In this document: piece by piece, positions 1 to 64,000 of the stretch
How the letters are laid out: each line of letters opens with the position of its first letter
How positions within the stretch are numbered: position 1 is the stretch's first letter
Source of the DNA: Hydractinia symbiolongicarpus
Lineage: Eukaryota; Cnidaria; Hydrozoa; Anthoathecata; Hydractiniidae
DNA length: 64,000 nucleotides
Direction of reading: 5' to 3'
NCBI RefSeq assembly: GCF_029227915.1
Contig: NC_079881.1
Location: 12,563,501 to 12,627,500 of the forward strand
The notes under the pieces: model-generated
Seen by the model: the letters and a program-made list of their open reading frames with translations, nothing else
Databases searched by the model: none
What the model was told of the DNA's origin: nothing
Made by a program: the position numbers and the translations under genes

Positions 1-1
1 C

Positions 2-850
2 AACGGATCAATTGGCAGTCCAGGTCAAAAGGACAAACTAACCTACCAAAGTTTGGCTTTCCAAATAAAAAATGGGTTAGACCAAGGATATAGTGAAAGG
101 GATATCCTGGCAGCCGTGATAAAATCGATCAACCCAGATAACCCATTGAGATCCTACCTAGAGTCGAGGTCCGGGTTGGGAATAAAACCACTACTTAAAA
201 TACTCAGAAGCCATTTTCTCGAAAAAAACGCAACTACACTCTTTACCGAAATGACAAATGCTTGCCAAACTATTACAGAAACACCCCAAGAGTTTGCAAT
301 CAGACTTCTCAGTTTACGACAAAAAATCATTCTTGTGTCTCAGGAGGAAGATTGCCCCTATGATGAGCAGTTAGTGGAAAAAAAATTCTTACATGCTTTT
401 ATTTCTGGATTACGGTCTGACAACGTAAGGATTCAAATGAAGGCTTTTCTCAAAGAACCTGCCCTAATTCAAATTGAAAATTTTGTTTCGGATGAAGATA
501 TTCTACAAAAATTGAATCAAGTTGTTTCAGATGAAACCGAGCATATTAATAAGCTAAAACCATATAATAAAACTGTGAAAATTAATGAGATTGCTGGGGA
601 ACAACGAAACCCTACCTTAAATAATTTGAGTTTGCAAAAGGAAATTGAGGAGATAAAAACCCAACTGAGAGATTTGGCATTCTCAAGAAAGTGGCAACCA
701 AATTCAAATCAGTATAGGCCCAAAGCCTCTCGCTCTGCACGATGTAAGGAATGCATGCAGCGTAATTCGCGCGGCCCCTGTCATCATTGTTTTTGTTGTG
801 GGTCCCTGGACCACCGCCAATCTGAGTGTGATCTTTTTCAAAAAAACTGA
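2..850 (+). CDS. gag: Gag-like capsid/nucleocapsid protein of the Ty3/gypsy element (5' partial)
   Basis: The frame is open from base 2 to the TGA at 848-850, so the true start lies left of the window; the TTG at 53 is not a real start. The product should form the retrotransposon particle and bind its RNA. A helical capsid-like region fills most of the protein. Near the C-terminus, bases 788-829 encode a perfect CCHC zinc knuckle (C-x2-C-x4-H-x4-C), preceded by further Cys/His residues. A charged helix (about 620-690) precedes the knuckle. Assignment rests on the knuckle and on the position just upstream of a protease/pol region in the same element. Confidence 0.85.
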   Translation, partial: NGSIGSPGQKDKLTYQSLAFQIKNGLDQGYSERDILAAVIKSINPDNPLRSYLESRSGLGIKPLLKILRSHFLEKNATTLFTEMTNACQTITETPQEFAIRLLSLRQKIILVSQEEDCPYDEQLVEKKFLHAFISGLRSDNVRIQMKAFLKEPALIQIENFVSDEDILQKLNQVVSDETEHINKLKPYNKTVKINEIAGEQRNPTLNNLSLQKEIEEIKTQLRDLAFSRKWQPNSNQYRPKASRSARCKECMQRNSRGPCHHCFCCGSLDHRQSECDLFQKN

Positions 851-873
851 CAAGTGCTCCCGAGAGGCAAGGA

Positions 874-2118
874 GTGCTTCAAAAAAAGCCCTCTCCTGTA
901 AATAGAAAATGTCGGATATGTAATGTACATAGTTTAAAATTATATCGTTGTTCCAAATGCAAATCTAATGTTTTTTATTGTTCGCGAAAAGGCCAAAAGA
1001 AGGATACTTCTCATAAAAACATTTGTTCCGCAATCGAGGATTTTACTAATTTGGAGCGTGATAAAAAGTTTAAAAACTTTACAGTTGCTGATAACCAGAC
1101 ATTGCCGTCAAAGTTTAATTCGAGACTAATAAAGCTTATTGGACGCAAACCGATCATAAACTGCCGGTTAAATGACCGGACATGCAAAGCATTGTGGGAC
1201 ACCGGGTCTATGATTAGTTTGGTTGACCGCATCTGGCTTTCCACGCATGCCCCTGGCATAGAGCCAACACCGATTTCTGAATTCGCCGATGTGGAACAAA
1301 AAAACTTATCGCTCAAAGCCGCGAACAACACTGAAGTTGCTATTTGTGGGGTCGCGCCATTGTCGTTTCGCGTTTCAGACGCTATTGTATTTACTGTACC
1401 ATTTCTCGTGACCCCGGGACCAATCGAACAACCCGTAATCGGATTTAACATAATTGAACATATCGTTTTAAATTTTCCAGAGTTAGATGTATCATCTCTA
1501 CTGACAGATGTTCTACCGAGCTTGAATGAGTGCAATGTACAGTCAATGATTAAGATTATCCAGGACAACAAGGATTCAGAAGACTTTTTGGAAAACGTCA
1601 AAGTTAGGAATCGCACGGTAATTCCTGCTAGGCATCGGATTGCAGTGTCATGCAAAACTCGTCTTATGGTGGATGAAAAGGAAAGAAGTGTTTTGTTAGA
1701 GCCCATGGAAAACGGTGACTTTGACGAAGAAATAAAGATTCGAGAAACATTGTTGAGACTAAAACGCGGAAAATCGCCAATTGTGTCAATCTACATCGAA
1801 AACCCAACTAGTCGAGACATCATTCTTCGAAAGGGCACCGTTATTGGTACCATAAAGTCCTTTTCGGCAGCTATACCACTACAACCCGATCAAAAGACCC
1901 CTGGGACGACGACTAAAATCAAAACCCATTCTGTATTAACTAAGACTTCCGATAATTGGCTCCCAGACGTGAATCTATCGCATCTGCCGCAGGCCCAAAA
2001 GGTTCGCGTAGAAGCAATGTTACGTGAAGTAAACACAGTATTTTCGAGATCAGAAAGCGATATTGGGAGAATCGATGATTTTAAATTGAACATAAGACTG
2101 AAGGATGAGACCCCGTAA
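874..2118 (+). CDS. MYND-like finger plus retropepsin-type protease, N-terminal part of Ty3/gypsy pol
   Basis: The frame opens just after gag and ends at a TAA at 2116-2118. No good ATG is visible at its head (a GTG lies at 874), so it may be reached by recoding from gag. Residues 13-51 have MYND-type spacing: C13, C16, C26, C29, C36, then G where C40 is expected, H47 and C51. Residues 109-111 are DTG, the aspartic-protease active site, within a hydrophobic context followed by a protease-like fold region to about residue 200. The last 40 residues look like the lead-in to RT. The stop is produced by a frameshift: RT-like sequence continues in another frame at once. The protease would cleave Gag-Pol; the role of the finger is unknown. 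Confidence 0.8.
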   Translation: MLQKKPSPVNRKCRICNVHSLKLYRCSKCKSNVFYCSRKGQKKDTSHKNICSAIEDFTNLERDKKFKNFTVADNQTLPSKFNSRLIKLIGRKPIINCRLNDRTCKALWDTGSMISLVDRIWLSTHAPGIEPTPISEFADVEQKNLSLKAANNTEVAICGVAPLSFRVSDAIVFTVPFLVTPGPIEQPVIGFNIIEHIVLNFPELDVSSLLTDVLPSLNECNVQSMIKIIQDNKDSEDFLENVKVRNRTVIPARHRIAVSCKTRLMVDEKERSVLLEPMENGDFDEEIKIRETLLRLKRGKSPIVSIYIENPTSRDIILRKGTVIGTIKSFSAAIPLQPDQKTPGTTTKIKTHSVLTKTSDNWLPDVNLSHLPQAQKVRVEAMLREVNTVFSRSESDIGRIDDFKLNIRLKDETP

Positions 2119-2236
2119 GTAAACCATATCGATCGATACCTCGAAACCTTTACTCAGAAGTAAAGGACTATGTGGATAATCTCTTGCTGAATGGCTGGAT
2201 TAAAAAATCATATTCTTCATACTGCAGCCCTATAGT

Positions 2237-5200
2237 GTGCGTGCGAAAAAAAGACGTTTGCGCCTCTGCATTGATTATCGCGATCTAAACAGAAAAACTA
2301 TTCCTGATAAGCAACCCATTCCCCGCGTACAGGATATCTTGGACGGTTTGGGCGGGCAATCGTGGTTTACAACACTGGACATGGCGAAAGCCTACCACCA
2401 AGGATTCATCGACGAATCTTCGCGCCACTTGACCGCTTTTGCAACCCCTTGGGCATTATATGAATGGTTGAGAATGCCTTTTGGCTTAACAAATGCGCCG
2501 CCTGTATTTCAGAGATATATGAACGAATGTTTATCTGGGCTCCGTGACCTAATTTGTTCAGTCTATTTAGATGACATCTTGTGCTATGGAAAAACATTTG
2601 AAGAACACTTGAAAAATGTCAAGACCGTATTGTTACGACTGCAAGAAAAAGGTATCAAGATTAAAGCTTCAAAGTGTAATTTCTTTCAGCGTAAAGTGAA
2701 ATATCTTGGGCGCATTATCAGTGAGGAGGGATATCACGCAGACCCTGAGATGGTAAGAGATATAGATCATTTCAGAAAACCGCCTACCACTATCAGTGAG
2801 CTTAGAAGTCTGTTAGGCTTTTTAGGCTACTACAGGACATTTGTACGAGATTTTTCCAAGTTAATGAAGCCGATTTATGATCTATTGAAAGGACATGGAC
2901 AGACAAAGAATTCGAAGTTAAAAATCAATTGGTTAGAATCACATCAAAAAATCTTGGATGAGATCATTCAAAAATTGCAGTCACCTGAAGTAATAGCCTT
3001 TCCAGATTATAATAAACCCTTCATTGTACATTGTGATGCTTCGCAAAAAGGACTGGGAGCTGTATTATACCAAAATCAAGGAGGCAAACTAAAGGTCATC
3101 AATTACGCCTCTCGAACGCTAACGAACGCAGAACAAAACTATCATCTTCATAGCGGTAAACTCGAGTTTCTAGCCTTGAAGTGGTCCATAACCGAAAGAT
3201 TCGCTGACTACTTGGGATATGGCCCACCCTTTGAAATATTCACAGACAACAACCCCCTAACATACATCATGACCACTGCAAAATTAAATGCAACAGGTTT
3301 GAGATGGGTGGCAGATCTTTCAAATTATCAATTTACAATAAGGTATAGACCAGGCAAATTACAACAAGACTGTGACTACCTTTCACGAAATCCTTCACAG
3401 ATATCCAATCTCATTCATGCATGCACAAAATCTATTCACTCAGACGAAATTGCTTCTATGATTTCAGCAGCAAAAGATCATCATAAATTACTGGAGATGG
3501 GAGAACAGGCTCTGGTGGAGATCAATTATCTTGGTATACATTCCTCAGTAATCGATGAAAAGGACTTGATTGCTGAACAACGACTGGATCCTGTAATTCG
3601 ACCTGTTTTCGAAGCAGTGCTGTCTGGCGTAAAACCGTCTAGAAATCAAAAGCATCATCATAAAACAAAGATACTGCTGAGACAATTCGATAAATTGGAC
3701 ATCAAAAACAACATCCTTATTCGAAATAGCAATAAATACGGAAATCAAATTGTCTTACCGAAAAAGTTTCATGCCACTGTGTATGAAGAGCTTCACGGAA
3801 AAATGGCGCATCTTGGAGTGGAAAAAGTGGTTGAATTAGCTCGTCAACGCTTTTACTGGCCCAGACTGGAACGTGACATCACATTCTTCATTCGGAATCG
3901 TTGTCGTTGCCTGAAAGACAAAAAACCAAACCGAGAGGACAAAGCACCTTTAGTTCCTATCCAGTCGACACGACCCTTTGAGATTGTATCGCTAGACTAT
4001 CTACACTTGGACAAATGCAAAGGAGGTTTTGAATATGTTTTGGTAGTGTGTGATCACTTTACACGCTTTACTCAGGCATATGCTACAAAAAACAAGTCTG
4101 GACGCAGTGCTGCAGAAAAAATCTTTAATGACCTGGTAATGAAGTATGGATTTCCAACAAGACTTCATCACGACAGAGGAAAAGAATTTAACAACACGCT
4201 ATTTAAGAGATTGAACGAGCTGTCTGGGATCAAGTCATCAAAAACAACCCCATATCATCCTATGGGTGATGGAATGGTGGAAAGGATGAATAGGACATTC
4301 ATAAACATGCTAAAGACTCTACCATCAAAGTTCAAAAACAATTGGAAGCAAGAACTACCAAAATTAGCTTTTGCCTATAATAGCACTATATCAAAGTCTA
4401 CTGGGTACTCACCGTTCTATTTAATGTTCGGACGTCATTCAAGACTACCAATTGATTCAATGTTCGGCTTAGATAACATCCAGAAAGGTAAAACTCATGC
4501 AGCCTTCGTGCAAGAGTGGAAAGAATCCCTGGCTGCAGCAACAAAAATTGCTTCAAAGAGTGCTATGGACGGAAAACATCAATACGACAAGAAAGTTCGA
4601 GGTTTGGAGTTGAAAGAAGGAGACAGAGTACTGGTGCGAAATCTAAGTGAGCGAGGCGGCACTGGTAAACTTCGTTCCCATTGGGAAGCAGATGTACATG
4701 TGGTTCTACGAAAAGTAGAGGACCTACCTGTGTACGTGATCAGAAGAGAAAGTGGTAAGGGAGAGCCCAGATCCTTGCATCGTAACCTCATGTTAAAATG
4801 TGATTTCTTACCATTAGAGTTATCAGAGAACCTGAGTAGAACACCAAAGACTGCTGATCCAGAGATCGATGAAGAAATTGACTGTCATAAGAGAGCTGAA
4901 GACCGTCAAGAAATTGCCAACTTAGACAACACTGCTCTTGTTGAAGGGGAGAGTAGTGCATATGACACAAATTGTGCAGATGTTGCTGATGTGGATGTTC
5001 CTGTTGAAGAGGATGATGACTCCATTGACAGAGATGCTGCTGTTCCTGCTTTAAGTATTGCAGATGATGTTGATGATGTAAATCCTGAGGTCCCTGAGAC
5101 TTCTGACCTCCCCAAGGAACCAGATGCAGACAATGATGCAGCAGATGAAACTATCCCATATCAGGTTGATGAAGTTTGGATGAGTGGAGAAAAGTCTACA

Positions 5201-5293
5201 AAACCTGAGGACACAACAGCACAACACAAACAAAATGAAATCCGAAGTTCAGGTCGAAATCGAAGACCTCCTCGGCGATTGACTTATGATTAA
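2237..5293 (+). CDS. pol: Ty3/gypsy Pol: reverse transcriptase, RNase H, integrase; N-terminal end frameshifted
   Basis: This 1018-codon frame has no true start (first codon GTG). The RT N-terminus lies in another frame at about 2119-2260, so two frameshifts separate it from the protease frame. Domains by residue of this frame: RT about 8-215 with catalytic YLDD at 110-113; RNase H about 260-385 with D267, E310 and D337; integrase with H520/H525 and C556/C558 of the zinc domain (CxC instead of the usual CxxC), then D587, D646 and E682, i.e. D,D-35-E. A GPY/F-like module follows at about 790-860, then an acidic tail ending in a basic RRPPRRL motif. It would copy the element's RNA and integrate the DNA. 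Family assignment is secure; activity of this copy is doubtful. Confidence 0.92.
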   Translation: MRAKKRRLRLCIDYRDLNRKTIPDKQPIPRVQDILDGLGGQSWFTTLDMAKAYHQGFIDESSRHLTAFATPWALYEWLRMPFGLTNAPPVFQRYMNECLSGLRDLICSVYLDDILCYGKTFEEHLKNVKTVLLRLQEKGIKIKASKCNFFQRKVKYLGRIISEEGYHADPEMVRDIDHFRKPPTTISELRSLLGFLGYYRTFVRDFSKLMKPIYDLLKGHGQTKNSKLKINWLESHQKILDEIIQKLQSPEVIAFPDYNKPFIVHCDASQKGLGAVLYQNQGGKLKVINYASRTLTNAEQNYHLHSGKLEFLALKWSITERFADYLGYGPPFEIFTDNNPLTYIMTTAKLNATGLRWVADLSNYQFTIRYRPGKLQQDCDYLSRNPSQISNLIHACTKSIHSDEIASMISAAKDHHKLLEMGEQALVEINYLGIHSSVIDEKDLIAEQRLDPVIRPVFEAVLSGVKPSRNQKHHHKTKILLRQFDKLDIKNNILIRNSNKYGNQIVLPKKFHATVYEELHGKMAHLGVEKVVELARQRFYWPRLERDITFFIRNRCRCLKDKKPNREDKAPLVPIQSTRPFEIVSLDYLHLDKCKGGFEYVLVVCDHFTRFTQAYATKNKSGRSAAEKIFNDLVMKYGFPTRLHHDRGKEFNNTLFKRLNELSGIKSSKTTPYHPMGDGMVERMNRTFINMLKTLPSKFKNNWKQELPKLAFAYNSTISKSTGYSPFYLMFGRHSRLPIDSMFGLDNIQKGKTHAAFVQEWKESLAAATKIASKSAMDGKHQYDKKVRGLELKEGDRVLVRNLSERGGTGKLRSHWEADVHVVLRKVEDLPVYVIRRESGKGEPRSLHRNLMLKCDFLPLELSENLSRTPKTADPEIDEEIDCHKRAEDRQEIANLDNTALVEGESSAYDTNCADVADVDVPVEEDDDSIDRDAAVPALSIADDVDDVNPEVPETSDLPKEPDADNDAADETIPYQVDEVWMSGEKSTKPEDTTAQHKQNEIRSSGRNRRPPRRLTYD

Positions 5294-5981
5294 ACGTATG
5301 TATGTATTACTGTATATAATGTTGTGTTGCAATCTATATGCTTAGAAGACTGCAAAAAGTTCTGCATGGGACACGATAAACAAGAAATGCTGATGTATAG
5401 AAGCAAAGTAATAACATGATGAACAACGAAAAAGACATGAAGAGGCATAAGAAGCATCAGGAAGAATCAATCCGTAGTTTGGGTGGAAGATTATGTTGTG
5501 GTGCTTAAAGCTAGCTGGGGAGGCTAAGTATTAATTAAATTATGAAATTTGTATGGCAAAGAAGTGCCCTGCACTGGATATGGCAGGCTGATCACTTGTC
5601 AACAGACATCCAACTGTTGCAGATGTTGCTGAAATTAATTTTGAAATTATTGTTCAGCACAATTTCTAATGATTTTTTTCTTATCTACATAAAAGATTCT
5701 CCTCCTCGAAAAAGAAAATCGACGATTTCAAAGTTCGACGAGCCTACGAGTGGCCACGATTCCATCAACCAGACAAAATGCAACAAGCAAGAAGTCCATG
5801 TCAAGCAACGACTAACTCGAACCCTACTACGAAGTAATAAATTACACGTAAAAAGGCTGACTTCTAACTAAGCAATGTGTTATATGAAGCAACAACGAAA
5901 AAGTGATAACTGAGAACGAATTCTCAAGATATACTTTGCTCCGACAAAACGTACAGAACCTTTAAAAAAAGCAGGGGCGAG
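5294..5981 (+). other. Ty3/gypsy 3' internal noncoding region and polypurine tract
   Basis: Between the pol stop and the LTR. A 109-codon frame (5542-5871) has no recognisable motif and is probably chance. The last 19 bases (about 5963-5981) are almost all purine, with runs of A and G, and directly abut the LTR, as expected for the plus-strand primer of an LTR retrotransposon. Confidence 0.6.
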
Positions 5982-6280
5982 TGTGAGATATATTAGTTGT
6001 AAAACCTTGTTCCTCTTTCTTGTAGCTGGATACCATTTTGTTTTGGGTTAAGTCTACACCAGTTGAGTCTGGTACCCAGCTTTCCCCAGTTTTCTATCAA
6101 GTGCATTTTAGTATACTGTGCCTAATTTAGCTCACATCAGGGAGGCTAGGCCCAAGTAAGGAAACCTATAAGTAGAGGCACAGTAGGCAGTGCAGGTTGG
6201 TTGGTTGTAACAAAAAAATGTGTGCTAAGAAAGTATAGATGACAAGAAAGTAGTCTTTTATATGGACACACCCTCTAACA
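5982..6280 (+). repeat. 3' LTR of the Ty3/gypsy element (299 bp)
   Basis: It starts TGTGAGA directly after the polypurine tract and ends TCTAACA, so the ends are short imperfect inverted repeats bounded by TG...CA. A TATA-like CCTATAAGTAG lies at about 6167-6177 within a promoter-like stretch. The 5' LTR is outside the window, so the boundaries cannot be confirmed by comparison. Confidence 0.75.
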
Positions 6281-8610
6281 CATATAAAGTTTCACATAAA
6301 GAACGTAAAATAAGTGTTTTCTTATATTTAACTCGACCATCGTTATAATGCAGCATCAGCAGCAGATCAGAATTACAAACTTTGACAAGCAAATCTACAG
6401 TGCAATTTTTCTGATAATATTCTTCATGAACTTTATGAAAAGGGCTGTGTACTTTTGTACTAAGATAAAAAGTCCTTTATTAATTGCTATTTTGTTTTGT
6501 ACACAAATATTCAAAAAACATTTTTATAAATTTGAATCCTAAATCGAACATTTTTTCTTATATATTTTGGCCTATGGACTACATTGTGTTACATTGTGTA
6601 ACAAGCAAAACAATTTGCTCCATAAAAAACCTGACATACGAGCTTAAGTTGTATGTGTGTCGTAACTTACATAAATGAGGTTATGAATAAAAATTCTCCC
6701 TGATGTGCACAAAAACATGTGAATATAGCTTTAAAAAAGCATCAAGTATACTGTACATATTTACTCTATTATCCAGTTTCCCTGTTTTTCAAGTAATCCT
6801 GCCTTTTTTTGCCATGGATTGTAAAAAATATTTTCAAAATTAGCATACACTATCTGTGGAAGAAATTTTTGTGGAACTTTTTTTTGCAGAACTTTGGGCC
6901 AAATCTGTAAAAATGTTCCACAGAAATTTTAGAAATCAGTCAAACATCGGTTCTGAAAAATTATTCCGCAAAATTTTCCATTTCAGCTAGCCGCAACAAT
7001 TAAAAATTTTTTTATTTCTTCATACTTTGATTTCTTTAGGATCTAAGTTATTGGGTTCTATGTTGCTCATTTGTAAATGCCCTTACTTCTGAATACTATG
7101 TTAGACAAAATACTGATTTTGCCTCTGCTGAAATAATTGAACTTTAGGCACCCAAAAATTAATATTGCACATTTCGCATATATATATTCTGCAAATTGAA
7201 GCATTTTTGTGTACCACTCACCCACAAAAATAAGTTTTAGGAAAATTTATTGTGCAAATAATTTGTACCCTTGGCAAGTTTAGGCTCTTGCAACAAGTTT
7301 GAATGCATATTGAAATTGAAAAAAAAAAGTTATAAAGGTATTGCTTATAGCCTATAAAAAGATTTGAGGTAGGTGTTTATACTTCTTATGCTTCATATTT
7401 CCAAACTTTGTTAAAAAATTCCTAAGTTTTGCTAAAAACAATACTACACTCAGGTTTTTTACCCCAAAATAATTCAACATATCCGGCCTATATATCCTGT
7501 AATATAGGATTCCTGCTAAACCCACCTTTATTTGTAGGTTAAAACACTAATCCAGTGGTGAAGTAATAATAGACTAGAGTAAATATGGTATTCTTGGTCA
7601 CTGTTGAATATAACATTTTAGGGATGCTTTTAGGCAAGTTTAGGAACTTTCAAAAAAATTAAATATTTATAAAACTTCCAAAATTTGTCTTTGAACACGC
7701 AGGTATTCTTTTTGGAAAGACAGACATCACAAATACTTGGCGTTTCACAGTATCACCTGATTTTTTTTATTAAAACTTCATAAAATGGTGTAATATTTTA
7801 TTTTATCTTGCATTTATACCTGTCATCTTTAAATATATAGGGCACAGAACAATATCACATTAATGTGCTAAGATTATTTTGAGTTCTTCATATATGTTTT
7901 TTTAGTATTTTTCTTTCTTTTTTAGGTCAGCCATAATCTAACACAGCCATTATCAGCATTTCCAAAAAAATGTTGACAGAGTAAACTGCAAACATTAATT
8001 TGTGAAAAATGAATCACTAAAACTAATATATATTTATATAATTTATTATAGTCTTATTTTGGTTAATAGTATTTACTTCATATTATTTTTAAGGGAAACT
8101 AGACGTCTATGGTTCTTCTATGATTTTACAAAATTTGTATCATGAAAATTTTTAGAACTTTCTAGGTAGATCCCAAGTTTTTATACTTTTTCTAACTGTG
8201 TGTAAATCTGTATATTTTTGTTATTTATTCAGGTGTAATTAAATTGAAGTATATCTAAATTGCGTTATTTGTCGCCCATATTTAATACTTTTCAGACCAG
8301 GTTACTTTAACCCCTTTTTTATATAAAAACAATGTTATAAGAACATGAACCTTAGACTCACAATCCCAGACTCAAATCATTGTTTTTACAACTAAAACTA
8401 CTCAAGAAATGGAATAGTCAAAAAGCCTCAAAAAGCGGTTAAGTCACATAGTTTTGCGCAATTATTCAATCATTTATCCTGTTTTTAAATTGGAAATCTC
8501 AGCCTTGGGTCGACCATTGGACGTTTTGCTCTGTGGAAAGTTTCTCTTGACAAGGCGGAAATCTTCAGGCCTTGAGGCTTCTTGTTTTCTTTTAAAAGCA
8601 ACACGTTTGT
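6281..8610. other. AT-rich intergenic DNA, no gene seen
   Basis: Low-complexity AT-rich sequence with short A and T runs. The short open frames here (for example 6348-6542) have no recognisable features. I see no RNA gene or element boundary. Confidence 0.5.
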
Positions 8611-9389
8611 TAAGTACTGTAATCTTCGGATGAGTCGGAATCAAAATGTTCTAACGTTGTACTTGGCTTCCAGTTTAAACCTAAACGTAGGGGGGATTTA
8701 TCGGACTCATCGTGGGTGACATATGACAGTGATAGCGATGGGGAAATAGCAGAATTAAGGATTAACCTTGACGCTACGTCGTGGTGTAAATGCAACAATT
8801 GCCGTCAAATGAGCACTGAAACTGAATGTTTTGCTGTCACGAATTGGAATCAAGACATATATATAACCTACAAGGTGTGTACTTTTTAGCGGGATATTCG
8901 AAACATTATATGTTGATTATTAAGTTATTAAAAATATATTCTTTAGAAATAAACTGTATAGTCAATCACGAAGATTTCGACCCGATTGTTTTAAGGAAAG
9001 GAAATCTCTGGACTGCTTTGGTTGGAATGTATGATAGAGAATAGACATATCTTCCTCCAAGAAATGACGTTCCCAATAAGTAAAAAGATGTTGTTCCAGT
9101 CAAAACGCGCTGTTTATAGAAATATGGGTTATAAGAACATAAGTTTGATATTTCAGGTTAACATTTTTCTTTTAGAACATATTGCTATGCTGCTTACCGA
9201 CAGTTCACGTGGTGGGTTCACAACAGACTTGGCAAATCTGTGCGAAGGGTCATCCCGTCATGTGCAGAGACAAAAATTCGTGATGCTTATCCACAGCCTG
9301 ACGAGGTATACACAGGATATATGGAAGGGCGTGTAATTCCTGAAAATGAGTTAACATGGGTTTTCCATGATGCCGAAAATGTATTTTAA
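8611..9389 (+). pseudogene. P2X7-ballast-like (P2X7 intracellular domain) gene relic, three exons
   Basis: Three segments join in phase through GT-AG introns. Exon A (about 8611-8874) has an acidic serine-rich stretch, then WCKCNNC and an ECF-C-C cysteine cluster. Intron 1 is 8875-8946. Exon B (8947-9079) has C and HEDF followed by a TALV-like helix. Intron 2 is 9080-9175. Exon C (9176-9389) has AYRQFTWW, then a basic RRVIPSC and IRDAYP before the TAA. Motif order and cysteine pattern match the zinc-binding ballast domain at the C-terminus of P2X7 receptors, which in many invertebrates occurs alone in multicopy genes. Lesions: a one-base deletion near 8831 in the cysteine cluster and a TAG at 9042-9044. 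No channel domain or transmembrane segment is visible. Confidence 0.72.
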
Positions 9390-10164
9390 CTTAATTAAAA
9401 AAATAAAAAAAAATAAAAAAGTAATATGTACAAATTACATAAAGTAAAAAGTAAAACAAAATTATGTCATTCGAGAGTATTTAATTGAGTTTTTAAAAAT
9501 ATCCTCTCTACAGGGCCTTTCGGCAGGCGTAATGAAGGCTCGTTTTTTTCCCGGACGGCAATTACAGGTGCCTTTCACCTACCAATTATATTTACCCATA
9601 AAATCACGTGACTTAGTCTTCTTTAGCCCTTTCCTTTTCACCTCGCTAATAATCTTTCGTGGTTTGTTATCAATCACTAACCAAATCTGTTAAGCATGGT
9701 CACCAAACAAATCGAGAAAGAATTATATAGAGGTAACTCTTTCGTTATAAACAGACCCTTCGTAATGACTGACCGCTTACGCCAGGTCGGGTTGTTTTGA
9801 TTCTATCACGGATCAATTTCACTACCCGAGCAAAAAGCGGTATAAGAAACAAGGCAGGTACGTCTGATGAAGCCCCTTGTTTCTTAGGTCATCCCTTTAC
9901 CCACACAACATCCTTTCTTAATACGATACTTCGAATCCTCCACTGGAGAGTAGGGACACCCAATCAAAAAACATGTTTACAATATGAAAAAGAAAATATT
10001 TTTAAAGCTAATTAGAATTGTGATAGCGGAACAACTTCTTAATAATTAATTTCATATAGAAATCTCGCTTCGTCGTTTTCATGATGCAAGACGGTGTGGT
10101 TTTGGCTCTTGTGACGTCAGGGAGGTATCCTGATGTTTTTTTCAAGATTTTGAAGCGTGTTTTC
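9390..10164. other. No gene seen; contains a short PLE-related fragment
   Basis: A short oligo-A stretch follows the relic, then unique-looking DNA. About 9885-9967 (ACACAACATCC through GAGTAGGGACACCC) closely matches the left end of the PLE at about 32668-32730, so it is a truncated copy of that terminus. The rest is unassigned. Confidence 0.55.
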
Positions 10165-10282
10165 AATCTCGTTCCCAGGGCTTCTTTTTCTCTTTCTGAT
10201 ATGTGGCTGGCGCGAAAGAAGTAGTAACTTTCGCGCCAGCACGCATATCAGAAAGGGAAAAAGAAGCTCTGGGGACGAGATT
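10165..10282. repeat. Large near-perfect palindrome (about 54-bp arms)
   Basis: The left arm, starting AATCTCGT and ending GCGCGAAAG, is mirrored by the right arm, starting CTTTCGCGC and ending ACGAGATT. A roughly 9-base loop is centred near 10223. There are a few mismatches and one small indel. It could be a foldback MITE or a cruciform-forming inverted duplication. No target duplication was identified. Confidence 0.75.
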
Positions 10283-10639
10283 GGCGTGTTTTTAATGCTG
10301 CAATAATGGCGGTCGAAGCACAAGGTTTTATGAAAACATGGAATAAGTAAATCGTGTTTATGCTTTTATTTTGCAAGTAAATCATTAAATAATACTTTTT
10401 TCTATAATGTTTTAATGGTTTTTTTCGGTTAAGATGAACTTGTTATAACGTCGGAGGCAACCTTTAAAAGGAAAGTTGAAAAGAAATGCTTTATACAGAA
10501 GAGGTGTAATTTACCATACCGCTACCTTAATTTCTTTATCTTTTTAACTCAAAAGTTTGTTCAGTAAGATCAATTGTAAAATAATAAAAATATTCTCGTC
10601 ACGTTGTTCAACAATTTTGCTATTTTGATTCACATTGTT

Positions 10640-11250
10640 TAATTATTTTGTGTCATTTGATCTGAGACCATCATAATAACGAGAGAAATATATTTCATTG
10701 TTTTTAAATTTAGCCACCCGTAAAGTAAAAACACTGAATCTTTCTTCTCTATAATAATAGCCGACGTCTGTCTGTCTCTGCGCGGACCCCCCGCTGAGTT
10801 AGAAAATGATGGTACGGAAACACGAATATCAAATGCGATATATTTTGGCTCGGCTGAGAGGGATCTCGCTGCTATTAAGAAACACATGAAAAAATAAGAA
10901 TGTGTTCATACGATAACCGAGCCAGCCCGCCTTGCTGAGATCTCGCTTGTTTGTACCGAGATCTCGGTCAGGCGGGATCTCGCTGTTCTTAAGAAACGCA
11001 TATAAAAAAAAAATGTGTTCATATGACAGGCGAGCCTAGGCGAGATGAAATTAACAATAGATTTAAAAAATTCTGATCAATTATTTAAAGTTCGAAATAT
11101 ATTCTTTTGTCTTCATTGTTTATGAATCTTTTGTGAAATGTAAACAACTTTTCCATCCCGGCTGACCGAGATGTAAAAAACTTCGTTTGAACACGAGATG
11201 AAAATTACCCCGGCTAGCCGAGCCAGCCCGCCTCCATATGAACAGCCCCT
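10640..11250. repeat. MITE-like dispersed repeat with GAGATCTCGG motifs, copy A
   Basis: Repeated short blocks (GAGATCTCG, CGGGATCTCGC, GTGTTCATAYG, GAGCCAGCCCGCC) occur in direct and inverted orientation. The right end reads CCATATGAACAGCCCC, matching the end CCCATATGAACAGTGCCC of a second copy near 23340. It is noncoding, probably a non-autonomous element. The left boundary is uncertain. Confidence 0.55.
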
Positions 11251-11253
11251 AAG

Positions 11254-13010
11254 ATTAGTGAAGCCATTGCATTGCACTTTTAAATTTAAGGCTAAATAAC
11301 TTGGAAACGGGTGGAAATAACTGACGTCATCTCCTCTGCGTGGGTAACTAGGGACTACCTGAGACCAATTTGGGTAAGTTTCCCAAACCTGGGTCCCCGA
11401 ATCCGTTTCAAAATGGACGGATTGATGACGTCATCAAAAAACTAAACCTTGACATCTCTGCAACCGTTTGTCAAAAGTACATAATCCTACACATTTTCTT
11501 CAGCGTTTCAAGATCTACACCACGAAGGCAACAGGTATACAAATTTAAAAAAAAATATTTTCGGTCTTGACGGGGCCATTGCTGACGTCAGCATAATTTT
11601 TAAACCCTTCCTTAACCGCTCATATCAAAAGCACATGATCATATACATTTTCTTGATCAGCGCTTTAATCTCTACACAATAGATGCCAACGTGAAAACAA
11701 AATTTTTATCCTGCTTCAGTGGATTTTTCCACGGGCCTTATCGACTGTCTCTATAATAATACGCCAGTTCCGTGTCTCTGTGACAGGCAAAGTGGATGTC
11801 TTCATTTTCCTTTGATCTAGCCGAAAATAATCTAATATGGTAAATTTGCTGACGTTACGGCGCGAAGTCAATAACACTACTTTAACGTCAATATCCTATA
11901 TTTTTTTTTTTTTGGAAATATAACACCTTTTTTGGGAATAATATGAAATAATAATTGTAGTAAAATGTTAAAATCCATTATTAAACTGAAGAAAAACAAC
12001 GCAAACTGCTGCAGAACAGTTATCCTGTATTAATTTAATGAAGCCATTACAATGCACCTAAAATTTTGAGGGCAAAAAACTTGGAAACGAGGTGGTGACG
12101 TCAATGATTTTTCACCGCGTGATAACTAGGGACCACCTAGGACTAATTTGGGTAATTTTTTCAATCCTGGGTCCCCAAATCCGGTTCGGAATGGACGCGT
12201 TAATGACGTCATCAAAAACCTTCAAATCCTAATATCTCTGCAACCGTTTATCAAAAGTACACGATCCTATACATTTTCTTGATCAGCATTTCAAGATCTA
12301 TAAGATGAAGGTAACAGGTATACAAATTTTTGAAAAATTTTTTCGAGGTTTTGACGACCATTGCCGACGTCAACAAAATTTTTAAACCCTCATATCTCAT
12401 TAACCGCTCATCAAAAGCACATGATCGCCGAAAAACTTATGTCTAATATGTTAAATTTTCTGACGTTACGGCGCGACGTCAATAGCACTACTTTAACGTC
12501 AATATCCTATATTAAATTAATGAAGCCATTACAGTGCACCTAAAACTTAGAGGGCAAATAACTTGGAAACGAGGTGGTGACGTCAATGATTTTTCACCGC
12601 GTGGGTAACTAGGGACCACCTAGGACCAATTTGGGTGATTTTCCCAAACCTATGTCCCAGAATCCGTTTCGGAATGCACAGGTTGATGACGTCATCAAAA
12701 AACCTTCAAACCCTAATATCTCTGCAACCGTTTGTCAAAAGTACATGATCCTATACATTTTCTTGATCAGCGTTTCAAGATCTATACAATGAAGGCAACA
12801 GGTATACAAATTTCTAAAAAAAAATTTTAACCGCTCATCAAAAGCACATGATCATAAAAATTTTCTTGATCAGCAGTTTAAGCTCTACGCAATAGAGGCA
12901 ACGTGAAAACAAGTTTCGGCTGCTGACGTCATCAAAAATGAAATGACGCTTCTTTTTTATTTTTATCCTGCATAAGTGGATTTTTCCACGGGCTTTATCG
13001 ACTAGTTATC
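11254..13010. repeat. Array of three related ~480-bp repeat units
   Basis: Units begin with GAAGCCATT near 11258, 12039 and 12521. Each continues through CTTGGAAACG, GGGACYACCT, GATGACGTCATC and TGCAACCGTTT to AAAAGCACATGATC; some extend to GTGGATTTTTCCACGGG. Copies 2 and 3 are about 482 bp apart. Between units lies GACGTTACGGCGCGA...GTCAATATCC. Partial copies in inverted orientation occur at about 38700-39010 and 44160-44240. No coding capacity was found. TGACGTCA or close variants recur about ten times. Confidence 0.75.
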
Positions 13011-13340
13011 AATAATTCAGCACAGCAATATGTAAACAAAACCGGTATTTTTAACAGACTGTTTTATATTTTGAGTCTATTGCTTGTCGTTCTGCAACAT
13101 ATATGCGGAAAACATTAACTTATATCACTACGAATACGAACTCTATGAATATTTTCAATATCAAAACATTCTTAGTCTTTGTTTTAGGAATTTTTTGTTA
13201 TGGTGTAACTGCAGAACAATTAATTTTGAAGCAGCAGACTAAGCCAGTCGGTCTGGTCTTTAAAATCAACACTGTCATCATGAACTTTTGTTCAGCAGCC
13301 GTGCCGTGCGCAGTTCGCCTCTTCTTTTATCAATAAATAT
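13001..13340. repeat. Dispersed repeat, copy 1 (inverted relative to 26386-26590), with a small signal-peptide-like ORF
   Basis: Blocks at about 13020-13085 (CAGACTGTTTTATATTTTG) and 13225-13325 (CATCATGAACTTTT, CAGCAGCCGTGCCG) match the reverse complement of 26400-26590. About 130 bases at 13086-13216 are present only here and encode part of a 77-codon frame (13103-13336). From the internal Met at about 13145 it has a hydrophobic stretch ending VTA-E, like a signal peptide. The frame then runs into the shared repeat. It could be a captured first exon or chance; I do not recognise it. Confidence 0.5.
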
Positions 13341-14263
13341 TCATAATTTTTGAAACACTACTACTACTACTACTAACACCCTCCGTATACTTTTATCCAC
13401 TACGATTCTTCTGATATGGCAATCGAAAATTATAAAAGCAACATTTGTTGATAGCTAACTAAGGTCAGAACAGCAAGTAAGCAACTTGGCGTCCTGAACT
13501 TTATCTAAACGAAACTCGTTTTCATGCAATGTTTTGATTTTTCACCCCCACGTTGATCATGAAAGGGCGATATTAAAAAAGGCTTATTGACAAATAAACA
13601 TTGATAATTTCGGAGTGCGTGTTACTCAGATGGAAACGAAGTTCTCAACTGTATGTGGCTGCGATTTTTGCAAGTTAGTTTTCTTTCCCCAAAAAATATT
13701 TCCGAGGTTAAATGTTTCCGACACTTGTGATAATAGTCGGTAATTTTCATATGAGGACACGTACTTTTAAGCCGACGATAGATTACCATTGACGTGCTAA
13801 CCTCCCTGAGCAAACACGTGACTATACAACAGTCGAGCACGTGAAATACGAAATTTAAGTAACATTGAGTCTCTCACATCTAAAAAAGCGTGTACTTGGC
13901 GAAAATTTATTTTGGCGCATGGTTAGAAATTGGCGGATTTAATTTGGTGGACAGTTGAATAAAATTAAGAAATGAACTACCTTATTACAGAAAATTAACA
14001 ACTCAGAAAACTAACGTAATTAATATTAACAATGATCGAGCCAGCAAAAGCAAGGAGACAGTTAAATTTCAATTTAAAATATTAGAGATTAACCTGATTT
14101 AGGCGTGCATGCTAAATAAATTCGTGATCTTGTACTTCAAGCTATGCTTTATATGAATTAGCATTTAGCTATTAATTGTTCGTCAGAATCAAATAATTAC
14201 TTCATAAATTGGTGAACAAAAAACTGCTTGCCGTGTAATTTATCGGAAACACAACACTCTTGA
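13341..14263. other. No gene seen
   Basis: A short CTA/ACT trinucleotide run lies near 13361-13377. Otherwise there are no motifs, RNA genes or element ends that I can support. Confidence 0.45.
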
Positions 14264-14326
14264 GACAGTTGCAGTAAACGTGCGACACTTGCAGGAAACG
14301 TGCGACAGTTGCAGGAAACGTGCGAC
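14264..14326. repeat. Three-copy 20-bp tandem repeat
   Basis: Units read GACAGTTGCAGTAAACGTGC, then two variants with CACTT or CAGTT and GGAAAC. The array is too short and lacks spacers, so it is a minisatellite. Confidence 0.8.
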
Positions 14327-14689
14327 TAAACCTCCTTGCGAGAGTTTTTTTAGTCACACGTATCACGGTTACGACCATCCCGTCAGATTTTGATTAGAAT
14401 CGAGTTGCACGTCTGTATGTTGAATGGTGGTACAGTTAGCAATTTTTGCACGAATCAGTTCTACCTCTGCTAACAATTTTCGATACTCCTAAAATACAAT
14501 TCATTCTCAGTTACAAAAAGTAAAATAAGTACCGTAATTACAAACGGATAAATATGGATGACTCGATGTTAAAAACTTTCACCGGAAGAAACATTTTTGC
14601 ATTTTCGCGGTTGACAAGTTCAGTGTGACCACGATCAATGCTACCAAGCTCATTAGCAAAAATTCCTGATATTTTGCGAAAAACCCCGC

Positions 14690-14830
14690 GAAACCGGAAA
14701 ATCTACTCCCCACGCAATTGCCCCCTCCCAATTAACCCCCAGACTATTCCCACCTAGGATAACTACCCGTGGATAATTGCCTTCTGAATAACTCCCACCT
14801 AGGAAATTCCCCTGTGCGTGTCGTTAAGTG
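14690..14830. repeat. C-rich AATTNCCC-type degenerate repeat
   Basis: Repeated CCCACCTAGGA, GATAATTGCC and AATTCCCC blocks resemble, in reverse orientation, the GGGGG-AATTATCC blocks at 25670-25760. Probably ends of an unidentified element family. Confidence 0.35.
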
Positions 14831-14939
14831 GGAATATGTCCTGTGTCCTATGTAATGTATGTATATCTATGTCCTATGTAAATAACGGAAGAAAAAAACT
14901 GTAATTAATTATGCATGTATGATCGCAGCATTGCTTTCA

Positions 14940-15275
14940 GTGTGAACATAAAGACTTATGAATTAGGTTAGAGGTTATAGAAATTGTGACTGTGTGAACA
15001 AAATAATAAACCTAACAAAAACAAAATGGTGATATCAGTCGTCTTTAAATGTCTCTGGCTTTAAGACCACACATTCTGATTGTTATGTTCTTGAAAAAGC
15101 TTCTGATAACTCCAGGTAGAAAAGGATTCTCCCGACTGTCGTCATCGTTCAAAAACATATAGCATATCTTCAAGGAAACTCAATGCACGTCCAGCTTTTC
15201 GAAACATATAATGCGATGGTTTCCCTCTGTAAAATACGCAGGCAAAGTTTTTTTGCTCACGGCAAGAATTAATTT
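14940..15275 (-). repeat. Dispersed repeat, copy 1 (inverted copy at 31020-31345)
   Basis: The reverse complement of this segment aligns with 31020-31345 over about 300 bp with small indels (shared blocks GACAGTCGTG/GACGACAGTCG, CATTTAAAGACGACTG, TAACCTCTAACCTAATTC). At the upstream end both copies keep a short open stretch starting AVSKK, with a frame shift between copies. This could be the 3' end and untranslated region of an element gene. Family unknown. Confidence 0.65.
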
Positions 15276-16353
15276 ACGTGATGCTCCAGGTTGGCTAGGT
15301 ATTTTTTTCCATCATTGTATTTATGTTCATTGCTTCGATCAAACTCAATGTACTTCAAAAGCACGGATAATCGGACCAAGTGTACATTACACGTACACGT
15401 TGTGACAAATTTGATATAACATCTACCTCTCGTTTGCTTCCTAAGTAAATAAGAATAGTTTAAAAATAAATTTAAGAAACCATAAAAAGAATTTATCTGC
15501 TATGTTGCTTTTTTCTTTTCTGAGCACTATTAGTTTTCTCATCCAAAGTCAGTTTTTCAGTGGTTTTTGTCGATTTTTATCACTTCATCAGAAAATGTGT
15601 GGTTTCTATTAAGCAATTCTTTTCTGCAAAAATTAAAATCCATTATACTGCACGCAGTTTATACACGGGCTTCTTGTTATCAGCTCTCGAAACGTTCTTA
15701 ATCCATCATAATCAACCCAATGAGGCATTGAATCGAAATATACATTATAATAATATTTCGCCTTGTGATAAGTTGCCACCAGCAAAAATACAAACGAGAC
15801 ATCAGAAAGTGTGACAATACTGGAAATTTTGTCGCTCATTGATAAATAGTCTCTCGGAATGAAAAGGCGAGGTGGAAATTCTAATATGGATGTGATGACA
15901 CCGAAACCCGCACAATTCAAACAATCTCAGGATCGGATCCAGCCATAGGCGAGACAGGCTTAAGCCTATATTGAGAAGTGGCTGTTAAAATCCTGCATAT
16001 TATAATTCCATGGAGCAGCAGCTCGTGAGAGAATCGACAAGAAATATTTATAATAGCCCTCGGAACACGCGGCTGTCGTATACGTGAGAATGGTATTGCC
16101 AGAGGATCTTTGAAACTCGTCTGTTTATGTTTTCTCGATAATCTAACAATTTTTCTCTTACCGATCGAGACACGCAATCTGCCTTAGAAAATCGCTTGTC
16201 CTAAAAAAAATGCAAGTAGGCGAAAGTCTGGACAGATGTTCTTAGTAACCAGTTATTTCAACAGGAATTTTAAATTCGCAACACAGTCTAGTTGCTTACT
16301 ACTTTTCACTCGCAAGTAGGCAAGTTCTACTCGCGAGTAGGCTCAGAGCACTG
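15276..16353. other. No gene seen
   Basis: Open frames on both strands at 15560-15920 overlap and have no recognisable domain. A perfect TACTCGCGAGTA palindrome lies at 16328-16339 beside several AAGTAGGC repeats. Confidence 0.4.
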
Positions 16354-17560
16354 GTGACAAAACTCGACTTCTGGTCAAAGTTCAGTAAGCCAGAACAGAT
16401 GATATGCTCGAATCATTGTTTCAAGATGTTGCTTAGATTTGTGTATGGTGTGGTCTGTGTTTTAGGTGAGTTTCATGTTATTGGTTTCAGAGATCTTATT
16501 ATTTTTAGTAATCAACAAAATCTTGAAGAAACATGGATTTTAAACTTATTTTACAAAAAGAAAAAGAAATCAGAACTTGTTTTGAAGGCAACTGAAGAAC
16601 TAAAAAAGTTATTTTCACCGTCACCACCATCTATTTCGAAGACAGATGAACTCGCACAGACTATATTCATCTCTACTGTTGAAAAATTCCAAAAAAATGT
16701 CAATTCTGCTCTCAAGCCAGTTAGGTAAAGTTCTTTTCAGAATCACGTAGAAAAGCATATACAATTTTTTGTTTATTTTCACATTCTCGAGGATAATAAG
16801 CACTTTTAAAGTCCAGCATAGATTCTGTATGGTTTTAAAATAGAAGAAAACATACAAAAAATTAAAAATGTAGCTATACAGCAAAAAGTTTTGTTTTTGT
16901 TTCTGTTAAGTGTTTTTCTACTTGTCAGTTGGCACAGTATATTTATGTGAAAACCACAAGTACTTATAATCGAAATATATTGGCAAGATATTCTTAGTGA
17001 ATGGATACATGTTCTTCTAGAATATTTGGTGGTAATTGTTTGTTGTTGGTAACCAGTCGTTAGCGTATGATTTGAGAGTCTTGACGTCAATTGAGTTATT
17101 CGAAAATGCTGAACTTTATGCTAATTACCACACTTTGAAATTATTGCAAATAAGTTGCAGTAAAAAAAATTAAAAAAACTGTTTACACAGGCTTTCTTAG
17201 ATCATGGTTGTAAGGTTTATACTGAAACGAAGTATCGTACCACTGCTTTAAAAGAGAAAGCTTCATATATACCCCAAAATTATAGTTGGTCAGCATTTAT
17301 CTGTGTTATGGCATTGTGTAATGTTATTAAGGTAACTAACTTCCTTTACACAGGGTAGACAAAAAGTAACTCTGGAAAATATTTATACTTGGTAGGGAAT
17401 AGTCATAGTCCTAATGTGTTTCATATTTCCTTAACTTTTTGAAACACACCTGAAATAGTAGAAATAGTTGCTAGTTTTCATAGCCTATGTCAATGAATTA
17501 GTTCATCGATACAATATTTTTGTTAATGTTAGTGCCCTATTCTGCTTGTATATCAGAGAC
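16354..17560. other. Unassigned DNA upstream of the hAT relic
   Basis: A 124-codon plus-strand frame (16354-16728) has a lysine-rich centre and no motif I recognise. A second coding-like stretch (about 17190-17330) has no family match. They may be upstream exons or remnants of the hAT gene that follows, but I cannot show this. Confidence 0.3.
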
Positions 17561-18272
17561 CGGGAAATTCAAAGTTGGATTCACTTTTCAATAATGTGTT
17601 TTCACCAAAAAAAGATGTTAAAAGTAAATCCCCATTGGTGTTATTATGGTACCATTCATGTGTTGATCGTCCGAAGACAGTAATGCGACCAATTTTGTTG
17701 TATAGAGAGACCTATATTACCAAGGATGTGATAGAGTACTGCAAATTGGCTGTTGCTATTCCCTTCCTCGATCATATGTTGTAAGAGCTGGACACTAAAT
17801 CTGCTATTAACAATCTCGTGTCTACTCTAGCTTTAGCATCATGTCAACTACCATTCTTTCAGATAAGGGTCGTGCTATTGTAGGTGATCAACCAACATTG
17901 AAAGGTTAAATTTTCAAAATTTATTCAGAGATAATGTGATGATGAGTAACTTGTACGGACAGTTAGATATATGGAAAGTTAAATTGGGAACAGTCACTGG
18001 AGCGTTACCTACAACATTGCAAGGTCTTTTAAAACAAACTGCCAAACTTTTATTTCCATCGATATGTGAAGCTATACAAATTCTTGCTAATATACCTGTC
18101 ATTACTTGCACCTGTGAGAGGAGTATTGGGTGAGAAATACCATGACGGAGGAAAGATTGAACAGTCTCTGTGCTAAAATGTTCAATCAAGATGTGACTGT
18201 TGATTTAGATGAAGTACTAGATAATATGGCATCTGCTAAAAAACGTAGAAAATATTTTCTACTTCTTTGATT
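17560..18272 (+). pseudogene. hAT-type transposase relic (ZMYM1 / p52rIPK-like, DUF4371-hATC)
   Basis: Coding blocks lie in successive frames. The first (about 17575-17870) has DRPKTVMRP then AVAIPFLDHML, a typical DUF4371-region helix, with an in-frame TAA at 17782-17784 directly after it. The second (17936-18133) ends ITCTCERS, the hallmark start of the hATC dimerisation domain. After a small deletion and frameshift, RNTMTEERLNSL follows (about 18133-18175), again typical of hATC, with a basic tail to the stop near 18270. The N-terminal zinc finger and first catalytic region were not found. An active protein would cut and join DNA as a hAT transposase; this copy is dead. Confidence 0.68.
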
Positions 18273-18720
18273 TCTTCTTTCGACGAAACTCTTGTATTTC
18301 TGGGTTCAAATGCCAGCAGGAGTAATTATTGATTACTGTTTTATTTTAGAAATGTTAGAAGGAAAAAAATGAAAAAATAAATACAAAAAAAGGAAGAAAG
18401 TTAGTTAAAACAGTTGTGTATCGAAATAGACAGTTTGCTTTTTTGTTATTCGGAAGACTCACAGGTGTGAAACAATGTTTCTGTCATTAAAAACAATGGT
18501 ATTGTAGTTATTTTTTGACAAATTTGGAGCCACTTAAGGCATTTAGAAGGCTCTAAAACCGTTAACTTCCCAAACCCCCAGTTGTTCCGTATTGCGCCCT
18601 GCAGGACGCAATGCAACATCCCGTTGGGGCGTTGTAAATTTACTTATTAAGAATTTTTTTACTTATGTCTTTTTATAAAAAAACTCTGGATCCGACCCCG
18701 ACTCTGTTGCGAATACTTTC
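18273..18720. other. No gene seen
   Basis: AT-rich tract, then a short GC-richer stretch near 18590-18640 (GCGCCCTGCAGGACGC). No feature assigned. Confidence 0.4.
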
Positions 18721-18724
18721 CCTG

Positions 18725-19043
18725 CTGACTCTATTCTTTGTTTTCACGTTTGTTGGGATTTTGATGCAGAAAGTGCACTAGATCAACTTGCAGTCTTTTT
18801 ATTGGTGTTTCTGCATCGACAGGGATCAAGTCGTCTTTGCACGTAAAATTTTGGCTTAAGTTTGAAGTGTTTCTCTTTGTTATTGATCCATGCTTGAATG
18901 CGATAACATGATGTTCTAGCATATAGAGAGCGTAACCTTTCAAAAAATTTCACTCTACTTTCACCTTTGAACTTGCTGTGAAAATGTTCAATGATTGAAG
19001 AAACCCATGATTGTGCAGGTATGATAACGAGAGAAGAAAACAA
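18725..19043 (-). pseudogene. Unrecognised coding-like fragment, frameshifted
   Basis: Two overlapping minus-strand frames (19043-18783 and 18943-18731) read as one charged protein if a shift is allowed around 18850. The first has EHFHSKFKGESRVKFFERL and YRIQAWINNKEKH; the second has DAETPIKRLQVDLVHFLHQN. Composition and the switch between frames without stops look like a decayed gene, perhaps from a transposon, but I do not recognise the family. Confidence 0.35.
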
Positions 19044-19451
19044 TTCTAAATAGCGATTTGGAATTTTTAAGTAAGAACACTTTTAAGGAAAAAAGGCATT
19101 GAACTTGGCAAGATAAAAAATATTTACAATGTGATAACACTCACAAATTTGGTATCTTCTTGTCCTGAGTTCGGATGTTTCATAGTTTGCAGTTGATATC
19201 GGTTGGATTTAAGTAGGCGATAAACACGCTTACTTTTGGTAGAGGTCTAGGTAGTCGTTTCTCGCAACATAGGGGTATACTCGCAACAACTCCAGGAGAT
19301 GTTAACAAATACCAATATCAAAAATATCAAACTTTCATATTCCATATGCGTTTAATTCTTTCGTGAGACTAGTCTATATTGACGTTTGACTTTAATATCA
19401 TCATGCTCTTGTTTCTCTCGTTCATTTTCAAAATTGCCATGTTTTAACAAA
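19044..19451. other. No gene seen
   Basis: AT-rich flank of the Harbinger element. Nothing supported. Confidence 0.45.
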
Positions 19452-19989
19452 TAAGCATAACTTTATACGCCTGTTTTCTGCCTTGTCTATTTTAATTAAA
19501 TTAAATCCAGCAAAAGTTCCACACAGCAAGTGAGTTCACGTTAAACGCCGAGTTTAATGTTTTTAAAAGCATGTCTAATGCAATTCTTCAATCTTTCGCT
19601 TTTAACATTCCCGTCGTAATGAACGAAAATTTGAGAACCAAATGTGGTAAAATTTTGTTTCTACAGTATTTTAAGCGTAAAAGAGAAGTCATAAATTGCG
19701 ACTACAAGTCTTACGATATCTGGAAGTACAGTTGAGAAACCAACAGCATCAAATTATGATTTTTCAGGCTCTCATCAAACATTGCATAAATAGTTATCAT
19801 GAACTGATAAATAGCGAAACAAGAACACGTATACGTTCTTGCAGGAAATATATACGGAATTAAGGTAAATATTTACGGTACATATTTCATATAACGATGA
19901 AAGGTTCAAACAAACATTCAGAGTTTCCAGAAAAACATTTAACTATATACTGGACTTATATACTCCGGCCGGCAGTAACCAAGCAAGAC

Positions 19990-20938
19990 ACTGGCACGGG
20001 CTCGATTTCAGCTGAAGAACGGTTGGCTATCACATTGTATAAACTCGGAAGAGGCGACTAGAACTATACCGTAGGGGAAATGACTGGATATGCAGAATCG
20101 ACCATCATTTGCATAACTAAAGAAGTATGCCAGGAAATCGTTGAAGTTTTGTGGCAAGATAATGTCACAGCCATGTTTCTGAAAAACGAAGGGGAATTTC
20201 GGCAAGCATTAATTGACATGGAAGCGGAAAGATGGGTCACATTTACCCATAAAATGCCGTCCGGGTGGTCTAGAAGCCATGAAACAGTATCATAATTTCA
20301 AGAACTTTTACTCAGTTATCTTAATGGCATTGGTTGATGCCAAATATCGTTTTATATGGGCTGCATTAGGCGCACCAGGAAACACCCATGACTCCTCTTA
20401 TTTCCAATCAACCCGTTTGTGGGAAGACATAACTGGAGGAAAAGTGTTACCAGACAAATTTCAAATTGCATAAGATGTTCATGTCCCTCCGATGATACTT
20501 GGGGATGGGGCATTTCCATTGAAATCTTGGATGTGCAAGCCAAATGGTGACGCTGGGTTAACAGAGAAAAAGCGCTATTTTAATAACCGTCTTAGCCGAG
20601 CACGAATGGTGTCTGAGGGTGCCTTTGGTAAGTTGAAAAATAGATTCAGAATTTTACACAAAAAATGCGGAAGTTCGAAGGAGTCCGTAAAGGCCATTGG
20701 ATTAGCTGCAGTCGTATTAAACAATATCTGCATTAACAGAGGAGATATTCTCCCGCGTGGCATGGATTTAACAGTAGACCCAGCAACAAACAAAAAAAGA
20801 GGTAGGGATGAAATCGCCTCAATACTAGATCTAACGGACCGACATCAAAAGAACTACATATTAAATAGTTCTGCTAAAAGTATAAGGCAAGCGCTGACAG
20901 AGTTATTTTGGGAGGAAAAAGAGAACTGCTTTCAGTAG
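19990..20938 (+). pseudogene. Harbinger (HARBI1-like, DDE) transposase pseudogene
   Basis: The reading starts near AEERLAITLYKLGRG (about 20011), typical of the HARBI1 N-terminal helices. A TAG lies at about 20059. The frame beginning at 20080 continues to about 20212; a frameshift plus loss of roughly ten codons follows. The frame at 20213 carries DGSHLPIK (first catalytic D), YHNFKNFYS, GNTHDS, then a TAA at 20471-20473. In the same frame GDGAFPL (second D) and SEGAFGKLK (catalytic E) follow, ending at 20936-20938. Full-length relatives are about 400 residues. The intact enzyme would excise and insert the element; this one has at least three lesions. Confidence 0.88.
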
Positions 20939-21016
20939 AAAATGTTTTATTCAACCAAAAGTTACATGACTAAACATTACTTTTATTTTGTTTGTTGTAA
21001 GAAATTATCAAGAATA

Positions 21017-22030
21017 TCACCAGAGGTACCCACCAGTGTTATTTGTCCCATTCCCATACACTGAAAAATTGTGATGATAACTTCTTGGGTCAACATAACT
21101 ATTTCCAACACTGAAAGAGTTTCCAGCATTAGAAGATTGTGGCATTTGTGACGGGTGCAGTTGTTGCATCTGTGGCGGAGGCATAAGGCATCGTTCCATC
21201 ATTTTCATGAACATTTCATCTCTTTTTTCTTGCCTGGAAGCGTCCTCTTTCAGAAAATCAACCAGTTGTTGCGTACAATTTTCTTTTACAGATTCAGTAA
21301 ATTCTTCCACCAATTTTGACAGATTGTTTTAGGATTCTTCTAGTACCTGCCTTTTAACATTATTTTTGTTTACCGGAACAAACACTTTTGAACTGCGTCT
21401 CCTTTTCTTACTGGTAGAATCTTTTGATGTGGCTTGCTCTGAGTCAGCGTATGTTGTTTGCTCAGAAGAAATTGAAGGAGTCGTCAAATAGGAGTCAGTT
21501 TCAGCATCACTATAATGATCTCCATCATTGGTTGCGTCCGCCATTTCATGTGCTGGCTCAATTCTTTGCTCTGGTTGGCAATGATCCATCGTACAGACCG
21601 CTGGAAACAGTTTTTCAAACCACGGCCCAAACTCTTTCTCCTCCTGGAACCTTTTGATCCCAGAAGCTGTTTTAATCGTCAATGCAGCTTTTCGACATGC
21701 TTACACATCTTTTGAACTTAGATCTAGTTTGTGCCATATCATAGACAAAATCATCATTACGCTCTTTACACCTTTCTTTTAATTCGAGAATAACGTCGTT
21801 GTAGTAAATGCTATTTTTTACGTTTTTGATGTTGGTCAAAATAAAGTTTCTTCTTCAGCTTCTCATTTTCTAGCATAATGTCTACCAATTCTGTCACTAC
21901 ATCTTATGGCCACAAACACTTCCGCCCTCTTTTTCTAGCCTTTTTGCTTTTCTTTGTAAATATTCAAGGACTACCGTCTTCCTCGCCACTGCTCTCTTCA
22001 TGTGGAAAGTAATCCACGCTCACAGTTTCC
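21017..22030 (-). pseudogene. Harbinger-associated Myb/SANT-like protein, pseudogene
   Basis: Minus-strand coding blocks: an acidic start (DYFPHEESSGEEDG) near 22010, a basic KKSKKARKRGRK stretch, then an ELVDIMLENEKLKKKL helix. Next comes ILELKERCKERNDDF...TRSKFKRC (about 21810-21690), typical of the DNA-binding partner of Harbinger transposases. A frameshift near 21680 leads into the block 21682-21329 (GPWFEKLFP, acidic middle, basic KKRRRSS). A TAG at 21329-21331 separates it from the Gln-rich C-terminal block 21313-21017. These proteins help nuclear import and bind the termini. At least four lesions are visible. Confidence 0.72.
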
Positions 22031-22535
22031 TAAAAGTGAAATTGAGAAAAGGAATTAAAATATTACACCAAACGGCCTGGTGCTTTCTTATATTTTATAT
22101 ACTTGTCTGTTTGCGTTTGCTTTTAATCACTAAATTTTATTCATGTTAAATTTCATACCTGTGATTCGCTCCCGTGTTCCATTACGATCACAACAATTTT
22201 TCTTCTTATAACCTTTCTCTCCCTTTCTATATGCGAAAGCGCATGGAATATAACTCGTTACTATGGTAAAACATTCCGAATTATCAATAATTCGGCACAA
22301 ATTGGTGTTTTTATTACATGAAAACAACCATGATTTAAATTAATCAAGACAGAAAACAGGTGTTTAAAGTAGCGCCAAATTTGTGTGAATTAAATTAGAC
22401 AAGATTTCTTGATCTTAATTCAAGTTGCAGCAAATAAAATTTATTCGCAATAAACACCGAATTTTCGCCTTGTCTAATTTAATTCAACGATGAAAAATTA
22501 AATTAGCAGAAAACAGGCGTGTAAAGTTACGCTAA

Positions 22536-22893
22536 GTGCGCATATAGAAAGCGGTTTCAAGTTAGTTACTTAATAATTTATTAAAAGGAAGATATTTCCA
22601 CTTAAGGACAATTTCGCATTAACGACACTCAGGGCATAAAACTCGTGCCGGCATGAGTTCATATCGGCAATTAAGAGATAAGGGACGGTTTAAATCGTCG
22701 ACCCAACTTTGTGTTTGGACATGCTGGCACTGGTTGGTTAGAAACTGAAAAAATTATGCTTTAATCTTTAGTTTAAACAATAGCTAATTAATCATTCCGT
22801 TAATTTCAATAGAAAACACTTAGCAAAAGTTGAACATGTCCAACTTTTAAAAACACTTATAAAACCGAAAAAAGTTGTACATCTTTCCTGTTT
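22536..22893. other. No gene seen
   Basis: AT-rich right flank of the Harbinger element. No feature supported. Confidence 0.4.
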
Positions 22894-22948
22894 ACACGGT
22901 AAGTTTTTTTTATCTTACATTTAAACGGTCCGTTTAAACTTACCGTGT
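22894..22948. repeat. Short palindrome
   Basis: ACACGGTAAGTTT at 22894-22906 is exactly complementary to AAACTTACCGTGT at 22936-22948. A second palindrome, AAACGGTCCGTTT, lies inside. Probably a foldback remnant. Confidence 0.7.
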
Positions 22949-23124
22949 ATTTATATCTAAGATTGCTAGCAAATAATGTTTTTTGTCAAAATAATAAAAA
23001 CATCACAATAATATTTCATGATCATCATCTGTAGGGTTTTTAATATTTTTTGCATTTCCGTACAGAAAAAAACATGCTTTCTCTAAATAAAATAATTTTG
23101 ATCATCACAAAAATGAAAGGGTCA

Positions 23125-23345
23125 GCGCTTGGTTACCCGGGCTGGTGTGTTCATATAGAAAAATTCCATCCCGCCTTGCCAAGATCTCGGTAGAAACAAC
23201 TGGGATCTCGGCAAGGCCGGTTTGCTCGCTTCTCATATAAACACGTGCATTTTTTATAAGGTTTTCTGGAACATGGCTAGATCTCACCTAAATAAGGCAG
23301 CCTGGTCAACCGGACCAGCTCAGCCCATATGAACAGTGCCCTTAA
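23125..23345. repeat. MITE-like repeat with AGATCTCGG motifs, copy B
   Basis: It shares GTGTTCATA, CCCGCCTTGCCAAGATCTCGG, GGGATCTCGG and the end CCATATGAACAG with copy A at 10640-11250. The centre is locally palindromic around 23185-23215. Noncoding. Confidence 0.6.
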
Positions 23346-25665
23346 TTTGGCCACTTAAATATATGCAATTTTATCATCTTGTAGTTGTACGAAAGCAAAA
23401 GCACCTATCATATGAAGGTGTAAGGCAGACGCATGTCGGTAACGTTTGTTTTTGCAAGCCAGCTCTTTTTGATAGGATCACTGAAAAACATTTGTAATAC
23501 CTATTTCCATATCCATTTGGTTCCGCAAAATATGCAAGCTAAAATGCAGAATAGCAAGAAAACGAGATTAGTTATTAGCAAATTTCGGGATGCTGGTTGT
23601 TTACATGCAAGTTTGAAGAATGTATCAACAAAATGTTGACTTTTACAGCTTTTAACTGCCATTTTCACATAATCGTAGTTAACACAGTTATAAAGAGGGT
23701 ATTGGTAGTGGTAGTGTAACAAAAAAGTTAAAATTTTGCAAATTTTAAGGGCGTATCTTTTTGTATATGTTAGCTAGCTAAACCTAAAAGCTAGCCACGT
23801 TTTTAGAATGATGTTAATACATTTTTATTTTACTGTTTCTAAATAAATTTAGAACTAAAACACACATATTTTACTAACGCTCAGTGACACTTTATAATAA
23901 CTTGATCAGTTCAAAAAATTAAATTAGCTTGCTGGTAGCTAAGAAAGTAGCCAACACTAAGCTACAACCTTGATAAAACATATTCTGAATTTAATTTTGA
24001 GTTCTTCATTCTCCCAAAAGCAATGTTAAATAATAAATATGCTTGGCTGATGCTAACAGAAGTACAACAAAAACCTGAAGTACTAGAGAAAAGTAACATT
24101 GACTTTGGGGGAAGTGGATGGGACAATAAAGATATTTCAACATCAAGAATAATGAAACAGCTAGATTTTCTTATAGCTTTTTCACAATTTATTTTTCAGG
24201 GTTGTACCTATAGCTTAGTTGCATGAGTAATCAACAAATCATTTTTCAACATTTGTTGTGATATTTAAATGATATTTAAAATTAGTATTTTCAAACTATT
24301 GGCTGTTGTGATTATGTAACTGTCGCACTCCCTCTGTCACTACTCCCTCTCTTACTGACTATCAATAGTCATCATTTGTATTAAGCATTGTGATGGTTAA
24401 CCTTAATACTTGCAGTTTGTAAGTTTACAGTTTGAAGTAATATGAATTGATAGAGCATAGAGCTAATCATAAATCTCCATATGTAGGAAAAGGTCTTTCT
24501 TTTTAAAAAATAGAGGTTTTTATCCCAAAAAAGGAAAATAAAATAATACACATACTTTTTCTTATAAGAATGTCTGGATTTCAGCTGTAAACGTGCTAAA
24601 TTTTTGGCAAAATCTTAGTCTCCATTTAGTTTTCTTACTTACATGAAATCTTGAAAATTAATCTTTGCAGAATTGTTCAAATTGTTTATTAACAGAAAAT
24701 AATCTTGCAAAGTGTCGATTTGTGAAAATATAAAACCAAAAATTTTGTTTTTAACCCCACAAAAAAAATTTCACATTGTTTTCGCTTATTAAAGTAAAGT
24801 TCAACATGACAAGCATTTGGTGGACAAAATTTTACAGAAATTCCTTTTTTTAGGCGCTACGTCAGTAACCATTTTGTGTTTTTTTCCAAACAATTTTTAA
24901 ATTGTTTTGTGAAGTGCTCCTCTCAAGGAAAAATTTGTTTTTGACCAAGCAAAATCACTGGACAATTTCATTTGCCTGAAAAAATACCAGATTGTAAAAC
25001 TGAATACAAAATTTAAGAATTAGGATATCATCCCTTTTGTCAACCTTATTTTTTGGAATTTTAAATATTATTTTTTTACCAAATACAATCTATGATAGAG
25101 GCTTAAAATGTGACACAAATAAGCAAGAATATTCCAAGGAAAGTTTAAGTTCAACTTTCCTCACCAAGTCAAATTAGTATCAAATGTGTAAAATGTGAGT
25201 TATAATTACTTCCAAAACTACCCTCACTTAGAAAAAAAATAAACAAGGTAGGGCACCCATAAGATCAACTCAACTACTATTTTAAAACCACAGCGTCATC
25301 AGTAAGCCTTGCTGATGTTATTTTCACAGATGTTGTTTAAAAAATAAGGTATATACACTAAATAACTGAAGACACAGGATATTAGCAACATCACCAATTG
25401 TGGTAAACAGCTTGAAATTTCACGTTTGTTTAGAACAAGTCAGCCAGCCAACTAGCTAGTTAGCTAGCTGGCAAGCTACTCATATTATATTCAAAGCTAG
25501 CTAATACCTAGCTCATTTAACACAAAGAAAATTTAAGAAAAACATTAAAACGGCCCAATGATACATGCTATTATCCCATATTATCCCCAAATGTTAATAG
25601 CAATCTGTGAGACAAATTAATTTTGCAAATATTGCAATTAAACAAACCATATTTGCACTACGTAG
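23346..25665. other. AT-rich DNA, no gene seen
   Basis: Short frames (23433-23639, 24023-24226) carry no motifs. AGCTAGCT-rich palindromic clusters occur at about 23770-23800 and 25440-25510. No RNA gene or element end identified. Confidence 0.4.
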
Positions 25666-25770
25666 CTTTCCAAGGTGGGAAGGAGGAATTATCCAGGGGG
25701 TAGCAGAAAGCAATTATCAAGGGGCAACCTTCCAGGGGAGAATTGTCCTGTCACCTTAGATCCCAATATT
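25666..25770. repeat. G-rich AATTATCC-type degenerate repeat
   Basis: CCAGGGGGTAGCAG, CAATTATCAAGGGGCAAC and CCAGGGGAGAATTGTCC blocks. Similar in inverted orientation to 14690-14830. Confidence 0.35.
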
Positions 25771-26385
25771 ACAATTATATTGAAGTTTCTTTTTGTAAAT
25801 AAATTGAAGTTTCAAACACAACCGCTACCTCGACACATTGAGATTTGGTTGCAAACTGATACATCAAATCATGGTAAGACAGGATTCCCGATTTTGAACT
25901 ACCAGAATATTTAGCTTCAGACTTCGAAATAATAGGGTTTTCTAAAGAAAAATATTCTTATAAAAAAAGATTCAACAATTCGTACAAAAGAAATTCGGGA
26001 CAAAAACGATGGCTGTTAACTAAAAAAACACCTTTTCTAAAACGATTCTTTCTTTTAGGATTGTCATTTACGTTTAATCCTTCGTCAATGAATACTTTTT
26101 TTCGCCGCTTTTGATAACCTTTCTCGGTTATTTCATTCATAACATACGATTCTTCAATCTCCCTCCATCTTTTCTTTCCCTCGTGTGACAGCATTGGGTA
26201 CACTAAACAAAAAATGAGCACTCGATATTTCGTTTCCATTACTTTCGTGGCGCAGAAATGAAAGCGAAATAAAACTACATGAAAGCAGCAATGGTGACCA
26301 ACGTAACTATACTTTGCCTTAAATCCGGCCTTCTCGCAGCTACCACCTTTGCAGACAAAAAATCGTTTAATATAGACTAGCTGAG
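25771..26385. other. No recognised gene; one small charged ORF on the minus strand
   Basis: A 93-codon minus-strand frame at 26239-25958 starts with a good ATG and is rich in Lys/Arg/Glu, with a hydrophobic N-terminal stretch. I do not recognise it and it has no supporting context. Confidence 0.25.
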
Positions 26386-26595
26386 TAAACCGGCAGCTTA
26401 AAGGAGCGGCAAACTGCGCACGGCACGGCTGCTGAATAAAAGTTCATGATGACGGTGTTGATTTTAAAAACCAGACTGGCTTAGTCTGCTTAGCCAAAAC
26501 TTTGCAGAATAACAACACACTAGACCCAAAATATAAAACAGTCTTCTAAAAATTTTGTTTACATCTTCGTGAGTGCTGAATTATTTCTAATTGAG
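26386..26595 (-). repeat. Dispersed repeat, copy 2 (inverted relative to 13001-13340)
   Basis: Its reverse complement aligns with 13015-13085 and 13216-13325. In place of the 130-base insert at 13.1 kb it has only about 13 bases (AGTTTTGGCTAAG). Confidence 0.7.
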
Positions 26596-29535
26596 TATTT
26601 TTACACATTTGCTAATGGAACACATTTCTCCTTATTGTGATGGTCACAGGTCAATACGCCGAAAATAATGAATCAACAAAAGTTAAAGTTCAAAATAACA
26701 AAAAATGTTGAACAACATGTGACAAACATATTTTTATTACTTTATACTAGCTACTGAACGTACTCAAGAAATTGATATTTACTCTGTGAGTGAAAATAAA
26801 GAAGGTAAAAAAAGATTCGTAAACTAAGATAACGCCACCATATTGCGCGTTCGATTTGTTGTTAAATGTTTCCGGTATGTATATTTTTTCAAATTCTCAT
26901 CATAAGAAACTTTATCGCTGTGAAAAGAGACTCAAAACATGAAAAAAAATATTATTGTTGTTCATTACAGATATTTCTAAGGTTAAAAAAAGTTTAAACG
27001 AAGGTTATAAAATGCTATTACTACTAGTACGTAAAATATTCTTAGTTATCTCAAGTTGAAGACCTTTTTTAAAAGTTTACGGGTAGGTACATCTAAAACC
27101 TACTTATTTTCACCCCATACAGCTATAAAAATACTGTAAAAATGTTCTTAGAAAGATATATAGATGCTTAGTTGTGAATTATAGTTAGTTATTTGTTATC
27201 AGAGTAGTTACCATAGAAGATTTTAGGATTTAGAAATCTAAAAAAAATTTTCTCTAGGTTAATATTTGTTTTCTGACTGCCACAAAATAATTTTTCGTTC
27301 GCCCCTCCTTTAAATGCCTGTATATTGCGACGCGAATTCGGGTGGAGCGATTAGTACGCTGAATATCAGCAGAATTATAATTACTGAACTTTGTCGCAAC
27401 CAGAGTTTGGATAATGAGTTAAAATTTCCTGATCACTTCAAATATTTTATAGGTAGCAGCTAGATTAAGATCTTTAGCTATAGCTAAATACGAAACAAAC
27501 TTCTTTTTTCTGAAACAGCCATTTTAACTCATTGGGACAAATGAAATCATCCTGTAGCTTAATGGAATATATTTTAGCAGAAACACAGTTTCGGGAGAAT
27601 TAATTATTACGAGAGTTTAATTTTGCGATTTCGCGAAATTTTTTTAGATTTTGCGAGAATTTTAATTCTGCGAATGGATGGTTTCAATAAATTTCGCGAG
27701 AACTTTTTTTCGTGAATGATGGAATTAACAAAAAATCACGAGAACATTCTTGTGAATAGAGACAATGGCAATTAAAGCATTTTGCGAAGAGCACAACAGA
27801 GCAGCTTTCTCACTTTCATTAGCGATATATCTGTTTTTTCTGTTCAGATTTTTTAGCATTTGGAACATGTTTATTTCTCCTCAGCATTGAAATCACTCCT
27901 GGCTTAACATTATTTACTTAATCAAATATACGCGTGATATTTAAAAGGGAAAGTTGAACAGGCGGAGCCGAAATAATTTGATGCTGACGGTGCAGAATTG
28001 CCAGCCAACCCCTATTAAACTTGTTCATCGGAGCGCAGTTATATGTAAAAACGTACCAACTTACACCTACATTTAACAGACTGTTTTGTTAAAGCTGCAG
28101 ACATATTTTGTTTTTAAAGTTGATAAAGATGGAAAACAATTTTCTTTATTCAACTCGGGTAATTTTCTTTTCCTTAGAAAAATTCGAGTTCCACTGCAAA
28201 ATCTACCGATGGGGAGTAGGGAAGTGATTTTTGTAAAAAACTTAAAAAAGTATGAGTTGTGCTGGATTTTGTCAGAACAAGGAGGTTTAAAAAGAGAACC
28301 CAACCGTTGCCGATTTGCAGGTTGCTGTATTGTTTTCAAATTCAGTTTTGTAAACAAATTTTTAGAAATATCGCGCATAAATTATAAAAGTAACCGTTGC
28401 TCATTGTTATTTCTCCATTATTATAAATTATTTTTTCTAGCAATAAAAACTCGTTTGCTTTGTATTTTGATCGTTTAAAATCAGTTTTTAAACATTTCTG
28501 GTGGTATATACAGAAAATAGGTAAAATCAGTCGAATATGAGGGAAATTATGGTAACATAAAGATAAAAAAACAATATTAGAAAATAAAAACGCGAATTGT
28601 CCAACGAAAAACGCATAATTAGAGATAGTAACGAATGATTAATATTTTCTTTTGTTCTATGAAAGAAAGAATAGTCACCGAACACCGATTCTATACCGAA
28701 AATTCAATAACCTTGAAGAAAAAAACATGTACTAATATGCAACCCCTCCTGCAGTAATATTTTTTAAAAGTTCTTTCAATCTTTTAACTGACGCTGTGCT
28801 AGGAGGGAACATACAGAAACATCTACAAGATATAAAATTACACCATATCTCAGGGCAACAGTTTACACAATATAAGCTCCAAATATCAGCTCAATTGTTT
28901 CCAAGTGGGGATAATAAACTTCACCAGCATTAATTCTTATAGCTTAACAGAGCCATGTGTTTTATTTATGCTTGGTATAGTTCTTAATATGTTTTTTGAA
29001 AGTTCTGCTTTGTCGTTAAAACACTCGTCTCACTCTCGGCATATAAAAATACAGCAAAAGCGGCGCAACGGATGGATTCAAAGGAGAGTGTAAACAAAAG
29101 AAATTTGAATGGAATTTAAATGGACGTTGCTGAGATGTATCTCCTTCTCTCTTTAAACCTCCTTGTTCAGAGACAAATACAGAAGCAACAATTATTGGTT
29201 AAAGATTTTTAGTTTTTCTCTCCCGTAACACGTTAATATCTTCAGTTTGATGCTGCCTGACTAACCCTTAGTTATAAACACATCTATTAAAAAAATACCT
29301 AGTAACACATCTTGCGGACATGCATACGGAGTCTTGAATAACATGTTATATCGACACATTGTTGGCTCTTCCACGGATACAATTTCGTTTCTCTTGCCAC
29401 ATCTTAGAGTCACCTCCAAAAAAAGTAAACATTCACTTCGCCTATTCACTACATACACTGATTTCAAGATTAGATGTCATTTTGCCAAAAAATTATGTTA
29501 ATCAATTCACCTTTATGATATCTATGCATTAATAA
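26596..29535. other. No gene seen; cluster of TTTCGCGA-type motifs
   Basis: About 27600-27745 holds several GCGATTTCGCGAAAT, GCGAGAATTTTAATT and TCGCGAGAAC motifs in both orientations, probably a degenerate repeat. Open frames on opposite strands at 28073-28478 overlap and show no motif. Confidence 0.35.
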
Positions 29536-29900
29536 AGTTTGAATGTACGTCCCTTGACAGGTGTAAAATTACCGATGTTAGAAAATGTCAAAATTTGCTA
29601 TTACTTAAATACCATAATTTATGCAGCATAATTAAATCTGACAATGTTGAAAATGACTCACAAAAACAAGACCATGAGCTTAACAAGAGAATTAAATGTA
29701 AAGAAATTTATGATTTTGTTCACATCTGTTGGGTTTGCTGTAAAGAACAATCGCCTTGAGCTCTACCGAGAGAGTATCATGATCTTCTTTTAAAATGCCT
29801 GAAAGATATCAACAAATCGATGAAGTGCGGCTATGATGCGAGAAGAAAGCGTGTTTATCATTACTCATATCCATACGATATCAGCTGCAAAAGATGAAAA
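29536..29900 (+). pseudogene. Unrecognised coding-like fragment
   Basis: A frame open without ATG from about 29536 runs to a TGA near 29760 and includes KCKEIYDFVHICWVCCKE. A second frame near 29790-29895 encodes LKCLKDINKSMKCGYDARR before a stop. Cysteine-rich and charged, it looks like a decayed element protein. No family assigned. Confidence 0.25.
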
Positions 29901-31019
29901 AAAATCCCAGGACAATAAGAAACCAAAATTGCGAGTGTTATTACATATGTAAATTTCTTTCTTTTCTCAAAAGTGTACTTAAGGCGGGTTTCCATACGAC
30001 CGAAAGCATTTTTTTAGAACCTGCGCAATGAAGTAAAATGACTACTAGCTTGACGTAAAAACCTGATTCCGAGTTTCTTTCAAAAAGTAAAATATCAGGA
30101 AAAACAATATTTTTTCTTTACTTTTTTATTAACAAGATAACACCTTAACCTGTTTACATTGAGTTAACGAACGTGAATTTGTAAATTCTTTTCAACCACA
30201 AAACAACTACTTGTTTGAAACATTGGTAGTTAAATTCATAAACTAACAATAATAGCTATCCCCTCTTTCTTGAAAAAATTGCTCATCAATTTTAGTTGTA
30301 GTTCCCTGTTACAAGAAAACTGCTGCAATAAAACAAATTTGTTATTATTTTTAAATATCGTAACAATACGTATTTCCTGTTTGCGGCAGCCATTTTATTT
30401 AAACGTCTTTTCTCTAAGAGAAAAATCCTACCGAACTTTGTTTGATTCATTTTAAAGATGTGTTTTAACTTAATAATGCAAGAACCCGACCATCATTTAG
30501 ATTTTTCATTTAGGTAAGTTTAACGATTCGCAGTAAAGCAAGAATTTCTTCCAAGAAAGCACAAGAAAACATGGTTCTTAGCAACAAAGGCGAGTTTCCA
30601 GCCGCTCTTTACATATACTTGCGGGAAAATAAGCAGTGTTTATGCAGGTGTTGTTAAACAAGTAAAAGGTGCTCACTATAAACTGTATGATAACACAATA
30701 AAAAGGGTAAGACTAAGATGGTTTTTCTTTATCCAGGTAACATCTAAAACTAAACCTATCGAGAATGACAATCAGCAAAAAAATCCAAAACACACAGTTT
30801 TTAAAACTAATTTTAATATGTGGTAAAATATGGAAGTCGAAAACACACAAAAAGACAATGTCTTTGTAAACACAGCGGCAACAAAGGATAATACCATCAA
30901 ACCTTGTAATGTTGTTAATAATCGTACAATGATCAGTGAGTACGACACATTAGATTCGATCAAAGCAAATACAAAAAGCTGGAAAAGGACATAAAAGAAA
31001 AAAAATTGATTTTTGCTGT
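29901..31019. other. No gene seen
   Basis: AT-rich DNA with short meaningless frames. Confidence 0.4.
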
Positions 31020-31345
31020 GAGCAAGAAACTGTGTGCGTATCTCACAGAGAAGAAAACCATCGCATTATATGTTTGGAAAAGCTCAACGTGCATTGAGTT
31101 TCCTTGAAGATAGGCTATATGTTTTTGAACGATGACGACAGTCGTGAGAATCCTTTTCTACCTTAAGTTATCAGAAGCTTTTCCAAGAACATAACAACCA
31201 GAATGTGTGGTCTTAAAGCCAGAGACATTTAAAGACGACTGATATCACCATTTTGTTTTTGTTAGGTTTATTATTTTGTTCACACAGTCACAATTTCTAT
31301 AACCTCTAACCTAATTCATAAGTCTTTATGTTCAACTGGAAGCTC
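31020..31345 (+). repeat. Dispersed repeat, copy 2 (inverted copy of 14940-15275)
   Basis: Reverse-complement match to the 15 kb copy over about 300 bp. Similarity ends after CTTTATGTTCA. An upstream coding-like stretch starting AVSKK is shared. Confidence 0.65.
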
Positions 31346-32659
31346 GTATGTTAATATTGCAACACATAAAATCAACAGATTTTTAAAATATCATGCAAGG
31401 ATTGCATTTGTAAGAAAAGAGTGAAAATCTTGTCTACAAATTATTTATACTGTTCTGAAGCAGCCTTATGGAAAAATGATTGTGGTGAGGAAACCCTAGA
31501 AATTAGGAAAGAATGAATAACAAGACTTTGACACAACAAAAAATTGAATAATTTAAATGACGCAAAAACTGAGAACTTGATTAATAAGAAGCTCCGTTTT
31601 TTAATCTAGAATGCGCGATACAAATGGCTGTAATGGTGACGATGTTTCCAAAAAACTTTTGCCAGACGGTTTTGTGGACTTCTCTAAATTCTCAGGAAGA
31701 TGTAGTAGCTGTATTCATTTTTTGTCTTATAGTATGTTATGTGAAATAACTATTAGTTTTTCATCTTTTATTAGTTTAATTTATAGTTTTTTTCTTTTCG
31801 TTTAAATGAATTTCTAACGAACGGCACTTTTTACGATAGGGGGGGGGGGGGGGGGGGAGGTTAATTCTAAAACGCTTTGTCAAATAAAAGAGCAGACATT
31901 TGTATCCCATACTCATTGTATAAGCCAACCTGTATTTCTCGGTCCAGCACTCCTGAGCAAACTTCTCCTTTTACCATGTGCATAGTGGAAAACGTCCCGT
32001 TCATTATCTTCCATTCCTTCCAAATGCTGAAAAATGAACAGTGTGTATTAATGAAAACGTGTACATAGCTATGACGGTATACACCACAAATATGCACGTT
32101 GGTAATTGTTGTTGAAATTTTAGCGCCATTTTTTCCATACATTTATTCTCAATCTAAATTTTTTATGTGTATATTTTTGGTTAACTTGATTTTTAAAGAT
32201 CTGATTTGTGTTGTTTAATGTATAATAAATAGTTAGTTGATTCTAAGGTTAGAAATTTATTCTTTTTTCTCTAACAAAATTTATTTTGTTCGCTCTTATT
32301 TAAGAAATAAACTTGAAGTCACCCCGCTCTATTTTATAAAAATTGCATAAAAGCAAACTGAATGAAGGATAATCTCAACTTTCATTCTATCATTGATAAG
32401 ATAAGTAAGTATTGATCAATTAATTCACTTTAAAGCTCTCAAAACGTCCAAGTAATATTGTTCTAAGAATGGGCACTATCCGTACCATCTCCAATCTTGT
32501 GATTGTGAAGGGCTGACGTTTGCATCTTCTGGTTAACGAGAGAAAATTAAACAAAACATTTTCTAATTTACAGCGGTTGCCGCACATTATGAACAAGTAC
32601 AGTTTTTTAAGTTTTTTAAACAAATACATATGAATTTACATAAAAACAAGTGGAACTTA
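31346..32659. other. No gene seen; contains a 19-base G run
   Basis: Short frames at 31611-32142 and 32420-32629 carry no motif. An uninterrupted G run occupies 31839-31857. Confidence 0.45.
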
Positions 32660-35060
32660 TATGACCACACAACATCCTTTCTCTACATACGATACTTTGA
32701 ATCCTCCATGAAGAGTAGGGACACCCAAACTTACACCAGCATACGAACTTCCTTCAAACCTAATGACTATATGGAATGACATATTACATAACGCATCCAC
32801 ACAACTGAGAGATACTATGCTGAAGTATCACAAAACGCAAACAAACAAATTTAGACAGAAAATAGACACATTGACAAACAGACCTCACCTGACATGACAA
32901 AAAAGGTTAAACTGACTGAGCAACAAAATACTAACAATAACTATCCACATACTACACATTATAGCCGCGAGAGATTACATATGCCACACCACAGACCTCT
33001 CTCAAGCACCAGACAACAACAGAGCCTTTTCAACAATAGACATAATTCCACTCCAACCCGTCCACCAACACATAACAATATACAACCACAGAACTACAAA
33101 AAGACAAAAACCACAACCACTCCTTGACATCCAATTTGACCAAAAAGAACTCAGAAATACTCAGCCATGTGACTAATCACAAATAGAAACAGTAAGAAAA
33201 AATCAAAAATTAAAATTAATCAAAATAATTTCCTAAAACGACTAACTACAAATTTATCCTATTACAAATTATCACATTTGGAGAAAAATATCCTTATCAA
33301 AGGATTAAAATTTATACCCACTACATCCACTTTTTTAATTGACTATTCAAAACCCTTAAATACATTTATAAGGTCTATGAGCCTGGGATATCACTTTCGC
33401 TCATGCAACTCAAGCCTAACAAGGCTTAAAAAACCCTCCAACTGGAGTCCGCCTCCTACCTAACATCCTAATCTTCAGGAATATTTCCGTAGGATAATAA
33501 ATGAAATTGAAGATACTTTTAATTATTCCCCCAATCGACAACCATTTATGTCCCACAATTTGTCATATAAAGAGAGTACACTGTTACAAAATTTGAAAAA
33601 CAACTCTGACCTTATATTTAAACCAGCAGACAAAGGTGGCAGTCTTGTTTTTATGAATAAAACTGATCATATTTTTAAAGTCAACAGTCAAGTTGAGAAC
33701 ACAAAATACTACAAAAAGTTACCTTTTGACCCTACTCTTCAGATTGCGAATGATATATCAGCATTTATTCGCTTTTTATATTCCAGAGTTTTTTAGAACC
33801 AACCACTCCTCCACGCACATCACGTTTTTATGGATTGCCCAAAATACACAAACCTAATGTACCCCTTAGACCTATAGTATCAGCTAACGACTCTCCAACA
33901 GAAAACATGTCAGCATTTTTAGATCATATATGCCAACCTGTCATGAAGCCATTACCTTCTTACATAAAGGATACTAAACATTTTCTCAGAAATATTTTAG
34001 AACTTCCTCCCCTTCCTCCAAATGCTATTTTAGTTACTGCTGATGTAGTACCACTCTACACTAACAATCTCATGATGAAGGCATCGAAGTTTTACTAGAA
34101 ACTCTATCAAAGAATAAAGATATCCTTTTCCCAGAAACTCCTCCTTTAAACATTATTAAAATAATGATGGAATTTGTCCCAAAACATAACTGTTTTAACT
34201 TCATGGTTGATTATTACCAAAAAATCCATGGCACAGCCATGGGCTCTAAATGTGGACCCCCTTACTATTTACATGGGCCACCATGAAAGTACTAAAATAG
34301 TTCCCCTTACTATAGCTATTATGCTTTATCGATGACGTCTTTCATATACACTGACAAAGAAGAATGTCTACGAAAACTTTTCGAAAAAATTAATTCACTT
34401 CACCCCCATATCAAATTTACTTTTACCTATTCTAGGAATGAAATTAATTTTTTGTACACCTACATACATGTAGGAAAAGATCGAAAGCTTTATTCTAGTT
34501 TATACACCAAACCCACAGATACCTTTAGCCTCCTCCACTACAACTCCTTCCATCCAACATTTACGAAATCCTCCATTATATACTCCCAATCCCTAAGATA
34601 CAGAATGCTTATTATCAAGGATGATATGCTCAAAAAAGCATTAAAAAATTTGGAATGGGTCCTTAAAAATCGAGGATACCCCAAAAAACTAATACAAGAA
34701 AACATGAAAAAAATAAGACTTATCACAAAAGGATGTACTCTATCACGATACACCTAAAACAGAAAATACTCAAAGATATCTAGTATTCCTCACACACTAT
34801 TCCAAGGACAATGCTACCATTATTGCAACTATGCGACATAAAAATATCAAGGATTTACTTGTCAAGGCAAGGTTTGTATAAGCTCCCGACTGTAAGATTA
34901 TCTGGGTCTCACTAGCAATCACAAACTCAAAATTTTCAAGATTATTATTTCCTATAACACGAACCACCTACCAATCCCTCTGTATTTACATAATTAGTTA
35001 TCATGCTAGAGCAGATGGGTTACCATATCTTCTGTAAGCAACATCCCTCTCTCTTTTTAG
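32660..35060 (+). mobile_element. Penelope-like element (PLE), decayed
   Basis: Plus-strand blocks in shifting frames carry PLE reverse transcriptase motifs in the right order. The 5' terminus (about 32668-32730) also occurs alone at 9885-9967, supporting it as a recurrent element end. A GIY-YIG endonuclease, normally C-terminal, is not recognisable here. The 3' boundary is uncertain; coding similarity fades by about 34900. Confidence 0.8.
33240..34760 (+). pseudogene. PLE reverse transcriptase, pseudogene
   Basis: Order of blocks: LSHLEKNILIKGLKFIP (N-terminal domain, from about 33275), DLIFKPADKGGSLVFM (from about 33610), FYGLPKIHKPNVPLRPIVS (about 33820-33880), ILVTADVVPLYTN (RT motif A with the D), GTAMGSKCGPP (motif B, about 34225), FIDD (catalytic motif C, near 34327), then INFLYTYIHV and YTKPTD. 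The PKIHK and KPADKGG signatures are typical of PLEs rather than LINEs. Frames change at least four times and stops interrupt (for example after 33796). The enzyme would copy PLE RNA at a nicked target; this copy cannot. Confidence 0.85.
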
Positions 35061-35330
35061 ACCTCATCCCAACAGGTTGCTTGCCTCGGAGATATGGATC
35101 CCTCGACACTGGAACATACATCTTCGTTATCAATCGAATTAAAAATTGTGATGCTAAAAACCTACTATCATGTTGGTAAAAATAAACAATACCGTAACAA
35201 TAATGGTGAAATAAACAATGACGTAACAATAATGGCGGAATATTGTAAATCCAATCACATACTGTTCGAAATTGTAAGTTAATATGATGCTGGGTTAAAC
35301 AATAATACGAAACACCCATTACGAAACACC
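35061..35330. other. No gene seen
   Basis: Contains two nearby AATAATGG-type direct repeats (GTAACAATAATGG at about 35194 and 35224). Otherwise unassigned. Confidence 0.35.
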
Positions 35331-35563
35331 CAGGAAACAGCGATATTGCGATTTTTTGTACTAAAACGACATGGGAACGCAGCTAAGCTAACCGCAACCA
35401 CTGTTGAAATTTTACCGACGTAACCCACCGCAATACGAAAAAAAAGTTTTAAAACTCCTGGGGAACAGCGATACTGCGATTTTTATACTAAAAGGACATA
35501 AGAACGTAGCCTAGCTAACCGCAAGCACTGTGGATGTTTTAACGAAGTAACCTACTGCGATAC
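35331..35563. repeat. Two-copy direct repeat, ~127-bp period
   Basis: Copy 1 starts CAGGAAACAGCGATATTGCG and copy 2 starts CTGGGGAACAGCGATACTGCG near 35458. Both continue through GCTAACCGCAA and CACTGT to CGCAATAC / TGCGATAC. Roughly 80 percent alike by eye. Confidence 0.75.
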
Positions 35564-36378
35564 CGGCTGGTATACTTATTATATAGAATATATCACAAAC
35601 AATCACCACTACCACGTAGTCTGGATCAAATAAAATGGATATTATTCTATTTGTAACGAAATAACATGTTATGCGTAATACATATTATATCTTGTATTAT
35701 ATAACAAGACTGTCTATACAACTTTTGTTATTTCATCAATTTTTGTTATCAACTCCTTGTGTTTTCAGTCGTATTTACGTCATAAAAGGAACAAAATGGC
35801 AGCAATAAATTTTTGCTTGCGTCAGCACATTTTCTGTGACGTCATCAGAAGCTTGAAATTTGTTAAAAATGCCACTATCTGCTTAAAATTTAATTATTGT
35901 GTTGCATGTTTAAAGTTTTAAAGATAATCCTAACAGGAGTTATTAAATTTCCCCCATTATAAGGATTTCATAGAGATTTTTAGGGGTACTTTCGAGTAAT
36001 GGCCATATCAGGGCCTGTAAAAGGTAGGATGCCTAAAAATTTCACATGCAGGTGTCTAATAGATAAATATTGAAACTCAGTAAGTTTCATAGCCATATAG
36101 CATAGCAATAAGGAGTTATTAAAAAAACCGTCAAGGGGGGGGGGGGGGGGCGGATTCCCCCGGACGGAATAGGGTTAAAAACCGTAAATTTTAAACATAT
36201 AGTTTTTATACATTTTTCTTCTGATTGAAATTATCTATTGATTGTTATCAGAAATTTTTTTAATTTGCAGACTGTAAAACCGCTGACATCATCAATTTCC
36301 ACTTGCGTGGCCAAAAATGCCACCATTCTTTTTTTGCATATTCACCACCTATTCACTCCAAAGTATGCTTTTAACAAG
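35564..36378. other. No gene seen; contains a 16-base G run
   Basis: A TGACGTCA site lies near 35837 and a G run at 36135-36150. The surroundings look like repeat-derived DNA. Confidence 0.4.
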
Positions 36379-36530
36379 TCTGTGCACACGGGACTATTTT
36401 TTTTTGACAAGTTGACCTGCACTACTTGCAATACTAGCCATATTTAATTGTTATACACACAGCAAAAATGGCTAGTATTGGAAGTAGTGCAGGTCAACTT
36501 GTCAAAAAAAAATAGTTCCGTGTGCACAGA
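36379..36530. repeat. Near-perfect inverted repeat, 63-bp arms
   Basis: The left arm 36379-36441 (TCTGTGCACACGGGAC...) and right arm 36468-36530 are complementary with two mismatches, separated by 26 bases. It abuts, but lies outside, the element at 36556-37758. Confidence 0.88.
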
Positions 36531-36555
36531 AATCAAAATGTTTATTTCCTATTAG

Positions 36556-37758
36556 CAGCCCTCTGAATTAGCGAAAATGTTCGACGGCAAAAATTTGCCG
36601 CCGTTAAGTCAGCTTCGACGGCAAAACAAAAATCATGACAGCAAAATTTTGCCATCGTGAAAGATTTCAACGACGGCAAAACTAACTAATAAAATTTATC
36701 AGGGAGACTGGACATGTCCGTAGCTCGTTTCGAACTTTCGTCGGACAAAACGTCCGATGGATTTCCGTCTTGGTCGAACACCCCCCCCCCCCCACTTTCA
36801 GATTTCAGAAATATTGAATAGTCCTGGTCTTTTAATCCACGAGCAAGCCTATCCATAGCCTACCTGATCATCCTAGCTAATTCACCGACTCCTGACTTAG
36901 TTTAAAGAACTACGTAGACATGAATCTCTTTTGCCTGGCCCCTTCGTCGTTGGTAACCAGGTTTTACACAAGAAATCCAGCCATGCGGTTCTTAACTAAT
37001 GCGGAGGTGAGCGCTGACGGAGCACGGATGAAGCAAGTCCGCAAAACTGCACTTACAGGCGGAACAGACATTTTACATGGATTTAATTGTACATAATTTC
37101 TTCATTTGACAAAATTGAAAACCATAGCGGGTGCGGATTTAATGTATTTTTTTCTTTATGTCACAAGTGATATTTAAACAATTTTTAAAAACGAAACCCA
37201 CGTGCGGTATATTTTTTTTTCTGTATAGATTTTGTTAAAATGTAGCTGAACATTTCGAATGAATTTTGAAGTTTTATTTAAGCCACATGGATAAATTTTT
37301 TTTTTAATTTGAAAAGGATATTTTTGCCTATTTGCTTGTGATGGCCTGAAAAATAAACAATAAATTTATGAAAATGACAGTATAATCATGCATACTATTT
37401 CGGACATGTAGAAAAGAAAGTTAAGATTGAGAGAGTCGCTATACGTAGACGCTCGATCATCGTGTTTGGGGTTCAGGATTCAAAATGTCCCCCACTTTTC
37501 TACCGCAAAATGAATGCGCTACATCGCACGCGCTATTTGGTTCAAATATTTCTGAAAAAGACTGATGCGTGGTATGATCTATCAAAGACTTGTTTGACGA
37601 AATAAATAAGTAACTAGCAAGATTAGTAAGTTGGAAAAAGTACTTTTATTTTTGTGCAGTCTATAAACCACTACGGCAAAATTTTGCCGACATGGAGGTC
37701 GAACACGACGGCATTTACGACGGCAAAAGCTGAATGCCGTCGTGGATTCAGAGGGCTG
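36556..37758. mobile_element. Non-autonomous DNA transposon with 6-bp target duplication
   Basis: Inverted ends CAGCCCTCTGAAT are exact over 13 bp. TATTAG flanks both sides (36550-36555 and 37759-37764). Subterminal regions carry many GACGGCAAAA / TTTTGCCGTC motifs in both orientations. A 13-base C run lies at 36781-36793. No coding region. The superfamily is uncertain: hAT would give 8 bp, while 6-bp duplications are known for IS3EU and Dada. Confidence 0.8.
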
Positions 37759-37886
37759 TATTAGTCAATATATTTTTATTATGATCACTTTATAACAACT
37801 ATCAAACCTTTTTCCTCCGTATAAGCTACAAAATATAACTATATAATAAAAAATAAGTATAATTAGTATATCTCTATAATAACGTT

Positions 37887-38088
37887 GAGTCTACATGGAT
37901 GACAAAATGACTTAAGGGCTTTTAGAATAAAACAAAATGCATTTCTCTCTTTAAAATGCTCACATAGACGTTAAACGTTGAGACGTTAAAACTTTAATTA
38001 ATAAAACGTTAATTAATATTGGTTTTGAGTGACAAAACGTTTTAGTACTAAGCCCTTAAAACATTTTTGTCGCCCATGTGAACCTAGC
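37887..38088. repeat. Foldback MITE-like inverted repeat
   Basis: The left end (CTACATGGATGACAAAATG...TTAAGGGCT) is complementary to the right end (AGCCCTTAAAACATTTTTGTCGCCCATGTG) with mismatches. AACGTT/ACGTTAA repeats fill the centre. About 200 bp. Confidence 0.65.
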
Positions 38089-38224
38089 TTAATTTTGTCT
38101 GTCCAATCGAAATGGATGCCCCATAGCTTTATTTCGAAGCCCCGTCTGAGTAAATTTTTCGGTTCATGATTATAGGCGAACAAATGCACGAAATACTGAT
38201 GCGGAAAATATGTACAACAGACAA

Positions 38225-39010
38225 TCTGAGTACTGGCGAACTCGTAGATTTTTCCACGAGCTAAAAACTAGAATAATATACTAATACTAGTTATTAAAAC
38301 CCGTGGAAGAATCCACTTAAATTAGTGTGCTTCTTATCACAATAAGGTTTGTTGATAATTTCATCAAAACGCTGAAAAAAACGTTTTAAGCGAAATCCCG
38401 TTCAGGAATCCACTCAAAAGCATTTAAAATATTTTGTATGCTTCTTATCACATAATGATTTGTTGTCGATTTCATTTAAAAGACACAAAAAATCAATTAA
38501 AACTTTTGAACGAAATAACAACAATAATAACAAGGTAAATTGCCTGTGACTTTGTCTGTACAATAAATAAACAAAGCACGGTAAATTTAATTTAGCATGT
38601 AATAAAATTCCCAACTAATGAAATTACTTTATTTTAACACATGAGTTGTTCAGCCATTTAAAATCTCAAACAAAATGTTTATAAAATACAGAATATTTTT
38701 AGCTGGGTGGTCCCTAGTTACCCACGCGGTGAAAAATCATTGACGTCACCACCTTGTTTCCAAATTATTTAGCCTCAAAATTTGAGGTGCACTGTAATGG
38801 CTTCATTAATTTAATATAGGATATTGACGTTAATATTATTTTAACGTTAAAGGTTGGTAAATTAAAGAACAATTTTATGGGCGATGGTGTACAGACTTTA
38901 TCAAAGAAATTAGTGAAGAATATAATCCACTTTGCAAAAATCAGACAGACAGCACTGGCGTATTATTATAGAGACTAGTCGATAAGGCCCGTGGAGAAAT
39001 CCACTTAGGC
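38225..39010 (-). repeat. Partial inverted copies of the 11.25-13.0 kb repeat family
   Basis: About 38700-38830 is the reverse complement of the unit head (GGTCCCTAGTTACCCACGCGG, CATTGACGTCACCACC, AATGGCTTCATTAATTTAA). About 38950-39010 matches the TCTCTATAATAATACGCCAG / GTGGATTTTTCCACGGG end. Related ACCCGTGGAAGAATCCAC blocks lie near 38250-38320. Confidence 0.65.
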
Positions 39011-39199
39011 AAAAGGACAATGAAAAAATAGGTTGCTTTAGATGTTTTGCTGACGCCAGCAGTGCATATACAAAAAAAAATGTTCTGAAAATTTTACACC
39101 AAATACCAAATGTCAAATCGCATTAAATCCTCCACACAAATCTTACACAAAATAATAAAGAACAGCATGCAAGGTGCAAAATCTAGTTGATAAAAAGTT

Positions 39200-39302
39200 A
39201 CAACAACGACACTCACAACATCGACACTCACAACACCAATACTCACAAAACCGACAGTAAGAACACCGACAGTTACAACACTGACAGTCACAACACGGAT
39301 AA
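39200..39302. repeat. Minisatellite of ACAACACCGACAGTC-type units
   Basis: Units of 15-18 bases (ACAACA + CCGACACTC or CTGACAGTC) occur about seven times. The minus strand reads as a Val-Thr-Ser-rich frame (39330-39094), which is a by-product of the repeat. Confidence 0.8.
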
Positions 39303-39597
39303 TAACAATGTCAGAAAAAACGCGTCTCAAATATGTACATCTTATAAGTGATTATGTTGAAAACCCTCAGTATTTTATTCTGAAATGTCAAAAAGTTGGC
39401 CTGCAAGAGTTACACTGGTAAATTTAGAAGAGTCAAATGAAACCTTAAATGCAATCATTTTACAAAGACTCCCTTAGGGAGTCAAAAAGGAGTCAAATTG
39501 AGACGCAAGAAGGAGCCAACCCACAATGACTCCCTTTTGAGGTGCTCATTTGACTCCTTTAGGATTTCATTCTTTGCTTGAGTCCTTGAAAGGAGTC

Positions 39598-39660
39598 ATT
39601 ATTGCGTTCAATGATTGTTGTGCGTTCAATGATTGTTGTGCGTTCAATGATTGTTGTGTA
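39598..39660. repeat. Tandem GTGCGTTCAATGATTGTT repeat
   Basis: Three direct copies of an 18-20 base unit (GCGTTCAATGATTGTTGT) lie inside the left subterminal part of the TIR element. Confidence 0.8.
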
Positions 39661-39922
39661 GTGTGCTCACATGATTCCTCAAAAGGTTTCATCGGGAATA
39701 TCGCATTTAATAATTTCTGCTGTGTTTGAATTTTTTATAAGAAAATACACTCAGATACAATCACTTTGGGTGGAGATTATAGAAATGCACCTTTTAATAC
39801 TTGGGAAACTGTTTTACGAGAAGTCTGTAATTCCTTCTCGAGTCTGATATGAAGGAAGGTATACATGCCTTGTATATTAAAGATTTTTTAGGGTCAAATA
39901 AAGAAAAATTTAAGAAATATTT

Positions 39923-40146
39923 TGTTATATTATGTTTTTTATTGAGATAGACTGACTAGCTATCTATAAGCCCTGCCTACAGCTGCTAAGCTAGGATTGT
40001 TTATCCACCTGTACATAGCTTTATAACCCTATATATTGATTAAACCTGTACATAGTTTTTACTCTTGTTATTGTTATCAAAGATGGCTGACTCAAGCTGA
40101 AAAGCTTTACTTGTTCACTCTCTTTACATCCACTCATATCTGCACA
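39923..40146 (+). repeat. Probable 5' LTR of a nested Ty3/gypsy fragment
   Basis: It begins TGTTATAT and ends TGCACA. A TATA-like CCTATATATTG lies inside. It is followed by ATGGTGTCAGGAT (40151-40163), a sequence common just after the LTR in gypsy elements. No matching 3' LTR was found, so the boundaries are approximate. Confidence 0.45.
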
Positions 40147-40224
40147 TAAAATGGTGTCAGGATATTGAATTTGCTACACAATTCAGTCGCAATATTTCAC
40201 AATACTCATAGTATTTTAATAATA

Positions 40225-41240
40225 ATGGATTGTCTTAAGGCTCCAAAGGCACTAAACTTGGACATTCAAAAAACCTTGCCGAACTCACTCTAAAAATCAT
40301 GGAAGCAGGCATTTCAAATCTTCAAAGCCACCGAATCTGCTGATAAGCCAGATATTGTCAAATCATCAATCCTTCTTCACTGCAAAGGTAAGCAATGCAA
40401 AAAATTTACGACACCTTTGAATTCCATGAAGGAGATGAAATGAAATTGAACATTATTCTCCAGAAATTGATGATCACTTTAAACCGAGAAAAAAATTGAC
40501 TTTTATGAGATTTACATTCTTCACTGTTCATGAGGAAGACTTTAAGAAATTTGACGAATACTACACTAGATTATGTAAATTGAGCAAAGACTGTGAACTC
40601 AATCAACTTCGGAAAAATACTATCCAACTGGCAGAGCTAGTGAGGTATCAAAGTTGCAAACTAAGTCTATTCTCACAACAAACCTGACTTAACTCCATCG
40701 TCATCAATCAGATGATCCATCATCAAAAAAGCAAATAAATCATAAAATGCAAATTCTGTGAAGGAAGTCATCCTCATAGTTCATGCCCAGAATACGGCAA
40801 AATATGCAATACCTGTGAAAGTAAAGGAAACTTTTCTAAATAATGTCGAAAATCTAATCACAACGCCCATTAAAACCTGTTGACTCAGTTGAACAAGAAC
40901 ATCAATTTAATTCAGACTCAGATAGTTCAGACAATGAATTCTTCCTGAGATCCATCGAACTTGAACCAACCTCCGAAAGCGAACAACATCAACGAAATAT
41001 CCGATTCAACTGCATCAGACCATCCAGGCTGCCTAATTGATCTCTCAACTAATGATACAATGGTTACGTATAAAATAGACATTGGTGCTCGTGTAAACGT
41101 TCTATCGATCTCTTTCTTTCAACGCCTCAGCAAAAAAGCAATGAGTGTGACATCCTACTTGTATATTTTATATACATACCACACAAAAACCTGCTTGAAA
41201 AGTTTCACTCTGAAATTACTCTTGAATTAATGGATACAAA
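40225..41240 (+). pseudogene. Ty3/gypsy gag and protease relic
   Basis: Coding-like blocks in shifting frames: LKAPKALNLDIQ at the start, then KATESADKPDIVKSSILLHCKG, FDEYYTRLCKLSKDCELNQLR (40496-40687), a zinc-knuckle pair CKFCEGSHPHSSCPE and ICNTCESKGNFSK (about 40747-40845), and a protease block TYKIDIGARVNVLS with DIG instead of DTG (near 41080). Matches the usual gag-knuckle-protease order of gypsy elements. Multiple stops and shifts; the RT part is missing. It is unlike the gag at 2-850, so it is another lineage. Confidence 0.7.
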
Positions 41241-42149
41241 AAAGTTGCGTAGTCCTATTTTTATCTTTAATATATTATAAAAAAATATTTACACCTGTAA
41301 AAAACATGTCAATTTTCTATGTGCTCATGCAAGTTTTTGAAATTTAATATCTTAAGAACTGCCCTAGATTTTTTAGGAGATTCCTCTATGCTGCTTTTAA
41401 AAAAAATTCACAGGAAAAAAGAAAAAAAAATATTTATGTAGCATATTTTTAAGATTGTAGTAACTATTTTACTTATGTGTTTAGTATTTTTACTTGTATA
41501 TGTATATTATAAATTCCCGAAAAACATTTCTAAAAATGGTCACCCAAAAACGTCCTTCCTCAAATCTTTAGAGTGTTGGCTTTGTAATTGAAATTTGCTT
41601 GTGCGAATTTAGGTTCTCTGAGTTAGTATTTGTCCACGCACGACCATAGGTGTAATACAATTTGAATATTTTTCGGTCCTAGTATTTATTTTTCGTTATT
41701 GATAATAATTAATATTTTTTGTTCCCAATATATTAATAAATATATGTACATTTTTAAGCCTAAATTAACAAGGCAATAAAATCTCCAATGATATATCTGA
41801 TGTTTTTTCTGCACAATGGACACGTAACGGTAACTATATTACTCATTGAAACCCTTTAGGGACTCATTGATGGGGCCTGTGGGGAGTACATAAAAGAGTC
41901 ATAGAAAAATTGAAATTTAAAGGAGTCGTTTTGAATATAGGTCGAAATGAGTAACAAGAAGGAGACATTAATCATGACAACTTAAAAGGACTCATTTGAG
42001 CACTTATTTTGACTCCTTTAATGTGCTCTTAATGACTCCCTAAAGGAGGTCCCCATAGGCACTGTAAAAAAAACTTTTTTAAGTTTCATTTGACTCTTCT
42101 AAATTTATCAGTGTACACATTTTAAATATTGTCTTTCCCTTAAAAGCTC

Positions 42150-42990
42150 ATACAAAAATATGAAAAAGCCATAGTTTGGAAAACATCAAATTTAAATCTA
42201 CAAAAATCAGTCATTTCAGTTGCATACCATCCTCTCCCACGAAAAATTTACACAAAATGTAAAAATCAACCAGTTAAGAAGATAAAAAATTTTCTTTTTT
42301 AGTATGATGATCCGTACTGCCCTTTACCAACAATTTTGAACCTAAATGTCAAAAAATCAATAAGCAAAGAATAAACTTGAATAACAAAAGCTCATTATTT
42401 TGGAAACATTGTATACGGTCCGTAAACAAAAGTTTACACAAAATGTAAAACAGATTGGTTTTTGAGAAACACATCTAAATCAACAAAAATAATTTCATTC
42501 AGCATATTGTATATTGCCAATACCCATTAATCTACCACAAAAAGGTTATAAAACACACACAAAACACACATCAAAATTTAGAAAAATCAGTCATTTCAGT
42601 GTATACAGTCCTCGCCCGTTAGATTACAAAATATAAAAAACAAAAACAGTGTCAGTCAGAACATTAAGCATTTTTTATCATCAGAAAACATTTATATATC
42701 CCTACAAAATTTTGTAAAATTCTCAAGAAAAACAAATTTTCTTCCACCAAAAATGACATCACATAAAGTTAGTTCTCCCTAACAATAGTTTTACGAAATA
42801 TAAAGACATCAGCTTATACAACAGCTTACAGTGCAGTCTGATTCTACAAAAATTTGTTCTTTCAGTTTATATTGCATGTGGTTTATTTCCACAAAAATTT
42901 ACACAAAATTTTAAAAAACAGCATTTTGCAACACAAACAATTATAAACTGACTAATCATACCATCCTCTCATAATTTTTTTTAACCCAAA
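42150..42990. repeat. Degenerate tandem repeat with TTTACACAAAAT blocks
   Basis: Recurring ATTTACACAAAATGTAAAA, TCAGTCATTTCAGT and CATCCTCTCCCACG blocks, spaced roughly 180-250 bases. No coding content. Confidence 0.45.
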
Positions 42991-44159
42991 GTCATCATAA
43001 ACACACGTAAATTTCCAATCAAATGTAAAAAAACCCTGTAAAAAACCCTGGCATATTACATGTAGGCTGACAAAAGTTTAACGGGATGTCAGAAACAAAA
43101 CAATAAAAATAACTTAACACACACACTTTAAATTCTATAAAATTCGTTCCACTTGTCACATTGTGGTCCCCTTTGTAAAGTTCACAGGTAATGTGATAAA
43201 TATTATTCTCTATGGGCATAACAATGAGTCACATCATCCTAAAAGTTCAAGAAAGATTTTGTAGCTAGCTTGTTTCATCATAATTCGTGTTCGAAGAAGA
43301 CAAGATAGGTTAGAGCTAGCTAAGCTTGGGATGGGAGCCTTAAAGCTAACATTAGCTATCAGATAACAGTAGCTAAGACACCCAGTTAAATATACTTAAA
43401 CTGGGGAGACTTAACTGAGTCTATAGCTAGCTATTCATGCTTAGTGAAAGACATTATAAAGAGAAACAATAGTAATGTAAAAACAAACCAAAGTTTTCTG
43501 TTTGTCCAGCAAATTAGTTTGTTAGCCAGCTAACAGCTTTATCTAGCATTTTGAATTTTAGTTCAAATACATTAGTTACGCACCAGGGGACACATTAATT
43601 ATGCAAAAAAAATGTAAACAAATATGGCTAGCTTTTTTATTCTTAAAAAAACGTGGTAAAAACTTTAAGAATTTGGAGCTTTAATAAATTTTTTTTGAGA
43701 ATGCAATTTTGCTTGATAATTTTAAGTGTATTACATAAAAAAAGTAACACGCAGCTTCAGCGACATAAAAATGGAACGTCTAAATATATCAAAGTTCTTA
43801 CTTTTTCTGAATTTCAATCCACTTGAAACTCTAGCATGCATTTTCTACTTCTAACTTTACTTTACTACTTCCTAGCTCCACTCTTCACTTCCGAAGTAAC
43901 TTCTTGTGGCTTTCAACTTTATTTTTCTACTTCTACTTCTTTACTTAAGGTTTTCATTCTCTGAATCACTTTTTGCACTTTCTTCAAGACGAAGGGACCT
44001 TTCTTTTGTGTTTCTTTCGGTGTCGAGGGACACCATTTTTGGAAAGTTAGCCGTTAAATTTATTTCAGCTAATCAAATTGAGTCGTTTTCATCACGTGAC
44101 GTAAACAAAGTAAACCCGCTAACAAAATAGACATATTTTTTTTCGGTAACATAAGATTT
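42991..44159. other. No gene seen
   Basis: AGCTAGCT-rich stretch at 43260-43440 and a pyrimidine-rich ACTTCTACTT-type stretch at 43840-43950. The 74-codon frame at 43906-44130 partly overlaps this low-complexity tract. Confidence 0.4.
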
Positions 44160-44240
44160 TTATGGCAACATCAAAGGAAAATAACGATATCAACTTTGCC
44201 TGTCACAGACACACGGAACTGGCTATTATTATATAGATAA
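44160..44240 (-). repeat. Fragment of the 11.25-13.0 kb repeat family
   Basis: The reverse complement reads TATAATAATAGCCAGTTCCG, then TGTCTGTGACAGGCAAAG and CATTTTCCTTTGATG, matching 11750-11820. Confidence 0.7.
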
Positions 44241-44714
44241 AATATATATAGACTATATATAGATATAAAAATATTTTTAAACAAGTAATTTACGGGCATC
44301 AGGACGGGCGTAAAATACTTGCGTACCATGAAAATACAGCTACAGACGGGCGTAAAATATAACGTCCTTACCCTAATACTCCATGAAAAGCATTCCATCG
44401 GTACGTTTGTTCCCGCTGAGTAACATTGTGATAAGGACAGAATTCATACTTGTAACTAAAATAAATAGTTCTTAATTTAAGATTTATAGCTTCTATCACT
44501 TTGGAATTTCGTAAACGAATCCAGTAACTTTAAATCCAGTACACTACATTTTAAGCGACATAAAATTAACATTAAACTGATAATTATCAGTGTCGACTTG
44601 CGTAAATCAAGATTGATGCAAGTTTTAATCAGTCATGCAAAACAATTCAATTGAGGTGTACAGCCCATAAAGATAGAGCGAATATTAAATGTATGCTAAA
44701 CCCAACACCTCCGT
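44241..44714. other. No gene seen
   Basis: TATATA-rich tract at 44220-44270, then unassigned AT-rich DNA. Confidence 0.4.
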
Positions 44715-44905
44715 TTAATTACGGTACCTTTTTCGTCACTCTTTTAATTTCGGTACCTTTGTCTGTTCCTTCTTCTTGAAACATTTATTACGGTTCCTTC
44801 TTCTGGAAATATTTATCACATTTCCTTCTTCTTGAAACAAATATTATTGTACCTTTTTCTTGAATAATTTAATTATGGTACCTTCTTTTTAAATCACTTA
44901 ATATA
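44715..44905. repeat. Degenerate tandem repeat, ~36-bp units
   Basis: Five to six copies of TTATTACGGTACCTTCTTCTTGAAACA-like units (TACGGTACCTT, TTCGGTACCTT, TACGGTTCCTTC, TATGGTACCTTC). Confidence 0.75.
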
Positions 44906-46930
44906 TGTAGGATTTCATACAACTTATCTACGACTTCTTATTACTTCCAGGAAAGAAAATAATAGTTTTTTAGGAACTTGTCTAAGATATGCTATGTTTT
45001 TCTCAGACCTACTTGAGCTCTAACAAACAATGAGCACAGAAGTATTTAAATATGAAGGGACTTCACTGTTTATTAATAACAGTATTGGACTTAAATGTTG
45101 GGGCTTTCTTTGACTTTGCGGACTGTGTGAATCCTGAATAAAATTGCAAAAAATACAACTTTAATTTTACCAATGGCTAAAAAATATACTCACGTATTGA
45201 GCAATTGCGTAAAACATTTGCCATGTAAGTTACTGATTAAAAACTGTGGGCCTAAAAGTAAAGAAAACTTGATTATGTATTTATATCTTGCTGTATGTTA
45301 ACAGGGGACATAAACACAATAAATTCTACTTGCCACTTATGAATAATAATACAATTTATAAAAAACATCAAACAAAACGTTTTTGCTGTTTCGCAAGCTG
45401 TATATAAGACAAACATTCATAGAATGTTGTCTTGCTTGTTTAATTAGCTATAAACTTTATGCATCAGCCATATTGCACTATCGAAATCGGGAGAGAAAAC
45501 AAATCAAGTTAGCAATTAGTATAGCTTAGAACAGTTTATCTAATAGCTAATTAATTCGTATTTAGTGATACTTTTTTTTAATTATTATCGCTAAATAGCT
45601 ATCGATAATTATAGTTTCTTAAACTCCCCAGAATCTTCACATATATATTTATATGTTTTAGTATCAAATTTATTACTTGTAATTCTGCTATTGCTAGAAA
45701 GATTACGAATAACATTGAAACTACAAGCGTATTTAGAATCTATTAATTAAGTTTTTTCCTCCAGCAAAAATCTCTACAGTTTTACATTCACTGCTGTTAT
45801 AGGCAGGGCGGAATTACGCATGGGCGCACTCTGCACTGGCCTGAGGAGAAACTTGGACGCCAAACGCTCTCTTAAATCTTCTCAATACAAGAAATAAATT
45901 TCCACTCCGCTATTAAAGTTTTGTTGTGGTCTCTCCTTCTAAAAGTTTTAATGATTTTGCATGATTTGCAAATTGTTACGGAACAAATAACGTTTAGCCG
46001 GTTTGAAATTTAGTCCTGCATGTAACAGCTTCCATCTAGTTCAGTATAATTTAGAAACTGAAAAGTACATATCGCTCAATTTCACTCCATTTGGCAATTT
46101 TCTATGATTCCAATATCAATCAAATGTATAGAACGACCATTGTTTATTACAACAGAACTAACTATAGCTAACTATTGTACTTAAATTTTTAAGTCAATAT
46201 TTTTTAGAAGTTATAAAATAATTGTTTATCTATTACTGTTTCGGAATTAATTTCGCCCCATTTTAAAATGCCTAAATTCTGAAACCTGAAAAGTATAGTT
46301 AATGCAACAATTGCTTGTTATGCTGATTCCATATCTTTCTGTTTACCAGAGTTATTTCACTTTAATGGGCCTGAGCAAGTACATTTATGGCAAAATTGCT
46401 ACTATAGTTAAAGCAACTCACTGTTTTTTTTTTCATTGTTTAATATGTCAACTGTAAATGAGATATTAAAAGTCATTAAACATAGGATAATAGCATTCAA
46501 AGTACAAAATATGGCAATTCGCCTGTCAATTCAATCACACAACACTTTCGGTTACCACTGAATTGTTTCTTTTGCTCTGTGTAATAAAGTAATTATGTAT
46601 AGTTTCCAAGATCCAGCGTTGCACGCCAAATTTAGCACTAAAGTTTGGTTTGTTATTTCCTTTTTTATGATACTATTTCTCACAGACATAAGTCAAGCAG
46701 TTGACACATATAAACCGTAGTGAGCATCTTTGGGCCCATTTGGTGAATATTAAAAATGCAATAATTTCAATACAAAGAGGACTATTGGCTTGAAAGTTTT
46801 TATGGGTTGCTTTTAGACCAATTTAAATAGCTATTCTTCCCGAGTTCAAGAATTTGACATTTTAGGGGTGTAATAAAGAACATATTGGATTTTGACGAAA
46901 TAACATTTTGGACATTTTTATTTATTATTT
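44906..46930. other. No gene seen
   Basis: AT-rich intergenic DNA with no supported features. Confidence 0.45.
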
Positions 46931-46952
46931 CATCATCATCATCATTCTCGGC

Positions 46953-47803
46953 TTAACGTCCGTTTTCCATGCTAGCATGGGTTGGACGGGGTATATTAAT
47001 GACCCTCTTCCAATCTGATCTAGACTGTGTTAGATCTAAACTCAACTTTCTCTGTATCAAGTCCGTCCTTATAACCTCCTGCCAATTCTTTCTCGGTCTG
47101 CCTCTGGGCTTTGCCCCAGGAACTATCAAGTCTCTACACTTTCTTACCCAATTATCCTCCTCCATTCTTTCCAAGTGCCCCAGCCAATTCAGTCTTCTTA
47201 TCTGGATAACATCTTTAATTCTACAGAGACTTAGCCTGCTTCTTAGCTCATCTGAACTCGTTCTTTCTCTCAGACTGCGTTACACATCCACCTAACCATT
47301 CTCATATCATTCCTTTCTAAACGATCAAGATCTTCCTGCTTCACTGCCCATGTCTCACTACCGTACAACATAACACTTCTTACACAGGCCTCATACAACC
47401 TACCTTTTACCTCAATTAACAGGACTCCGCTAGTCAACAAAGGAAGTAACTCTCTGAACTTTTTCCAAGCAGAACCTATCCTCCAAGTAACACTTCTTCC
47501 AACACCCCCTTCACTGCCCAACATATCACCTAAGTAACAGAAGTTCTCAACTATCTCTAACGAGCCACTGTTGTACATCATTAAAGCTGGAAATACTTCA
47601 TTCTCTATAATCTCACCTTTGCAACACTTGCATACAAACTGAATGTCAGCTCTTAACCTTCCACTTATACTACTACACTTCTTATGTACCAAATGCTTGC
47701 AAGTCTGACAAAAAATTGAGTTACTACCAAACCCTTTCCTGCAAACTCCACAAGGCCACTTTCCAACTACAAGGTCACACTTGGCTGCAATGCTACTAAT
47801 CAT
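46953..47803 (-). pseudogene. LINE C-terminal region with PHD-like finger, broken
   Basis: Frame 47803-47270 carries CGVCRKGFGSNSIFCQTCK then HKKCSSI and CKCC, a C4-H-C3 PHD/RING-like pattern, then the YLGDMLGSEGG and YGSETWAVKQ blocks usual for RTE-type C-termini. A one-base change near 47275 ends the frame (the 59.4 kb copy continues). The final block 47174-46953 has KPRGRPRKNWQEV, an AT-hook-like basic motif, and a stop before the (ATG)n tail. Confidence 0.82.
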
Positions 47804-47877
47804 GACTTAAGACTTTGCTGTGTTTACCTTTAGCCCTTTCTCTTCTAGTCCTTTCTTCCACTTCTCAAACTTTTCAA

Positions 47878-48613
47878 CTAATTCTTCCATCGACTCTGAA
47901 TGAACTCTGCTATGAGAACCAAATCATCTGCATACAATAACTCCCATGGACAACCTGTTCTGAACTCCATCGACAGCGCTTCTAAGACTAGAATAAACAA
48001 CAAAGGACTAAGTACAGAACCCTGATGTACACCAACATTTACACTAAATTCATCACTAAGTGAATTGATAATCCTGACACGACTTCTAGCATTGCTGTAC
48101 ATAGTTACTAGCCACTCATCCACACCTAATTTTCTCATAGCCCACCAAATAACTTTACGTGGCACTCTATCAAAAGCTTTCTCTAAATGTACAAAGGCAA
48201 AATAGAGATTCTTTCTCTTTCCTAAATACTTTTCCTGAAGCTGTCTGAGTAAAAATATTGCATCTGTAGTGCCACGCCCTGGAACAAAACCAAATTGCAT
48301 CTTATCTATATCAATTCTTTCTCTAAGTAACTTATCAATCACTCTTTCAATAACTTTCATTAATCAACCAACTTCAAACCTCTATAGTTACCCCTTTCTA
48401 ATGCATCACCCTTGCCCTTGAAACAATTCACTAACTCGACTGCCACTCACTCGGAATAGCACCATCCTTTATAATCTGGTTAGCAAGACTTGTAATAAGC
48501 TCAACTCCGATATATCCAGATGCTTTTACCATCTCTGCAACAATACCTGATACTCCTGCAGCCTTGCCAATCTTCAATTTCCTAATAGCCTCCACTACCC
48601 ATTCTGTCTTGAT
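47878..48613 (-). pseudogene. LINE reverse transcriptase domain, broken
   Basis: From 48613 down: EAIRKLKIGKAAGVSG (early RT motif), a stop near 48430 with a frameshift to GNYRGLKLVD and a stop at about 48360. The frame 48360-47878 follows with FGFVPGRGTTDAIF, EKAFDRVPR (motif A), HQGSVLSPLLF (motif B) and LLYADDLVLIAE (catalytic YADD). Just after this, about 11 extra bases relative to the copy at 58.8 kb shift the frame and end it. Confidence 0.85.
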
Positions 48614-49897
48614 CTACATAGCTGGCCTTTCTACAACATCATCATCAGACTTATCCTCGTCACAATCAAACTCAGTGTTAAGCAACCTCTGATAATGATT
48701 CTTCCAAGCTACCCTTTTCTCCTCCTCTGTGCTAACCAAAACACCTTCATCATTACGTATACACTTCTCACCTACAACATCTTGATTAGTCTTTTTCATT
48801 TGCTTTGCTATCTTGAATACCTCATTGCGTTGGTCTTCCCTTCTTAACACATCTGCAAATTTGTTTCTCTCTGCTTCTGATTCTGCCTTATACACTGCTG
48901 TACGAGCGCGACGCTTAGCTTCTAAGTAAATATTTTTACTACCACCTGACTTCCACTCTTTCCAAAGTTTCCTCTTTTCCTTTATACACTGGTCAACCTC
49001 ATTATTCCACCACCAGGTCTGTCTATGTCTAGCTGGTTCTTTCGTCCACCCACAGGTATCATCAGAAGCTTCTAGAAGACAATTCTTCAAAGTAGTCCAA
49101 GTACTTTCAACATTGTCACTATCACATTGACCATTGTGGGCTAACTGCTGAACTTTTGCACTAAATTGTCTTGCTACAATCTCTTCCTTCAGCTTCCAGA
49201 CTTTTCGACGGAGCCTGTACTTTCCCTTGGCTTCTTTAACACTCTTCAAGATAATCTCACAAACCAGCAACCTATGCTGGGAAACACACTCTTCCCCCGA
49301 TATAACTATCACGTCCTTCACCACTTTCCTGTCTGACTTTCTAACCAGGAAGTAATCTATCTGTGTCTTACAACCACCTGACTCATATGTTATCAGCCTA
49401 CTCTGTCTCTTGCTGAATGATGTGTTGCAAACCACCATGTCCGTTGCCATTCCAAACTCAAGCAATCTCTCCCCTTCCTTATTTCTGCTCCCAAATCCAT
49501 AGTCTCCATGCACACCTCTATAACCTTCAGATGACTTCCCAACATGACCATTAAAGTCGCCGCCCACCATGACAAGTTCAGTGTCTTCAAACTTTGATGT
49601 GACTGCTATTAACTCATCATAAAACTTATCTTTATCTTCCTCACTGAGTCCACACTGTGGAGCATAAACTGACAGAAAAGTGACAATCCTATTACCTATC
49701 AAAAACTTTATCACTATGATACGACTATTAACATGCATAACATCTATTACTTTTTCTACCCACTTCTCTGCAACGAATATGCCAACTCCTCCATATCCAT
49801 CACTATTACCAATCCAAAAAAGCTTATACCTTGCCCTCCTTATTATTTGAATTGTGGATAGAATTTGCATCAATTTACAAGACAAAATTCGTATCAA
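48614..49897 (-). pseudogene. LINE ORF, APE-type endonuclease domain and RT linker
   Basis: Frame of 427 codons without a proper start. GYGGVGIFVAEKW, then VYAPQCG, GGDFNGHVG, CNTSF, IDYFLVR and the final SQHRLL motif (where the usual H is near the C-terminal end) define an apurinic-like endonuclease. Such enzymes nick the target for reverse transcription. A Trp/Lys-rich region (WWNNEVDQCIKEKRKLWKEW) leads to the RT. It ends in a TAG at 48614-48616 before the RT. Confidence 0.85.
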
Positions 49898-52033
49898 GGA
49901 ATTCAGAATGCTAATGTAAATGTGTAATTTAGCTATTGTTTAAAAATACAGGTTATTAATAATAATTGTAAATTTAATTTTGAAATTCAGGACATTTAAA
50001 AATTTGCTCATGTTTTTTGACTTTAAGACCCATACTTTAAATAGTGGACTGAAATTGATTTTATAAATAGCTGTCTGTTTTGATTATTCATTTTTTATTA
50101 TAATTGATTAGCTTTGACAATTTGACCAAATTGGCCTCGAGGTTCAATTTATCCGTAAGTGCCTATAAGATAGATCATTTAAAAAATATAACGAGAAAGA
50201 AAAATTCGTCTCGATTTAAGAAAAATATATATACTTTTTTGGTATAATTCTGGATGTTGATTTCAACCTGATTTGACAAAAAAAGACATGTTTACACTGA
50301 TGTTTTCACTGAATAACTTGCAAAAAACAGACCTGCAAAAGGTCCGTGCTAAAACATTTTACAGTGCTGAAATACGTAAATTAGCGAATGCTTCTGGGAC
50401 TCCAATCGTATGTCAAGCTTCGTTCACCTATTTATCCAAGGAGGTAAATATTCTGTATGGCAACTAATAAGAATGCTTTGCAGAGAGTTTTTGTGAAATA
50501 AACTTTTATTTGACCTACAAGATTGTGCTAGGATAACAACACATGCTTGTTCACATTCGTGTTTGCCAATAATTTACCTGAAGGCTTCTGAGCAGATATC
50601 CGAGCAATTAGAGGCTATAATGAAAAAAAGATAAATTTAGATGTAAAGTACATATACAGCTTAATGTTTTAAAGGTAGGAAGCTTTACAGAAGATTCTTA
50701 AGTTATTAACTTAATGATAACTTAATAATAAGTTTATTGTGTTAAATAATAATATATATTTCTTGTTCAGAAAAATTTAATGCATCTCAGTTGTGTAAGA
50801 CTGGGCAGAAAAAGCATGAACTTTATCAATGTGCATAAATGGTTTTGTTCTTGACTTGACTGTTTTTTGTTAGTACATTTGGTGAAACACGACGTGTGAT
50901 TACAAACCAACTGGTGTTACTTGTGATTGTTTGCAAATGTTGTCTTTTCTTAATACAGGTAAGTTTATAATTGAAAAGTAAAAGGATGAATACGCACAAT
51001 CTCGCCACTATCACCGTGTCTTGTACCACTGAAACAAAAATGCGAACATTTAAAATACATATTGCAAATGTTTACGTAAAGTATCAAAAATTTAATAACA
51101 ACATTATGGAGATTTAGAATCATTAGGGTTAAATTCCCAGGCTACTTGTCCAAACACTCATTCATATTTGAAATAAAAAAGATAAGTCCAGATTAAATAA
51201 GGAAGAAATACAAAGTTCACACTGAAAATATGTAACACATTAATAAGGAAATTTAAGGGAACTTAAAACTGTGTCTGTCCCTTCCATAATTAACTGGCAG
51301 GCATAAAAATAAGGAGTCCCAAAAACATTCAGAGTTTACCAGTAATAGTCTTATATACCTTGGACATAAATTGAGTAGCTTGATAAACTACCTGACCGTA
51401 TAATATGCACTCATTCCCTGCCGTTTTTAGGCCATAAACAACTTAAAAGAAAAGGATAAATCACAGAAACTGAAACAAATATTCTTGCCTTCAATTTCTG
51501 TAAGTAGAAAAAGTTATTACCCATAACAAGAAGAAGACTTGCTCAAGCATTTTTAAATGTCACTCAGGTTTTTAAATGATACAGGAAGCAAAGAAATTTG
51601 ACTAATTTTTAACATCTGCAATTGAGATTGAATCTATTTTATAAATACCCATATACGTCTGTCTGTCTGTATGTCAGTCACGCAAAATGGTAATGACAGT
51701 ACAGAAACACACAAAATGCTGTAAAATTTATCCACAAACCACCGACTAGTTCTGAAATATTATACTTTAAAAAACTTAACATATTGCAAGTTTTGCAAAT
51801 TACTTTCTAGAATAATGCACAAAATGGCCATCTTAATAAAATATAAATATTTTTTACCTTGCAGCATTATTAAATGAAAATGGGGCTTCTACCATTTTAA
51901 TCTTTCCAGTGTCTGCCTCACTAACCATTGGAAGTAGCATGTAAAAGAGCACTAAAATATAACTAGTGAGGTTTTATCTTACTTAAAGTTAATTGAATAA
52001 AGATGTAAAAAAGGGTATTTAAACCTACATTTT
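49898..52033. other. No recognised gene
   Basis: A 64-codon plus frame at 50273-50467 (KVRAKTFYSAEIRKL, QASFTYLSKE) ends next to AGGAG-GTAAAT, a fair splice donor, so it could be an exon; I do not recognise it. CGTCTGTCTGTCTGTATGTC near 51656 resembles the CTGTCTGTCTC end motif of the 10.7 kb repeat. Confidence 0.3.
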
Positions 52034-52063
52034 TAAAACAAAAATTTATTTCAGATCATATTA

Positions 52064-52092
52064 CAGTGCCGATCGCGAGTAAAGCTACACAT
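52064..52092 (+). repeat. Left terminal inverted repeat of the Tc1/BEN element
   Basis: 29 bases identical to the complement of 56326-56354, beginning CAGTGCCGATCGCG. Imperfect similarity continues about 20 bases more (GAGAGTAAGAGTA against GAGAGTACGAGTG). Confidence 0.93.
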
Positions 52093-52290
52093 TTTCGAGA
52101 GTAAGAGTACAAAAATAAAACAGTGAGAGTGCGAGTAATTCACTCCCGAGTACAACGCGAGTACAACTAAAATGATATTACTCGCATTTTTGTTAATCAT
52201 ACTCTCAATGATTAATTATATTTTTACTCGCAAGTGTACTCACATAAGTACAGTTTTTAAAGTCAAAGTAATACGCGCGTGAACACATTT

Positions 52291-52536
52291 AATTTTTTTG
52301 CGAGAGATATTAAATTGTAAACGTTAAAAAAATCAAGTTAAAAAAATTAAACTTTTTTTGCGAGAGATAATAAATTGTAAACTTTAAAAAAATTAGGTTA
52401 AAAAAATTAAACTTTTTTTGCGAGAGATATTAAATTGTAAACTTTAAAAAAAATTAAGTTAAAAAAATTAAACTTTTCTTGCGAGAGATATTATATTGTA
52501 AACTTTAAAAAAATTAAGTTAAAAAAATTAAACTTT
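52291..52536. repeat. Four-copy 60-bp tandem repeat in the left end of the Tc1/BEN element
   Basis: GCGAGAGATAtTAAATTGTAAAC recurs with 60-61 base spacing (CGAGAGATA at 52301, 52361, 52421, 52482), each followed by A/T runs and AAGTTAAAAAAATTAAAC. Confidence 0.88.
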
Positions 52537-52836
52537 AATTTTAAATAGTGAAAAAGACTGTGTTGTTTAGAAAGTAAAACAAATTTATTGTGGCATAAAA
52601 AAACTGAGAGTAAGAGATTACATGTTTTTTTTTAATTTTTTTTTTGCCTATTAATAAAAAGTCTGTGCCCAGAACTACGTTTCAATATCATCAAAAACAT
52701 TGAGGATAAAAAGAGAAAAAACAAACAACAACAAAAGTATAGTAAAAAATGTATTAGTTGTTAAAATGAAAGTATATATACAAATAACTTTTACCGTTCA
52801 GTTTGAATGTTCAGTTTTATTACATAAAGTAGTTTT

Positions 52837-53763
52837 TTAAAAACCAGATGCCTTTCCGTTTCTTTCAATGACTTTCGGAATTACCTTGCGTAAGTGTGAA
52901 ATATACTTTCGGCATTTTTCTGGCGTCACAGCCGACCATATTTCCGAAATTGCATTTACCAATTCTTCTTTCGTGTGCGGTTTATAATCATTTCGAATTT
53001 TTTCCTTCATTTCATGCCAAAAGTTTTCTATAGGGTTCATGTCTGGTGATTCAGGCGGGGTTTTCCACCAGTTTATTTGATTTTCCTGCATCACTTGCGA
53101 CGCTTTCAAACTGCTGTGTTTGGGGTCGTTATCTTGCATAAACCTATGCCCATCTGGAAATACATCGGAAATAAACGGTTTCAACGTATTTTTTAAAATT
53201 TCTTCAGAGTAGAACTCTTTGTCCATTATGCCGTGAAAAATTAAAATTGGAGATGCGCCACGTTTTGATATGCATCCCCAAACGTTAAGTTTAAAAGGAT
53301 GTTTTGGTTTTCCTTTTAATTTTGCTGGCTCCCACCAGCGATGAAAAGATACCTTTCCGTTCCAGTCCATTTGAATGCAACTCTCGTCTGTCCATAAAAC
53401 ATTGCCGAAATCATCTTCCATTGCTTGTACTTTTTTAGCGAAGATAAGCCTTTTTTGACGATTTACTTCCCTTACAAGTTGACAGTACTTTGTCCCAGTG
53501 GAGTACCAACCGAGACCACGTCTTAATCTTTTGATTTTACTTGTAGAAAAGCTAACATTAAATTGCTGAAGCAAAAGTTGTCCAAGCTTGTTAGCAGTGA
53601 GTTCGTCGTTTTTCTCCATGCAGGTGTCGATAAAATCGAGAATGGGGTTTGTAACATTTATTGGTGACTTCGGTTTCCTTGGAAGATTTGCGATAGAATG
53701 ATGCTTGGCCCACTTTTGAAAAAGACGATATATCGCTGACCTTCCAACATTATAACATTTCAT
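52837..53763 (-). CDS. Tc1/mariner-type DD34E transposase
   Basis: 308-codon uninterrupted frame. The N-terminal 90 residues have helix-turn-helix character (VGRSAIYRLFQKW; LGQLLLQQFNVSFSTSKIKRLRRGLGW). Catalytic residues are D126 (WTDES), D211 (MQDNDPKH) and E246 (SPDMNPIENFW), with exactly 34 residues between the last two, i.e. DD34E. It should cut at the inverted ends and insert at TA. It is about 30 residues shorter than typical Tc1 transposases at the N-terminus; a TGA stands directly before the ATG, so part of the first DNA-binding helix group may be lost or in another exon. AATAAA lies on this strand at 52816-52821, just after the stop. It is divergent from the BEN gene. Confidence 0.93.
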   Translation of the reverse strand: MKCYNVGRSAIYRLFQKWAKHHSIANLPRKPKSPINVTNPILDFIDTCMEKNDELTANKLGQLLLQQFNVSFSTSKIKRLRRGLGWYSTGTKYCQLVREVNRQKRLIFAKKVQAMEDDFGNVLWTDESCIQMDWNGKVSFHRWWEPAKLKGKPKHPFKLNVWGCISKRGASPILIFHGIMDKEFYSEEILKNTLKPFISDVFPDGHRFMQDNDPKHSSLKASQVMQENQINWWKTPPESPDMNPIENFWHEMKEKIRNDYKPHTKEELVNAISEIWSAVTPEKCRKYISHLRKVIPKVIERNGKASGF

Positions 53764-54120
53764 TCATCATTTAATAACCTTTGTTTTTGTACTCCCGAGT
53801 ATAGTAAGAGTATAAAACAAAGCAGGTAATTAAATTTCTATTATAATGACTTGTTTTTGCACTCCCGAGTACAATGAGAGTAGGAAATAAAAAAAAGCCG
53901 AACATTTCATTCATCATTTAATAACCTTTGTTTTTGTACTCCCGAGTATAGTTAGAGTGAGAAATAAAAAAGCTGAAAATCAAATTCCTTATTTAATGAC
54001 TCTGTTTTTGCACTCCCGAGTACAATGAGAGTAAGAAATGAAAAAAGCCGAAAACTAGCTATAAAAGAGTTTGCTTCTTTAGGAATTCATTTTAAGTGTC
54101 TTCATTTATCTGAGTTCACT
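53764..54120. promoter_or_regulatory. Shared divergent upstream region with four ACTCCCGAGTA motifs
   Basis: Lies between the transposase start and the BEN gene start. ACTCCCGAGTA occurs at 53791, 53861, 53938 and 54012, each preceded by TTTTTGY and followed by a GAGAGTA/TAGAGTG block. Spacing is 70-77 bases, forming a roughly 150-base unit present twice. TACTC and GAGTA are palindromic arms around CC. A fifth exact copy is at 52142 in the left end. Likely a bidirectional promoter; binding by an element protein is inferred. Confidence 0.6.
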
Positions 54121-55651
54121 ATGGCATCATCATTTTTCAGTCAAACAAGAGTTAAAACATACAAATATGCATGCGTCTTCTTCGATGAAGATAAATGTAT
54201 TGGTTCTGTCAAAACTAAAGATATTGTAAATAGGGAAGAAAAGTTACTGAGCGTTGACGACAATGTATTTGTGCGATGGGGTAGCGGAAAGAATGTACAA
54301 AATCACAAAGCTACAATTTTATTTCTAAACAGTAAGTATAGTTTTGTAAACGACCTAAAGAAAAACAGAGGCTAAGTTAAATTTTTACTGTTAGTAATAA
54401 TGATTTTTTTCTTTCTTTTTAGATGAATGGTCAAATTGCACACAGTTTGAAAGAGATTGGTTGAACAACGAGAAAACATTTATCATCGAAGAGGTCGGAG
54501 AAAAAAAAAAAGAAGAAAAAATAAAAAACATTAAAAACAATAAAAAACGGACAACAGGCGAAACATTAGTAAAACCTCAGAAGAAGTTCGTCAAAAAGGA
54601 TGTTAGTTTATAAAAAATTTGTCGTAAGAATCAGCACAGAAATTTTATTCTTTATCTAATTTATGTATTATAAACTTCTTTTTAGAGTGCAGCTGTTGAT
54701 AAAAGACAACCTTCATTAGTAGAAATAAATTACAAAGTCCCACAACTAAATTACCAAGTTGATTTTAGTGATGTTTTACGAGAACCGCGGAAGGCACAAA
54801 ATGGTAAAGTAGAAAACACCGCCGAAGAACCGCCAAAGGATAAAGTGGAAAACACCGCCGAAGAAACGCCGAAGACGCAAAACGATGAAGTTGAAAACAC
54901 ATTCTCCTTTCTAAAGTTATTGGTTTCACCTGGAAAACCACTGCCATCATTTTCGCCACCTACTTCGACACTATCCACTTCTATTCTTCCCGACCTACCT
55001 TTTTCTCCGCCTTCACCAGCCAGACCTCTGCAATCAACACCTGCCGTTAGAACAACACTTTTTCCGAATTATCCCGAGCAAACAAAGCAGTGCACGTGCG
55101 ATTGTGCTGCTATGCGACAAATCATTGAAAGACTAGAAAAGCGACTAGCTGCGTTGGAAGGGAATGCAATTGCCTTATCCGCAAACTTTATCGACGACAG
55201 TGACGAAGCATTACCTTCAGTCCAGGGGTTGTCTCCACTAAAGGCGATGCAGAGGACGAATATTGATGATGACGATTTTCAAATAAATGAAAGATTAAAT
55301 AGAAAAAAATACAAGGTGGACACAGCTCCTACTATAGAAATTCCGACCGAATTCTGGCCGATAGCCAATGAAGTGAGACAAGGGGCGACATCTTTCAAAA
55401 ACTTTAGCTATCTGTTGCTGGCTAAATTATTTGACCACAAGGAGCTTGTAGGAAGAAATTGTCGAGGAGTTAAAAAACCTGCGATTGATGGCTACAAACA
55501 AGATATTGTTAAAGCTTTTTGTTGGAAGTTTTATCCAACCAACATGGCTGCACCGGGTGCATGGAGGGACTGTCAACGTGCAATTGATGAATTTATACGA
55601 CGTAGCAACAGAACAAAGAAAAATTATAAATCATGCATGTTGCAGTCATAA
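54121..55651 (+). CDS. BEN-domain protein of the Tc1/mariner element (three exons)
   Basis: Exons 54121-54331, 54423-54601 and 54686-55651 join in phase through introns of 91 and 84 bases (GTAAGT...TTTTTAG and GTTAGT...TTTTTAG), giving 451 residues. I prefer the ATG at 54121 (MASSFFSQ) to the one at 54025, since the latter lies within the promoter repeat. Residues 1-90 hold a compact domain (YKYACVFFDED, VFVRWGSGKN) like the N-terminal part of several BEN proteins. Basic Lys-rich exon 2; duplicated KVENTAEE repeat (about 171-195); Pro/Ser-rich linker; a cysteine cluster CTCDC and coiled coil (about 266-290); BEN domain at about 350-440 (LLLAKLFDHKEL, IDGYKQDIVKAF, WRDCQRAIDEFIRR). BEN domains bind DNA or chromatin proteins; a role in binding this element's motifs is inferred. 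Confidence 0.85.
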
Positions 55652-56325
55652 AACTCTTTCAGTTAATAACTTTTTTGTAAATATTTTTTTAGATGTAAAT
55701 ATTTTTTATTTTTAGATTTTTTTAAAAAAATATATCATTAAACATTAAACTGTTTTTTTTTATAAAAAAAATCCCTCACGTTATTTTGTTGCTTCGATCT
55801 TTAAACATCCCAACAAAAACAAAAAGATAACAAGCTTAGTGACGTCCTGTTTCTACGGCGATATTTTAAAATTATACAGATTGTTGTCTGAGTTATAAAG
55901 CAATGTTTGTTGAAAAATATTCAGAAAGCAAAGTCTGCATGTGGCAATTGATCACCATAACTATAATTAGATATCATTCTGACTCTGTGTTTGCGAAAGA
56001 ACATGCTGGAAGTGATTTCACATAACGAAAGTAGCGAAAGCATTTAAAGAAGAGACACAAAAGTTGAACTTAAAAATTTATTTTTTAATTATAAACTAAA
56101 TTAAAAAAAAATTAAATGGTGAATTAAAATTAATGTCTTATGTTTTTCTTTAATATAACTCGCGAGTAACATGATATATTTTTTTAAAGATTTACTCGCG
56201 GGTAGTTTAATTATTGCGTACTCGCGTTATTAAAAAGATTACTCTCGTTTATTTTACTCGCACTCGCATTGTACTCTCACTCTGAACTATTTTACTCGCA
56301 TTTATTTGCACTCGTACTCTCAAAG
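55652..56325. other. Right subterminal region of the Tc1/BEN element
   Basis: AT-rich, with a cluster of GCGAGTA/TACTCGC motifs from about 56158 to 56325, including ACTCGCGAGT at about 56159-56168. No gene. Confidence 0.6.
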
Positions 56326-56354
56326 ATGTGTAGCTTTACTCGCGATCGGCACTG
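56326..56354 (-). repeat. Right terminal inverted repeat of the Tc1/BEN element
   Basis: Exact complement of 52064-52092, ending CGATCGGCACTG, then TA. Confidence 0.93.
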
Positions 56355-56356
56355 TA

Positions 56357-56804
56357 TATTCGACTAAAATATAAAAATATATAAAAATAAGCTTTTCGTA
56401 GCATATCACTACACATCATCAGGTAAAATGAATTACCAAAAAACTGTATATTATGATAATATGCACTAAAAGTTAAAAACGTGTCCAAAAAACTAATTAA
56501 GTCTTTTTTTTCATAAATTATGTATAACCTTTTAAACACAATCTGTTCATTCAGAACTGGTTTCAAAGATCTAATAGAAAATGCTTTAAGTATCTTTCGT
56601 TTAAAGCAATTAATAGGAGCGTTAGTTAACACTTTCCAAACAAAGGAGTGTCCATCATTAATTGTGATGTGCTGAGCAGGCTCAGACATTTTATCGTGTT
56701 CAGACCATCTTATATTTGCATTTTGTATTGTCACACCGATGTAATTTGCACCACATGAACAGGTGCCTTTGTAAATCACACATGATCTGTGTTGAACTTT
56801 ATCC
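56357..56804 (-). pseudogene. PLE C-terminal GIY-YIG endonuclease region
   Basis: Minus frame from about 56779: VIYKGTCSCGANYIGVT, then IRWSEHDKM and HSFVWKVL, FKRKILKAFSIRS and LNEQI. The arrangement IY-...CSCGANYIG-...-R-...H fits the GIY-YIG nuclease found at the C-terminus of Penelope and related elements, which nicks target DNA. The reading frame upstream continues beyond the MITE at 57244. The tail after LNEQI is 3' noncoding. Confidence 0.8.
56391..56423 (-). ncRNA. Hammerhead-ribozyme-like core in the PLE 3' region (weak)
   Basis: Minus strand reads ACCTGATGA, three bases, then GTAG-loop-CTAC followed by GAAA. CTGATGA-stem II-GAAA is the hammerhead core, and such ribozymes are known from PLEs. 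The three extra bases before the stem and the unclear stem III and cleavage site make this weak. The second PLE copy (60222-60250) has the same stem but AAAA instead of GAAA. Confidence 0.3.
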
Positions 56805-57243
56805 TTTAAAGGTTACCTCCCGTGAAAAATCAAGTTGAGCTCATATGAAAGAGCTTGAAAGGTTTTCTAGGAATTTGAATAATTTTTTTAAAATTCTTGA
56901 TTGGTTCTTTAGAATTTGGACTAAGAAGATTCACTAATTATGCATGATATCATGAGTATGCTCTGCAAGGGTGTTAATTTAATATTTTTGAAAAGCCATA
57001 TAGAGTTAAAAATGTTTTCTGACGGGTTTTGAACATTTTACATAATTTTTTTTTATTTAATTACCATAATTATGCTCAATGCATACTCATGACGTCACAA
57101 TTTTGCATAATTATTGCTACTTTTAAGACAAATTTCTCGAGAACGGATAAAGATTTTTCAAAAAAATAAAAAGATTTCTAGACAACTTTCAAAGATCTTT
57201 TATATGAGCTCAACACGATTTTTAGCGGGAGGTAACCTTTAAA
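56805..57243. mobile_element. 439-bp MITE inserted in the PLE
   Basis: Ends TTTAAAGGTTACCTCCCG and CGGGAGGTAACCTTTAAA are inverted; similarity extends about 65 bases (GTTGAGCTCATAT in both). The likely target is TTAA or TTTAAA, as for piggyBac or Kolobok derivatives. It interrupts the PLE coding region, which resumes on each side. No coding capacity. Confidence 0.82.
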
Positions 57244-58346
57244 GAAAAATCGATTAAATTTTCTCTGTGGACCACATAAAATTATGTTTCGTCCCCTGAT
57301 TCAGGCTCACAACAAACCGTTTTAATTCTTCCTCCTTTCTTCAACAATATGGTATATAAAATGAAGAAAATATTCTTCTTATCTTCGAAAAGTTGCATAG
57401 GGATGATGACTACATCGAATTCTTTATTACATCTCTTATAACACTATTTATAAAAGAATTGAATAACCAGCTTTTTTGTACTTATTTCTTATGTATATAA
57501 TCTCATCATTACAACAGTTGGATATTCTGCACGCTCAGTGCAAGTCTCCAAGCACACAGTATCATTTATACCTTTTCGGTACTGAGGACTTAGGAAGAAA
57601 GCTTGTTTTCCTTTTTATGTACTTTCATTTGAAGACGATTACCTATGCTAATTATTTCAGTGTCTAAAAATCGTGATGGATTGTTTTCCATAGTTAATTT
57701 AATTCTTGGATGGTAGCTGTTGAGAGCATTAAACAAATCATCAGGGTTTTTTTTATGATTCCCACAAGTGCCATCATCATAATGGTTATAAAGGTCAGGT
57801 TTAATTGGATCAACTACATCTCTTTCCATTCTGTTCATAGATATGTTTGCATGGACTACGGATATAGAACCTCCAATAACCATTTGTTTCACTAAACACA
57901 ATCTGGTGAAAGCTTTCGGAATTTTCAGAATATGCCTTGTTTGCGCAAGGGCTGTAAAATCTGGTTGCAATAAATGAAATTGATTGTATCGCCAATTGGT
58001 ATACTTGTGAATAAAGATTCAATATCATAAGATACTAACTCTTCCTCATAATCTAGAGTTACATTTCTTATATGTCTAGAAAATTCATACAGTCTTAAAT
58101 AGCATATTCATTTTTCGTTAGCAGCTGAAGATGTTTTGATATAACCTTAAAGGCTTCGTAAGTGGCTGTGGCCGTTTCATTGATTATATAGGTGTAAGTT
58201 TTAGTGATTCTACGTCAAAGTCTTGATACTAAAAAAATTATGCGCCTTTGCAGTAGCAAAGAAATGTGCAGGTTGGTTAGATTGAGGTCTCATTTCAGAA
58301 TAATCAGGATAATCTTTAAAAATGTCTGTAACTATAGTAGGGTATA
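57244..58346 (-). pseudogene. PLE reverse transcriptase region, broken
   Basis: Read downward from 58346: RPQSNQPAHFFATAKAH (a PLE counterpart of PKIHK), DIESLFTSIPI (motif A, near 58020), ANISMNRMERDVVD (motif B region), NHYDDGT (catalytic motif, DD retained, about 57770), LNSYHPRIKLTMENN and FLDTEI. The region toward 57250 (DEIIYIRNKYKKAGYS) is the usual PLE connector. Frames shift several times. A different PLE lineage from the one at 32.7 kb. Confidence 0.8.
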
Positions 58347-59820
58347 GGGTAACTATAGAGGTTTGAAGTTGGTTGATCAAGTAATGAAAGTTATTGAAAG
58401 AGTGATTGATAAGTTACTTAGAGAAAGAATTGATATAGATAAGATGCAATTTGGTTTTGTTCCAGGGCGTGGCACTACAGATGCAATATTTTTACTCAGA
58501 CAGCTTCAGGAAAAGTATTTAGGAAAGAGAAAGAATCTCTATTTTGCCTTTGTAGATTTAGAGAAAGCTTTTGATAGAGTGCCACGTAAAGTTATTTGGT
58601 GGGCTATGAGAAAATTAGGTGTGGATGAGTGGCTAGTTACGATGGTTCAGTCTATGTACAGCAATGCTAGAAGTCGTGTCAGGATTAACGATTCACTTAG
58701 TGATGAATTTAGTGTAAATGTTGGTGTACATCAGGGTTCTGTACTTAGTCCTTTGTTGTTTATTCTAGTCTTAGAAGCGCTGTCGATGGAGTTCAGAACA
58801 GGTTGCCCATGGGAGTTATTGTATGCAGATGATTTGGTTCTCATAGCAGAGTCGATGGAAGAATTAGTTGAAAAGTTTGAGAAGTGGAAGAAAGGACTAG
58901 AAGAGAAAGGGCTGAAGGTAAACACAGCAAAGTCTAAAGTCATGATAAGTAGCATTGCAGCCAAGTGTGACCTTGTAGTTGGAAAGTGGCCTTGTGGAGT
59001 TTGCAGGAAAGGGGTTGGTAGTAACTCAATTTTTTGTCAGACTTGCAAGCATTGGGTACATAAGAAGTGCAGTAGTATTAGTGGAAGGTTAAGAGCTGGC
59101 ATACAGTTTGTATGCAAGCGTTGCAAAGGTGAGATTATAGAGAATGAAGTATTTCCAGCTTTAATGATGTACAACAGTGGCTCGTTAGAGATAGTTAAGA
59201 ACTTCTGTTACTTAGGTGATATGTTGGGCAGTGAAGGGGGTGTTGGAAGAAGTGTTACTTGCAGGATAGGTTCTGCTTGGAAAAAGTTTAGAGAGTTACT
59301 TCCTTTATTGACTAGCAGAGTCCTGTCAATTGAGGTAAAAGGTAGCTTGTATGAGGCCTGTGTAAGAAGTGTTATGTTGTACGGTAGTGAGACATGGGCA
59401 GTGAAGCAGGAAGATCTTGACCGTTTAGAAAGGAATGATATGAGAATGGTTAGGTGGATGTGTAATGCCAGTCTGAGAGACAGAAAGAGTTCAGATGAGC
59501 TAAGAAGCAGGCTAAGTCTCTGTAGAATTAAAGATGTTATCCAGATAAGAAGGTTAAATTGGCTGGGGCACTTGTAAAGAATGGAGGAGAAAAATTGGGT
59601 AAGAAAGTGTAGAGACTTGATAGTTCCTGGGGCAAAGCCCAGAGGCAGACCGAGAAAGACTTGGCAGGAGGTTATAAGGACAGACTTGATAGAGAGGAAG
59701 TTGAGTTTAGATCTAACACAGTCTAGATCAGATTGGAAGAGGGTCATTAATATACCCCGTCCAACCCATGCTAGCATGGAAAACGGACGTTAAGCCGAGA
59801 ATGATGATGATGATGATGTA
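58347..59820 (+). mobile_element. RTE-like LINE, 5'-truncated copy, plus strand
   Basis: Similarity to the LINE at 46.9-49.9 kb starts at GGGTAACTATAGAGG (58347) and ends at the ATGATGATG tail near 59818. It is inserted within the PLE (PLE coding resumes at 59821 on the minus strand). TGTAACTATAG of the flank and GGTAACTATAG of the LINE overlap at the left junction, suggesting microhomology-assisted 5' joining. Confidence 0.9.
58363..59793 (+). pseudogene. LINE reverse transcriptase plus PHD-like finger, one nonsense codon
   Basis: Open from 58363 to a TAA at 59575-59577. The other LINE copy has GAA there, so one substitution broke it; the remainder (59581-59793) is in frame and ends at the usual stop. 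Domains: RT from FGFVPGRGTTDAIF, through EKAFDRVPR, HQGSVLSPLLF and YADDLVLIAES; then CGVCRKGVGSNSIFCQTCKHW-VHKKCSSI-CKRC (PHD-like, about 58990-59125); YLGDMLGSEGG; YGSETWAVKQEDLDRLERND; RRLNWLGHL; KPRGRPRKTWQEV. The N-terminal endonuclease and early RT motifs are lost by 5' truncation. Confidence 0.88.
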
Positions 59821-59928
59821 GAAAAAGCCTGTAAAACTTATTAAGTCCTTGTGAGTTGTGTCCAAGGCTGGTTCATACCCTTTTTTCAAAGTTTCTTTCA
59901 TCAACTCTTTCTTGATAAAATAATATAA

Positions 59929-60309
59929 AATGGTCTAAACACTGTAAAATTTTTACAAAGTCTGAGCCTGCTCAGCACATCACAATTAATGATAGACACT
60001 CCTTCGTTTGGAAAGTGTTAACTAACGCTCCTATTAATTGCTTTAAGTGAAAGATAATTGAAGCATTTTGTATTAGATCCTTGAAACCAGTTCTGAATAA
60101 ACAGGCAGAGTCTATAAGGTTATTGTTAAATCATAACAAAGTCACATAATTTATGACAAAAACTTTTTACGTTTCTTTCACTCAATTAGTTTTTACGTCT
60201 TTTGGGACGTATACAGTTTTACCTGATGATGTAGTAATATGCTACAAAAAGCTTCATATTTTAGTCGCATATATATAATATAATTGTTCTTAAATAAATT
60301 TTTGTTTTA
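59929..60309 (+). mobile_element. 3'-terminal PLE fragment, plus strand, head to head with the minus-strand PLE
   Basis: Aligns with the reverse complement of 56355-56730 plus 52034-52063: TGGTCTAAACACTG, TCTGAGCCTGCTCAGCACATC, GTTAACTAACGCTCC, CCAGTTCTGAATAAAC and ACCTGATGATG. It encodes the last part of the GIY-YIG region with indels. It lacks the Tc1/BEN element, so it shows the unoccupied site. Confidence 0.82.
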
Positions 60310-62380
60310 CTTACAATGGCGAACAAATCAAATAATTTATTACTACATTTTTAATAATAATAATAAAAAAAATAATAACAGATCTTTTAAGCAACTCCAC
60401 TTTTATTTCAAGGTCAGCCAAAATTTTGATTATTCCTTAAACTTCCTAAGAAGCTGCTAATTTTATATAAATTCAAATCAACACTTCTTATTCTGGCATT
60501 TTAATGTTATTATCCATTAGTAGCAAAGACTATAAAGAATTGTTTATTAATTTGTTTGTCTGGTTATTGAGGCCTTTAGTTCATTAACTTTCCAAATTGT
60601 CAGCCTGGCAATTCAGTAGCGTATCAAAAAATATATATAGCTCTGGTGATTATTAGTTTTGTATTAAATTACTAATGCTGGAACATGTACATGTAAGGTA
60701 TACTAGGAATGGAAAGGTGGTTTGGTTAATTAAGTCATAAAGGAAAGGAAAAGGATTTCAATATTTAGGACAGGGAGAACGGGAGGGTAAATCTAAACAT
60801 GTGATTGACATTTAGCTTACACTTTTCGATTTGTAAGTTACACCAGTGACGTATCCAGAGTTTTTTGGCGACTCTGTTTTCTTATACCCAACTTTTGGTT
60901 AGGTTAGTATCACCTTGAGGCACAACCATGGTTGATGTTGAAGTGGAAATTTTGGGTTTTAAGGTCCCTTATATCGCAGCACTCAAAACATCAAAATTTT
61001 GTACAATCAATACCTGCATTTTATTACATAATTTTATATTTTTTTCGTTTTTAGTATTTGTTGCTGATAAATATGTTAAAACTTTCTTCACAGGATTAAT
61101 ACTGACAATATAAATATATAGGCCACCTGTTAGTTTCTTGTTTTTTATATAATGGCGACACGAAGTCTGTTCGTTGTAGATTTATTTGAGAACCTGTTCA
61201 AAGTCATATTCCATATTTTTCTTCACTGTCTTACAGTAGCGATGGTTTATTAAACTCGTGAAGGGAAAAAGAAAACTTGCACATGATTCATAACCTGTAA
61301 AGGGTTCAGCAAACTTGCGAAAGGGAAAGAGAAAATTTGGACGCGTTTCGAAAAGATTTTTAACCATTTACCATGTGTACGAGGCCTCAAAATAGTGGTC
61401 AATATAAAGTGTTATTAAATCTGCTAAATTTGCCAAACTTGTTTCCAGGACTTTTCTTTCTTAATGTTTAACTGGGAAAGAAAGGAGACGTAAACGTCAA
61501 AAAAGAATGAAGCTGCAAAATTTTTATTTGACAAATTTTGAACATCGTGTACTAAATAGAAAATAAAAATCCTGTTTACTTCTGTATAATCCTGTTTTAT
61601 TCCCAGGGCTGTATTGATTTCGATGGGAAACCGTTCACTAGCCTACCTTCACAGATGTAGCGTTGGGTCTATAACATAGGCTGAAGCTATCGTTAACTCG
61701 ATTTATTTTGAAATGGCCGAGTGAGTAAACATAGTGGTAGGCTCGTGAATTCAAAACATTCAAATGTTACGAATGTGATCGCATGTACGTCAAATCCAAG
61801 CAGTTTAATTGTTTTGAAGGATCGCAAATTTGCTGAAGAAAAACATACTACTTAGAGCTTATATTTACTTAATTTAGTTTTTTTCTTTGCATTTTTTTAT
61901 TTTTTTGGGATAAGAATTTTGGATCCCATACTGGTAAACCGGTAGCAAAACCTCTCTGGATACATCAGTGTACACCTATTGAAAAAAAAAGTTACTTACA
62001 AATCCATTTCAACACAAACATCATAGTGACATTTATTCTAGATGCAACATAAATTAGCAGGATACACTACGCCATAATTTCTCAGCTCATGGTGCCAGTC
62101 AGTATATAAGGGGCAAAAAAACTATGCAATCATCTTGATTCTCTAATGTTTCAGCAAAACAAAAATAGTTAAACATAATAGAACTTTGAACAAGTAAGCA
62201 CAACAAAATTAAGAAATACTATATACATAAATATAGATAGATAGCTATAAATTCTGTGGCAAGTTACCATGCTTATTATTATATTTGCTTCTGATAAAAA
62301 GTTTGTATGTTCTACAATATTCGCATATACATGTTTTTTATAGCAAGTGAAAAATGGGATATGCTTATGCAACAAACACA
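60310..62380. other. No gene seen
   Basis: AT-rich DNA. Short frames (60928-61113, 61182-61367, 62169-62381) have no motif. (AAT/AATA)n stretch near 60350-60375. Confidence 0.45.
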
Positions 62381-62384
62381 ATCA

Positions 62385-63095
62385 GGCTTAAGGCGATCAG
62401 GCGATCTGATTTGTCGAATTCGACAAATTAAATCGTGTATCATGTAAAAATCGTATGCTTTCGGCATGTTCAGACTTGTCGAATTCGATTTTTAAAAAGT
62501 CAGTCGGTTTAACTTTTTCGATTAATCGAAAGGTTTTTAAACAATCAAAATGCTTAATATCTGTACATCAAATGTGCGTTCAGAAAAATGTGGGTTTCTA
62601 TATGAAAAATATCATTAATAGAGGACGTTTAAAAATATCATGTCTTCAAAAATAGATAAGAGACTTTAACAAGATTTTAAAATAATGAATAGATGTTGGA
62701 AGAAGCGCTCTAGAGCTTATTCGCAGAAGACATCCAAAGAAAATTAAAATAATCTTCTTGCTCTAACCGATATTTGTTTAATAACATATCACACACCTCC
62801 AAATTAGGCCTTTTCTGCAACATTTTTTCGTCCACATACGACATTTCTAATATTTTCTTAAATAATTAGTTGCTGAAATAATAGCTGCAACAACAGCGAG
62901 TTCAATTTTGCTTTCTGAAGACATTTTATTAAAAGATCACCTGTCAAGTTTCGATTTTATTTTGATGCTCATTATAATTTACACAAATCAAATTCAATTA
63001 ATTGGATTGTGTATCATCGCCTTTATCACCTGTCAAGTTTCGACTTTATTTTAACGCTCAACATAATTTTGACAAATCGAGTTCGATTAATCGCT
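62385..63095. repeat. Region with repeated CGAATTCGA-type and 65-bp direct repeats
   Basis: TTTGTCGAATTCGACAAATT (62411-62430) is a perfect palindrome, and CTTGTCGAATTCGAT follows near 62476. CACCTGTCAAGTTTCGA starts two direct copies of about 65 bases at 62938 and 63027 (89-base period); the second ends in GACAAATCGAGTTCGATTAATCG, an imperfect counterpart of the left end. Possibly one MITE-like element. Confidence 0.55.
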
Positions 63096-64000
63096 TGTGA
63101 ACAAAACCTCATGGGACAAGATTATGGTACAAGGAATCAGTTGTGAAAAACAACTGTGTGTTGAGAATAAAGAAGAAAGATGTCAAAGCACATCCGCAGT
63201 CTTGGCTTTAAAAAGTAAAACCTGTATAAGATGAAGATGCCGCGTAATGTTACAACAATTGTCTTCGGAAGATGGTTCTTCCTAACATAATAAACTGTAT
63301 ATTAACAACGTATAAGGTAATAATTTTGGTGGTTGTGAAGGCAAGGGCAGGTACAGAAAATATAAGCTGATTCTCACTTATAGTCGTAAACGTTATGACT
63401 AAGGTCATATGCCTCACAGTCTGAACCTAAAAAGTTGTAACTTCGTCAAAAATTTTAAAACAGAGGTTTTAAAATAATAGTGAAAAAATAGCGCGCAAAT
63501 TATAATTCGTCAATATGCCTTGTTCCTAGAGCATTTTGCCTCTGATTAACATGATAAAGGCTAAGGATAAGGGCTACAAGACTCAGGGGACGAGGTTGAA
63601 ATTATGTGCTTTAGCTGGTTTAAATGATGAACAACATAAAACTGAAACAACTGGTACAAAATGTTAGGGAAAAAACTTGTTCCAAAACTTGTTTTTTTTT
63701 CCTCAACGATTCGAGCATTTACTTTCATTGCTCTACTGTTATTTTCATCGCAAGACAACGGGAATATGAGAACGAATTTTCGCTGCTAAGATCTGGTTTT
63801 GACATTAAGGTGTCTTGCTTCGGGAGAATCCGCAACGCTCATTGTGGTTTAAGGAGCAATCAATGCTAGGAGCATCCACAAGGTCAAAACCAATCTCTAT
63901 TGGCCTTGTAGTGTTGGCTTTTCATGCTTTACTTTGCTATCCTTACACGTTAAGATGTCTTTGTTTTATGTGTTAATTGTTTGTACTTGTAAGTATGAGA
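63096..64000. other. No gene seen
   Basis: Opposite-strand frames at 63561-63869 overlap and show no motif. Nothing else supported to the window end. Confidence 0.4.

Follow-up and report, generated by a model that had tools for sequence, protein, structure and literature searches.

Organization of the element

The DNA analysed here, referred to as the window, is a 64,000-nt stretch of the Hydractinia symbiolongicarpus genome (assembly GCF_029227915.1, contig NC_079881.1, positions 12,563,501-12,627,500, forward strand). Positions 52064..56354 of the window hold a Tc1/mariner-type element that carries a transposase gene and, divergent from it, a three-exon gene that we call the BEN gene. The ends, genes and protein segments are as follows.

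52062..52063, no strand: TA of the left flank, read from the sequence as a target-site duplication
52064..52092, + strand: left terminal inverted repeat (TIR), 29 nt exact, with a longer imperfect match to about 52113
52300..52540, + strand: an AT-rich 60-61-bp unit repeated four times in tandem, its copies starting GCGAGAGATA at 52300, 52360, 52420 and 52481
52837..53763, - strand: DD34E Tc1/mariner-type transposase ORF, 308 aa, lacking the N-terminal 34 residues present in the 339-aa ORF of its sisters
54121..54331, + strand: BEN gene exon 1, about 70 aa
54423..54601, + strand: BEN gene exon 2
54686..55651, + strand: BEN gene exon 3 with stop codon
55103..55180, + strand: long helix predicted at residues 270-295, which may be a coiled coil (low confidence; mean pLDDT 38.4)
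55313..55648, + strand: C-terminal segment, residues 340-451, with the putative BEN domain; weak Pfam match at residues 372-437
56326..56354, - strand: right TIR, 29 nt exact
56355..56356, no strand: TA of the right flank

Indeed, the exact 29-nt inverted ends and the TA on both sides that an earlier note had described are present at these positions. With up to three mismatches permitted, a search for the outermost 21 nt of the end gives no other hit in the window (chance expectation 0.00).

The transposase carries the catalytic residues D126, D211 and E246, with the 34 residues between D211 and E246 that define the DD34E class. It matches Pfam DDE_3 (1.4e-13), and the Sleeping Beauty transposase is the only PDB sequence match at E ≤0.01 (E 4.6e-23, residues 127-337). 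The earlier note had called this gene uninterrupted. No stop codon interrupts the ORF, but it lacks residues 1-34 of the 339-aa protein encoded by sister copies, part of the helix-turn-helix. The transposase of a sister copy, L024, matches HTH_32 at 3.5e-05 (24.7 bits, below the cut-off of 33.7) and HTH_SB at 0.093, whereas that of the window copy has lost the HTH_32 match and has no HTH match at E ≤0.1. Given these losses, the transposase encoded by the window copy itself probably has no activity. A spliced transposase N terminus was also considered and is ruled out, as the 339-aa ORF is complete and uninterrupted in five of the 18 young copies described below.

The three exons of the BEN gene, separated by GT..AG introns in consistent phase as had been proposed, encode a product of 451 aa that, once spliced, is 100% identical to the NCBI gene model LOC130637783. 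The assignment of a BEN domain to this product required more than its own profile score, which at 13.4 bits falls below the Pfam BEN cut-off of 23.2. A modeled fold of the C-terminal segment gives a tentative match to the all-helical BEN fold, with 24% identity to BEND3 BEN4 over 86 aligned residues; by Foldseek alone, the top-ranked BEN domain comes only fifth, with E above 1. In addition, a relative at another locus (L049:3605-4240) exceeds the same cut-off with 30.5 bits and aligns to the window protein with 38% identity over about 76 residues. Because of the fold match and this relative, the protein likely has a BEN domain and is likely DNA-binding. The coiled coil claimed for the same protein fares less well, since the long helix is predicted within a full-length model whose mean pLDDT is 38.4, and the coiled coil itself is best called possible.

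Searches for homologous proteins with the BEN protein returned the same two proteins each time, both from Hydractinia, and no relative outside the genus. Neither a tblastn search of phages with the BEN protein nor a search of viral contigs with the transposase and with the BEN protein gave a lead.

Copies of the element within the genome

The genome contains at least 18 young copies, each at its own chromosomal site and with a divergence of about 0.1%; copy counts are lower bounds, with 40 of 121 candidates scored. The 29-nt TIRs are exact at both ends in 15 of these 18, and TA flanks both sides in all 15, in keeping with Tc1/mariner membership. BEN sequence is kept in 17 young copies and transposase sequence in 14, and both ORFs are complete in one only (L024). 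These copies look like deletion derivatives of a single two-gene master of about 4.8 kb, which would have encoded the 339-aa transposase and the divergent 451-aa BEN-domain protein. Judged from its sequence, the window element is an internally deleted copy of this recently amplified DD34E two-gene transposon.

The earlier reading of a two-gene element is thus well supported. Young copies do not consistently lack the BEN gene, and this gene is multicopy in the genome rather than a single-copy host gene. Chance nesting, in which a Tc1 element would have landed beside an ordinary BEN gene of the host or enclosed it, has a negligible probability. It is refuted by the copies, since many chromosomal sites have BEN sequence enclosed by these TIRs.

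The same divergent pair is kept in the older copies L030 and L045 (the same copy as L034). It is also found in a second family, represented by L048, whose transposase is 58% and whose BEN segment 47% identical to those of the first, and by L050. The fact that the pairing recurs in a distantly related second family of the same genome suggests that the BEN partner matters to the element. Nineteen loci fetched outside the young set are mostly decayed: two have both genes, four the transposase alone, four BEN alone (one of these being another BEN type) and nine neither.

Several further loci call for separate remark. L037 has a transposase and no detectable BEN gene in a sequence that spans from about the BEN-gene start to the right-end sequence, and from that sequence it is read as a deletion. 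L040-L044 were considered as a sister family and ruled out, being a repeat of about 1.2 kb with ≤0.8 kb in common with the element's right end. L049 holds another BEN gene, 0.5 kb from a P-element-type transposase.

These data also bear on a passenger origin of the BEN gene, in which an ancestral element would have picked up a host gene a single time and its descendants would have kept it without function. The three exons are incomplete in 12 of the 18 young copies, and the genome has further BEN-like matches of greater distance, with 26-31% identity. Distant or older matches, each by sequence match only, lie at C5:18332760, C10:16995706, C2:11758992, C11:24322306, C2:11048098, C12:17086390, C3:21599165, C6:25873166, C8:13271543, C10:22695441, C8:28310057, C14:13642249, C8:13230149, C10:26226120, C14:5605020, C10:16607618, C5:21718958 and C12:7778958. 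Moreover, dN/dS values from three old copies only, ranging from 0.41 to 1.30, give no clear signal of selection. The values are 0.52 (L034), 0.41 (L028) and 1.30 (L030, where the alignment runs past a deletion) for BEN exon 3, 1.00 (L030) and 0.66 (L034) for exon 1, and 0.81 (L030) and 0.66 (L034) for the transposase. However, a functionless passenger fits poorly with the persistence of the pair across two families this far apart, and with exons that are identical in all six young copies whose BEN gene is complete. The survival of BEN in 17 young copies versus 14 for the transposase argues only weakly in the same direction, because deletions spare the right end, near which exon 3 is located. 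On balance, we regard the passenger explanation as unlikely.

Motif arrays and the proposed role of the BEN protein

In the window copy and in L021, CGAGTA and TACTCG are confined to the two end regions and the space between the genes. The arrays that they form in the window copy are as follows.

52064..52264, + strand: left subterminal array, CGAGTA at 52076, 52132, 52147 and 52158, TACTCG at 52179 and 52225
53764..54060, no strand: intergenic array, ACTCCCGAGT at 53791, 53861, 53938 and 54012 (spacing 70, 77 and 74 bp)
56155..56354, - strand: right subterminal array, CGAGTA at 56163, TACTCG at 56193, 56219, 56255, 56293 and 56337

The first 200-bp bin contains 12 GAGTR/YACTC half-sites. The motif starts within the TIR (CGATCGCGAGTAA), where it is common to both families. 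The intergenic ACTCCCGAGT site occurs eight times in L021 and not in L024. Neither L024, the sole copy with both ORFs complete, nor L050 has CGAGTA or TACTCG between its genes, and the central array is therefore not always kept.

The array motif resembles the BEN site of BANP as reported in PMC10206803. The window copy, L021 and the rest of the window each have a single exact BANP core, CTCGCGAG, whereas the array version one base away, CTCCCGAG, is present five, eight and one times, respectively; this comparison was made only after the motif had been seen, and the counts are not independent because motif copies in one array share common descent.

From the array positions and the likeness to the BANP site, we infer, with somewhat better than even confidence, that the BEN protein of this two-gene element binds the arrays and has a regulatory or protective role for the element. 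The candidate binding sites would be the CTC[C/G/T]CGAG / CGAGTA arrays, through which the protein would act on the intergenic promoter region that the two genes share and on the two ends of all copies, including deleted ones. From there, it may either tune transposase expression or keep copies accessible and un-silenced, and perhaps also help to bring the element ends together; in this it would resemble the second proteins that some plant transposons encode.

Tc1-type transposases bind within the TIR. The arrays could be sites of the transposase alone, with the BEN protein doing something else, such as acting on host chromatin or genes in the element's favour. The start of the motif inside the TIR, shared by both families, is consistent with this alternative, but the same motif also makes up the arrays between the genes in L021, in the window copy and in L030, over 1.5 kb away from both ends, where a regulator is expected more than a transposase. 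The resemblance to the BANP site (PMC10206803) also points away from the transposase. We consider this alternative a serious one, yet a good deal less probable than BEN binding of the arrays.

A broader proposal, which we put forward tentatively, is that an animal Tc1/mariner lineage evolved a true two-component system, in which a BEN protein that recognises CGAGTA / CTC[C/G]CGAG arrays at the ends and the shared promoter would play the part in animals that anti-silencing or regulator proteins play in plants. DNA transposons may even have contributed to a wider spread of BEN genes, as the one at L049 lies close to a P-element-type transposase.

Relation to known systems

Element-encoded regulation and anti-silencing are best known from plants. 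A recently amplified element with a likely DNA-binding partner gene, two families and suitably placed arrays offers a concrete animal system in which either can be tested. Hydractinia is a laboratory animal, and its near-identical copies and candidate BEN target sites are therefore directly examinable. Openly accessible papers that join BEN domains with transposons or Tc1/mariner elements describe no transposon-borne BEN gene in their titles or abstract openings, and the main text of the Hydractinia genome paper (PMC11067881) contains neither 'mariner' nor 'BEN domain'.

With DD34E members of the Tc1/mariner (IS630-Tc1) superfamily, the element shares TA flanks, TIRs, a DDE_3 domain and 34 residues from the second D to E. 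To our knowledge, typical members carry a transposase only, and they are usually treated as single-gene transposons, whereas the element described here is about 4.8 kb long, with a second, divergent, spliced gene and motif arrays at its ends and between its genes. The BEN transcription factors BANP, NACC1 and BEND3 differ in being host genes of low identity (24% over 86 residues for BEND3 BEN4). The VANDAL transposons of plants, considered below, are Mutator-like.

The TBE and Tec elements of ciliates are likewise multi-gene elements, with a DD34E transposase and three ORFs (PMC7325037, in part). Their extra genes differ, one being a small ORF and the other coding for a zinc-finger protein in TBE and for a site-specific recombinase in Tec, and no BEN gene is named for them in the portion of that paper drawn upon. 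Bracovirus Ben genes, as described in part of PMC4574769, have three exons, a 68-aa N-terminal domain in exon 1 and a BEN domain ending exon 3, similar to the exon 1 of about 70 codons and the BEN domain at the exon 3 end seen here. These are viral genes of up to 1200 aa, and they are likened by gene layout alone.

VANC, encoded by the VANDAL transposons of Arabidopsis, is reported to bring about a loss of methylation and has targets that often form tandem repeats, and its study includes ChIP-seq and EMSA sections (PMC5735166, in part). VANDALs are plant elements of another superfamily, and we claim a likeness of working only, not homology. The mechanism proposed here is modelled on VANC, with an element-encoded second protein and putative repeated targets in common.

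Gene content of the window element

The element lies in the stretch C7:12563501-12627500 of the 480.9-Mb genome of the hydrozoan Hydractinia symbiolongicarpus and, as the earlier note had described, it has exact 29-nt inverted ends with TA flanks. The element and its neighbors are organized as follows (window positions).

52064-56354: element; both terminal inverted repeats (TIRs) 29 nt, exact; TA on either flank
Within it, minus strand: transposase ORF, 308 aa; DDE_3 match (1.4e-13); triad D126, D211, E246
Within it, plus strand: BEN gene, three exons; spliced product 451 aa
52300-52540: four AT-rich tandem copies of a 60-61-bp unit close to the left end
832-5293 (+): two long ORFs resembling LTR retrotransposon protease, reverse transcriptase and integrase (by eye)
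47270-49939 (-) and 58348-59577 (+): LINE-like reverse-transcriptase ORFs flanking the element in opposite orientation, much alike in their overlapping part (by eye)
56336-56812 (-): ORF extending to the right end of the element

The 451-aa BEN product is identical to the H. symbiolongicarpus NCBI model LOC130637783 and shows 90% identity to another model, LOC130654212. The same note had described an uninterrupted DD34E transposase; the triad stands, but the N-terminus is incomplete: the protein is alignable only from residue 35 of the 339-aa ORF, and it lacks the Pfam HTH_32 match seen in the transposase of L024, a young copy with both ORFs complete. Judged from its sequence, the window copy is probably non-autonomous. 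A transposase fragment in public data (P0008; 95% identity, 67% query coverage) also retains a complete N-terminus. The ORF at 56336-56812, which we take to resemble the C-terminal endonuclease region of Penelope-like elements, may have received the transposon as an insertion; Pfam gave no match to 56339-56779.

Copies of the gene pair in the host genome

Searching the genome with the left 301 bp of the element, with 40 of 121 candidates scored so that counts are lower bounds, revealed 100% full-length matches at no fewer than 18 places and poorer matches at others. The 36 stretches fetched comprise 17 young copies, not counting that in the window, and 19 other loci. Both TIRs are exact in 15 of the 18 young copies, all 15 of which have TA on both sides. 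The right TIR carries one mismatch in L018 (TA on both sides) and in L019 (no TA after this repeat), and it was sought but not found in L022. Compared with L021, the longest young copy (4,790 bp), the young copies show 62 mismatches in 57,808 aligned bases, a total that includes the 4,790-base self-alignment of L021; amplification was therefore recent. Copies with both exact ends range from 1,320 to 4,790 bp with differing internal gaps, as expected if they are internal-deletion derivatives. The AT-rich tandem units are present in other young copies too (self-overlapping matches).

The proposed check for further host copies holding both genes inside the same ends had a positive outcome. BEN sequence is present in 17 of 18 young copies (all except L022) and transposase sequence in 14 (all except L010, L011, L013 and L020). 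The BEN gene is complete (three exons, 451 aa) in six (window, L014, L016, L017, L018, L024) and the 339-aa transposase ORF in five (L012, L021, L023, L024, L025), wherein L024 alone has both. The BEN gene of L021 is missing eight codons close to the start of exon 3, with the frame kept.

Among the 19 other loci (L026-L044), tblastn located both genes in two (L030, L034), BEN without transposase in four (L027, L028, L035 and L031, the last of the type found in L049), transposase without BEN in four (L026, L029, L037, L039; limited to the last 36-41 residues in L026 and L029), and neither gene in nine. The older copy L030, at 85-92% DNA identity, retains transposase and BEN residues 1-304, and L045, which is L034 read further, retains transposase and much of BEN up to its end at 86-93%. 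Both are interrupted by stops, and their gene order and orientation match those of the young copies. Selection analysis of three old copies gave mixed dN/dS values: 0.41 (L028), 0.52 (L034) and 1.30 (L030, aligned across a deletion) for BEN exon 3, 0.66 (L034) and 1.00 (L030) for BEN exon 1, and 0.66 (L034) and 0.81 (L030) for the transposase. Loci L040-L044 represent a repeat of about 1.2 kb (L040-L043 92-95% alike) with at most 0.8 kb common to the right end of the element and no protein match to BEN or transposase.

Querying the genome with the BEN protein yielded at least 85 matches, each exon counted separately, from the 94 candidates scored out of 103. Read in their sequence context, two distant matches, L048 and L050, are a second family. 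Between the ends of L048 (2081-5375) lie a transposase ORF of 339 aa with 57.8% identity and, beginning about 25 nt away, an open BEN frame with 47% identity over 115 aa, C-terminal tail included; the first BEN exons and the promoter region seem to have been deleted. In L050 the pair recurs between ends at 3507-7107 in mirror image and in a decayed state, wherein exon 1 stops at the same place and is followed by a GTAAGT donor. The presence of the pair in this second family suggests that transposase-BEN pairing is older than the split of the two families. Protein searches returned transposase relatives, listed without genomic context, and no BEN relative outside Hydractinia.

At L049:3605-6315 (on C13), a BEN gene of another type, with a Pfam BEN score of 30.5 bits, stops 0.5 kb short of an ORF that contains P-element-type transposase domains (PF21787, 9.8e-25; PF21788, 2.2e-18), and a related BEN stretch at L047 5078-5931 has 919 columns in common with it (89%). 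BEN genes may travel on at least two kinds of DNA transposon.

Motif arrays and comparison with known systems

Accompanying the mobile gene pair is the motif CGAGTA/TACTCG, which lies at each end and in several copies also between the genes. L021 has 20 occurrences, 12 less than 200 bp from the ends, 8 between the genes and none elsewhere, compared with an average of 1.2 and a maximum of 5 in 200 first-order Markov sequences. The window copy has 16, of which 12 are terminal and 4 intergenic, and the remaining 59,709 bases of the window have 4 versus 11.8 expected. From L024 the intergenic array is wholly lost. In the second family, all 13 occurrences in L048 and all 5 in L050 are less than 200 bp from the ends, with none between the genes. 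The wider half-site GAGTR/YACTC clusters at the ends and between the genes in the window copy, L021 and L030, with one additional cluster in L030, and many motif sites have the near-palindromic form ACTC[C/G/T]CGAGT.

We propose that the BEN protein binds this motif and, through it, would influence both the promoter region and the termini of every copy; the chief alternative is that only the transposase recognizes the arrays. The BEN domain of BANP is reported at TCTCGCGAGA and on arrays prefers TCXCG, where X is T >> A or C (PMC10206803). The form seen in the arrays, CTCCCGAG, differs by one base from the exact BANP core CTCGCGAG; the former occurs 5 times in the window copy, 8 times in L021 and once in the remaining window sequence, and the latter once in each of the three. 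This likeness is a lead rather than a test, as repeats in one array share descent and the comparison is post hoc. The same anatomy would also fit a BEN protein that represses the transposase, or a helper that brings the ends together.

No BEN gene in a Tc1/mariner element is described in the titles and opening abstract lines surveyed. Multi-gene DD34E elements are known from ciliates (PMC7325037). Bracovirus Ben genes likewise have three exons, the last of which ends in the BEN domain (PMC4574769), a likeness of gene structure. For BEN binding that acts on all copies, the closest working analogue would be VANC: this anti-silencing protein is encoded by the element itself, has targets that are often tandem repeats, and brings about loss of DNA methylation all along the elements (PMC5735166).
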